A stretch of 46,952 nt of DNA from an uncultured Methanobrevibacter sp. (GTDB lineage Archaea; Methanobacteriota; Methanobacteria; Methanobacteriales; Methanobacteriaceae): NCBI GenBank assembly GCA_902771225.1, contig CACXWH010000018.1, forward strand, positions 1-46,952, read 5' to 3'. Position numbers and translations under genes: made by a program. The notes under the pieces are model-generated. The model did not search any database. It was not told the DNA's origin and was given only the letters and a program-made list of their open reading frames with translations. Shown here piece after piece: positions 1 through 46,952 of the stretch; position 1 is the stretch's first letter; every line of letters starts with the position of its first letter.

Positions 1-2
1 AT

Positions 3-107
3 AAAAATATTAGAAATGATTTATCAAGATATTATAATTTTATTCCTTGGATTAAAATTCCATTATCTTGGGTTAGTTTAAGATTGGAGTGGTTTGATGT
101 CAAATAA
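3..107 (+). CDS. cas10: Cas10/Csm1, C-terminal end only (partial)
   Basis: An open frame enters from the left edge and stops at 105-107 after 34 codons, ending in LRLEWFDVK. It overlaps the ATG of csm2 at 97 by 11 bases, the same tight packing as the rest of the operon. In type III-A loci the gene directly before csm2 is cas10, the large subunit that carries the HD nuclease and cyclic-oligoadenylate synthase (GGDD) domains. None of those diagnostic parts lies in the window, so the identity comes from gene order, not from motifs. Confidence 0.7.
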   Translation, partial: KNIRNDLSRYYNFIPWIKIPLSWVSLRLEWFDVK

Positions 108-534
108 TGAAATAAATTTGATTATTGAAGAATTTAATTCATATAGTCAATTTTCAGATATAGATATTGCTAAAATTGTGGATTTTGAAATAGGCTATGC
201 TTATAGAATAGCAAGCTTTGCAATTGAAAATAAATTTTTGAAAATAAATCTACTTAGAGGAATTATGGATACTATTCGAAGAATTGAAAGTTCTAAAAAT
301 GATTGGTATAAAAAAAGAATTGAATTTTATTTGTTAAAGCCACGATTTGCAGTTGCTGTTACAAAAAAAGTAATATCTCCAGAAATATATGATGTTATTA
401 TTGCAGCAATGAATTTAGTTGATGTTAATATAGATGATAATAAAAAAAATTTCAAAAATTTTAAATATTTTGTTTATTTCTTTGAATCTATCATAGCATA
501 TTATAAATTTTTATTGGAGGCAAAAGATGTTTAA
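97..534 (+). CDS. csm2: Csm2, small subunit of type III-A effector
   Basis: A 145-residue, Lys- and Asp-rich protein predicted to be helical. It sits between the cas10 tail and csm3, exactly where Csm2 is found. Csm2 forms the inner filament of the Csm complex and contacts the crRNA-target duplex. The ATG at 97 is preferred over a TTG at 94 because GGAG lies at 86-89, a normal distance upstream. The gene overlaps the cas10 stop and, at its 3' end, the csm3 start, so translation is probably coupled. Csm2 sequences diverge strongly; length, helicity and position carry the call. Confidence 0.8.
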   Translation: MSNNEINLIIEEFNSYSQFSDIDIAKIVDFEIGYAYRIASFAIENKFLKINLLRGIMDTIRRIESSKNDWYKKRIEFYLLKPRFAVAVTKKVISPEIYDVIIAAMNLVDVNIDDNKKNFKNFKYFVYFFESIIAYYKFLLEAKDV

Positions 535-1288
535 TGAAAATTATATTATTAAAGGTATAATTTCCTGTGAAACTGGACTTCATATTGGAAATTCAAATGA
601 TAATATTGATATTGGGGGAAGTGATAAACCAGTAATTAGAGACTCTATTAATAATTTCCCTTTTATACCTGGATCATCATTAAAAGGAAAATTAAGAGCA
701 CTTTTAGAATTAAATGATTTTTCATCTTCTGAAAGTGTAAAAATTAATCGTGGAAAACCTTCTAGGTCTATTGATTGTGTTGCCACTCAAATTTTTGGAA
801 TAGCTTCATATAAAAGTACTATAGAAGAAAAACTTATATTAAAATATCCTACTCGTATAATTGTGAGAGATTCTTATCCTACAGATAAAACAATAGAAAC
901 ATGGAAAAAGAGTGAAGATGTTTTTGGTGGAGCTGAATTAAAATACGAAAATTTAGTAGATAGAATTAATGCTAATTCATATCTTAGAAATATTGAAAGA
1001 ATACCTCGGGGTTCTGAATTTAATTTTGAGATTATATTTTCTGTTTATGAAGGGGATAATGAAAAAAATTTTATTGAGATTTTAAGATCAATGCAATTAT
1101 TAGAAGATAATTATTTAGGTGGTTCTGGAAGTAGAGGTTTTGGAAAAGTTAAATTTAAGGAAATAAAAATTATTAAGAGAGATTTGGATTATTATAGGGA
1201 AGGCATAATTTATCCAAAAAATACATTATGTTTTGATTCTATTTATGATGCTTATATTTTCTTTAAAAAAGGTTTGGAAGGTAAATAA
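527..1288 (+). CDS. csm3: Csm3 (Cas7-type RAMP), target-RNA nuclease subunit
   Basis: A 253-residue Cas7-family protein that builds the crRNA-binding backbone of the Csm complex and cuts target RNA at 6-nt steps. The N-terminus has the family signature ETGLHIG, then GGSDKPVIRD, then PGSSLKGKLR at about residues 48-57. The catalytic aspartate known as D33 in Streptococcus Csm3 falls at exactly residue 33 here (in IGGSD), so RNA cleavage should be intact. A C-terminal glycine-rich stretch (GGSGSRGFGKV) is the usual RAMP loop. A strong GGAGG lies about 10 bases before the ATG, inside csm2, and the two genes overlap by 8 bases. Confidence 0.95.
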   Translation: MFNENYIIKGIISCETGLHIGNSNDNIDIGGSDKPVIRDSINNFPFIPGSSLKGKLRALLELNDFSSSESVKINRGKPSRSIDCVATQIFGIASYKSTIEEKLILKYPTRIIVRDSYPTDKTIETWKKSEDVFGGAELKYENLVDRINANSYLRNIERIPRGSEFNFEIIFSVYEGDNEKNFIEILRSMQLLEDNYLGGSGSRGFGKVKFKEIKIIKRDLDYYREGIIYPKNTLCFDSIYDAYIFFKKGLEGK

Positions 1289-1289
1289 T

Positions 1290-2246
1290 ATGATAGTATA
1301 TATTTATCCAATTTCATTATTTCCAGATTTACATTCAGATAAAATTTTTGGAGCCATATTATCTACATTAAATGACTTATTTCCATCAATTACAGATACT
1401 GTAATTAAAAGATTTAAACAAAACAATCCACCATTTTTGATTTCATCAGCTTTTCCTTTTATTAATATTAATAATAAAAAAATTCGTTTTTATCCAAAAA
1501 TTTTATTAAATGATGAATCAGATTTCAATGGAGATTTAGAAATAATAAAAAACTTTGATGATGTTAAATTTTTACAGGAGGAAATATTTTTCGATATAAT
1601 TAATGGAAATTTATCTTTTAATCAAATATTAAATAATTATGGAAATTATTTTCAAGTTGATGAATTTTTACTAAATCAAAACATAGATATTCAAGAATTA
1701 AAAAATTTTTCTAAAAGAATGATAGTTTCTCAAAATAGTATAAATAGATTAAATAACTTTTTTAAAGTTTTTTATAGTGAAGGAATTAAATATAATGATG
1801 TTCATGGGTTATTTTTCCATATATCTTTTTTTGATGAGGGGTTTATTGAAATTTTCAAAGCAGTTTTAAGATTATTAAAAGATAGGGGTTTCGGTAGTAA
1901 AATTTCAATAGGTCGAGGTCAATTTAGTTATGAACTTGAAAATGATGATGTTTATAAAAATCATAATTCGAAATTTTCTATTAATAATAATTATTTTGTT
2001 ACCCTTTCTAGATTTATTCCAACATCAGATGATTTAAAATTTATTGATTTAAATTCCAATTATGAATTATATTTTAAAAGAGGTATTGATAGATTTGGGG
2101 ACTTTCGTAAACAAGCAATATTCTTTAGTGAAGGTTCAACATTTTTAGGAAATGAAAATAATTTTTTTGGAAAATTATTTGATTCGAGTGAAAATTCTGT
2201 TGAATATGGTTTTGCGTTTAATCTAAAAATAAATGTGATAAAATGA
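1290..2246 (+). CDS. csm4: Csm4 (Cas5-type RAMP), crRNA 5'-tag binding subunit
   Basis: A 318-residue protein with the Csm4 hallmarks: an N-terminal DLHSDKIFGAI motif (the family consensus is close to HSDTLFGAI), a SSAFPF segment, a FYPK segment, and a late glycine-rich GFGSKISIGRGQF loop. Csm4 binds the 5' handle of crRNA and joins Cas10 to the backbone. The frame is open upstream from 1233, but the ATG at 1290, one base after the csm3 stop, gives the normal N-terminus MIVYIYPISLFPDLHSD. The last bases overlap the csm5 start by an ATGA junction. Confidence 0.93.
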   Translation: MIVYIYPISLFPDLHSDKIFGAILSTLNDLFPSITDTVIKRFKQNNPPFLISSAFPFININNKKIRFYPKILLNDESDFNGDLEIIKNFDDVKFLQEEIFFDIINGNLSFNQILNNYGNYFQVDEFLLNQNIDIQELKNFSKRMIVSQNSINRLNNFFKVFYSEGIKYNDVHGLFFHISFFDEGFIEIFKAVLRLLKDRGFGSKISIGRGQFSYELENDDVYKNHNSKFSINNNYFVTLSRFIPTSDDLKFIDLNSNYELYFKRGIDRFGDFRKQAIFFSEGSTFLGNENNFFGKLFDSSENSVEYGFAFNLKINVIK

Positions 2247-3367
2247 AAAATCCTACTAAATATGAAATTCCAATTAATATTATAACTCCAATACATATTG
2301 GTTCAATTGATACATTTAGTGCTAATGAATATCTATTCTTAGATGATAAAGTTCATAGAATAGATATTGTAAATTTTTTTAATTCATCATTAAATAATCG
2401 TAATAAAGAAAAATTTATTAAACTTATCCAAGATGAAAATTTTAAATTATCTGATTTAAAATATATTGATGTAGATTTATTAAAAAGTTTTTCAAAATAT
2501 TATCTAATTGATAAATGTTCAGAATTTGCAAAAGATAATAATGTTCAAATTGAATGTGCAGTCAAATCACAGAATAAACTTTATATTCCAGGTTCCTCTA
2601 TTAAAGGAGCTATTAAAACTGCTTTATTATATAATTGCATTAAATTTAATCAGGTTCCGGATATAATTAATAAGGTTCTTTTTCATGATTATGGTTCCAT
2701 TATAAACGATTATTTTATATCATCTCATGAAAATTCTACTATATTTAATAATATCCTGCGTTTTTTACAAATTGAAGACAGTTCAAATTTTGATGATGCA
2801 CCTCATCTTCATGAGGTTATACATTGGTATGTTGACACTGAAAAAGAAAAAATGTTTTATAAAAAATTTTTAACACGTTATTTAGAAACAATTCCTGAAT
2901 CCACACTTAAAACTACAATAAGAATGAATTACAAAAAAAAATTTTTTGAAGATTTAAATTTCAGTGAGAGTATGGAAAAGATATTGGATGTTAATATAAT
3001 TTCTGAATCTTTATTTTTATTTGCAGATGATTTAATTAATTTTGAGATTGATTTTTTTTCTGAATTTAATAGATATGATTTAGTTGAATTTTATGAAGAA
3101 TTAATGAAGTATAATCATTATAATAAACCATTAATTTTGTTGGGTGGTGCAAATGGTGTGGTTTCAAAAAATATTTATTTAAAAATTTATGAATATGATA
3201 AACAGAATGATACTCATTTTTCTGAGAATTATGCGAAATTATTATTCGATTTTGATGATGATTTAAAATTTCCAAAATCAAGAAGATTTACCTATAAAAA
3301 CTCTGAACCTTTGGGTTGGGCTCAGTTAGATTTTAGTAGTTATATTAAATGTAGGAGAAAAAAATGA
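2243..3367 (+). CDS. csm5: Csm5 (Cas7-like RAMP), distal backbone subunit
   Basis: A 374-residue RAMP protein. The N-terminus has ITPIHIGS, typical of Csm5/Cas7, and the conserved PGSSIKGAIKTALLY helix follows at about residues 116-130. Csm5 caps the 3' side of the Csm complex and helps recruit nucleases for crRNA 3' trimming. The C-terminus (SEPLGWAQLDF) resembles the usual Csm5 ending (G-W-h-). Start and stop both use 4-base ATGA overlaps with csm4 and cas6, so all five genes are one transcription unit. Confidence 0.93.
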   Translation: MKNPTKYEIPINIITPIHIGSIDTFSANEYLFLDDKVHRIDIVNFFNSSLNNRNKEKFIKLIQDENFKLSDLKYIDVDLLKSFSKYYLIDKCSEFAKDNNVQIECAVKSQNKLYIPGSSIKGAIKTALLYNCIKFNQVPDIINKVLFHDYGSIINDYFISSHENSTIFNNILRFLQIEDSSNFDDAPHLHEVIHWYVDTEKEKMFYKKFLTRYLETIPESTLKTTIRMNYKKKFFEDLNFSESMEKILDVNIISESLFLFADDLINFEIDFFSEFNRYDLVEFYEELMKYNHYNKPLILLGGANGVVSKNIYLKIYEYDKQNDTHFSENYAKLLFDFDDDLKFPKSRRFTYKNSEPLGWAQLDFSSYIKCRRKK

Positions 3368-4020
3368 AATATAATATTGTAAAATTATTTTTAAAAACAG
3401 ATGATCAAATATTGGATAATACTTCAAAAATAAGAGGTTTTATAGGTAATAAATTTAAAGAGTATAATTTATTACATAATCATTATGGAAATAATTATAT
3501 ATTTACATATCCTAAAGTTCAATATAAAATAGTAAATGGTAAAATTTTAATTTTAGGAATAAATGAGGGTGGAGAGATTTTAAAAAAAATTTCTTCTAAT
3601 TTAAATTATTTAGATTTAGATAAAAAATATCATATTTCTGAAAAAATTATCCATGAAAAAATCTTTGATATCAAGCCCACTATTGATGCAAAACATTATA
3701 AATTTGTAACTCCTTGGATTGGACTCAATACTAATAATTATCAGAAATTTAAAAGAATAAATAATTGGAGAGATAAAAAAATATTATTAAATAAGATTAT
3801 TGTAGGGAATATTTTATCGTTATCAAAAGGTTTGGGGATTATTGTTAATAAAAAATTATATGCCAAAAGTTTTTTAAATGAAGAAAATATAATATATAAA
3901 TCAGTTAAAATGAATGCTTTTAAAGGTGAATTCAAAATTCATTATGATTTGCCAGATTATATCGGTATTGGAAAGGGAGTGAGTCATGGATTTGGTTGTG
4001 TGAAAAAATTAATTAAATAA
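3364..4020 (+). CDS. cas6: Cas6 (Cas6b-like) crRNA-processing endoribonuclease
   Basis: A 218-residue protein translated from an ATGA overlap with csm5. The N-terminal half (KIRGFIGNKFKEY, then IFTYPKVQYK and ILILGINEGGEIL) and the C-terminal glycine-rich GIGKGVSHGFGCVKKL loop match the RAMP-type Cas6 layout, closest to the Cas6b group seen in methanogens. Cas6 cuts the long crRNA precursor within repeats. A general-base histidine cannot be assigned by eye; His residues at HNHYG and HYKF are candidates. As the last gene of the operon it supplies crRNA maturation. No array follows it here, so its substrate array must be upstream of the window or elsewhere. Confidence 0.82.
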   Translation: MKYNIVKLFLKTDDQILDNTSKIRGFIGNKFKEYNLLHNHYGNNYIFTYPKVQYKIVNGKILILGINEGGEILKKISSNLNYLDLDKKYHISEKIIHEKIFDIKPTIDAKHYKFVTPWIGLNTNNYQKFKRINNWRDKKILLNKIIVGNILSLSKGLGIIVNKKLYAKSFLNEENIIYKSVKMNAFKGEFKIHYDLPDYIGIGKGVSHGFGCVKKLIK

Positions 4021-4060
4021 ATTTTTCCATAAAAATAAGGATAATTATTTCAAAATATTT

Positions 4061-4266
4061 CATTTTAACACCTCGTTTTTATAAGTGGGGTTAGTTGTAT
4101 AACTTTTATTTTCTTTTTGAAAAATAAAAGATTTCTATTAAAATAAGGATTATTAAATGTAAATGTATCATTTTAACACCTCCTTTTTATAAGTGGGGTT
4201 AGTTGTATAACTTTTATTTTCTTTTTGAAAAATAAAAGATTTCTATTAAAATAAGGATTATTAAAT
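4061..4266 (+). repeat. Two tandem 108-bp repeats after cas6
   Basis: About 98 bases starting CATTTTAACACCTC recur at 4061-4158 and 4169-4266 with a 108-base period and almost no mismatches (one G/C change near the start). A partial copy of the tail (AAAATAAGGAT) lies at about 4031-4043. Each unit has a TATA-like TTTTTATAAG and, about 20-30 bases on, a hairpin with perfect 10-base arms CTTTTATTTT / AAAATAAAAG around an 8-base loop. The unit is far longer than a CRISPR repeat and has no variable spacers. The rest of the stretch to 4449 holds no gene that I can see. Confidence 0.9.
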
Positions 4267-4449
4267 TAAAAAATATTATTTTACCAAATTCTTGTAAAAA
4301 GAGTTTTTTATGTACTCTCTTTATAATAAGTTATTATTACTTTTATAACAACATGTTAAAAATATTTCTCATAAAATCAATTTAAAGGAAAATTTTAATT
4401 GCTTAGCAAATAATAAATAATAATCAAAAAAATTTTAAGAGAATCATGT

Positions 4450-5253
4450 ATGGATTGAAAAAAACATTTTGAGAGTTAAATTTTTGAGAGAGGATATGAT
4501 TATTATAGTTTTGATGCAGTAAATATTTAAAGGTTACCAACAGGTCAATTGATGCAAATGTTATATGTTCTAATCTATATAGATTAATAATTAATCTGGA
4601 AAATAATAATATTGAATCAATGTATTGTGATTGTCCTTATGATGGAAATTGCAAACACTTGGGGGGTTGTTTTATATTATGCTGAGGAATATCCGGAATT
4701 ATTTTCTCAAAATGATGAAAATATTAAAAGTATTGTAGATAACACATTTTGCAAAGATTTAAAAGACTTCATTATTAATGAACTTTTAAATGATGATGAT
4801 TTATTAAATAGATTTAAATTATTCTCTAATCAATATGCTGATAAGATATTTTATATAAAAAAGTTAAAAAAATCTTTTTTAAGTCAAATTAATGTAATAA
4901 ACTTCATGGATGAAGATTTAAATGTCCTGATTCAAAATCATTATTATAACCTGGTTTTGAAATTATGCAAATTAATCATTGATAATCTTGAAGATTGGGA
5001 TTATAATCATGAATGGGATTCTTTTGATAATATTCTGGATAAAACAGATTCTGTTATGATTCGTTTGCTGGAGTCGGATTGTAAAAATGATGCCTTAGAA
5101 TTTTTAGAATGCATTATCTTAACTAATGATATTTTGATATATTGGATATACTTACAGACACATATTCTAGATATGGGGATGTTGAAAAGTTATTTGAAGA
5201 AAATTGCACCAAATTATAACTTCAAACATCAATGTTTGACCACATCATTTTAA
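4450..5253 (+). pseudogene. SWIM zinc-finger protein, frameshifted
   Basis: Reading across frames recovers a SWIM-domain protein. ERGYDYYSFDAVNI starts at about 4486, then a missing T near 4526 breaks the frame. KVT followed by SIDANVICSNLYRLIINLE continues in a second frame to the zinc motif CDCPYDGNCKH (CxC...CxH) at 4626-4658. A run of six G at 4661-4666, one too many, moves the frame again, and VVLYYAEEYPELF continues intact to 5253. SWIM domains bind DNA or protein through CxCx(n)CxH zinc sites and often occur beside helicases. The long C-terminal part (about 210 residues, helical, acidic) has no motif I recognise. It could be a real pseudogene or an intact gene with sequence errors. The next gene is the helicase, 45 bases on. 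Confidence 0.75.
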
Positions 5254-5298
5254 TATTATTGTTAATAAATTATTAGTAATTAATAATGGAGTTAGATT

Positions 5299-8200
5299 AT
5301 GGCAATTGAATTGAATGAGGAACAGAAAACAATCGTTGAATATGCTGATGATAAATTTTTAAGTGTGCAGGCGGGGCCTGGTTCCGGAAAAACACGCGTA
5401 ATAGTTGAAAAAGTCAAGTACATGGTAAAGGAATTGGGAATTAATCCTGAATCATTTTTAATAATTACCTTTTCTATAAAAGCGGCTGATGAGCTAAAAG
5501 ACAGGCTGATTGAAGGGGAAATTCCTGCAAGTGATGTTCAAAAGATGCAGATATCAACAATCCATTCATTCTGTTTAAAAATCCTTGAGGATACTGGAAC
5601 TGTCGGATTGGACATTATTGCTGAAGGCGACAAGCAAAATCTATTCATCAAAAAGCATTTGAAAGACCTTGGATTTGAAAATGAATCTTATGTCAGAACT
5701 TATGAAATTGATAATATAATAAAAAAATACGGTGAATATTCCACGTTCAATGTCGATACTGAAAGATTAACAGACTATCTTGAGGAAAAATTCCCTGTTG
5801 CAGATGAATTTGTCGAATATGTCCGCAACTACATGGATGAAAATGACGGTGCATTTCCGCTAGATGAGATTAAAGAGATTGACATAGAAAACGACAATAC
5901 ATTATTCAAGGATTCCTATAACAATGCAAAATACATTCAAATGGCAAGATCATATCCATTATACTTGCAATTATTAGAAAAGGAAAATTCAATTGACTAT
6001 AATCAGATGCAAATTAAAGCCTTAAAGAAAATGAACGAAGGATACATGCCAAAATACACCAATATATTAATTGATGAGTTTCAGGACACGGATCCTGTTC
6101 AGATGCAGCTTTTCTCAAAATTCATCGAAAGTCCTCAAACAGAATCATTTACTGTTGTGGGAGATATCAATCAAAGTATTTATGGATTCAGAGGTTCAAA
6201 TAAAAATTATTTCAATGAATTAAATAAGCAATATCCGGATAAATTCCAGGAAGTTTTTCTTTCATACAATTATCGCTCAACCGAAGAAATAATAGATTTA
6301 TCACAGGATTTCATCTCAAATCATTATGACTCAAAAAGCGATTTAATGCCTGCAAAATGCGGATCAGGAAAACACAATGATTTGTATTTCATGGTCAATA
6401 ACGATAAAAATGCTGAAGCGGAAAATATATTGGAAATCATCAGATACATCACTGCAGATAAAAGGATGAACTTATCAGATATTGGAATTCTGACGCGGTC
6501 AGTCAAATCCCGTTCATCATGTATAAACACATTAACTGAACTGTTGGAAAAAAACAATATCGGCTATCAGTTAAGGGGAACCGGAGATTTGGAGGATAAC
6601 AATGATTTAAAATATATACTGACATTAATGTATCATTTAATCCAGGATGAAGATCCATATTACACATTTGTGCCGAAAGAGACTCAGGACTGGCTGAATC
6701 TGAAAACATTGACTGGTGCAAATGAAATCACACCTCTTTTTGAACTGTCGGATGACACAAAGGCAATTTTAAACAGTCTGCAGGATAAATTTGAACAAAG
6801 TGTCATTGATATGGATAAAATAGTATGCTCTGAAAATGAAGGATGGGGAAGAGGAATTCAAAAATTCAGAGGAATATTTTCAAAGGATAATGAACGTAAG
6901 GATGAAGTCTTCAGCCGTATCAAAAAGCCAATATTATCAGATGAAAACCTGATTAAATACGGCATTACAGATGAAAATGACATAAGATTTTTCAATGCAT
7001 TAAATGAATTGAAAAGAAGGGTGAATGCAGAAAAATATTATGACAGACCTACAATTTCAGAGGTCTATTTTGAATTGCTCTGTGATATTACCGGATATTT
7101 GAACGAAGACTTGGTAAACAATAAAGAGGATGCTGTAAATGACTTGGCAGCAATCATCCCTTCAATGTCAGTTTACGGTGAGGTGATGTATGAGCGAAGC
7201 CTTAGAGGAGCATTCTGGTTTATCAAAAACTCAATTAAAAATCTTGATGCATACAAGCCTGATGAGGATGCAGTCCAAATAATGACAGTTCACGCATCTA
7301 AAGGACTGGAATTTCCGGTAGTAATCCTTGCATCACTTCGTGATGACGGTTTTCCTTCAAAATTCAAAGGAATTGATGAAGACTCAGTAACATACACTCC
7401 TGATGAATTCTATGGATATGACAAGTATGATGGGGACGCTGAAACTTCACATCTTCAGGAGGAAGAAAGGGTAATATATGTTGCTAAAACCCGTGCAGAA
7501 GACGAACTGATACTGTCAAGCATCGTCAAGGATACTTCTGAAAGTGTTGAGAATGCTTTTAAGGAATATAGTAAAGAAAATGTTAAGGCAATTGAAAAGG
7601 GTCCAAAACGTATTAATGATGTAATAGATAATAATTTCGATAATTTCAAGATAATCAATCCGTCAAATATTGACATTAACTTACTTAATCCTAAACATTC
7701 AGATGAAGATGAGGAAATTATAAATTTAAGTTTTACTGCACTTGAAAACTATAATGAATGTCCATTTAAATACAAGCTGTTAAACGAACTTGGCTTTAAA
7801 ATCAATCAGAAAAAAGAAATCGATGACGGAATATTCATACATTCCGCTTTAGAAATCATCAACAAAAAGATAAAGGCAAACAAAAACAATTATGTTGGTG
7901 ATGAAGAGGTAACAAGAACTGTTGAAATGTTATTTGAAAAGGCAAACTTAAAGTTCAAGGAAGAACGTCCTGAAAAATATGAAAATAAACTGAAAACAAT
8001 CACTAAAGACGTTATCAGATACTATCATGAAGTTGGAAATGACTTAACAATAATAAACAGTGAATATCCCTTCTACATCAGAGGTGATAATTATGCATTT
8101 TCTGGTGTTGTTGACTTAATCTATGAAAAAGATGGTAAACTTGGAATACTTGATTATAAAAACACTTCACTTGTCGGAAAGGAATTTTTAGCAAAATATA

Positions 8201-8460
8201 GAAAGCAGCTTCATTTTTATGTGATGGCACTTCGTGATGAAAACAAGGAATTTGAAGGTCATAAAATTGAAGAAATTCAAATATATGCAATTAAATATCA
8301 GAAAGGTGATAAATTATTCTCATTTGATATAGATGATGATTATATTGAAGATTTAAAAGAGGAATTACATTCAACAGCTCAAAAAATTAAAAACAATGAA
8401 TTTAAAGCTGAATGTGAGGACTGTACAGGTTGTCCTTATAGAAAGATTTGTAAAAAATGA
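5299..8460 (+). CDS. UvrD/AddA-like SF1 helicase with RecB-family Fe-S nuclease
   Basis: A 1053-residue ATP-dependent DNA helicase-nuclease. Motifs in order: Walker A GPGSGKT (26-32), STIHSFC, Walker B DEFQDTD (259-265), VVGDINQSIYGFRG, a YRST segment, MTVHASKGLEF (about 662-672) and a late VAKTRAEDEL. The C-terminus is a PD-(D/E)XK RecB-type nuclease with GVVDLIYE (D939) and ILDYKNTS (D952, K954). It carries the AddB/Cas4-like iron-sulfur cysteines: one in ECPFKYK near 778 and a terminal C-x2-C-x5-C (CTGCPYRKIC). A GGAG precedes the ATG. The likely role is DNA end processing, recombination repair or destruction of foreign DNA. It follows the SWIM gene in the same direction. No AddB partner is visible. 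Confidence 0.92.
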   Translation: MAIELNEEQKTIVEYADDKFLSVQAGPGSGKTRVIVEKVKYMVKELGINPESFLIITFSIKAADELKDRLIEGEIPASDVQKMQISTIHSFCLKILEDTGTVGLDIIAEGDKQNLFIKKHLKDLGFENESYVRTYEIDNIIKKYGEYSTFNVDTERLTDYLEEKFPVADEFVEYVRNYMDENDGAFPLDEIKEIDIENDNTLFKDSYNNAKYIQMARSYPLYLQLLEKENSIDYNQMQIKALKKMNEGYMPKYTNILIDEFQDTDPVQMQLFSKFIESPQTESFTVVGDINQSIYGFRGSNKNYFNELNKQYPDKFQEVFLSYNYRSTEEIIDLSQDFISNHYDSKSDLMPAKCGSGKHNDLYFMVNNDKNAEAENILEIIRYITADKRMNLSDIGILTRSVKSRSSCINTLTELLEKNNIGYQLRGTGDLEDNNDLKYILTLMYHLIQDEDPYYTFVPKETQDWLNLKTLTGANEITPLFELSDDTKAILNSLQDKFEQSVIDMDKIVCSENEGWGRGIQKFRGIFSKDNERKDEVFSRIKKPILSDENLIKYGITDENDIRFFNALNELKRRVNAEKYYDRPTISEVYFELLCDITGYLNEDLVNNKEDAVNDLAAIIPSMSVYGEVMYERSLRGAFWFIKNSIKNLDAYKPDEDAVQIMTVHASKGLEFPVVILASLRDDGFPSKFKGIDEDSVTYTPDEFYGYDKYDGDAETSHLQEEERVIYVAKTRAEDELILSSIVKDTSESVENAFKEYSKENVKAIEKGPKRINDVIDNNFDNFKIINPSNIDINLLNPKHSDEDEEIINLSFTALENYNECPFKYKLLNELGFKINQKKEIDDGIFIHSALEIINKKIKANKNNYVGDEEVTRTVEMLFEKANLKFKEERPEKYENKLKTITKDVIRYYHEVGNDLTIINSEYPFYIRGDNYAFSGVVDLIYEKDGKLGILDYKNTSLVGKEFLAKYRKQLHFYVMALRDENKEFEGHKIEEIQIYAIKYQKGDKLFSFDIDDDYIEDLKEELHSTAQKIKNNEFKAECEDCTGCPYRKICKK

Positions 8461-8476
8461 TGATTTTAATCATTTT
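8454..8476 (+). terminator. Hairpin at the helicase stop codon
   Basis: Perfect 8-base arms AAAATGAT / ATCATTTT with a 7-base loop overlap the stop of the helicase gene. Only a short T stretch is part of the right arm, so it is a weak terminator candidate. Confidence 0.4.
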
Positions 8477-8561
8477 ATTGTGCCTTTGATTATCGGTTTT
8501 AAAACTTAAAATGCAAGGGAAAACTTAATGTTTCAATATAAGATCATAAGAGGAGGATTAC

Positions 8562-9103
8562 ATGAACAATAAAATTATAATTGCTATGCTTTTAATTATA
8601 ATTGCATTGCTTGTTGTGTTGGGAGTAATATTAATTAACCCTGCTGATGCCAAAACAGATACAAAAATTACCGTAACAAGCAATAGTACTTTATATGACG
8701 GCGATTATTTTTCCATTTCATTAAATGATGCTAATGGTACACCTATTACCAATCAGACAGTTAAAATGGGTATTATAGATGCTAAGGTGGTGAAAATCCT
8801 CAAAAAGTAACTACTGATGCTATGGGAAATGGAATGCTTCAGTTAAATGGTTTAAGTGCTGGTGAATACAGGCTTAATGTTACTTATGGGGGAAATGATA
8901 ATTTCAAGTCCTCTAATGCCACTCAAAAATTAACGATTAAGGAAAAAGTTAAGCAATCAGCAGGTACAGGCAATTCTTATGTTGATAGGATTTTAAACGA
9001 TCCGTCCTGTCATGTGGTTAAAGATCCTTATTCAATATGCCCTAAGCATGGTGTTCCTTATTATCAGGATAGTAAATGTGACTGGTTTGTTCAACCATTT
9101 TAA
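8562..9103 (+). pseudogene. Secreted Ig-like domain protein, one frameshift
   Basis: A strong ribosome site (AGAGGAGG) precedes the ATG. The N-terminus is a membrane anchor or signal segment of about 20 hydrophobic residues, followed by an Ig-like domain (TKITVTSNSTLYDGDYFSISL, then NGTPITNQTV). The frame ends at 8810, but the neighbouring frame continues the same domain from about 8784: GGENPQKVTTDAMGNGMLQL, then LSAGEYRLNVTYGGNDNF, which is the second half of the usual archaeal adhesin Ig repeat. One base appears lost in GATGCTAAGGTGGT. The C-terminus has a Cys/His-rich tail (SCHVVKDPYSICPKHG) that might bind metal. Joined, the protein would be about 180 residues. Translation from the ATG at 8822 alone would give a protein without a signal peptide. 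Confidence 0.75.
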
Positions 9104-9505
9104 AAGCAACTTACATTATTGTTGATTAAAATGGATTATGGGCAAAGAGGGTTATTATTTTATATGTGGTGGTATTGAAATATCTTGGAGAATTTAGATT
9201 TATTAAAGAGTATTATTTTAATAATCTATCAGCTGTAGATTATCTGGATGTAAAACCTTTTTTTAACTATATTAAAGGATAATTTAAATTCTTTATTTCA
9301 ACATAGAATTGGTATAGTAGAAAATAATATATGTTGTTAGATAGAAAAATAAACACAAGATAAGTATAATTTTATTTAAAAAATTTGAATAGTTAATGAT
9401 TTAATGAATGAAAAATATACATATTTGAATAGAAAAGTAAATACGTTTTAATTGAATGCTTTTAAAGAAATACTCAAATATTATCATTATTTGTCTGTGA
9501 TTTAT
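9104..9505. other. Intergenic, AT-rich, with a possible gene remnant
   Basis: No complete gene is visible. A frame open from about 9130 to the stop at 9280-9282 encodes KYLGEFRFIKEYYFNN and DYLDVKPFFNYIKG, which reads like the C-terminus of a real protein but has no good start and no family I recognise. The stretch from 9283 to 9505 is A/T-rich with TATA-like patches and should hold the promoter of the large helicase gene. Confidence 0.5.
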
Positions 9506-12500
9506 ATGGTTTCAAATAAAATTAATGTAAGAGAAGAAATAGAACTTCTTCGTAAAAAACTTTTAGATATGAGTTTAAGAAATAATTTTCTTAATTTTAG
9601 AGTTTTAAAAAGAACAATACCTATTATTGATGAAAAAATTGTTGATTTATTTGAAATTTTAATTTTAAATGAAAAATCTATGGAATTTTTACCAAAAAAT
9701 AATGATTCTGAAGATTCTAAAAATGAAATTGATGATAAAAAGCTTATTTTAGAAAATCGGGATAACATGTGGAATATTGTTAAAAATGATTCCCATGATA
9801 CAGATAAATGTTCAGATTTCTTTTTACAAACAGATTTAACAGAAAAAAATCTTCAAAAAAACTTATTTACATTATATCAAAAATATAAAACTTCTATAAC
9901 TGAACAAGGTTTAAATACTCTTTTTTTAGCTTTAGGTTTTCTAGAATGGAATGATAATGAACATCAAGAAGAAGCATATAAAGCTCCATTAATTTTAATT
10001 CCTGTTGAGATTTCAAGAGATTCTGTTGGTTCACCATTTAAAGTAAAATGGGATAAATCGGATATTCTTCCCAATCTTTCTCTTCAAAATAAATTAATTG
10101 AACAAAATGTTGATTTTCCTTTATTTGAAGAATTAGAAACTCAAGAGGATTTATGTGATTATTTCAACAAGATAAAAAATATAATTTCTGATAAATCGGA
10201 CTGGAATATACTCAATGACATTTATTTGAGTACATTTAGCTTCAAAAAACTCTTAATTTACAATGATTTATATTTAAATAATTGGTCTAATGAATCATTA
10301 AAAAAAATAGATAAGTTATTGTTTAACCCGAAACCATATGAAATAGGAACATATGAACCCTATGAATTAGATAAAATTGATTCAAAAAATTTATATCAGG
10401 TATTAGATGCAGATTCATCACAAATGGAAGTTATTGAAGTTGTAAAACAATCTAATAATCTTGTTGTGGAAGGACCTCCAGGAACCGGTAAATCACAAAC
10501 TATTGTAAATTTAATTGCTGAGTTAATGGCTAACGGTAAATCTGTTCTCTTTGTTAGTGAAAAAATGGCTGCTTTAGAAGTAGTTAAAAGTAGATTAGAT
10601 GCAATTGGTTTAGGGATAGCTTGTTTGGAATTACATAGTAATAAAGCGAATAAAAGGGCTGTTTTGGATGAATTGGATAAAACATTAAATGATAGTTCAT
10701 TTTATGATTGTCCTTTAAATGATTATGATGAAATGAATCATCTGAAAAATGAACTTAATAATTATTTTAATTCTCTTTATGAATGTTATGGAAATAGTAA
10801 TTTTTATCCATACATGTTATTTGGAATTAAAGAAAGGGAATTAAAGTATTTGGAGTCAAATAATCAAAATATTATTAATTTCAAAATTGATGGTTTATTG
10901 GATTTTGATGAAACTCTTCAAAGAAAAACATTGGCAGATTTAAATAATATTCAAACTACTTATGAATCTGTCTATCCTGTTAGTAAAAATCCCTGGAAAA
11001 ATATTATTGCAGATGATTTACCCCCTAATAAATTAGAACCTATAAAAAATTATTTAAATACAATTTGTTCTGATTTAAATTTATTTATAAATAAATTAAA
11101 TTCTTTAAGTTCTTTACTTAAATGTCCTGAATTAAGTTATTTAAAAGATTTCAATCATTATTTATCGAATTTATATGTTATTAGGCCTGGTTTGTTTGTT
11201 TTAGAAGATGAATTTTCAGTACATAATATTATAGATAAAGTTGAAGAATACCAATTAAGACTTAATGATTTAAATTTAGATGAAAAATTTTCTCCAATGT
11301 TATTCTCTAAAGTAAATGATATTAAAGATAACCTATCTCAACTAACAGCATTATTAAATGAAATAGTTTTATCTTTAAATTGTTCTAATCTTGATAATTT
11401 ACAAAATTATAATCAATATATTGAGAATTTATCATTGCTTGAGCCAGATTTAAAGATTTTAAAAGATAATGATGATGTATTAAATTTAATTAAAAATCTT
11501 GAAGAATATAATAAAATTAATAATTCTATTAATTTAACTGAAAAATTACCAGAGAATTTTAATGAATTTTCTGAGACTTTAAAGCGTTTAATTAATAACT
11601 TATCTTCACTTGATGATATTTCTAAGTTTATTTCAAAAAATACATGTTGTTTACCTTTAAATAATATATCAGAAATTATGGGTTGGATTAATAATCTAAA
11701 GACTTTAAGTCCGGAAATGAAAGTTTTAAACAATACGCAGGATTTAAAAAGTATTGTGGAATATGTAAAAACATTTCAGAGTGATTTAAATTCAATTGAA
11801 ACCAAAAATTTTTCTGAAGATATTGGGTTTTATAAATCAAATGTAAATACCTTACTTATCAATCTTAAAATGATTAAAGAAAATATTGATGATTTTTCTT
11901 CAATTACTGGTGTAAAGATTAATAATTTAAAGGATATTGATAGGATATTGGATGAATCTATGATTTTAAAAAATCCTAATTTATGTAAGTTAGAAGATAA
12001 TTTGGATCTATTAATTAACAAAATTCATCAATATAAAACTAATGTAGCTAATTTAAACATAGATATTTTTAATTTAGACTTAGAAAAAATGTTATCTGAT
12101 GTAAATAAGATTTATGCAGAATTAAATAATCGTTCTATTTCAGTTAATTTACTTTGTACTGAAGATATTGAAAAAATTCAACGCCAATTTGGAAAAATTA
12201 ACGAAGAACTTATGGAATCTCCGTTTAGGAATCATGCTGATGACACTGATTTTAAGGATAAATTAAAAACTGTTTATTTTAATAAAGATAATATTTCAGA
12301 TAATGATTTTAATCAAATATTTGAAGAAATTAAAGAATATTACATGTATAAACCTGATAAAAATGAAATATTTGTTGATATTGGTCAATTTATAAAAAAT
12401 ACTGACGAATTAAACAATTTAATGAATGAAATCATAGATTGTTCATATCATAATTTAAATAATGATTTGGGTTTAAAAGAATTTGATATGATATTTGAAT

Positions 12501-15500
12501 TTGAAAATAATTTGAATAATATAAAAAATAAGATTTTGGAATATGATACTTTTGATATTAATTCAATTGAAGATTTACAATATAATTTAGCAAAATTAAT
12601 TATATTTAAAGGACTATATGATTATATAATATCTAATGATGAAATAGGTAATAAGTACTTTGGAAAGTATTGGAAATCTTATAAAAGTAATTTAAATGAT
12701 TTAATAACTCAGCGTAATGATTTAATAAGATTTAATCAATTAATTAATTCTGGATTATTTAGTGATAGAATTTTAGATAATTTATCTTCTTTTGATAGAT
12801 CTTCATTTTTAACTTTATCAAATAACATTCGAACATTAAAACTGAATATTTTTGAGGGTATTAAAAATATTAATAATAATTTTAAATTAAATTTAAAGAC
12901 AATGTTCTCATTAGATATTAATGAATTACATTCCAATATAAAATATATTATTGAAGATTTAATTGTTCTGGATAAATGGGAATCATTTAAAGAATCCAAT
13001 ACAAATTTAAAATTTTTAGAATATGATTTAGTGGGTGTTAAAAATTCTGTTAAATCTCTACTTAATCATTTTGATGATGAGATTTTCCTGAAAATTTGCA
13101 GCGAAATTAATGAGTTAGAAAGATGTGGTTTGTTAAAACAAGAAATTGATTCTCAAAATGAGATAGCAAAAACGTATTTCTTAGATGATTGGCAAGGTTA
13201 TAATTCAGACATTGAACGTTTGGAAGAACATTATTCTCAATTAATTAAATTCAATAAATTAGTTGATTCTGGATTTTTTACTCAAGATGTTGAAAGTAAT
13301 ATTTCTAATTTAGATTTTATGGATTTTAATCATAAATTGGAAGATATAAACTCAATCAATAAAAATATTTTAAATGATTACAATTACCTAGAAGAATTTT
13401 CATTAAAAAATTTAGATATTAATTCAACAAATATTACTGATTTAAAAGACCAAATAACTGAAATTTTAACTAATTTTAATGATTTAGACGAATGGTTTAT
13501 GTTTAAATCAAATATTGGTATTGAAAATATTCAAAATATGTATCACTATGATTTCGTTAAATTGAAAAATAGTATTAAAAATTTTTCCTATTACTTTGAC
13601 ATGGAAATATTAAAAGATATATCTGCCGAAGTTGCTGATTTAATTAAGTTAAATGATTTAAAAGAACTAATAGACTCTGATGAATTAGGTGAAAAATACT
13701 TTAAAAAATATTGGAATGGAGCTTCTTCTAATTTAAAAAATATTAATTCACATTACAAAAAATTAACTAGATTTAAGGCTTTAGTCATCTCTAAATTTTT
13801 CACATCAAAGACTGAAAAATCCCTTTGTAATTTTGATGTGATGGACTTTAGCGATAAATTATCAAATTTAAATACTTTAAAAGAAAGTATTTTTGATGAT
13901 TTCAATAGTTTAAATTCATTAGGTATTTTTAAAAATAATAAATTAATTTATTCACCTATTAAATCATTGTATGAAAAAATTGACTTTATTAATGAAAATT
14001 TAGGTCAAATTAAGGGCTGGGAAGAATACAAAAAAGAAAAAATTAGCTTATATGATAAATCTAGTGAAGTTATTTATGATTTATTTGATTATGATTTAAA
14101 AAAAGTTAATGATAGCTTTTCAAATCTTTTAATTGATTGTAATTTTAATAATGATTTAGAAAATGAAGTAAACTCTATTTTAAAACTTAAAGAAATTAAA
14201 AAATATATTGATACTATTAATTCAAATGGTATAAATTATTTTGGAGATTTATGGAACAATGTTGATAGTAATACTATTAAATTAAATGAATTCTTCAATA
14301 ATTTGAAGGATTTTAATCAATTACTAAACTCTAATTTCTATTCAAAAGATACACTTTCAATATTAGAGACATTGAATTATGATAAATTTAACTCTTGCAT
14401 AAATGAATTAGAGGATTTAAATAAATCTATTAATAATTCATTTAGTGAACTGAATGAAGTTTTAGATTTTAATGAAATTTTAGATGGTAAAAATGACTTT
14501 AATCTTACTTTAATTGCATTAAGTGATAAATTTAATATGTTAAATAATAGCTATGAAGAATTGGTTAAATTAAGGTCATTTTATTCATGTTCTAAAAGTA
14601 ACAAAAATCCTTATTTAGAAAATATTGTCCCTTGGATATGGGAGGATGAAATTAAGACAGATTGTATAGTTAGTTTATTTAAATTTAATGTTGCTAATAA
14701 TATTTTAAATGAAATGGTAGAATCAAATGTTTGTTTAAGAAATTTTAATGAAAAAATATATAATGAAAAAATTAAAAAATTCCAAAATATTGATAAAGAA
14801 ATTCTCACCATAAATCAGTGTAGGATAAGAAATATTCTAAATGAAAAGAAACCTGTTGTATCAGGTAAATCAATTCCTCCTGCTTCAGAACTTGGAATTT
14901 TAATGAAAGAAATTAATAAAAAGAGAAGAAATATTCCTATTAGGCAATTACTTTCCAGCACATGTAATATTATTTCTAGAATTAAACCTTGTTTTATGAT
15001 GAGTCCTTTATCAGTTGCTAATTTCTTAGATCCAAAATATTATAAGGAGTATTTTGATTATGTGATTTTTGATGAAGCAAGTCAAATTAAAACAGAAGAT
15101 GTAATTGGAACATTTTTCAGAGGTAAGAATTTTGTAATAATGGGTGATTCTAAACAACTTCCTCCAACAATATTCTTCGATAGTGATGATGCTAATGAAG
15201 ATGATGACTCTTTTTATACTGAAATTGAAAGTATTTTAAAATTATGCCGTTCTATTTTTCCAGATAAAATGTTAAAATGGCATTATAGAAGTCGTCATGA
15301 ATCATTAATTTCTGTTTCAAATTATGAATTTTATAATAATAAACTAATTGTATTTCCTTCACCTTTCAGTGAAACAGATGATTTAGGTCTAAAAATAGAA
15401 TATAATCCTGAGAATTATTATGATAGGGGTAAAAGTTCTAAAAATGATGGTGAAGCGAGAGATGTCATTAATTATGCTATTAATCATTTCAAAAAATATG

Positions 15501-16885
15501 GTCATTCAAAAAGTTTAGGTATTGGTACTTTTGGAATTAAACAAAAACAGGCAGTTTTAGAGGAATTAGAATTTAGATTACGTAAAAATCCTGAATTAGA
15601 ACCATTTTTCAATGAATCTGGAGAAAATGGTTTTTTCATTAAAAATCTAGAGAATATCCAAGGAGATGAAAGGGATGTTATTCTAATTAGTGTAGGATAT
15701 GGTTTTGATAAGAATAAGATATTATCAAATAATTTCGGACCATTAAATAAAAATGGTGGTGAAAGGAGATTAAATGTTTTAATTACAAGAGCTCGTGAAA
15801 AATGTGTTGTCTTTTGTAATTTTTTACCAGATGACATTCATGCTTCAAATAGTAACTCTCGTGGGTTAAAAGCTTTTAAAAACTTTTTATTCTATGCTAA
15901 AAATAAAAAACATCCTGTGATAATGGAACCAACTGGTGAAGATTTTGATTCTCCATTTGAAGAATCAGTACATGATTTTTTAGTGGATATGGGTTACAAT
16001 GTTGTAAAACAGGTTGGATGTGTAGGATATAAAATCGATTTAGCTATTGTTGATCCTGATAACTCTGATAAATACGTACTTGGAATTGAATGTGATGGTG
16101 CAACTTATCATTCTTCTCGTTCTGCAAGAGAAAGAGATAGATTGAGACAAGAAATTTTAGAAAGATTAGGTTGGAAATTCCACAGGATTTGGTCTACAGA
16201 TTGGTTTAACTCAAGAAATGCTGCTAAAGAAAGATTAATTGAAGCAGTTGAAGAAGCTATAAAAAATAAAGATGTTCCACCATTCATAAATCCTCCTATA
16301 ACAATTCCTCCTCCTAAACCAAAACCAATTCATACCGTGCCGGATGAAGATTTATTTAAAGATTATGAATATTTTAAAGATAATGTAAAATTAAATAGAT
16401 ATGGCTCAACTAGGATTGGACGTGTCAATTTGATAGCAGATTTGATTAAATATGAACAACCAATTCATATAGAAGATATTTATGAATCTATGAAAATATT
16501 TTTAAATAAGAAAAAAAAGACTAAATATTTTAAAGATTCAATTTTAGCATTGATTAATGCTAATTTTGATAGAAATATTATTTATAGGGAAGGAGAATTT
16601 TATTATCATAAATCATTTGATATTAATAAGTTTACTCCCAGAAAAAGAATTAAACCTAGTTTAAGTAAAATTTCAGATGAAGAAATTAAATTAGCTATGA
16701 TTAATACATTAAAAATTCAATATGATACTCCTGAAGAAGAATTAATTAAAGCTAGTTCAAAGAATTTGGGATTTAATAAAGTGGGAAATAATATTAAGAA
16801 CAGATTTAAAAAATTAATACAGGAATTAATACGAGAAAAAAGAATTAACTTGAATAAAAATGGTACACTTGGTTTAAAAAAATAA
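9506..16885 (+). CDS. HheA-like defence protein: DUF4011-SF1 helicase-Vsr-DUF3320
   Basis: A 2459-residue protein. Order: N-terminal DUF4011 (REEIELLRKKLLDMSLRN, about 8-250); Walker A GPPGTGKS (323-330); a long helical insert (about 480-1750) with two repeat arrays; Walker B DEAS (1856-1859); GDSKQLPPT (1880); HYRSRHESLI; QGDERDVILIS; and the SF1 motif LNVLITRARE (about 2088). A Vsr/MTES_1575-type endonuclease domain follows (ESVHDFLVDMGY, then ECDGATYHSS and WKFHRIWSTDW), then a DUF3320-like winged helix (about 2290-2360). This order matches the HheA architecture reported as an anti-phage gene in the 2020 domain-mining work. The expected role is DNA translocation and cutting of invader DNA. 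The ATG at 9506 is preferred to a TTG at 9452 because the DUF4011 start follows it directly. The insert, which splits the two helicase halves by about 1500 residues, is the unusual part. Confidence 0.88.
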   Translation: MVSNKINVREEIELLRKKLLDMSLRNNFLNFRVLKRTIPIIDEKIVDLFEILILNEKSMEFLPKNNDSEDSKNEIDDKKLILENRDNMWNIVKNDSHDTDKCSDFFLQTDLTEKNLQKNLFTLYQKYKTSITEQGLNTLFLALGFLEWNDNEHQEEAYKAPLILIPVEISRDSVGSPFKVKWDKSDILPNLSLQNKLIEQNVDFPLFEELETQEDLCDYFNKIKNIISDKSDWNILNDIYLSTFSFKKLLIYNDLYLNNWSNESLKKIDKLLFNPKPYEIGTYEPYELDKIDSKNLYQVLDADSSQMEVIEVVKQSNNLVVEGPPGTGKSQTIVNLIAELMANGKSVLFVSEKMAALEVVKSRLDAIGLGIACLELHSNKANKRAVLDELDKTLNDSSFYDCPLNDYDEMNHLKNELNNYFNSLYECYGNSNFYPYMLFGIKERELKYLESNNQNIINFKIDGLLDFDETLQRKTLADLNNIQTTYESVYPVSKNPWKNIIADDLPPNKLEPIKNYLNTICSDLNLFINKLNSLSSLLKCPELSYLKDFNHYLSNLYVIRPGLFVLEDEFSVHNIIDKVEEYQLRLNDLNLDEKFSPMLFSKVNDIKDNLSQLTALLNEIVLSLNCSNLDNLQNYNQYIENLSLLEPDLKILKDNDDVLNLIKNLEEYNKINNSINLTEKLPENFNEFSETLKRLINNLSSLDDISKFISKNTCCLPLNNISEIMGWINNLKTLSPEMKVLNNTQDLKSIVEYVKTFQSDLNSIETKNFSEDIGFYKSNVNTLLINLKMIKENIDDFSSITGVKINNLKDIDRILDESMILKNPNLCKLEDNLDLLINKIHQYKTNVANLNIDIFNLDLEKMLSDVNKIYAELNNRSISVNLLCTEDIEKIQRQFGKINEELMESPFRNHADDTDFKDKLKTVYFNKDNISDNDFNQIFEEIKEYYMYKPDKNEIFVDIGQFIKNTDELNNLMNEIIDCSYHNLNNDLGLKEFDMIFEFENNLNNIKNKILEYDTFDINSIEDLQYNLAKLIIFKGLYDYIISNDEIGNKYFGKYWKSYKSNLNDLITQRNDLIRFNQLINSGLFSDRILDNLSSFDRSSFLTLSNNIRTLKLNIFEGIKNINNNFKLNLKTMFSLDINELHSNIKYIIEDLIVLDKWESFKESNTNLKFLEYDLVGVKNSVKSLLNHFDDEIFLKICSEINELERCGLLKQEIDSQNEIAKTYFLDDWQGYNSDIERLEEHYSQLIKFNKLVDSGFFTQDVESNISNLDFMDFNHKLEDINSINKNILNDYNYLEEFSLKNLDINSTNITDLKDQITEILTNFNDLDEWFMFKSNIGIENIQNMYHYDFVKLKNSIKNFSYYFDMEILKDISAEVADLIKLNDLKELIDSDELGEKYFKKYWNGASSNLKNINSHYKKLTRFKALVISKFFTSKTEKSLCNFDVMDFSDKLSNLNTLKESIFDDFNSLNSLGIFKNNKLIYSPIKSLYEKIDFINENLGQIKGWEEYKKEKISLYDKSSEVIYDLFDYDLKKVNDSFSNLLIDCNFNNDLENEVNSILKLKEIKKYIDTINSNGINYFGDLWNNVDSNTIKLNEFFNNLKDFNQLLNSNFYSKDTLSILETLNYDKFNSCINELEDLNKSINNSFSELNEVLDFNEILDGKNDFNLTLIALSDKFNMLNNSYEELVKLRSFYSCSKSNKNPYLENIVPWIWEDEIKTDCIVSLFKFNVANNILNEMVESNVCLRNFNEKIYNEKIKKFQNIDKEILTINQCRIRNILNEKKPVVSGKSIPPASELGILMKEINKKRRNIPIRQLLSSTCNIISRIKPCFMMSPLSVANFLDPKYYKEYFDYVIFDEASQIKTEDVIGTFFRGKNFVIMGDSKQLPPTIFFDSDDANEDDDSFYTEIESILKLCRSIFPDKMLKWHYRSRHESLISVSNYEFYNNKLIVFPSPFSETDDLGLKIEYNPENYYDRGKSSKNDGEARDVINYAINHFKKYGHSKSLGIGTFGIKQKQAVLEELEFRLRKNPELEPFFNESGENGFFIKNLENIQGDERDVILISVGYGFDKNKILSNNFGPLNKNGGERRLNVLITRAREKCVVFCNFLPDDIHASNSNSRGLKAFKNFLFYAKNKKHPVIMEPTGEDFDSPFEESVHDFLVDMGYNVVKQVGCVGYKIDLAIVDPDNSDKYVLGIECDGATYHSSRSARERDRLRQEILERLGWKFHRIWSTDWFNSRNAAKERLIEAVEEAIKNKDVPPFINPPITIPPPKPKPIHTVPDEDLFKDYEYFKDNVKLNRYGSTRIGRVNLIADLIKYEQPIHIEDIYESMKIFLNKKKKTKYFKDSILALINANFDRNIIYREGEFYYHKSFDINKFTPRKRIKPSLSKISDEEIKLAMINTLKIQYDTPEEELIKASSKNLGFNKVGNNIKNRFKKLIQELIREKRINLNKNGTLGLKK
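11158..12110 (+). repeat. Array 1 in the large helicase: four ~87-residue repeats
   Basis: Four copies start near 11158, 11413, 11681 and 11941 (periods 85, 89 and 87 residues). Aligned anchors: YLSNLYVIRPGLFVLEDE, YIENLSLLEPDLKILKDN, WINNLKTLSPEMKVLNNT and ILDESMILKNPNLCKLED. Each is followed by a helix of the type I-x-K-h-E-E-Y-x-x-x-h-N-x-h-N. The copies are protein-level repeats with low DNA identity, so they are old. Confidence 0.8.
12655..14600 (+). repeat. Array 2 in the large helicase: four ~175-residue repeats
   Basis: Copies start near 12655, 13173, 13695 and 14233 (about 173, 174 and 179 residues apart). Anchors: YFGKYWKSYKSNL, YFLDDWQGYNSDI, YFKKYWNGASSNL and YFGDLWNNVDSNT. Each is followed 10-15 residues later by a segment like LIRFNQLINSGLFS, LIKFNKLVDSGFFT, LTRFKALVISKFFT or LKDFNQLLNSNFYS. 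Between them recurs a W-containing helix (LDKWESFK, LDEWFMFK, IKGWEEYK). Confidence 0.85.
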
Positions 16886-16930
16886 TTAGTAATTATCTAG
16901 GTTAAAATTCAACTAAAGATTGTGATAGTT

Positions 16931-17413
16931 ATGGTATTATGTCCAGTTTGTAATAAAGAAAATAATAATGAAGAGTATTGTACAGTTTGTGGAACTAAAT
17001 TGGATAATGTCAAAAAAGATCCTATTTTTGAATTTGATAAAAATAAAGATATATCGAATGTTAATGAATTAAATATTTATTTAAAGGAGTTAAATAAGAA
17101 AATTAATCAACAAGAAAAGTATTTGGATGAATTAAATAACGATCCCTTGATGAAAAAATATGAATCTATTTCAAAAGTTAATGATGAAAATAACGAATTG
17201 AGAACGAAAATTAAAGAGTTAGAACATGATAAAGAAGAAACTTCATTAAAATTGAAAAAACATAAAAAAATGAATATTAAATTAAAGGCTGAAATAGAAG
17301 AATTAAGGACTGGTAATGGTGTTGTTGGTGCAATAAAAGGTATTTTTGGAAATAATAAGGCTAAAAATGAAAAACCTAATTTTTGTCCCAACTGTGGCCA
17401 TAAACTTTCTTAA
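16931..17413 (+). CDS. Zinc-ribbon coiled-coil protein next to the HheA-like gene
   Basis: A 160-residue protein. The N-terminus is a zinc ribbon (CPVCNKENNNEEYCTVCG; two CxxC pairs). The middle (about 35-130) is a charged helix rich in Glu, Lys and Leu with coiled-coil spacing, and the C-terminus ends in a second CxxC knuckle (FCPNCGHKL). A GTG at 16922 is possible, but the ATG at 16931 puts the ribbon at the very N-terminus as usual. It lies 45 bases after the helicase stop, same strand, with no clear terminator between, so co-transcription is likely. The two half-ribbons at the ends could dimerise around the coil. The role is unknown; a partner of the helicase is inference from position only. 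Confidence 0.75.
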   Translation: MVLCPVCNKENNNEEYCTVCGTKLDNVKKDPIFEFDKNKDISNVNELNIYLKELNKKINQQEKYLDELNNDPLMKKYESISKVNDENNELRTKIKELEHDKEETSLKLKKHKKMNIKLKAEIEELRTGNGVVGAIKGIFGNNKAKNEKPNFCPNCGHKLS

Positions 17414-17442
17414 TTTTTATTAGGAATTAATTATTGTTTTAT

Positions 17443-17541
17443 CTAAATTAAGTCAACATTTTTAAACTCTTCAAAAACCTTTTGTGGCAGTTTTCCTCTT
17501 TTTTCTGTGATGTGTGTGTCGCTAATCAGTCCAATTAACAT
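17443..17541 (-). pseudogene. N-terminal remnant of a YfcE/MJ0936-type phosphodiesterase
   Basis: On the minus strand an ATG at 17541 opens a 32-codon frame starting [16 protein letters not shown] and continuing [16 protein letters not shown] before a stop. This is the typical start of the calcineurin-like phosphodiesterases of the MJ0936/YfcE family: beta strand, then the D-x-H metal motif (SDTH), then P-x-K-V-F-E-x-F. In intact proteins VDLI is followed directly by the next metal motif (HAGDL), which is missing here. The rest of the gene (about 130 residues) is gone, which marks a deletion or insertion boundary at about 17443, just past the zinc-ribbon gene. Confidence 0.75.
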
Positions 17542-17639
17542 GGTTGATATTTTATAGGAACCTTTAAATAATTTTTTTGATGGTTAAAAATTTCCGAATC
17601 AGTAATATTTATTAATCAGTTAAACACAAATTATATACC

Positions 17640-18451
17640 ATGAAGGGTTTTAGAGTAAAGATAATTTTATCAGGTTCCCATCCTGAAATCTCAAGGGAAG
17701 TTATTCTTCCTGAAAAAATCAATTTCCGTGAACTTGATTGGGTAATATGTGAGTTATTCTCACTTAAAGACAGGGGCTCATCAGAGTTCTGTCTTAATTA
17801 TGACAGGGGCTTCATATGGAGGATTACCTTTTAAAAAAGCATATCAAAGAGAAAATATGCTTTAACTACCAGTTTGAGTGTAAGTTGCTCTTTGAAATTA
17901 CCTTAAATGAAACCGTAGATTATGACTTGAATTATGTCTCGCTAATCGCTTTTAAGGGTGAGTTTAATCCTGCCGAAGACGTACATGTTTCAGCTTTTAA
18001 CAATATGATGCTAAAAGGCATTGATTTTGAAAAGTTCAATCCCAAAAAAACTCAAAAGGAACTTAAAAAAATCCCGATTCTTAAAAACAAGGCTTTTGAC
18101 ATAAAAATAACTCAAATAAGCAGAAAGAATGTTATCTGGAGGGATTTCATTGTTCCTGAGAGAACCACATTTGCTGAAATTGAAGATTTAATCCTAATAA
18201 CATTTGATACTTCTCCTGTTTCATTTGGCCATGATGATAAAACTGTCGATTATTACTTCAAGTCAAGAATACCAATATATTCAAAAAACGGGGAGTTTAA
18301 AATTGATGTAAAAGGAAAAGTTTACTCAAAGAAAAGTTTTACAGTACTTAAGAAATATTCGGGCGGGCAAAACCCCTTTGATTTGTGGCATGAATATTAT
18401 CCGAAAGTCGAAAGGGATAAGGCTCAAAGTTATTTAGATGATTTTATATAA
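17640..18451 (+). pseudogene. pRiA4b ORF-3-like protein, split by a -1 frameshift
   Basis: The first frame (17640-17834) encodes the start of a plasmid pRiA4b ORF-3-like domain: FRVKIILSGSHPEISREVIL, then FRELDWVICELFSLKD. The second frame (open from about 17804, stop at 18451) completes it with KICFNYQFECKLLFEITL and FKGEFNPAEDV, the usual second half, then adds another copy (FDIKITQISRKNVIWRDFIV, then FAEIEDLILITFD). Restoring one G at about 17818 (TGG-GAG) gives FIWEDYLLKK and a single protein of about 270 residues. The function of this family is unknown; it is common on plasmids and in accessory regions. The next gene starts 9 bases after its stop. It may be a broken gene, a sequence error or, less likely, a programmed frameshift. 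Confidence 0.78.
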
Positions 18452-18459
18452 TTAATGAT

Positions 18460-19971
18460 ATGGTGGATATGTTGGATGATTACTTCAGGCAAATACTTGA
18501 CAGATTTGAAGATGAAAAGACCAAACTATTTAAAGGCAATGACCTGGTTTTAAAAATCAGAAATGAACTTCCAAAAGAAGTTTCAAATTGTTTAGATGAT
18601 ACTTTTACTGTAAAGGCTTACTGCGGCCTAAATTCATGGCCAAAAACTCCATGGGTTAGGATAATAGACAAATCATTTGATTCAGCCCAGGAGGCTCTTA
18701 TTTTACAGTATGATTTTGACACCCGAAAAAAGGTGATGTCATTATCTCTAATTTTAAGGCTTAAAGATATAAGTGAATATAGATCCCTTAAGCACTTTTT
18801 AATTAAAAATCTTGATAACACTAATTTAAATGATTTTGTAATTGATAAAAATGATACTTCAAGTGTAATCATATCCAAAAAATATACCTACAGTCAAATA
18901 AAAAATACAGTATTGAATGGGGATTTGGAGAGAATAATTCCAATCTACCGCATTCTCTCACACCTCTTTAAAAGCTTCACCGATGAAGATGTATTGTACA
19001 GCATGAACTATGACTCTTCATACATAGATGAAGAGTTATGCCTGTGTAAAAGTGCAGTTATTCCTTCAAAAGTGCAAATATCAGACATTTCGGCTGATTA
19101 TCCAAAATACGACAGGTATGAAAATAACTTGAATAATCCAAATGAGCTTTTTACAGACAACACCATTAACCGGATTATCCGATGTGACATCACGCAGGAT
19201 GACTACACCGAGATTTTACATGACATCACAAAAAACGCACAAAATCTCATGTTAAAACTCATAAAAGAAAACGGCATTGATTTAAATGAATTAAAGATAA
19301 AAGACAGGATTTTATTATATTCCAAATCTTTTACAGAAACTGAGTACAAATCAGTCGGAAAGCTTTTAGGTTCATATTCATTTAACGAAATCAGAATCGA
19401 TGACAGGCTTCCCACACCTTTAATCATAACCTCCATTATCCATGAACTTTCACATTTCATCCTTGAAAGAATCTTAAAGGAAGTCATGATGAAAATCCTC
19501 AATACTAATGACACACCGCTCATTTCAAGCTACGTCAAGATACTTCTTGAGGATAATGATTTAAACTACCTGTTGGATGAGTACTGCGCCCATACCGTTG
19601 AGGGAAGATTTGCCCTTTACGGCTTTCAGGATTATTCCTCATTCAAATACAAGCTTGATGAAATATCACACCTCTACTCAAAAGAAGATATTGACTACGC
19701 CCTGATTCTTGCAAACACATTTGCATATGATATTAAAGACATCATGGAGGAATATATTGATGAGGATTTAAGGGAAGAAATCAAGGATGAGTTTTTAAAA
19801 CTAAACGACAGGCCGAACTACGAACCCTTAGATTTGGAAATCGAGTCAAGACTGGAAGGGGATGATTTTAGAGATGCTCTTTCATTGATACTTACATCAG
19901 GAATAGGTGAGGCATTAAGTCAAAAGGACAAGCTTTCAAGATATATGGATAGATTTGAAAGTATTTACTGA
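18460..19971 (+). CDS. Putative MrcB_N (McrB-type N-terminal) domain fused to HExxH metalloprotease-like domain
   Basis: A 503-residue cytosolic protein with no signal peptide. Residues about 5-115 resemble the MrcB-like N-terminal domain: FKGNDLVLKIRNELPKEV, then VKAYCGLNSWPKTPWVRIID, then SAQEALILQYDFD (family pattern G-x-x-x-W-x-x-x-P-W-h-x-h-h-D...SAQ). These domains sit in front of McrB-like or other effectors in restriction systems and are thought to read DNA. The C-terminal half has HELSH at 328-332 inside a hydrophobic helix (IIHELSHFILERI) and DEYCAHTVEGRF about 45 residues later (E374 or E381 as third ligand), the layout of a gluzincin zinc peptidase. No ATPase is present. It follows the pRiA4b-like gene by 9 bases. 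The fusion is my reading; the HExxH part is firmer than the MrcB part. Confidence 0.65.
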   Translation: MVDMLDDYFRQILDRFEDEKTKLFKGNDLVLKIRNELPKEVSNCLDDTFTVKAYCGLNSWPKTPWVRIIDKSFDSAQEALILQYDFDTRKKVMSLSLILRLKDISEYRSLKHFLIKNLDNTNLNDFVIDKNDTSSVIISKKYTYSQIKNTVLNGDLERIIPIYRILSHLFKSFTDEDVLYSMNYDSSYIDEELCLCKSAVIPSKVQISDISADYPKYDRYENNLNNPNELFTDNTINRIIRCDITQDDYTEILHDITKNAQNLMLKLIKENGIDLNELKIKDRILLYSKSFTETEYKSVGKLLGSYSFNEIRIDDRLPTPLIITSIIHELSHFILERILKEVMMKILNTNDTPLISSYVKILLEDNDLNYLLDEYCAHTVEGRFALYGFQDYSSFKYKLDEISHLYSKEDIDYALILANTFAYDIKDIMEEYIDEDLREEIKDEFLKLNDRPNYEPLDLEIESRLEGDDFRDALSLILTSGIGEALSQKDKLSRYMDRFESIY

Positions 19972-20176
19972 ATTTTAACTTTAAAATTCTGAAATTGCTG
20001 TTTTTAGGATTTTTCTTATCCCTGCTATTAATATGGAAATTTAAAAACGCCTGATTTTAAAACTTCATCTATTTTTTTAAAAATTTAATAATATTCAAAT
20101 TCAAATAGTAACATTAATATAAAATAGTTGTTCATAATTAATAATGTAAAATAATCTTCTTATGGGGGAAAAGTTT

Positions 20177-22078
20177 TTGTTAAAAAAGGCATTAATAATT
20201 TTTACAATATTTACAATTTTTTTACTAGCTTTTTCTGCAGTCAGTGCAGCAGATAATGACGCAGCTGCTAATCCAGACGATAATATATTGTCTGCTGATA
20301 ATGCAGCTACAGAAACAGCTAAAATCGAAGTTGAGTTAACTGCAGACGAACAATATGGAATTTATGGAAATAAAGACACTAAACTCACAGTTCAAGCATC
20401 CGATAAGGATGGCAATAAAGTGAATGGCGGATCAGTGGTCTTTGTTGATGTATTTGGCAAGAATTACACCGCAGACATGGTAGACGGTATTGCAAAATCC
20501 AATGTTTATGTTGGAGATACCGGAAAATTCAATATAACCTGTCTCTATATTGGAGCAGAGGGTTACAGCAATGCCAATGGGACACTGCCTTTGATTGTTC
20601 CTGTTGCAAATACCTCCTGTGTCAATATTATTGCATCAAAATACGATGAGGCAGTATATTTCACAGGAAACGTGAGATCAGATTACAGACAATATTCAGA
20701 GTATGATGACTATGAAGAAGTAACTCGCGGACACGTAACCGTTTATGTTGACGGTGAAAAATTAGGAACATGTGATTTGGATGTTAACGGTAACTTCGTA
20801 TACATCTGGAAAACAACAAGAAACCTTATAGGCCAGACTATCAACTTTACAGGAGTATATTCAGACGATGATAAACATTTCAATCCATCAACATTCTCAA
20901 AGTTATTTACATTTGACCCGCCTAAGGATACAGAAATTAAAGCTCAGGTAACTGATGTGGACAACGGCAGAAAATTAGTCACAGGAGATGTTGTGGATGA
21001 AGATGGAAACAATGTTATTGGAGGAATGCTTACTGTAAATAACAAGTATCAGATTCCGGTTGATACAAACGGTAAATTTAAATTTTACATTACTGATAAG
21101 GAACCTGGAAAAGCTATTTATGAAATTGGTGTAATAGACTGGGGTTCAAAAGCAGACATTCGTGTCAACACCCCATTGATGAGCAGAATTGACCACACTG
21201 AATTGGTTGATACTCTTATAGATTTATGTACCCAGGGATCTCCATATATCAAATTTGGAAATGGAAACGGCCCAACACTTGTTATGAGTGTCGGAACTCA
21301 CGGAGGCGAACTTGCTTCACAGGTTGCAGGTTTCAAATTAATTAACGTGTTGGCTGATTACGGTGATGAAATTGACGGAACAATATACATATTCCCAACT
21401 CTTTTCCCGGAAGCCACAGCTAACAATACAAGAATATATAATGGAATTAACTTAAATACTGTAGCAGCTGAAAACGGAACCATTTCCAACAGTCTTGTTA
21501 AATTTGCCAAATCTGTAAATGCAATCGGACTTGGAGATTTCCACAATACACGTCATTCTGACAGTGATGTTGGTGTTACATGTATCTTCTGTTCCGAGCA
21601 ACCAACACCTGAAAGTGCAGTTCTCGGTAAATATATTGTTGCCCAAACAGGTTATGAAATTAAAGACTACCCTGTAGCAGGTGATCCTTATGCAGGTGCA
21701 ATAGAAGACTATGCTAATTTGGATTTCAATATACCTTCAGTTACATGCGAATCACTTTCAAACCATAGGGCTGTTGAATATGGAACACCTGAAATGTCAT
21801 TTAATGAAATGTGTGCATTTTTAAGATATTTCGGATATGATGTCTATGAAATGATAGACATTAAATTGGATGATCCTGAAAATCTGATGCTTGAATTTAC
21901 AAGTCCTTACAACTATAATCCAAGTTCATTGAATATTTCATTACATGAAGAACCTGCTAAAGTCGATAAAGTGGCTTCTGCTGGTGAAAAAACTCTTCCT
22001 GCAGCAGGTAATCCAATAGCTGTAGTATTGCTTGCTCTTTTAGCTCTTGGAGTTGGAGGATTAAGAAGAAGATTATAG
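20177..22078 (+). CDS. Secreted Ig-like/M14-type metallopeptidase with C-terminal anchor
   Basis: A 633-residue surface protein. The signal peptide (LKKALIIFTIFTIFLLAFSA, cut near VSAADN) is followed by Ig-like domains (about 40-330), then a carboxypeptidase/aspartoacylase-like fold: VMSVGTHGGELASQVAG (HxxE zinc pair), NTRIYNGINLN, GLGDFHNTRH (third His) and IPSVTCESLS (possible catalytic Glu). It ends in LPAAGNPIAVVLLALLALGV plus GLRRRL, the PxxGNP-hydrophobic-Arg tail seen on methanogen surface proteins. An ATG at 20162 is in frame, but its next codons are the GGGGG of the ribosome site; the TTG at 20177 has the same spacing to GGGGGAAAA as the adhesin gene at 32476 and is the better start. 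A target in pseudomurein peptides is possible but only inferred. Confidence 0.75.
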   Translation: MLKKALIIFTIFTIFLLAFSAVSAADNDAAANPDDNILSADNAATETAKIEVELTADEQYGIYGNKDTKLTVQASDKDGNKVNGGSVVFVDVFGKNYTADMVDGIAKSNVYVGDTGKFNITCLYIGAEGYSNANGTLPLIVPVANTSCVNIIASKYDEAVYFTGNVRSDYRQYSEYDDYEEVTRGHVTVYVDGEKLGTCDLDVNGNFVYIWKTTRNLIGQTINFTGVYSDDDKHFNPSTFSKLFTFDPPKDTEIKAQVTDVDNGRKLVTGDVVDEDGNNVIGGMLTVNNKYQIPVDTNGKFKFYITDKEPGKAIYEIGVIDWGSKADIRVNTPLMSRIDHTELVDTLIDLCTQGSPYIKFGNGNGPTLVMSVGTHGGELASQVAGFKLINVLADYGDEIDGTIYIFPTLFPEATANNTRIYNGINLNTVAAENGTISNSLVKFAKSVNAIGLGDFHNTRHSDSDVGVTCIFCSEQPTPESAVLGKYIVAQTGYEIKDYPVAGDPYAGAIEDYANLDFNIPSVTCESLSNHRAVEYGTPEMSFNEMCAFLRYFGYDVYEMIDIKLDDPENLMLEFTSPYNYNPSSLNISLHEEPAKVDKVASAGEKTLPAAGNPIAVVLLALLALGVGGLRRRL

Positions 22079-22160
22079 TTTCTAAAAAACACTACTCCCA
22101 TCACCATTATTTTTTTAAATCTAGTAAAAGAAATTCAATAAAATTAATAAAGTGATAAAA

Positions 22161-23111
22161 ATGAACATTTTTATAGATCCGTTATTATTCCTACAGTTCC
22201 TAAGAGACATTACCGGAGGCATTTTCGACTCCTTTTTTGTCAGATGTTCTATTTTTGGAGAAGCTGCCACTGTAACATTTATAATATCTCTGATTTACTG
22301 GTGTTTGGATAAAAAATTAGGCGAATATTTACTTGTATCCCAGGGATTTTCTATTTTGGTTAACGGTTTTGCAAAAGTTACTGCATGTGTGTATCGTCCA
22401 TGGATAATGGATTCCAGAGTTCATCCGGTAAAAGAAGCAATTGCCGGTGCTACAGGATATTCATTTCCAAGCGGACATGCAACATCTGCCACTTTTCTAT
22501 TTCTCGGACCAGTTTTACGTGGTAAATTCTCAAAGGCTTTAAATATTGGTTTAATTTGCTGTTTTATACTTGTTGCATTTAGCCGTAATTATGTGGGCGT
22601 TCATTCTATTTTGGATGTAATTTTTGCTTTTATTTTCACATTCATTGTGCTTATAATAATCTCAAAATTATTTGATAAACTTGAAGAAAAACCTAATTTG
22701 GATATTGTTATTTCATGTGCAGCTATAGTAATTTCAGTTTTGATAGTCATATATGCATTGACAAAATCATATCCTATGGATTATGATTCTGCAGGAAAGT
22801 TAATTGTTGACCCGGCAATCCTGACCATCGATACATTCAGGTGTGCGGGTTCGGCAGTAGCAACATTCATATGGTGGCCTATTGAAAGAAGATTCATCAA
22901 GTTTTCCACTGATGGAAGTGTTGAAGAAAAAGCCGCAAGATTCATATTCGGTTATATTGGTTTAACTTTTATTATAACTGTCATAATGCCTTTGTTTGGA
23001 AAAACTCCTCTTGGAGGTTTTCTGGCGAGTTTTGTAATGATTAGTTTTGTAATCCTGATATATCCTGCAATTATTAAACTATTCCAAAACAGAAAAAACT
23101 TAACCGGATAA
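22161..23111 (+). CDS. PAP2-family membrane phosphatase
   Basis: A 316-residue integral membrane protein with the three PAP2 motifs: KVTACVYRP (K-x6-RP), FPSGHATS (PSGH) and SRNYVGVHSILDV (SR-x5-H-x3-D). Enzymes of this family remove phosphate from phosphatidic acid, polyprenyl diphosphates or similar lipids on the outer face of the membrane. In methanogens recycling of the polyprenyl carrier used for pseudomurein or glycan synthesis is a likely use, by inference. About eight hydrophobic helices are visible; the C-terminal 100 residues extend beyond the catalytic core. The ATG at 22161 is preferred to a GTG at 22152 because AGTGAT then acts as the ribosome site. Confidence 0.88.
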   Translation: MNIFIDPLLFLQFLRDITGGIFDSFFVRCSIFGEAATVTFIISLIYWCLDKKLGEYLLVSQGFSILVNGFAKVTACVYRPWIMDSRVHPVKEAIAGATGYSFPSGHATSATFLFLGPVLRGKFSKALNIGLICCFILVAFSRNYVGVHSILDVIFAFIFTFIVLIIISKLFDKLEEKPNLDIVISCAAIVISVLIVIYALTKSYPMDYDSAGKLIVDPAILTIDTFRCAGSAVATFIWWPIERRFIKFSTDGSVEEKAARFIFGYIGLTFIITVIMPLFGKTPLGGFLASFVMISFVILIYPAIIKLFQNRKNLTG

Positions 23112-23286
23112 TAAAGATTACACTTTCATCAAATCACCATCACCAATTTTTTTTAAATAACATATTAACACTCTTTTTTTAAATTTTCTCACTGTTATAC
23201 AACAATTATCTCTAAAAAGAATAAATAATATAATCAACAGAACTTAAATTAGAAAAGTTATCCAATAATAATTTATGAGGAATATT

Positions 23287-24978
23287 ATGAGAAACATCAT
23301 AGTTGTTGAATGCATATCAACCGGAAAAAATTATATAGGAGACATAGTCAACAGAGGCTATAATCCCATCGTATTGCATTTAAAAGATTCAGATACAGAA
23401 GACGGGAAAAAATTTGGACAGCATGTTTTAGAGGAATATTCAAGGATTCCATATGAATTTGACATGATTTATGAAAAAGACACTTTCGAAGAGACCCTTG
23501 AAGAAGTGAGAAAGGCAAATCCCATTTTGATTGTTCCGGGTAATGAACGAGGGGTTGTTTTAGCAGCTAGATTATCTCATGAATTAGGTCTTTTAGGTAA
23601 TTCTATTGAAAATCTTGATGCAATGACTTTAAAAAATGAAATGCATAAAAGATTAGCTCAAAAGGGGCTCCGATCAATAAAAGGAAAAGTTATCCATTCC
23701 TTAGATGAAGCATTAGAATTTTATGATAGTGAAAATCTAGAGGAGGTTGTTATAAAGCCTACTTACAGTGCAGGTTCAGCAAGCGTGCGAATTTGTCTTA
23801 ATCGAGAGGAAATGATTGATTCAATCAATCAGCTGTTTGATGACGTCAATTATTATGGTGATGAACTCGAGGAGCTTTTAATTCAGGAACGGATAAACGG
23901 TATTGAATATATTGTCAATACAGTAACCCATAAGGGCATTCATCGGGTCACCTTAGTTTGGAAATATAATAAGGTTAAAACATCAGAGGGAGCTATTGTT
24001 TATGATTCCTGTGAAACTGTAAATGAATTGAGCCTTGGTGAAGCGGAAATGGTAGAATACGCTTATAAAGTTGCTGATGCATTGGAAATTCAATACGGGC
24101 CTGTTCACGGTGAATATATGATTGATGAAAACGGTCCGGTTTTAATTGAGGTAAACTGTCGCCCATGTGGCGGAAGCATGCCTGCCGAATTTCTGGACAG
24201 AATCTCCGGTCAGCATGAAACGGACAGCATTCTAGATTCCTATTTAAAACCGAAATGTTTCTTTGATGAATTACGTAAAAAGTATAATTTACATGCTCAC
24301 GGTACGTTAAAATTTTTTATCACTCCAAAAAATATGATTGTACGCTCATCACCCATAGTAAACATTGACAAAAAATTAAAAGCATTTCATGACAGCAGCC
24401 TTGTCAATGCAACTTATCACGACATGTTTTTCCAAAAAACTGAAGATTTGACCACAGCTGCAGGATATGTTTTTTTAATCAATGAGGACAAGGCTGATGT
24501 GGACCATGATTTAAACTTCTTAAGGGATGTTGAGAGGAATGCATTTTCATTAATTCTAAGTGATGATGTTACATATCCTAAATTAAAAGAGGATGATGAA
24601 TATTTAAATGAAATCATACCTATGATTAAAAATATTGAAAGCCACGGCACAGGGCTTTTTGTAACAGACCAAATTGCCGAGGATGTCGACATATACCAGG
24701 TAGACTATAGAAAAACCACTGAAGTAAACAGCAATTTTGATTATGTTATCGTGAATTTAAATAAGACCTTGATAGATAAAAATGAAGCAGATAAGGTAAA
24801 AATTATTTTAAATTGTCTTTTAAAAGTTAAAAGCGGAGGTTATGTTTTTATTCCAGAAAATACCTATCAACTAATGTTAAGTGGGCGAAAAGGAATTGAA
24901 GCCCTGGTAAAAGTCCTAAATTACAAAATAGAGCTTCCCCCATATTTCATACAAGACGTTATTATCGCTTCAAGATAA
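23287..24978 (+). CDS. ATP-grasp ligase (amino-acid/peptide ligase type)
   Basis: A 563-residue cytosolic enzyme. An N-terminal Rossmann-like part (IIVVECISTG, then VPGNERGVVLAARLSHELGL) leads into an ATP-grasp domain: KNEMHKRLAQKG, VVIKPTYSAGSASVRIC (ATP-binding Lys and loop), LLIQERINGIEYIVN, and GPVLIEVNCRPCGGSMPA (metal-binding E-x-N plus Arg). This fits carnosine synthase/BacD-like ligases that join amino acids through an acyl phosphate. The last ~130 residues (FDYVIVNLNKTLIDK, then SGGYVFIPENTYQLML and PPYFIQDVIIASR) look like the end of a class I methyltransferase fold with no clear SAM loop. GAGG at 23277-23280 sets the ATG at 23287 rather than the in-frame ATG at 23275. It is followed 57 bases later by the MATE exporter, suggesting synthesis and export of a small peptide. 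Confidence 0.8.
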   Translation: MRNIIVVECISTGKNYIGDIVNRGYNPIVLHLKDSDTEDGKKFGQHVLEEYSRIPYEFDMIYEKDTFEETLEEVRKANPILIVPGNERGVVLAARLSHELGLLGNSIENLDAMTLKNEMHKRLAQKGLRSIKGKVIHSLDEALEFYDSENLEEVVIKPTYSAGSASVRICLNREEMIDSINQLFDDVNYYGDELEELLIQERINGIEYIVNTVTHKGIHRVTLVWKYNKVKTSEGAIVYDSCETVNELSLGEAEMVEYAYKVADALEIQYGPVHGEYMIDENGPVLIEVNCRPCGGSMPAEFLDRISGQHETDSILDSYLKPKCFFDELRKKYNLHAHGTLKFFITPKNMIVRSSPIVNIDKKLKAFHDSSLVNATYHDMFFQKTEDLTTAAGYVFLINEDKADVDHDLNFLRDVERNAFSLILSDDVTYPKLKEDDEYLNEIIPMIKNIESHGTGLFVTDQIAEDVDIYQVDYRKTTEVNSNFDYVIVNLNKTLIDKNEADKVKIILNCLLKVKSGGYVFIPENTYQLMLSGRKGIEALVKVLNYKIELPPYFIQDVIIASR

Positions 24979-25035
24979 ATTGCATTTATACTTTTTAAAA
25001 ATCATAAAAGGAAAATATATTATATAGTGACTAAA

Positions 25036-26763
25036 ATGCCATATGAAAGAAGATTTTATCTGCTGAATTCCAAATTTAAAGAATTGTTCTTTCCCACATT
25101 GCTTGCTGCAATTGCGGGTAATTTTGCAATTCTTGCTGATGCATTCATAATCAGTGCACTTCTGGGTCCAATGAACCTGTCAGTCATTCAATGTATAGAG
25201 CCATTAGCCCAGTTTGTCAATATGATCTATTGGCTAATAGGATTTGGAGGAACCATTCTTTCAACCAGTGCAAAGGCAAACTTTAATGATGAAAAGGCAA
25301 ATTACATATTCACCGTTTCAATTATCAGCATAACAATAATATCTCTGCTGATTATGGTGCTTGGATTGCTGTTTTCAAATAATTTTCTTGAGATATTATG
25401 CAGTTCCACTGAGTTACGGCCCTTAGTTTATGAATATTTCAAATATTATCTTTTGGCAATACCTTTCATGTGTTATTTTATTGTTTTGGCATACTTTATT
25501 AAAACAGATAATTTTGTTCAGTTACAGTTTAGGGGATTTCTTATAGCAAATGTATTGAATGTTGTATTTGATGTGATTTTAATAGAATATCTGAATATGG
25601 GAATTGGCGGTGCCGGATTAGGAATGGCATTGGGATATCTCATAGCGGCAGTCTACACATCCAAATATTTTTTCAACTCTAAACGTACATTAAAAATGAT
25701 TAAAATTGAATTTGGCAAATCAATGAGATATTTGAAAGACATATGCAAAACAGGTTTTTCATCATCTTCAATAGCCCTATACCAATCATTAAAACTGATT
25801 ATTATTAACGCCATAATTCTTACAGTCATGGCAAATGTGGGATTGGTTGCATACAACATGTGCTGCAATACATTGTTGCTGGTGAGCATATTCATATTCG
25901 GAACGTCCCAATCAATTTTACCTATCGTATCAGTTTATTTCCAGGAAAAAGACTACAATGGCGTGGATTATGTTGTAAAAAAATCATTGAAGATAGTGAC
26001 CGCTTTTGGAATATTTTTCACATTTCTCTTTACTGCATTCCCGCAAATAATATTATGCGTATTTTCACTAAGCAATCCCTCAGACGTTCCTGCCGTGATG
26101 AATGCCGTTAGAATATTCTCATTAAGCATATTAGCGTTTTCAATAAACTTCCTGTACATGTTTTATCTTCAATCCATACAGAACATCAAATTATCCAACA
26201 TTGTCACCCTATTAAACGGATTGATATTTCCTGTGACATTCGTATTTATATTTTCCATCATCTGGAAAGAAAATGGAATTTGGTTTGCATTTGTAGTCTC
26301 AGAAATAGCAACATTAATCTTTGCTTACCTATACTCCAGGTACCTGAATAAAAAGACTAATGGGGAATACTCAGGATTTTTTCTAAAAAAACATAATGAT
26401 GAAAACGAGAGGATACTGGAGTACACCATTCATGCAGAAAAAAACGATGCAATATATTTGTCCAGACAAGTTCAGGAATTCCTGCCCGATGAGAAAGTAT
26501 CTAAATTAGTTGGTTCATCAATGATGGAAATACTTACTTATATTCTGGATATAAACGATAAACTAGACTGGATTGACGTTATTGTCAGAGACAATGATAA
26601 TGCTACAATTATTTCCATTAAGTATCCCGGTATCGGATACAATCCAAAAAAGGACACGGATTTAAATTCAGAAAAAATTGACAGATTGCTCAGTATTTCA
26701 GACGATATCGAGTATTCTCAAATATTGGGCTTGAACAATACGGTCATCACAATCAACAAATAA
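25036..26763 (+). CDS. MATE-family exporter with degenerate HATPase-like tail
   Basis: A 575-residue protein. Residues 1 to about 445 have about 12 transmembrane helices with MATE features (PTLLAAIAGNFAILADAFII, GGTILSTSAKANF, and a second repeat beginning MRYLKDICKTGFSSSSIALY). The tail (about 455-575) resembles an anti-sigma/histidine-kinase-type HATPase: SSMMEILTYILDIN, WIDVIVRDNDNATIISIKYP, GIGYNPKKD. The N-box Asn (E-x3-N) is Tyr, and the D of DxGxG is Tyr, so ATP binding is probably lost. AGTGA before the ATG at 25036 supports that start over the GTG at 25027. MATE proteins export drugs, peptides or lipids with H+ or Na+; the ATP-grasp enzyme upstream may make the cargo. Confidence 0.85.
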   Translation: MPYERRFYLLNSKFKELFFPTLLAAIAGNFAILADAFIISALLGPMNLSVIQCIEPLAQFVNMIYWLIGFGGTILSTSAKANFNDEKANYIFTVSIISITIISLLIMVLGLLFSNNFLEILCSSTELRPLVYEYFKYYLLAIPFMCYFIVLAYFIKTDNFVQLQFRGFLIANVLNVVFDVILIEYLNMGIGGAGLGMALGYLIAAVYTSKYFFNSKRTLKMIKIEFGKSMRYLKDICKTGFSSSSIALYQSLKLIIINAIILTVMANVGLVAYNMCCNTLLLVSIFIFGTSQSILPIVSVYFQEKDYNGVDYVVKKSLKIVTAFGIFFTFLFTAFPQIILCVFSLSNPSDVPAVMNAVRIFSLSILAFSINFLYMFYLQSIQNIKLSNIVTLLNGLIFPVTFVFIFSIIWKENGIWFAFVVSEIATLIFAYLYSRYLNKKTNGEYSGFFLKKHNDENERILEYTIHAEKNDAIYLSRQVQEFLPDEKVSKLVGSSMMEILTYILDINDKLDWIDVIVRDNDNATIISIKYPGIGYNPKKDTDLNSEKIDRLLSISDDIEYSQILGLNNTVITINK

Positions 26764-26829
26764 TCATGACCCAATCTATATTTCAGGACAATTTTTAGCT
26801 TTAATATTTTCCAGATTTCTTTTCGAAGC

Positions 26830-27144
26830 TTATTTTGATTTGAATCTGCGAATCATATATCCTATGGCATATGTCGGAACAAAAACAAAAAGTCCCACAA
26901 AAGTTGAAGCCATCAGTGATGAAAATACGTTCATATGGGAATATTTAGGATGGGTTATGAAATCACTAAAAGACCATGCAAAAAATATTATAAAAACAGC
27001 TGCTGATATTATCAGGGTTTTTGAAATGCGCCTTTCAGGAGCTGGTGAAATATTTTTACGTTCAGTCAGGTTAATTCCACAGTTTTTGCAGAATTCAGCT
27101 CCATCATCATTTTCTTTTTTACATTCAGGACAAATTATACTCAT
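26830..27144 (-). CDS. Zinc-ribbon protein with two membrane helices
   Basis: A 104-residue protein on the minus strand. The N-terminus MSIICPECKKENDDGAEFCK with NCG is a zinc ribbon with two CxxC pairs. Two hydrophobic stretches follow (ISKTLIISAAVFIIFFAW; MASTFVGLFVFVPTYAIGYM), ending in RRFKSK. The frame is open further upstream to 27309, but GGAG five bases before the ATG at 27144 and the ribbon starting there decide the start. It is divergently transcribed from the gene at 27261, leaving 116 bases for two promoters. The function is unknown; such ribbon-plus-membrane proteins are frequent in Methanobacteriales. Confidence 0.8.
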   Translation of the reverse strand: MSIICPECKKENDDGAEFCKNCGINLTERKNISPAPERRISKTLIISAAVFIIFFAWSFSDFITHPKYSHMNVFSSLMASTFVGLFVFVPTYAIGYMIRRFKSK

Positions 27145-27260
27145 AAATACTCCACAATTTATTTTTATGGTTAAAAGTCTGTTAACTTTGATATAAATAA
27201 GTAGGGATTTCATTGAAATAATCATAACATTTTTACTTGTTGAAATCCATATTAATTTAC

Positions 27261-27719
27261 ATGACAAAAAAATGTAGTAAGTGCGGAGAAATAATTGGTG
27301 AGGAATCACTTTTCTGTCCTAAATGCGGCAATTATGTAATGTCTGCAGGTTCAAAAAAGTCATATCCTATCAAGTGGATTGTAATAACCGGTATCTGTAT
27401 TGTTTTATTGCTTTTTGCCGGTGCTTTTTTTATAAATCACAGTTCCAAAACCGACACTACATTGTCTATGATATCCAATTCAAATCTGGATGCATCCAAT
27501 GAGTATACTGTTCAGCTTAAGGATGTAAATAACAGGGTTTTAGCGGATAAATTCATTACTGTTAAATTTAATAATGAATCTTATACTTTAGTCACTGACA
27601 AAAACGGTACTGCATCAATCAATTTGACTGTTATTAAAGGTTCTTTTGAAGTTAAAAGTTATTTTAAAGGTGACAGCAAGTATAATGATGCTCATTCATC
27701 CGATATAGTAATTAAATAG
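27261..27719 (+). CDS. Zinc-ribbon, single-pass protein with external Ig-like domain
   Basis: A 152-residue protein: zinc ribbon (CSKCGEIIGEESLFCPKCG), one transmembrane helix (IVITGICIVLLLFAGAFFI, about 38-57), then an Ig-like domain outside the cell (DTTLSMISNSNLDASNEYTV, then VTDKNGTASINLTVIKG and SYFKGDSKYNDAHSS). The Ig half is the same family as the repeats of the adhesin at 32476 and the broken gene at 8562. The ATG at 27261 is chosen over an upstream TTG because the ribbon begins there. It is separated from the next gene by only 15 bases and probably shares its transcript. Confidence 0.82.
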   Translation: MTKKCSKCGEIIGEESLFCPKCGNYVMSAGSKKSYPIKWIVITGICIVLLLFAGAFFINHSSKTDTTLSMISNSNLDASNEYTVQLKDVNNRVLADKFITVKFNNESYTLVTDKNGTASINLTVIKGSFEVKSYFKGDSKYNDAHSSDIVIK

Positions 27720-27734
27720 GGAGAGTTGTTTTAT

Positions 27735-28382
27735 ATGGATAATTTTACTGAGATTTCTGCTGATATGATAAATGAGGTTGAAAAGACCTTGAATTCAGGA
27801 TTCTGCGATTACAGATTAAGGGATTCAAGTTTCAACTGTGAAACTTTCAAAAAAGGTGAGGACATTCATCTCATTCAAACGGTTGGTGATGAAGAAATAG
27901 AACTGGTTTTCGCCACAAAATTTGAGGATGATGCCTATTTCATTTCATCAGGGTTTGATATAATTTGTGATGATCTGCTTGAAGGAAGAGAGTCAAGAGA
28001 TATTTTCCAGTCTGTTAATATGTATTTTAGAAACGTGATTGCAAATCCGGATAAGGATTATAGTGATGATAAGGAATCTTTAATCAATTTTCTTGTTGAA
28101 AGTGATGAGAAATACCACAGAGAGGATCTTGAAGTTCTTCTTGATGAGGATAAGATCCGCGCTGATTATGAACATGACAAATCAGAAATTTATGATAATG
28201 ATGATATGACTGACATTCAAAAGTCTTTGGCCCTAAAGGAGCTTTTACATATGTCAATATGTGAAGTTATTAATGATTTGGAGTTATATTATACTAGACC
28301 TTTGGATTTGTCTCCTGCCGAAGAGCATGAGAAAAACCGTCAGGAAGCCAAGGCTTTGGAAAATGAAATGCAGTTATACTGA
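27735..28382 (+). CDS. Acidic protein of unknown function
   Basis: A 215-residue cytosolic protein, strongly acidic (many Asp and Glu), alpha/beta in the first half (FCDYRLRDSSFNCETFKKGE, then IELVFATKFEDDAYFISSGF) and helical in the second. I recognise no family. GGGAGAG lies upstream of the ATG at 27735, just after the stop of the Ig-like gene, so the two are likely co-transcribed. It is followed by two T-rich patches (28390-28397 and 28428-28436), which would serve as terminators. Confidence 0.7.
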   Translation: MDNFTEISADMINEVEKTLNSGFCDYRLRDSSFNCETFKKGEDIHLIQTVGDEEIELVFATKFEDDAYFISSGFDIICDDLLEGRESRDIFQSVNMYFRNVIANPDKDYSDDKESLINFLVESDEKYHREDLEVLLDEDKIRADYEHDKSEIYDNDDMTDIQKSLALKELLHMSICEVINDLELYYTRPLDLSPAEEHEKNRQEAKALENEMQLY

Positions 28383-28450
28383 CTGCATACTTTTTTTATT
28401 TTTGAATTCTTTTTCATTTTCATGTATACTTTTTTTAATTATGAATACAA

Positions 28451-28477
28451 ACATTTATATAGTAGAAGCCACTACTA
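28451..28477 (+). promoter_or_regulatory. TATA box with flanking inverted repeat
   Basis: ACATTTATATAG at 28451-28462 is a good archaeal TATA box, about 70 bases before the ATG at 28528. Overlapping its end is a perfect inverted repeat TAGTAG (28460-28465) / CTACTA (28472-28477), placed where a repressor could block TBP/TFB or RNA polymerase. Confidence 0.5.
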
Positions 28478-28527
28478 TTAATTGTGTACACAAATTTGAA
28501 AAAAGTAAACATTAAGGAGATTATCTT

Positions 28528-29343
28528 ATGAGTGAAAAAGATACAAAAGAATTCAGATTTGGAAATGAAAAATTCGGAGGAAGATACATGCCCGGTGAAT
28601 TGGAAATAAATTTACCTGATGAACTTCCATATGACGAATTTGAAGAAATGTTTAAAGAACGCATCGAATCCCTTTACAAATTAGGTCGTGAATTCATACC
28701 ATTTGATGAAGAAGATATTGAATCAAAAAAAGAGAAATTAAAACCTTTAAGCATTCGTGTTAAAGCCCATACAAAAGAATTCTTTAAAAACAATTCAATT
28801 TTAAGTGCACGTGAAGTATTGGAGTTATATGAAAATTATAATCACGGCAGTGAAGCGTTTATCAATTCCCTTTTAAAAGATGAAAAGGACTTGGAACAGG
28901 AATTATCACAAATCCAGGAAAAACTGCACAATGCCAAATTATTCAAAGAAAAACTCAGCAACTTAAACCTAGAAGATTCAATAACTGACGAGGAAAATAT
29001 TTCATCTTTAAAAGAGGAATATGAAGGTTCTGATGTTAAAGTAATGTCTGATGAGGCCGGTGATGATATAATTTCAGACATTGAATTGTACAATACCAAA
29101 AAAGTTGTGTTCAATGCCAATTATCTTGAAATCATTGCTGCAAATGATGTTATTCCTGTAATATATTACTTTACATATGAACTTTCTGAAGCTGATTTAA
29201 TAAAAGTCTTATCTGACGTTAAATCATACTGTTCAGACAACACTATTGAATTTGATGATGGTGAAGATTCTTCTGAGAGCAGTGAAGAATCTGGCGAAGA
29301 CTCTTCCTATAAAAAAGATAAAAGTGAGGATGGTGAAGAATAG
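28528..29343 (+). CDS. Acidic helical protein, unknown
   Basis: A 271-residue cytosolic protein with AAGGAG before the ATG. The middle (about 105-160) is a charged helix with coiled-coil spacing (LLKDEKDLEQELSQIQEKLH). The region VVFNANYLEIIAANDVIPVI may be a small alpha/beta domain. The last 30 residues are an acidic low-complexity tail (DDGEDSSESSEESGEDSS). I do not recognise a family. It has its own promoter (28451) and a hairpin at its stop codon, so it appears to be a single-gene unit. Confidence 0.72.
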   Translation: MSEKDTKEFRFGNEKFGGRYMPGELEINLPDELPYDEFEEMFKERIESLYKLGREFIPFDEEDIESKKEKLKPLSIRVKAHTKEFFKNNSILSAREVLELYENYNHGSEAFINSLLKDEKDLEQELSQIQEKLHNAKLFKEKLSNLNLEDSITDEENISSLKEEYEGSDVKVMSDEAGDDIISDIELYNTKKVVFNANYLEIIAANDVIPVIYYFTYELSEADLIKVLSDVKSYCSDNTIEFDDGEDSSESSEESGEDSSYKKDKSEDGEE

Positions 29344-29352
29344 CTTCACCAT
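29330..29352 (+). terminator. Hairpin terminator over the stop codon
   Basis: Perfect arms ATGGTGAA / TTCACCAT around a 7-base loop that contains the stop codon of the acidic protein gene, followed by the T-rich ATTATTACTTT. Confidence 0.6.
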
Positions 29353-29376
29353 ATTATTACTTTGTGTATAAGATAT

Positions 29377-29392
29377 GTTTATATAATATAAT
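29377..29392 (+). promoter_or_regulatory. TATA box for the DUF2225-like gene
   Basis: TTTATATAATATA lies about 40 bases before the ATG at 29420. Transcription about 25 bases downstream leaves a leader just long enough for the AAGGTGAT ribosome site at 29409-29416. Confidence 0.6.
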
Positions 29393-29419
29393 AAACAATA
29401 TATACACAAGGTGATAATA

Positions 29420-30031
29420 ATGACTCAGATTTTTCCAATATTAACAACATGCCCGATATGTGAAAATGAATTTGAAATAATTCAATTAGCCTCAACCAAC
29501 CAGATGGGTTCACCGGACCTTGACTTAAGACCGCCTGAAATGGCAAGAAGCACAATGGATACATGGACACATGAATGTCCAAAATGCGGATACGTAGCAT
29601 CTGATTTTAACCAGACACCAGAAATCACCAGAGAATTTATTGAAAAAGATGAATATAAAAGCTGTGATGATTTAAATTTTAAAAGCCACCAGTCCGAAAT
29701 ATTCTATCGCCAGTACATGATATCAAATGACAATGAAGAAAAATTCTACTCCCTGCTTCACTGCGCATGGGCATGTGATGATGTAAATGATGAAAAAAAC
29801 TCTCTTCTAATCAGAAACAAATGCCTGGACTACATAGACTTTCTTAAAGCCAGCGATGATATAATGCTGGTGAAAGCAGATTTGATGAGAAGATCAAATC
29901 ACTTTGACGAGCTGGTAAAGGAATATTCAACCAAATCATTTGAAAATGACATTTACAACAGAATCTGTGATTTCCAGATTGAAAAAGCCCTTAAAAAGGA
30001 CAATGGATGCTATGCAATAGAAGACATATAA
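29420..30031 (+). CDS. DUF2225-like zinc protein
   Basis: A 203-residue cytosolic protein. The N-terminus has two zinc knuckles: TCPICENEFE near residue 12, and HECPKCGYVASDF near residue 52. Between them are the polar segments SPDLDLRPPEM typical of DUF2225. The remaining 140 residues are helical and rich in paired helices (FYSLLHCAWACDDVNDEKNS), as in the TPR-like tail of that family. The function is unknown. The ATG at 29420 is chosen over a GTG at 29411, because AAGGTGAT is a near-perfect archaeal ribosome site in front of it. Confidence 0.72.
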   Translation: MTQIFPILTTCPICENEFEIIQLASTNQMGSPDLDLRPPEMARSTMDTWTHECPKCGYVASDFNQTPEITREFIEKDEYKSCDDLNFKSHQSEIFYRQYMISNDNEEKFYSLLHCAWACDDVNDEKNSLLIRNKCLDYIDFLKASDDIMLVKADLMRRSNHFDELVKEYSTKSFENDIYNRICDFQIEKALKKDNGCYAIEDI

Positions 30032-30090
30032 TACTTGTCATCCGCTCTCTAGGACTTTTAATATATATAAACAGGTCCACAATATTATAC

Positions 30091-30547
30091 ATGACAAGCA
30101 AATACATATCTTTTCTATCGTTAATGGATACGGACTGTATTTTAACCGCATTGCTTTTCGCAGGGTGTGTTGAAAATTATTGATTGCTACCTCAATCAGC
30201 TGTTAAATTCAAAACCATCACCAGAACTAAAAACAACCCTCCATAAATTAATAACTGAATTAAAGCACTACGGCTATCCGGATATAGAACTGGTTGATAT
30301 TATTTCCATAAGGATAATGCTTGATTATATACTTTCAAATCCCGGCCTGATTAGGCCCTATGAGGATTTCATTAAAAAGGCAACCCTTATCATAGCAGAT
30401 ATTTTAGGTGATGAACTTTACGTTAAAATCGAACCTGAAATCATAACCCTTGAAGATGACTTTAGAAGAAATATCCAAGTATACCAAAAGCAGATTGATG
30501 ACAAATTAAGTGAAGAAATCAGGGATTTAATAATTGAAAAACTTTAA
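30091..30547 (+). pseudogene. Small helical protein, frame broken by an extra G
   Basis: A TATA box (TTTAATATATATAAAC, 30057-30072) lies about 27 bases before an ATG at 30091, which opens a short frame (MTSKYISFLSLMDTDCILTA) that stops at 30183. From about 30146 a second frame runs to 30547 (VLKIIDCYLNQLLNSK, then HYGYPDIELVDIISIRIMLD). Removing one G from GGG at 30163-30165 joins them smoothly (LTALLFAGVLKIIDCYLN) into a 151-residue helical protein. As it stands, the second part would need a GTG start at 30167 with no promoter or ribosome site of its own. No family is recognised. It is either a damaged gene or a one-base sequence error. Confidence 0.6.
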
Positions 30548-30613
30548 TATCAGCCTAAATGCCGGATTTAATTAACAATATTTATAAAGTAATACTGACA
30601 AATAATCATTCAT

Positions 30614-30829
30614 ATGATATTGAGGTTCTATTTTCTAAATAAAATAATGCCTTTTTCAAAATCTCTAAAGAAATTGTTTAATGCATTACAGATTGTATTA
30701 TCGAAAATTAAGCGTAAGATAGAAAATCTTTCAAATAGATACAATTTTATTTTTTCTGCTGAATCTCAGACATATACACCGAATTTAACTGTCACACCTT
30801 TTGAATTAAATCAAAATAAGCTTAAATAA
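30614..30829 (+). CDS. Leaderless mini-protein, paralogue of the one at 32237
   Basis: A 71-residue, basic, amphipathic helical protein (MILRFYFLNKIMPFSKSLKK, then LFNALQIVLSKIKRKIENL). TTTATAAAG starts 33 bases before the ATG and there is no ribosome site, so the transcript should be almost leaderless. The N-terminal 31 residues align with the ORF at 32237 (same spacing to TTTATAAGG), with about half of positions identical when one residue is gapped: M-I-x-R-F, N-K-I, K-S, L-F, L-x-I-x-L-x-K. Both lie directly before a secreted-protein gene. I do not recognise the function; possibilities are a small membrane-active or regulatory peptide. Confidence 0.5.
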   Translation: MILRFYFLNKIMPFSKSLKKLFNALQIVLSKIKRKIENLSNRYNFIFSAESQTYTPNLTVTPFELNQNKLK

Positions 30830-30843
30830 AAGGGGATAAAAAA

Positions 30844-31413
30844 ATGGATAAAAAAGTAATAATTGGAATTATCATTGCAATAGTTGTAATAATTCTTGCA
30901 GGATATTTCATATTAAATATAGGTGATAAAACTTTAGTAGCAGGTGATTTACAGGTTACCGTACCTGGCAATTATACTGCAGATGCTGAATTTGCTGCAC
31001 ATGCAGGAGATTTGAATGTATCATTTATAGAACAGAAAGGGACTACAAACAAGGATTTTGTAGATAAATTCTTTAAGGCTGTTTCAGTTAACGGCAAGAA
31101 CTCAGGATATGAAAATATAACAAACAAAACTGTAAATGGAACTAATGCCTATGAATTTGCAGCGCATCCAAATAATCTTAAAAATGTTTCATCTGAAAAA
31201 GAAGCAGTCGCTGGAGGAGAAGCTTGGACTACATACCCTCCTGATTTCGCCACACCACATGAAGGCAATGTAAATCATTTCAGGTCCGTTTACTTTGTAA
31301 AAGATGACAAAGTTTATGTTTTAAGCTTCACTACAACCAATCCATCTACAAGCTTATACACTCCTGAAATTGATGGAATTATTAACAGTCTAGCTCCGGC
31401 AGCAAAAAAGTAA
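30844..31413 (+). CDS. Membrane-anchored extracellular protein
   Basis: A 189-residue protein: an N-terminal transmembrane anchor (VIIGIIIAIVVIILAGYFIL) followed by an external domain starting DLQVTVPGNYTADAEF and ending VYVLSFTTTNPSTSLY, then PEIDGIINSL. This order (a Val-Pro-x-x-Tyr strand first, then a 'had to be in the membrane' strand VYVLSFTT, then a helix) resembles the PsbP/DUF1795-like fold used by many small lipoproteins and surface proteins. Several N-glycosylation sequons (NYT, NVS, NKT, NVS) are present. A strong AAAAGGGGAT ribosome site precedes the ATG. A terminator follows directly. Confidence 0.75.
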   Translation: MDKKVIIGIIIAIVVIILAGYFILNIGDKTLVAGDLQVTVPGNYTADAEFAAHAGDLNVSFIEQKGTTNKDFVDKFFKAVSVNGKNSGYENITNKTVNGTNAYEFAAHPNNLKNVSSEKEAVAGGEAWTTYPPDFATPHEGNVNHFRSVYFVKDDKVYVLSFTTTNPSTSLYTPEIDGIINSLAPAAKK

Positions 31414-31422
31414 ACAGTTAAG

Positions 31423-31456
31423 GATTTTTAGATTAATTTCTAAAAATCTCTTTTTT
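31423..31456 (+). terminator. Hairpin plus T6 terminator
   Basis: Arms GATTTTTAG (31423-31431) / CTAAAAATC (31440-31448) with an 8-base loop, followed by CTTTTTTG. It ends the gene at 30844 and separates it from 31481. Confidence 0.7.
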
Positions 31457-31480
31457 GTTATTTAAAAAGAGGTTAAAAAA

Positions 31481-32020
31481 ATGAATATAAAAAAGATTTT
31501 GGCTATAACCATTATAGCCTTAGCGGTAATTAGCTGTTTAAGTGTTGCAAGTGCAGGACTTTTCGATTCAAAAGAAAAAGCTCCTGAAGCACCACAACAA
31601 AAAACCATAAATTTAAATAAGACTGACGCTTCATTTAATGTTGAACAGTCTATTGTACAGCAGGCAGGAAACAAAATGCAAGTAAACCGTGATACTGAAT
31701 CTGCTTCTCCAAGCGGAGATACAAAAGTTAATGCAAACATTACATTTACAGTGACTTCAGATATATCATCACTCAATGAATCAGATAAAAAAGCTTTGGA
31801 AGGATTAAACGGATCAAATAACGTTGACATTAAATTTAATTCAAATAAAACTAAAGACATGAATTTCAACAATGCAAAGGTTAGCATTGAAGGAAATACC
31901 TTAACCGTAAACGGTATCATCCGTCAGGTGAATGTCCTGTCAGATTCACTTCCTTCTTCAGATCTTGTCATCTCAAAGCTAACGGCTAAAAACAACAATA
32001 CCATACTTCAAATATCATAA
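31481..32020 (+). CDS. Secreted protein of unknown function
   Basis: A 179-residue protein with a clear signal peptide (KKILAITIIALAVISCLSVA, cut near SAG). The mature part is polar and rich in Asn, Lys, Ser and Thr, with predicted beta strands (VNANITFTVTSDISSL, then NNAKVSIEGNTLTVNGIIRQ) and several N-glycosylation sequons. AAAGAGGTT before the ATG is the ribosome site. No family is recognised. It stands alone between two hairpin terminators. Confidence 0.75.
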   Translation: MNIKKILAITIIALAVISCLSVASAGLFDSKEKAPEAPQQKTINLNKTDASFNVEQSIVQQAGNKMQVNRDTESASPSGDTKVNANITFTVTSDISSLNESDKKALEGLNGSNNVDIKFNSNKTKDMNFNNAKVSIEGNTLTVNGIIRQVNVLSDSLPSSDLVISKLTAKNNNTILQIS

Positions 32021-32022
32021 GG

Positions 32023-32056
32023 GCTATTAATTAATTTTAATAGCTTCTATTTTTTT
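32023..32056 (+). terminator. Hairpin plus T-run terminator, copy 1 of a shared element
   Basis: GCTATTAA (32023-32030) / TTAATAGC (32037-32044), loop TTAATT, then TTCTATTTTTTT. The 22-base stem-loop is identical to the one after the adhesin gene at 35137-35158. Confidence 0.75.
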
Positions 32057-32236
32057 ACTTTTTTTCTATTTAACGATTATCCTTTATTTTGTTTTATTCT
32101 TTTTAATTTTTTTCAAACAATATTTTTAAATTAAAGAAATTTTTTCTATTAAATAATTTAAATTATTGACAAAAACCCCTAAAAATAAAAAGATTTAGTA
32201 ACTTTTATAAGGAATAGTCTATAAACCTTTATTTAT

Positions 32237-32374
32237 ATGATTGAAAGGTTTTCACCAAATAATAAAATTCTTTTAACAAAATCATTTGAAAATTTGTTTA
32301 AAGTATTGAAGATACTATTGCAAAAAATGATTATAAAAAATAAATTCATTTTAAATAGCCAAATCTTTATTTGA
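32237..32374 (+). CDS. Leaderless mini-protein, paralogue of the one at 30614
   Basis: A 45-residue frame (MIERFSPNNKILLTKSFENL, then FKVLKILLQKMIIKNKF). TTTATAAGG begins 33 bases before the ATG, exactly as for the ORF at 30614, and no ribosome site is present. The N-terminal residues align with that ORF (see there). It ends about 100 bases before the adhesin gene. The rest of the 32057-32475 stretch is very A/T-rich; I see no other gene in it. The alternative is that this is untranslated leader of the adhesin mRNA. Confidence 0.45.
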   Translation: MIERFSPNNKILLTKSFENLFKVLKILLQKMIIKNKFILNSQIFI

Positions 32375-32475
32375 AACTAAACCTTCAACATTACTGTCTA
32401 TTTTAACCAATTACATCAAATATCGGTTAAAACAAATTCATAATCTTTTTAAGTTAAATAAAGGGGGAAAATATA

Positions 32476-35106
32476 ATGAAAAAGTATAAACTGATTTTAA
32501 GTATATTGATACTTATTATATCACTAAGCTGTGTATCTGCTAGTGATGATTTGAATGCTACAGATACATTGGCCCTGGAAAATGGTAATCAGAATACATT
32601 AACTTTGGATGATAACAGTCAGGATGAAATAGTTTCAGCGACAAAATATACTGGTAATTTCAAGGAGTTATATCAAATAATCGATAATGCAAATGACGGT
32701 GACACGATATATTTAAACAAGGATTATAAAGGCAGTGGAGTAATAGATATTTTTGCAACAATCACTATAGATGGAAGGGGCCACACCATTGATGCAAGCG
32801 GCCAATCCGAAATATTTGAAACTAATTTGTTCTGCACTGGCATTACCTTAAAAAATATTATTTTTAAAAATGGATATAGTGAAAGTACTGGTGGTGCATT
32901 AGATTTGTATTCACCTGCCCAAATAATAAACTGTAAATTTATAAATAATAAAGCACGTGAGGGTGGTGCGGTATTTAATAGATATGCTACCACAGTACAA
33001 GGTTGTACTTTTCAGGATAATTCTGCCGAACTTGGAGGTGGAGCATTATGTGGAAATAAATTTACTGTTAAAAATTGTGTATTTACAAACAATGCTGCTA
33101 GTTATGCCAATTCTATTGAAACAAGTGATTTGGAACTGACTGACTCAAGTTTCACTTCAAAAAGTAAAACTGAGTTTATATATTTTATCTCCAATAAAAA
33201 TGGGGGTCAGCTTTTCTTGGAAAATAATGCTATGAAAGGTTCTAACCCATACTACATTTTATATGAAGGAGAAGACCCGATAACGTCCAGAATTAATTTA
33301 AACTTCCTTGATAAAACGGTTAAAAAGGGACAAACCATAGAAATTGCAAAAATTACAGATGATAAGGGAAATCCAATACGTATGGATAATTTTATTGAAG
33401 CTCAGATAACCGATAAAAATGCTAAGGTAGTTGGCAAGTTCAAGTTAAACTATAACAACGGATACAAATACACATGCAATCTGAATGACGGCACATATAC
33501 AGTAACTGCAAAGGTTCCTTCAAGCGTAGCAACAAACGTCAATGTTAGAAAAGCTACATTAACAGTCTCTTCAAATCCTGTTCAGCTTAAGGCATCTGAT
33601 GTGACCAAATACTATAAGGGAACCCAGACATATAGCGTAACTGTAACCAATAACGGAAAAGTGGTATCCGGTGCAAGCGTTTCAATAACAATCAACAAAA
33701 AAACATCTACAGTTAAAACAGATAAAAACGGTGTTGCTAAACTGGCCCTAAATCAGGCAAGCGGAACATACCAGATTACAAGTTCATATAGTGGAAAACA
33801 GATAACCACAAAGGTCACAATCAAACCGACAATCACAGGAAAAGATGCATCAGGAACTACACAGGGTACAAAATATTCTGTCACGGCATTGCAAAGTAAT
33901 GGAAATCCTTTAAAAAATACTAAAATTTCATTTAGCATAGGTTCTACCAAATACAGTGCAACCACAAATGACAAGGGTGTTGCAACATTAAATCTTAAAT
34001 TGAAGGCAGGCACATACACCATTGAAGCAACCAACCCTAAAACATCAGAAAAGATTAAAAATAAACTGAGCGTAAGGAATCCTCCTACTCTTAAGATTGA
34101 AGCTAAGGACTTTAGCAAATATTATGGCGGATCTGAAAAGTTCACCGTTAAAGTAACTGACACCAAGGGAAAGGCACTGGCCAATAAGGAAGTCAAAATT
34201 ACCCTAAACGGAAAAACATATAAAAGAACCACTGATAAAAATGGTGCTGCATCAATGAACATCGGCCTTAACAGTAAAGTCTATCCGACAACCGTTGAAT
34301 GCGGCGGTGAAAAAGTAAGCGTCAAGATAACAGTAAAAGCAACAATTTCAGGAAAAGACGTTACAAAAATGTACAAAAACGGAACACAGTACTATGCAAC
34401 ATTTGTTGATTCAAAAGGCAACCTCCTTAAAAACACTGAAGTTCAGTTTAACATTAATGGAGTATTCTACAAAAGAACCACAGATTCCAAAGGCGTTGCA
34501 AAAATGAACATCAACCTGATTCCGAAAACATATATTATTACAGCCAAAAACCCTAAAACAAATGAGATGTTTACAAATAAGATTACTGTAAAGCCGACGA
34601 TTGTTGAAAATCATGACTTGACAAAATATTATAAGAATTCATCCCAATATACATTTAGAGTATTGGGTAATAATGGAAAACCTGTAGGCAAAGGCGTTAC
34701 TGTAGAGATGAACATTAATGGAGTAATATACAAAAGACAAACCGATGCAAACGGTTACGTTAAAATGACCATTAATTTAATTCCCGGAACCTATATAATA
34801 ACTGCATCATACAACGGTTATAAGGTATCTAACACCATAAAAGTCTTAAATGTTCTATTTGGTAAAAATGTAGTTGCTGAGTATCGCACTCGTGATTATT
34901 ACGAGGTAAAACTGCTTAATGGTCGGGGAAAACCATATGATAATCAGGGAATTAAATTAGATTTTGACGGTATTTCTGTTATGAGAAGTACAGACTCAAA
35001 TGGAATAGCCAGAATAAATCTTTATGACTTTGATGAGGGAAAACACTTAATAACTGCAACATATGATGGTTTGAGCATTTCAAATACTATTACAATTATA
35101 GATTGA
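32476..35106 (+). CDS. Adhesin-like surface protein: beta-helix plus Ig-like repeats
   Basis: An 876-residue secreted protein with signal peptide KKYKLILSILILIISLSCVS (cut near ASDD). Residues about 60-250 form a right-handed beta-helix with repeated T/S-G-G-A and N-C-x-F motifs (STGGALDLYSPAQIINCKFI; GGGALCGNKFTVKNCVFTNN). From about 280 to the end there are roughly seven Ig-like repeats of 80-90 residues, each with a Y-x-V-x-V strand, a T-D-x-x-G-x-A turn and an L-x-x-G-x-Y-x-I-x-A strand (FYKRTTDSKGVAKMNINLIP). No C-terminal transmembrane or PxxGNP tail is present, so attachment is unclear. GGGGGAAAA before the ATG is the ribosome site. Such proteins are thought to mediate contact with other cells or host surfaces. 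Confidence 0.9.
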   Translation: MKKYKLILSILILIISLSCVSASDDLNATDTLALENGNQNTLTLDDNSQDEIVSATKYTGNFKELYQIIDNANDGDTIYLNKDYKGSGVIDIFATITIDGRGHTIDASGQSEIFETNLFCTGITLKNIIFKNGYSESTGGALDLYSPAQIINCKFINNKAREGGAVFNRYATTVQGCTFQDNSAELGGGALCGNKFTVKNCVFTNNAASYANSIETSDLELTDSSFTSKSKTEFIYFISNKNGGQLFLENNAMKGSNPYYILYEGEDPITSRINLNFLDKTVKKGQTIEIAKITDDKGNPIRMDNFIEAQITDKNAKVVGKFKLNYNNGYKYTCNLNDGTYTVTAKVPSSVATNVNVRKATLTVSSNPVQLKASDVTKYYKGTQTYSVTVTNNGKVVSGASVSITINKKTSTVKTDKNGVAKLALNQASGTYQITSSYSGKQITTKVTIKPTITGKDASGTTQGTKYSVTALQSNGNPLKNTKISFSIGSTKYSATTNDKGVATLNLKLKAGTYTIEATNPKTSEKIKNKLSVRNPPTLKIEAKDFSKYYGGSEKFTVKVTDTKGKALANKEVKITLNGKTYKRTTDKNGAASMNIGLNSKVYPTTVECGGEKVSVKITVKATISGKDVTKMYKNGTQYYATFVDSKGNLLKNTEVQFNINGVFYKRTTDSKGVAKMNINLIPKTYIITAKNPKTNEMFTNKITVKPTIVENHDLTKYYKNSSQYTFRVLGNNGKPVGKGVTVEMNINGVIYKRQTDANGYVKMTINLIPGTYIITASYNGYKVSNTIKVLNVLFGKNVVAEYRTRDYYEVKLLNGRGKPYDNQGIKLDFDGISVMRSTDSNGIARINLYDFDEGKHLITATYDGLSISNTITIID

Positions 35107-35133
35107 CTGTTCCAGTTATAAATTAAATTATTA

Positions 35134-35168
35134 AAAGCTATTAATTAATTTTAATAGCTTTCCTTTTT
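35134..35168 (+). terminator. Hairpin plus T-run terminator, copy 2 of a shared element
   Basis: AAAGCTATTAA (35134-35144) / TTAATAGCTTT (35151-35161), loop TTAATT, then CCTTTTTTT. The core is identical to that at 32023-32044. Confidence 0.78.
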
Positions 35169-35209
35169 TTTAAAAAACATTAAATATAATTTAGAATATA
35201 TAATCCAAT

Positions 35210-35590
35210 ATGGATAAAAAATATTTAATCATTTTGGGGATAATATGTATCGCCTGTTTTTCGATTTTTTTCTATCAGTTTACAAATAGCGTAGATACCT
35301 TTATCGTTATAAATGAAACTGAAGTTTCTGAAAACGGAACAGTTACTGGTTTTTTAATGGATGCATATGCAAGAGGCATTGAAAACAAATCTATCCACTA
35401 TCACAAGGCAGGAGATGACAGACATGTTCTCTCAAATGTCACCACGGGAAAGGATGGAATTTTTAAAATAGAGAATGTTAAAAACATGCCTGAAAGCGGA
35501 AGCAATAACTATTACGGAGACATTTCATTTAAGGGTGAAGGTGAATTCAATCCATGCGTATTTGAACATAACATCACCATTAAATCATAG
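35210..35590 (+). CDS. Single-pass protein with external beta domain
   Basis: A 126-residue protein: an N-terminal anchor (YLIILGIICIACFSIFFYQF) and an external domain with SENGTVTGFLMDAYARGIEN and VTTGKDGIFKIENVKN, which follows the pattern of carboxypeptidase-regulatory/transthyretin-like beta sandwiches (G-x-V-x-D-A-x-G-x-x-I...T-x-x-D-G-x-F). There is no ribosome site; TATA-like AAATATAATTT at 35174-35184 and AATATATAATCC at 35193-35204 lie just before the ATG, so a leaderless transcript is likely. The function is unknown. Confidence 0.7.
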   Translation: MDKKYLIILGIICIACFSIFFYQFTNSVDTFIVINETEVSENGTVTGFLMDAYARGIENKSIHYHKAGDDRHVLSNVTTGKDGIFKIENVKNMPESGSNNYYGDISFKGEGEFNPCVFEHNITIKS

Positions 35591-35660
35591 AAAAAATAAG
35601 ACTATATGATTTAGTTAAAAAAAAATAAGTGCCGGCCAATAAATGGCCAACTTTAAGGAT

Positions 35661-36722
35661 TTATCTGTACCTGTATCTGTCATCACTATATAAGCTTCTA
35701 TATTGATTCTTTCTTTTTCTTTGCTTTCGGTTAAATCTTATTTTATTGACTGTTCTAATAATTAAAACTAAGAGAACTATAAACAATATTAAAATAATGA
35801 TATATGCTAAAAAACCGAAAGGTTGTTCTTTTTTCTCACCAGGAAAATCAACTGTTCCAATCTTTTTATAGTTTGGACCTACAGGGATATCTTCTTTTTT
35901 GATTGTCGTTCCATTGAATAATACATTATCCGTCACTTTTGAATCTTTTACATTACTTATAGATCCGTCATCGTTGGATACGGCAATATCAGTCTGATTG
36001 CCTATATGAGTATTGTTTTCAAAATGGTGGAAATGAAATGTTGTGATGTCTCTTCTGTCTACGCCAAATAAATCACTCATTTCAAGTTTATGAAGAATTT
36101 TAACTTTATCCGTTGAGTTCATTTGAATATCCCCGTGTCTTATATATCCGGGTTTATTTGGAATGGATACGTAATCTCCGGTTTTTAGTTTTCCTGTAAA
36201 ATGAGTTGTTGCCATTGCAACACCATAATCTCCTTCAGGTGATTTGATAAGAACATGACCTTTTTTGTATGGTGCTTTTAGTGCCTGAAGCTTTTCTAAA
36301 GTGGCATTATCGATTTTATTGTTTTCAACCATTTTCGCGGTTATGTTTTCTATTTGCTGATTCACTTCTCCATCGTCAGATCCTCCAAAACCAATGGTCC
36401 ATCCGTCATTGGTTACAATAACCTGACAAAAATATCCTCCCTCAGTCTTATACTGTTTTATAGCTTCTTTTCCATGCCAATTAATTTTTTCAATATGGAT
36501 ATCAGCTTCATAACGTGCATCTCTTCTAAATGCAAAAATACTATCATTTCCATCAAGCTGACAGGCAATTGAACAGCATCCGAATAAATCTGATTCATTT
36601 GTCTCATCTAAAAGAATCTCTCTCTTTTCATTTTCAGAATTAAAATCGTAAGCATAAGCGCTGATGATGGAAATGAAAATTAGCAAAACTCCCGAAATCA
36701 AAATAATTTTTTTATTGTCCAT
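35661..36722 (-). CDS. Membrane-anchored extracellular protein, unrecognised
   Basis: A 353-residue minus-strand protein with an N-terminal signal or anchor (IILISGVLLIFISIISAYAY), an external domain of about 270 residues, and a C-terminal transmembrane helix (FLAYIIILILFIVLLVLIIR) followed by a very basic cytoplasmic tail. The external part begins FGCCSIACQLDGNDSIFAFR, followed by ANDG-like VIVTNDGWTIGFGGSDDG and KKGHVLIKSPEGDYGVAM; this is weakly reminiscent of Ntn-type acyltransferases with an N-terminal Cys, but I would not assign that. A His-rich patch (TTFHFHHFENNTHIG) follows. The ATG at 36722 with GTGAAGA upstream is preferred to a TTG at 36737. Confidence 0.7.
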   Translation of the reverse strand: MDNKKIILISGVLLIFISIISAYAYDFNSENEKREILLDETNESDLFGCCSIACQLDGNDSIFAFRRDARYEADIHIEKINWHGKEAIKQYKTEGGYFCQVIVTNDGWTIGFGGSDDGEVNQQIENITAKMVENNKIDNATLEKLQALKAPYKKGHVLIKSPEGDYGVAMATTHFTGKLKTGDYVSIPNKPGYIRHGDIQMNSTDKVKILHKLEMSDLFGVDRRDITTFHFHHFENNTHIGNQTDIAVSNDDGSISNVKDSKVTDNVLFNGTTIKKEDIPVGPNYKKIGTVDFPGEKKEQPFGFLAYIIILILFIVLLVLIIRTVNKIRFNRKQRKRKNQYRSLYSDDRYRYR

Positions 36723-36911
36723 AAATTCTTCACTCAAACTAAATTATTGATATTAAAATGATATATCATTATAATTTTTGTCAGATACCATATAAAAACT
36801 TTTGTTATAATAAACAAAAAGATTTAATTAATTTTAAACAATAGATTAGAAAAGATATTATAATACTAACTTGCATATATCATATTAACAAGAAATTAAT
36901 GGGGATTAAAT

Positions 36912-37529
36912 ATGAGCAAGACATGTCCTAACTGTGGAGTGAACTCTCCGGACAATGCCAAATTCTGCATTGAATGTGCATATAGTCTGGAAGATGTCCC
37001 GGTAAATAAGGAGGAAAAGCCTGTTAAAACAGATACAGCTTCCGATAGCGGATCAGCATTGGGCGGAATAATACTGATTGCAATTATTGCAATAGCTGTT
37101 GTTGCTGTAGGATTCTTTATTTTCGGGTCAGGTGGAAGCGATAACGTTCAGCCGAATATTACAATAACATTTGATCAAGCATATGCCAGCGATTATGAAT
37201 CTAACGGCAAAATCAGCTATACATATACCGTAAACGGATACATCAACAATTATCCGGATAATGATGCAGGCTACATGATTAAAACAATTTATTATGATTC
37301 AAACGGAAGTCAGATAACCTCGACCGTTAGAAAATTATCAGATTTCAAAGGTGACGAGAAATACAGCTTTGCATCAACATTGGGCAGCTACTATACTGAT
37401 AATTATATAGATATAGATCATGTTTCAGTACAGATACTCAAAGACAATGTTGTATTGGATGAGTTCAATTCAACAATGGACAAAAACAGATTAACTTCCG
37501 TTCCAAATTCAAACAATTCTTCGAAATAA
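36912..37529 (+). CDS. Zinc-ribbon, single-pass protein with external domain
   Basis: A 205-residue protein: an N-terminal zinc ribbon (TCPNCGVNSPDNAKFCIECA), a linker, one transmembrane helix (GGIILIAIIAIAVVAVGFFI, about 51-70), then an external beta domain of about 120 residues (ISYTYTVNGYINNYPDNDAG, then DHVSVQILKDNVVLDEFNST). This is the same plan as the protein at 27261 but with a different outer domain. ATGGGGATT precedes the ATG. The ribbon faces the cytoplasm and may couple surface events to an internal partner; that is inference. Confidence 0.78.
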   Translation: MSKTCPNCGVNSPDNAKFCIECAYSLEDVPVNKEEKPVKTDTASDSGSALGGIILIAIIAIAVVAVGFFIFGSGGSDNVQPNITITFDQAYASDYESNGKISYTYTVNGYINNYPDNDAGYMIKTIYYDSNGSQITSTVRKLSDFKGDEKYSFASTLGSYYTDNYIDIDHVSVQILKDNVVLDEFNSTMDKNRLTSVPNSNNSSK

Positions 37530-37563
37530 TGGTGTTATATTATCACCCTTTCAATTCATTTTT

Positions 37564-39902
37564 TTAAGGGGTTTGTCAATAATTTAGATTTTTGATATTT
37601 TTCCGTATTTTTCTCATTTTTGTAATATTTGGTCTTTATTTCTTGTTTTAAGAATGAAATTGGTTGTTTTTTGTAGGTATTTTTGAGGGTTTTTTAGATC
37701 TTGAATCGTAATTTTTATTTAATTTGAATTGCAAAAAGTAATTTGAACATCAGGTTTTTTTGTAAATTTCTGTAGTTTTATGAAAAACTTGTTGTTTTTG
37801 ATACGGCGTACAGTCTATCTTTATGATGGATTATTGAGTTACTTATTGCATTCTTCGCTCAATATGCTGTGTCTTTTAGATTAATTAATCTTGTAAGGTT
37901 GTAAATGGTGTTTCTTAGTTGGATTTCGTTGTCTACTGCATTTTCAGTGGTTCCGATTAATTTCAGAACTCCATTATCACCTTTCAAAAAACCGTTAATG
38001 CCTTCACTTCTTGAAAAACGAGTTTTATAATGAATTTTATATCTTTTATTCAAGAATTTTTCAGTCATTTCATAATTAAGGTCTGTAATGTGGAGTGTTA
38101 ATTGTTTATGCTTGCAATTTTCGATATTTGGACAACCTTTGCACGAATAAGTTTCAAAAAAGTATCTTTTTTTCTTGCAATTGTCTGGAAGACTGTCATC
38201 CTTATGAGATTTTCTGTGTTTGAAGTTTTTAACATTGGTTAATCTCATAAAACGACCAAAAGGACAAATATATCCATTTTTAACTCTTTTGAAATCTTTT
38301 TTTGATGAACCTTTTCTTTTTTCTTCATGCCCGTTTTCACGTCTTAATTTGTTATTGTGGTCTTCAGATAATTTTTTAGGCATAATTAATGCATTTATTT
38401 TATGTTTAAATACATAATAGAGATTTTCTGTTGAAAAATAACCTGAATCAGCGATTAAAATGTGTTCACGAATTCTTTTTTGTATTTCGCTGTAGTTTCT
38501 TCTTTCTCCAAATTCTCTTTGCATTTCAATAAAAAGTTCAATTGTTTCAAAAATATCATTTAAGACGAATTTTAGTGTTTTTCTATCGTTTGATTGAGTT
38601 AACAACATTCCAGTCAATATTATATGGTTTTCTGTCATGATTTCCTGCAAATTGAATGCAAAATCATAAATTCCCTTTTTTGTTTTCATCCAACAAGCCT
38701 CAGGAAATGAAATAGAAACACTACCAGTTTTCCTTTCATTTAAAATCTTAGTATAAATGTCTAATTTACTGAATATGTTGGTATTGTAGAGATTAATCCT
38801 TTTTAAGATTGAATTAATTGTTTTGCACATTTCTTCATCATTTTTATAAAATTCCAATTTCTCTTCTAATCCTTTTATTGTGCGATTAATAGATTTTGGT
38901 GTATTATTATGTAATAATTTCCATTCATTCATTAGTTTTAGTCTTTCTACTTCTTTTGGTGTGATTTTGTTGTTTCTGGATGCTCTGACGATTGCGTCTG
39001 TTCCATCAACAAATAATTTAACAAAATTTAAGAAATGTAAATCATTTAATAAGACCAATGTGGCTATAAAAACTTTTTTTATTACTTTTGCATCGCTTTT
39101 ATTTAAAAAATTGGCGAATGAATTGCGTGATGGCTTCAATCCGCAAGTAACGATTAGAAGAAATTTGTTTTTCTTGCATTCTTCTTCCATTTTAGTATAA
39201 TTGGCAATACCTATGCTAAAACAGTATAAAACTACTATTAAAAGTAGTGTTCGAGGATATGCTGGACGTCCACGTTTGGATTCGAATTCAGAATCCAATT
39301 GGTGCATTAAATTTTGGACCATGTTGCTGAATGCAAAATTGGTGATTGTTAACAACATTTTAGGGCAATCCTCCTTCTGTTTAAGTTTATTTAAAATACT
39401 ACCATCTTTATACTCTTTCAATTCCATAATTGGCATGAAAAATCAAAGTATTATTCAGTTTAAAGAATTATTCAGAGGTTTTAATTTTCAATGAAAATTC
39501 ACTGAAGATTATGGAAATTTAGTGAAAATTAAATTAAACATATAAATTTTATCTAAAAAATTTTATAAATAATTCTTATATAATAATATGTAATTTAAAG
39601 TATTTATAATTATTTATATTAAATTTTAAGTAATATTAAACTAAATAAAAGTAATTAAAATAATATACATAAGTTGTTTTAAATTTAAAGAATTTTAAAA
39701 AGAAAAAATTGTTTTTATTTTGGAGATTTTCCAGGATCTTTTCTCAGGAAAAAAAATAAAAAATTGGCAAAATAAAAATTTCCACAAAAATATAAAATAA
39801 GACTTTAAAATGAAGTACAAATAAAATAAAGAGCAACTAAATGTAGAAATAAGAAAAATAAGTAGATATATTAAATTAAAGATTCATTGACAAACTCCTT
39901 AA
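37564..39902 (-). mobile_element. IS1182-type insertion sequence
   Basis: Terminal inverted repeats TTAAGGGGTTTGTCAAT (37564-37580) and ATTGACAAACTCCTTAA (39886-39902) match at 16 of 17 positions and enclose a single DDE transposase gene on the minus strand. The element is 2339 bases with unusually long non-coding flanks: about 280 bases at the left and 450 at the right (39437-39885, A/T-rich, no gene seen). I could not see a clear target-site duplication. Confidence 0.85.
37859..39436 (-). CDS. IS1182-family DDE transposase
   Basis: A 525-residue intact transposase. The N-terminus has the IS1182/IS5-group helix block (RGRPAYPRTLLLIVVLYCFS). Catalytic residues sit in VDGTDAIVRAS (first D), HILIADSGYFS (second D) and RFSRSEGINGFLKG (E). 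A zinc-type Cys cluster (YSCKGCPNIENCKH) lies before the Glu, as is usual in this family. No frameshift is present and the inverted repeats are well matched, so the element may still be active. A second ATG lies at 39427. Confidence 0.93.
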   Translation of the reverse strand: MPIMELKEYKDGSILNKLKQKEDCPKMLLTITNFAFSNMVQNLMHQLDSEFESKRGRPAYPRTLLLIVVLYCFSIGIANYTKMEEECKKNKFLLIVTCGLKPSRNSFANFLNKSDAKVIKKVFIATLVLLNDLHFLNFVKLFVDGTDAIVRASRNNKITPKEVERLKLMNEWKLLHNNTPKSINRTIKGLEEKLEFYKNDEEMCKTINSILKRINLYNTNIFSKLDIYTKILNERKTGSVSISFPEACWMKTKKGIYDFAFNLQEIMTENHIILTGMLLTQSNDRKTLKFVLNDIFETIELFIEMQREFGERRNYSEIQKRIREHILIADSGYFSTENLYYVFKHKINALIMPKKLSEDHNNKLRRENGHEEKRKGSSKKDFKRVKNGYICPFGRFMRLTNVKNFKHRKSHKDDSLPDNCKKKRYFFETYSCKGCPNIENCKHKQLTLHITDLNYEMTEKFLNKRYKIHYKTRFSRSEGINGFLKGDNGVLKLIGTTENAVDNEIQLRNTIYNLTRLINLKDTAY

Positions 39903-39970
39903 CAGAATCATTAATTATTTATTGATTAATATACAAAATTTATTTTATAACTAATGTATGTGATTTTAAT

Positions 39971-40840
39971 ATGGAAAGGAAAAAAGCACTTATAACAGGG
40001 GCAGAATATGGAATGGGTAGAGGAATAGCTCTTTTCCTTGCAGAAGAAGGATATGATATTGCCTTTTCCTATTTTCCAGGAATGGCAAACTATGAAACAG
40101 CTCTGGAAAAAACAAAAGAAATGCTTCGTGAAAGGGGAGCTGAATGCTGGGCTTATGAGGCCGACCTTACAAAGAAAGGTTCTGCAAAAAAGCTTTTTGA
40201 TGAGGCAGTAAAAGATATGGGTACACTGGACCTTCTGGTTAACAATGCGGGAGTAAATAAGCCACGTCCTCTCCAGGACATTACAGAAGACAACCTGGAA
40301 TACCTTATCGATTTGGATTTGAAGGCATATGTTCTGATGATGCATTATGCTGCAGAATATATGATAGACAATGGAATTAAGGGAAATATTATTAATATAA
40401 CATCATCAAGAGGCGAAAGGGTATATCCGAATGCCGGTATCTACTGCGGAATCAAATCTGCACTGAACCGAATGACTGAGGCGTTTGCCCTGGATGTTTC
40501 ATCATACGGAATTAGAATTAACAACGTTGCTCCAGGTGCAATAAGAGTTCGAAGCAAGGAGGAACTTCTGGATATCAAAGAAGGTTCAGAAACCGATTAT
40601 TTCTGGGATGAAAAATTTCTGGAAAACCCTGAAGCGGTTGAAAATGATTTCTGGGATGCCCTTGGACCGAAAATTCCTCTTAAAAGAGCAGGACTTCCTG
40701 AAGATATAGGTAATGCTGTAGCTTTCCTGATATCTGAAAAGGCATCATATATAACAGGAGTAACATTAAGGGTTGACGGTGGCCTTATACTTCCAGGAAT
40801 GCCTGAAGACCCTGATTTACCTGGAAACGGATGGTGTTAA
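39971..40840 (+). CDS. Short-chain dehydrogenase/reductase (SDR)
   Basis: A 289-residue classical SDR. It has TGAEYGMGRG (cofactor loop TGxxxGxG, residues 9-18), NNAGV, S145 with Y158-x3-K162 (IYCGIKSALNR), and the C-terminal VTLRVDGG typical of 3-oxoacyl-ACP reductase/glucose dehydrogenase-like members. It oxidises or reduces a sugar, polyol or related alcohol with NAD(P). The stop codon directly abuts the ATG of the MFS gene, so the two form an operon and the transporter may bring in the substrate. TGTGAT before the ATG can act as a ribosome site. The pair is visibly richer in G and C than its neighbours. Confidence 0.9.
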   Translation: MERKKALITGAEYGMGRGIALFLAEEGYDIAFSYFPGMANYETALEKTKEMLRERGAECWAYEADLTKKGSAKKLFDEAVKDMGTLDLLVNNAGVNKPRPLQDITEDNLEYLIDLDLKAYVLMMHYAAEYMIDNGIKGNIINITSSRGERVYPNAGIYCGIKSALNRMTEAFALDVSSYGIRINNVAPGAIRVRSKEELLDIKEGSETDYFWDEKFLENPEAVENDFWDALGPKIPLKRAGLPEDIGNAVAFLISEKASYITGVTLRVDGGLILPGMPEDPDLPGNGWC

Positions 40841-42055
40841 ATGAGCCTAATGAACGAAAACGGAAAAGTCCGTATACTGATGGGAACATACTTTTCGCTG
40901 AATTGTATATCCCTCAGTTATGTCGTATTTTATCTGGGCATGTTCGGATTTCAGGACCATACAATAGGAACAATAGTTTCCATATCTGCAGTTATCGGAT
41001 TTGTCCTTCAGGGAATGCTCGGACGAATCATTGATACACATCCGAAATGGTACTGGAGAAATCTGCTGATTGTGCTGGGCATATTTGTGCTTATTGTCTG
41101 CGGCCTGATTCTTATATGTCAGTTGATCAATATAGGCTCTTTAATGCTTGGAGGTCTTTATGCCGTATTCATAATCATTACGCTGGGAATGGGTCCTCTG
41201 GTAAACACTTCAAGCTTTTACTATACTGCCCATGGCCGTCCGGTTAACTTCGGTGTGGCAAGAGGAATAGGTTCAGTTGTTTTTGCAGCTGTTTCCTATA
41301 TAATAGGTGTGTTTTCCGCTCAGATGGGAGTAATATTCATTCCAATCTTCGGAGTTGTAGTGAGCTTACTTTTTATTCTCTCCACAATAATACTTCCTGA
41401 TCTTGGCTCTGCATATGCTTCCGGTGATATGCAATCATCATCAAAAACATCATTGGTAAGCAGGGATTTTATTCAAAGAAACAAATACTTTATTCTTATG
41501 GCTCTAGGTATATGTATGGTATTGATTCTTCACAATATTGTCAATTCTTTCCTCATCAGGATGGTGGAAAATGTTGGGGGAACGAGCGATGCGCTTGGAA
41601 TAGCCCTGGCCATAGCTGCGATTTGTGAAATTCCCGTGCTGTTTTTATATGAAAGCTTTGTGAAAAGGTTCAATATTTCTTCACAGTTTTTAATCTTTCT
41701 TGCCTGTATGTTTTTTGTGATAAGAGGAATCCTTTATCTTTTTGCAACAAGTGTGATAATTATATATGCAGTTCAGATACTTCAAAGTGTAACCTTTGCT
41801 CTTCTTATAGCTTCAAAAACCCACTATGCAGATGAAGGTGTCGGTGAAGAGGACAAGGCTACAGGCCAGTCCATCATGTCAATGACTGAAGCTAGTGGAA
41901 TGGTTCTCGGTAGTGCTGTAGGCGGCTGGGCATTAAGCCTTGGCGGAATTAATCTGATGTATATTGTAGGAATAGGATTTGCAGTTGTCGGATCACTTCT
42001 TGTGCTTGCAATGTATCTTTCAAACAGAAACTCCCCATCACCTGTCGAATCATGA
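40841..42055 (+). CDS. Major facilitator superfamily transporter
   Basis: A 404-residue protein with about 12 transmembrane helices. The RGIGSVVFAAVSYIIG stretch after GRPVNFGVA matches the LacY-like/MFS_1-like group in which R-G-x-G-S opens helix 5, and GRIIDTHPKWYWRN is the loop 2-3 motif. It is translated directly from the SDR stop codon, so the genes are coupled. The likely substrate is a sugar or nucleoside handled by the SDR, by inference from the operon only. A hairpin plus T-run terminator overlaps its stop. Confidence 0.88.
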   Translation: MSLMNENGKVRILMGTYFSLNCISLSYVVFYLGMFGFQDHTIGTIVSISAVIGFVLQGMLGRIIDTHPKWYWRNLLIVLGIFVLIVCGLILICQLINIGSLMLGGLYAVFIIITLGMGPLVNTSSFYYTAHGRPVNFGVARGIGSVVFAAVSYIIGVFSAQMGVIFIPIFGVVVSLLFILSTIILPDLGSAYASGDMQSSSKTSLVSRDFIQRNKYFILMALGICMVLILHNIVNSFLIRMVENVGGTSDALGIALAIAAICEIPVLFLYESFVKRFNISSQFLIFLACMFFVIRGILYLFATSVIIIYAVQILQSVTFALLIASKTHYADEGVGEEDKATGQSIMSMTEASGMVLGSAVGGWALSLGGINLMYIVGIGFAVVGSLLVLAMYLSNRNSPSPVES

Positions 42056-42091
42056 AGTTTCTATCATCCGATAGATTCTTCATATTTTTTT
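42052..42091 (+). terminator. Hairpin plus T-run terminator of the SDR-MFS operon
   Basis: ATGAAG..CTATC (42052-42065) pairs with GATAG..CTTCAT (42070-42083) as an imperfect hairpin, followed by ATTTTTTT. Confidence 0.7.
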
Positions 42092-42155
42092 AAATAATCT
42101 AATTTTTAAACGGATATTTTTATTCAATTAAATGTGAATTTGAAATGGAATTTTT

Positions 42156-42953
42156 CTATTTCAAATGGATTGTCTTTTCATTTCCTTTTTCAATTTCCTT
42201 AAAATCGGAATCATCATAATTCTTAGCAATATTGGAATATAATAGTCCCAGAGAATAATTGGCTATGCTTTCAATTATTGGAATAACAATACATCCGTAT
42301 ATTAAAAATCCGACATATGGAATTGACATTACAAATGAAGAAATAAAAGTAATAGCATTCAATAGTATTGCCATTACAATCAGCCATTTGATTATATTAA
42401 CAATACCTATGTTTTTGATATCCATTATTACTTTTTTCATATTCAATGCTTCAGACAGGCTGTTGAAGTAAGCCAATCTTGCCTTTGCAAAGAATAATAG
42501 GAATTCAAATATAAAATATACAATTAAAATCAGCACAAATACGAATCCCACTGTCGCTAAAAATTCAATAATTCTAAAATTATAAATTAAATTCCTGATT
42601 GTAGGGCCGAATACCGTTAATGCAATCAAAAATAAAGCAGCCGGAACTAACATATAGACTATTCTCAAAAAAAGCACTCTAATGGAATCATATATGTTGT
42701 TGACCAAATTGAATGAAGGAAGCATTGCTGACTGGTTTGAACCCAGTTTGATCATGGATAAAAAATATCCCGGCACAAGCAGTATAAACAAAAAGAATGC
42801 GATTACACCAATGACCGTAATATAATTATTGTTGGCGATTATGCCTATTGGAATTATTCCAATAAAGACAAATAATAAGCATAAAACAGGTAATTTTTTA
42901 ATGTTTCTGAATGGATATTTAAAAGAATTCAAGACCAGTTTTGATAAATCCAT
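42156..42953 (-). CDS. DUF4013 membrane protein
   Basis: A 265-residue minus-strand protein with about six transmembrane helices. It starts with KLVLNSFKYPFRNIKKLPVL and contains FLLVPGYFLSMIKLG-like FILLVPGYFLSMIKLGSNQS, then FNLVNNIYDSIRVLFLRIVY and ends after a helix pair FISSFVMSIPYVGFLIYGCI. This is the DUF4013 plan, very common in Methanobacteriales and some bacteria, with unknown function. GGTGAG lies 8 bases before the ATG. The region upstream (42954-43236) holds its promoter and an inverted repeat. Confidence 0.85.
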   Translation of the reverse strand: MDLSKLVLNSFKYPFRNIKKLPVLCLLFVFIGIIPIGIIANNNYITVIGVIAFFLFILLVPGYFLSMIKLGSNQSAMLPSFNLVNNIYDSIRVLFLRIVYMLVPAALFLIALTVFGPTIRNLIYNFRIIEFLATVGFVFVLILIVYFIFEFLLFFAKARLAYFNSLSEALNMKKVIMDIKNIGIVNIIKWLIVMAILLNAITFISSFVMSIPYVGFLIYGCIVIPIIESIANYSLGLLYSNIAKNYDDSDFKEIEKGNEKTIHLK

Positions 42954-43041
42954 AATTAACTCACCTACTATATACTCTGATTTTGCAACTCTTTTAAACT
43001 TTGCTGATTTTAATGTCCTGTTTTGATTTTGGTTATAATGA

Positions 43042-43070
43042 ATAAAACTTTCACATTTTAAAAGTTTTAT
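43042..43070. promoter_or_regulatory. Inverted repeat upstream of the DUF4013 gene
   Basis: Perfect 10-base arms ATAAAACTTT (43042-43051) / AAAGTTTTAT (43061-43070) with a 9-base centre. Two AACGTT palindromes follow at about 43074 and 43089, and TATAAAACTTTTAT recurs near 43146. These could be operator sites; the stretch 42954-43236 holds no gene that I can see. Confidence 0.4.
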
Positions 43071-43290
43071 CGTAACGTTAAAAATATAACGTTTAAATAT
43101 TGTTCAACATCTAAAATAGCATTTTTGAGTGAATTTGATTCCGTATAAAACTTTTATTCATACTCTTAATAGATTAAACTATTTTTGAATATAATTAAAA
43201 ATTTAAAACTGAATTTACAAAAATTTTTCAAAACACTATAGTAGTCGACACTGAAAATTATAAATAGTACTGATTATAAATATTATAATC

Positions 43291-44577
43291 ATGTCTAATC
43301 AAACATTAATTGAAGAATATCCCGGGATTATTTCTGAAATTCAAACGGAAATTAAAAAGTTGGAGAATGATACGCGAGTTTTAAATAAATTATATGTAAT
43401 TTTAGATGTTTTACATGATAAACCAATAAATGATATCATAAATAAACATGGAATTAGTCAAGGAACAGCATATAATTGGATAAAACAATGGAATGATGGA
43501 GGAATAGAAGCATTAAGAAGAAAAAAGGTTCCAAAGGTCAATCCAAACTAACAGACGAACAATATATAATTTTAGACAAAACTATTCAAGAAAAAAATTT
43601 AAAAACTGCAAAAGAAGTAAAACATCTAATTGAAATATTATTTGGAGTAGAATATAGTTTACGAAGTATAGAACGCATAATGAAGAAATTAGACTATACA
43701 TACACTAAACCTTACAAAATATATGCTAAAATGCCAAAAGATGCTGAAGAACAGTTAAAAAAAACACCCGACATTTAGATTTAGAAAATTTCACTGTCGT
43801 GTTTTTAGACCAAACATACTGCCAAAATCAGGATAACAGCCAAAGATGTTATAATAAAAAAGGCACTAAAAACATAAAAATACAACCAACAACAAGATTA
43901 TCCATAAATGCACTTGGAATACAAGCAATTAATGGAAAATCATTTATATCATTCTTAGATAATACAAAAACCTTTGAAATGATGAAATTTATGATAACCA
44001 TCACTATTCAAAATATTGAAAGCGATGAATTAAAGACCAAATTAGAAAAAATATTATATAATGAAGATTTAAAATTAGAAAATATTTTAAATACTGTTAA
44101 TACTAAAAAAAACTATGAAAAACTATTGTTAGCTTTAGAACTGTTATCTGAGAATAGTAATACATTCAAAAAATTATTCAAAAGACTTGTAAAAAATCCT
44201 TTAAATTTCAAAACCAAATCAAATCAAGTACTCGAAAATCTCAAAAAGCAATGATATTATCTTATTTTTTTGATAAAAACTTACAACATCAATTAATTAT
44301 AGAAAAACCAATAGCAATAATCTTAGATAACTACAGTGTCCATCATGCAATTGCTTTCACAGAATTATGCAATTTTTTAAACATGGATCTAATTCATTTA
44401 CCCCCATATTCTCCTAAATATAATCCCATTGAACAAGTATGGAGAACAATAAAAGCCAAAATTTCAAGAAAATTCATAACAAGTATTGAACAATTAAAAT
44501 ATATCTTTGAAAACGAATTTAAACAAGTAATTGATAACAAAAGTTATTGGGAAAATTGGCTCTGGAAGTTCCTATAA
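43291..44577 (+). pseudogene. IS630-family transposase, split into four frames
   Basis: Four consecutive frames make up one transposase. 43291-43551 holds the helix-turn-helix part (INKHGISQGTAYNWIKQWND). About 43521-43778 holds QSKLTDEQYIILDKTIQEKN through RSIERIMKKLDYTYTKP. 43778-44254 has the first catalytic Asp (VVFLDQTY). 44251-44577 has the second (AIILDNYSVHH) and the Glu (PPYSPKYNPIEQVWRTIK). Every junction is a -1 shift at an A run: A AAA AAG at 43521-43527, eight A near 43757-43764, and AAAAAG near 44244. The first is a canonical -1 slippery heptamer in the zero frame and may be programmed; the other two look like damage or sequence error. All three catalytic residues are present. 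Confidence 0.85.
43521..43527 (+). promoter_or_regulatory. A AAA AAG candidate -1 ribosomal frameshift site
   Basis: The heptamer falls in the zero frame as ..A AAA AAG at the end of the first transposase frame. A -1 slip yields AAA AAA GGT TCC, which reads straight into the second frame (KGSKGQSKLTDE). This is the motif used by several IS families to make the fused transposase. Confidence 0.55.
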
Positions 44578-44711
44578 AATTTTATAATTTTTAATGTCGT
44601 GAACTATAAGTTTTTGAAAGAATCATTTAGTAAAATATATTATATTATATGAACAAAATAATAAGCATATGACAATTTTGCCATATACTTATTTAAAAGG
44701 TTGTTAAAATA

Positions 44712-46952
44712 ATGAATAAGAAATTAGTATTTTTTATTTGTTTGATTGGAATAATTCTTTCCGCAGCCTGTGTATCTGCTGCTGAAGATGTTGATCAGAC
44801 AATTATTGGGGATACAAGTAACTTGGACGCTAATGGAGATGTATTAGCAATATCTCCAGGAGAAAATGAGATTCTGGGTGCTGATGAAAATGGTACCTTT
44901 ACAGAATTGCAAGATATGATAAATAGGGCGGGAAACAACCCTATAAATTTAGAAAAGAATTATAAATGGGATGAGAATTTTACAGGTTATGGAATAGAAA
45001 TTAATAATGCAATAACCATTAACGGTAATGGACACAGTATTGATGCATTAGGCCATATCCGGATTTTTGAGCTTAAAGCAGTAAACGATGTAATATTGAA
45101 TAATATTACCTTTAAAAACGGAAATACCGATGGATGCGGTGGAGCAATTAATGTATGGAATGTTTTATCCAACAGTAAGTTTACGAACTTGAATTTCATT
45201 AATAATACTGCTGCAGACAATGGTGGTGCTATCCGTTTCAGATATGCATCCACAGGCAATTTATTTGAAAATGTATTATTTGAAAATAACACTGATGCCA
45301 AAAACGGTGGAGCAATATATATGGAAGGCTCATCTTCACTAAATACATTTAAAAACGTAGAATTTATAAATAACGTTGCCAATGATAATGGTGGAGCAAT
45401 ATATTTTTATGGTGAATCCATATTAGATGCATTTAATAACGTAAGATTTGAAAATAACCGTGCTGAAACAGCAGACGGCGGCGCTATCAATTTCTATCAA
45501 AGAGTAAATAATACAAAATTCAATGAAGTTACATTCTATAAAAATACTGATGTTTCTAGTTCAGGTGGAGCAATAAACTTTGATGAAGATTTGGTAAATG
45601 CTGTATTTAACCATACATCATTTATAGAAAATTCTGCTGTTATTGGTGGTGCATTAGGTATTAATGGACTTATTGCATCAAATACCTTTGAAAACATATT
45701 ATTTATAGATAACACTGCTTCAAATAATGGTGGTGCAATAAACATCGGTACATGGCAACTTTCAACGTTTAATGGAAATAAATTTAAAAGAGTCATGTTT
45801 ATCAATAATACTGCTTCAAATGATGGTGGAGCATTGTTTGCTAATGCTCAAAGTTCATCAAACACCTTTGAAAACTTGATAGTTCTAAATAACACTGGAA
45901 ACAATGTTATTTATATGAATTATCCTGATTCCACAAATGTTATTAAAGACTCAATTTTCATGAACAATGATGCCAATACAATAACTACTGGTAGTGTAAA
46001 TATTCAATTGACTGATAACTGGTTTGGAAACAATGCTACAAACTATAATGAAAATCCAAATGTTAATGCTAATTTAGACAATTGGCTGTTCTTGAATGCT
46101 ACAGCAAATCCTGCTGCACTCGCTATGGATGAAAAATCAATAGTTACATTTAAATTTTATTCATACAAAGGTCCGGACTCCATAAGTGAATATGATGGAT
46201 CACTTAGTGTTCCTTTAGATTTAAATTCAACTCTCGGATCACTTGATAAAACTAATGCATCTATTGGTGAAGAGATTACATATACTCCTTCTGAAATGGG
46301 AAAAGGAAGTGTAACAGGTCAATTTGAAAATGTATACAACACCATTAACATAGAAAATGCAAAAATACCTACTACCATTAAACTTACTGAAGATAGTTAT
46401 ATTGTCTATGTAGATGATACAAAAGATAACCTCGCTGTGCTTCAGGATAACGAAGGAAAAAATGTCACTGGTGAATATACCTTAACTTACACTTCCAGTG
46501 ATGTTTCTGTTGTTAAAATTGTTGATGATTCATTTGTTGCTGTTGGTCAAGGTATTGCTACCATTACTGTTTCATTCAATGGTACCGATATGTATGAAGC
46601 TACCGAAGATGTTTCATTTAATGTTGGTGTATTAAAAATACCTACTACTATTACTATTGTAAATGATACTTTGAATCTTAAAGTGCTTGATATAATTACT
46701 GATATTGCTGCTTTAAATCCTGCTGAAGCAGGTAATTTAGTTTACAATTCAAGTAATACTACTGTAGCTACAGTTTTAAATGGAGTAATTTTCGCTACAG
46801 CTAAAGGTCAAACAACAATTACAGTCAGTTTTGCCGGTGATGATAAATATGCTGCTGCTGAAAATAAAACTATAACCGTCAATGTAAGCTTAAATGATGC
46901 AAGCGTTACCGTCGAAAACGATACATTGGATTTATACGTTGATGACACATAC
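44712..46952 (+). CDS. Adhesin-like surface protein, 5' part (runs off the window)
   Basis: 747 codons, open to the window end. Signal peptide KKLVFFICLIGIILSAACVS (cut near AAED), then a right-handed beta-helix (about residues 80-430) with at least seven N-G-G-A-I/L repeats about 28-35 residues apart (DNGGAIRFRYAST, KNGGAIYMEGSSS, DNGGAIYFYGES, DGGAINFYQ). From about 560 on come bacterial Ig-like (Big_2 type) units that start near IPTTI and contain SSDVSVVKIVDDSFVAVGQG, then ATITVSFNGTD; at least three are visible. AAGGTTG lies upstream of the ATG and a TATA-like TAAAATATATTATATTATAT lies at 44631-44650. The end, including any anchor, is outside the window. Confidence 0.88.
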   Translation, partial: MNKKLVFFICLIGIILSAACVSAAEDVDQTIIGDTSNLDANGDVLAISPGENEILGADENGTFTELQDMINRAGNNPINLEKNYKWDENFTGYGIEINNAITINGNGHSIDALGHIRIFELKAVNDVILNNITFKNGNTDGCGGAINVWNVLSNSKFTNLNFINNTAADNGGAIRFRYASTGNLFENVLFENNTDAKNGGAIYMEGSSSLNTFKNVEFINNVANDNGGAIYFYGESILDAFNNVRFENNRAETADGGAINFYQRVNNTKFNEVTFYKNTDVSSSGGAINFDEDLVNAVFNHTSFIENSAVIGGALGINGLIASNTFENILFIDNTASNNGGAINIGTWQLSTFNGNKFKRVMFINNTASNDGGALFANAQSSSNTFENLIVLNNTGNNVIYMNYPDSTNVIKDSIFMNNDANTITTGSVNIQLTDNWFGNNATNYNENPNVNANLDNWLFLNATANPAALAMDEKSIVTFKFYSYKGPDSISEYDGSLSVPLDLNSTLGSLDKTNASIGEEITYTPSEMGKGSVTGQFENVYNTINIENAKIPTTIKLTEDSYIVYVDDTKDNLAVLQDNEGKNVTGEYTLTYTSSDVSVVKIVDDSFVAVGQGIATITVSFNGTDMYEATEDVSFNVGVLKIPTTITIVNDTLNLKVLDIITDIAALNPAEAGNLVYNSSNTTVATVLNGVIFATAKGQTTITVSFAGDDKYAAAENKTITVNVSLNDASVTVENDTLDLYVDDTY

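Follow-up and report, generated by a model that had tools for sequence, protein, structure and literature searches.

ArdC of plasmid R388 consists of an N-terminal domain that binds single-stranded DNA, a disordered joint and a C-terminal gluzincin domain (PMC7213743; this and the other accounts of known systems given here follow excerpts of the papers cited). The protease of ArdC is dispensable for its effect on conjugation (PMC7213743), and the DNA half can therefore act alone. Both PprI and CapP are reported to be proteases that DNA switches on. For PprI the activator is ssDNA, and CapP-CapH is presented as a counterpart linked to CBASS (PMC10904395). In E. coli McrB, the residues that contact the methyl group are Y64 and L68 (PMC3874153). 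Finally, Lit, a zincin-like protease of a defective prophage, acts in phage defence (PMC3506569).

The protein considered here, P0001, is encoded by an uninterrupted open reading frame in an uncultured Methanobrevibacter species, whose genome (G000) comprises 2.36 Mb in 122 contigs. Its features, in coordinates of the window (the whole stretch of 46,952 nucleotides that was analysed), are as follows.

18460..19971, + strand: complete P0001 gene (503 codons and a stop codon), encoding MrcB_N, a linker and a gluzincin-like peptidase
18460..18987, + strand: MrcB_N / McrB DNA-binding-like domain, aa 1-176 (PF12102, AF2, Foldseek, VIA)
18988..19062, + strand: flexible linker, aa 177-201 (pLDDT <50)
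19123..19968, + strand: gluzincin-like peptidase domain, aa 222-503 (A1/A4/A5 alignments, model, VIA, hhalign)
19441..19455, + strand: HELSH, aa 328-332, in the long helix 319-347 (conservation and model)
19576..19593, + strand: DEYCAH, aa 373-378, in helix 367-384 (with E374, likely the third metal ligand)

Translation may start at 18469 instead of 18460, because the relative L023 starts at the equivalent of Met4. The AlphaFold2 model of the whole chain has a pLDDT of 90.8 and a pTM of 0.69, and the relative placement of the two halves, joined by the low-scoring linker, is undefined in it. Searches with P0001 of PADLOC, NCBIfam and (as a single sequence) the PDB gave no useful match. Values of dN/dS (NG86) were 0.09-0.13 in three distant pairs with large dS, taken over the whole gene, 0.22 for the close pair L026-L027, and 0.18-0.25 over the N half in five pairs; dS of the C half was saturated in two pairs, and the whole-gene and C-half values of L028-L029 are absent on account of an N base. 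In the pairs tested, the MrcB_N-peptidase fusions are under purifying selection.

The first-pass annotation of this DNA had proposed an MrcB_N-like domain at the amino terminus and had named the lack of a profile match as the outcome that would tell against it. The Pfam profile MrcB_N (PF12102) does match P0001, at residues 11-119 with E 4.3e-9 and 36.7 bits, above the curated cut-off of 25, and a six-frame search of the genome aligned positions 1-179 of the 183 in the profile to P0001, which is the sole MrcB_N match in its own genome. The annotation also saw no ATPase in the chain, and no AAA+ GTPase is found there by Pfam. Foldseek ranks E. coli McrB-N (3ssc_A) first in the PDB for the N half, with prob 1.00, E 0.023 and a TM score of 0.55 by target length, and VIA aligns the same half with McrB-N entries at Z 8.7-9.5 over 128-141 residues. 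The top VIA score is that of 2a8e (Z 11.1), B. subtilis Q45498, which we take to be a DUF1054 protein; the DUF1054 entry 3mqz scores Z 9.2. Because of these two matches, the fold predicted for the N half, which is of the McrB-N type, is yet not unique to McrB. Comparison of the A2 profile with E. coli McrB-N by hhalign was weak (prob 46, E 2e-4), and the A2 profile had no match at E<=10 among PDB sequences; with Foldseek, P0001 had no match as good as E 0.001 in the PDB and none at E 0.001 or better among viral models.

The equivalents of Y64 and L68 in P0001 are I81 and D85 in two MAFFT modes. Across the P0001 clade, Tyr is found at the first position in 0/9 members and Leu at the second in 1/9, the corresponding figures for McrB-like domains being 12/16 and 11/16, in a comparison that depends on the alignment, as hhalign puts that strand in another register. 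L073, a fusion protein outside this clade, retains both Tyr and Leu, and the equivalent of W49 is kept in all nine clade members. On these residues, P0001 is unlikely to read 5mC in the manner of E. coli McrB, and the earlier suggestion of a sensor of modified DNA finds no support for the P0001 clade, where Tyr64 is replaced in 9/9 and Leu68 in 8/9.

The C-terminal half had been described as zinc-peptidase-like on the strength of HELSH and DEYCAH, a description that conservation bears out. In an alignment of 78 rows (P0001 and 77 relatives from the fetched regions, hence part of the family, with a 103-aa fragment dropped), H328, E329 and H332 are each found in 77/77 rows, one row being gapped, E374 and A377 both in 78/78, H378 in 76/78 and E381 in 73/78; H328, E329, H332, E374 and A377 are also invariant in an 80-row structure alignment. 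The case for the HELSH motif is its conservation across relatives. Gluzincins carry the pattern (E,H)xx(A,F,T,S,G) in their glutamate helix (PMC7213743), and since the E-x-x-A of P0001 fits it, E374 rather than E381 is likely to be the third metal ligand. P0001 has both parts of the gluzincin criterion, namely HExxH and, in a later helix, (E,H)xx(A,F,T,S,G); helix 353-365 lies between the HELSH and DEYCAH helices of the model.

Assignment to a family is less direct. The C half of P0001 matches no Pfam family at E<=1, Peptidase_M78 included. P0001 fails the Peptidase_M78 (PF06114) cut-off of 22 bits, which its paralogue in the same genome (26.0 bits) and some other family members pass, relatives reaching 28.9 bits. 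At E<=1, Peptidase_M78 matches 19/25 A1 members (best 1.1e-5) and DUF6782 matches 20/25 (best 2.6e-4). With hhalign, a set of 12 unambiguous M78 proteins from the same genus is matched with prob 92.6 and E 4.5e-7, over 86 columns that stop before E374. Residues 205-503, modelled alone, reach a pLDDT of 96.6 and a pTM of 0.94. For this model, the best PDB entry in Foldseek is PprI 8slm (prob 0.77, E 0.11, TM 0.19-0.22, 11.4 A rmsd), followed by 8sln, and the best in VIA is ArdC 6i89 (Z 6.0, 132 residues, 3.5 A), with ArdC 6sna at Z 5.5 and PprI 8slm and IrrE at Z 4.4. VIA gave no match at Z 8 or above, and the A1 profile found no credible PDB sequence. As the fold and VIA scores are modest, the likeness of the C domain is limited to the zincin core, which looks like that of a gluzincin; membership in M78 cannot be asserted.

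The M78 likeness of the peptidase family raises the possibility of a regulatory protease of the IrrE-DdrO or CapP-CapH type, in which DNA damage or invading DNA would lead to cleavage of a transcription factor and to gene induction, not to direct killing. Activation of PprI by ssDNA and the CBASS link of CapP-CapH (PMC10904395) fit such a role, as does a winged-helix-type gene, c7, that lies beside eight zinc-ribbon copies of the peptidase (HTH_45 at E 4e-5 in one member). However, c7 adjoins none of the MrcB_N fusions compared, and a comparison of neighbours in the fetched regions found no gene recurring beside all MrcB_N fusions. We regard a regulatory protease as unlikely.

When 100 genomes were searched with P0001, 63 were matched, among them 59/60 of its own genus (own genome included); the other four were matched through the MrcB_N part only. 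According to the 25-row A1 profile, the peptidase domain occurs in 90/151 genomes of the phylum, belonging to 4/20 genera, all within one family. Scanning one genome per species by pattern yielded 100 relatives, the best 80 of which comprise 79 from Methanobrevibacter and 1 from Methanosphaera; 80 regions were fetched, which is fewer than all matches of the P0001 search. The peptidase domain is often preceded by zinc ribbons or TPRs. Zinc ribbons exceeded the Pfam cut-off in 2/2 short versions scanned and in 0/2 versions of 380 aa, and TPR matches were present in 4/4 TPR-fused relatives scanned (L070, L076, L086, L089), two of them over the cut-off. One further protein, of 850 aa (L083:6845-9397), has a long, repetitive-looking N part without a Pfam family over the cut-off, followed by the peptidase.

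The larger subfamilies of the peptidase occupy fixed loci, and their scanned neighbours are mostly non-defence genes. Versions of 380 aa are found near SseB-like genes and TPR-fused versions near Hsp70 genes; the latter (L070-L072, L076, L086-L089) could be a stress module. An OB-fold/DHH protein is encoded at the recurrent locus of the zinc-ribbon versions, and in several genomes a relative of ~325 aa with zinc ribbons lies two genes from this RecJ-like gene, a position that would suit a Spartan-like housekeeping protease, tethered to DNA, that clears proteins stuck on it and has no part in defence. VIA also retrieves 6mdx, an entry for a protease of DNA-protein-crosslink repair that we take to be SPRTN, at Z 3.5, a very low score. 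ArdC itself has been compared with Spartan, whose third ligand is His (PMC7213743), but that of P0001 would be Glu. The patchy distribution of the fusion, seen in 7 genomes of the 31/151 that have any MrcB_N, also speaks against a housekeeping function of this kind, which we consider improbable.

The MrcB_N domain occurs in 10 proteins of the 78-row set, those of the 7 genomes just mentioned. In the peptidase tree (77 rows), nine of these fusions form a clade, at 100/100, with one relative that is truncated by the end of its contig. The tenth fusion, L073, is placed with the HsdR branch (100/94), and the MrcB_N tree assigns it to the other main clade (99/98), although its branch is long in both trees. 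Because both trees separate L073 from the rest, MrcB_N was joined to the peptidase at least twice independently. A single clade for all ten fusions was rejected (p-AU 3.5e-15). L073 lies in a DISARM island (L073:568-18000; DrmA at E 0, DrmB at E 9.1e-164), on the same strand as DrmA and DrmB, with a DinG-like gene on the opposite strand between them. Elsewhere, thirty loci at which genomes of the phylum have MrcB_N matches were checked, the G061 match falling outside this set. They contain 24 distinct ORFs that match the profile used (four duplicates having been taken out of 28 rows). Of these, 21 carry a Walker A motif, two are short and have neither this nor the peptidase, and one is L073 again (L189). 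At four of the 30 loci the profile matched nothing, and these were left unclassified. In this phylum MrcB_N is therefore mostly paired either with an ATPase or with a peptidase of the P0001 type.

Restriction-type modules of another kind have also been joined to the peptidase. In two proteins, HSDR_N and SWI2/SNF2 precede zinc ribbons and the peptidase.

L030:8720-12220: HsdR-like nuclease/motor, zinc ribbons, peptidase
L032:5598-9101: HsdR-like nuclease/motor, zinc ribbons, peptidase

The two are 60% identical throughout, and type I R domain 3 is listed for L030 only, not L032. By eye, the Walker A motif of L032 looks altered. No HsdM or HsdS was noticed next to either protein. Neither the MrcB_N-peptidase nor the HsdR-peptidase fusion is described in the literature searched, which covered few subscription journals.

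Another possibility is that the MrcB_N half has lost DNA reading and that P0001 is a lineage-specific quality-control peptidase with swapped adaptor domains. The replaced base-contact residues would agree with this, as would the TPR-fused relatives near Hsp70 and the others near SseB-like and zinc-ribbon genes. Nevertheless, the W49 equivalent is retained throughout the P0001 clade (9/9), the N half is under selection, with the dN/dS of 0.18-0.25 given above, and two independent MrcB_N fusions plus HsdR would be hard to square with random adaptors. In our view, a loss of DNA reading is about as improbable as a Spartan-like function.

P0001 had been said to sit beside defence-type genes. This holds for the window, where the following lie upstream of it; elsewhere in the clade it holds only partly.

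94-4020: Csm2, RAMP and Cas6 genes
5299-8460: UvrD-PDDEXK protein
9452-16885: Hhe/ProA-like protein of 2,477 aa, DUF4011-helicase-MTES_1575 (a helicase-nuclease; scores below the Hhe/ProA NCBIfam cut-offs)

The gene directly upstream (17816-18451), which has a weak PRiA4_ORF3 match, was considered as an operon partner, but none of the ORFs in the 80 fetched regions matched it at length; two short ORFs similar to it occur at the G135 site described below. This PRiA4_ORF3-like gene (window 17640-18451) appears to be divided between two frames. The window contains no tRNA and no gathering-level Rfam feature. A separate contig of 3,468 bases, L265 (G001:C72), carries a gene 99% identical to window 27726-28379; it is perhaps a stray in its bin and was left out of the comparison.

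L023, in G014, has Cas1 ORFs nearby, as well as relatives of the csm/cas6 genes of the window; judged by sequence, the Cas1 proteins near the clade are two ORFs of this one locus, and one Cas1 PADLOC model matched a third neighbour besides them. At E<=1e-10, 74 neighbours at clade loci matched 90 PADLOC models and 74 control neighbours matched 8, figures on which we base no statistical claim, as the controls were hand-picked and non-random (from 138, at five 380-aa loci and one zinc-ribbon locus); the clade neighbours come from seven loci, and their identities rest on the best 25 of the 90 models. A follow-up with PADLOC on 10/50 neighbours (G009, G035, G046, G022) returned two PDC-S01 and eight without a match. 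The PDC-S01-like ATPase, of a candidate defence system, adjoins the fusion or lies within ~5 kb of it in G009 and G035.

L025:8514-9971: PDC-S01-like ATPase near an MrcB_N-peptidase gene
L026:3905-5362: PDC-S01-like ATPase near an MrcB_N-peptidase gene

Several genes of the clade lie at or near the common flanking genes c3, c41 and c52, and G135 has a site of this type without a fusion gene. The fusion gene is therefore accessory, present or absent at a shared site. Chromosomal flanks in common (c3/c41) are not what would be expected of an antirestriction or counter-defence factor belonging to a mobile element, a role that ArdC would suggest, being the top VIA match of the peptidase and having the same two-part plan. 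Moreover, no relatives were found when viral contigs were searched for the peptidase and with MrcB_N queries, or when phage and plasmid records were searched with P0001. At the sensitivity of these searches a viral or plasmid origin of P0001 is not supported, and we hold a counter-defence role to be very improbable indeed.

Together, our data suggest a model, to which we give about even chances, in which P0001 is an accessory gluzincin that is tethered to DNA or gated by it and is built like ArdC. A McrB-N-type (MrcB_N/DUF3578) domain would be tied by a flexible linker of ~25 residues to a metallopeptidase of the gluzincin type, distantly related to IrrE/M78 and ArdC. The N domain would bind DNA and recruit P0001 to it, the C-terminal domain would bind a metal and be catalytically active, and contact with DNA would position or activate it to cut a protein on that DNA or close by. 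The first-pass annotation went further and proposed a defence effector that triggers proteolysis. Such an inference gains from the two independent MrcB_N fusions, the HsdR fusions and the member in a DISARM island, and loses because the same domain is also found near Hsp70, SseB-like and DHH genes; P0001 may perhaps serve in defence, a role that we rate below that of a DNA-tethered or DNA-gated gluzincin. More tentative, and rather doubtful, is the idea that Methanobacteriaceae built protease-armed restriction systems, in which the gluzincin more than once took the place of the nuclease or motor of a restriction module or was added to it. It would have joined MrcB_N twice and HsdR once or twice, and recognition of foreign or altered DNA would lead to cleavage of protein instead of, or besides, cleavage of DNA.

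If contact with DNA gates the peptidase, P0001 would be a DNA-sensing protease in one chain, made from the reader of a restriction enzyme, and would offer a direct route to asking whether archaeal immunity uses proteolysis after DNA recognition. The family itself supplies natural controls, since a single catalytic domain comes in MrcB_N, HsdR, TPR and zinc-ribbon forms.

P0001 shares with the N-terminal domain of McrB (ADAM/DUF3578, type IV restriction) a profile match and a predicted fold, but has neither the AAA+ GTPase nor the methyl-contact residues Y64 and L68. Set beside P0001 by description, Lit is likewise zincin-like. Lit is not known to carry a DNA-reading domain. IrrE/PprI and CapP are HExxH gluzincins with weak profile and structure similarity to P0001, which differs in falling below the M78 model and in having a large C-terminal helical part; PprI has an HTH part (PMC10904395), and none was recognised in P0001. 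In ArdC, the HExxH and glutamate helices are alpha5 and alpha7 (PMC7213743), and P0001 likewise has one helix between them, but from the second His to the Glu there are 42 residues in P0001 and 24 in ArdC (H205-E229, PMC7213743). Like ArdC, P0001 has an N domain of a DNA-binding type, a disordered joint and a C-terminal gluzincin-like domain; its N domain, however, is MrcB_N and not ArdC-N, and its gene is archaeal and chromosomal. The claim that P0001 represents a new type of effector thus stands in qualified form, since ArdC already joins a DNA-binding domain to a gluzincin, and PprI and CapP are already reported as proteases activated by DNA.
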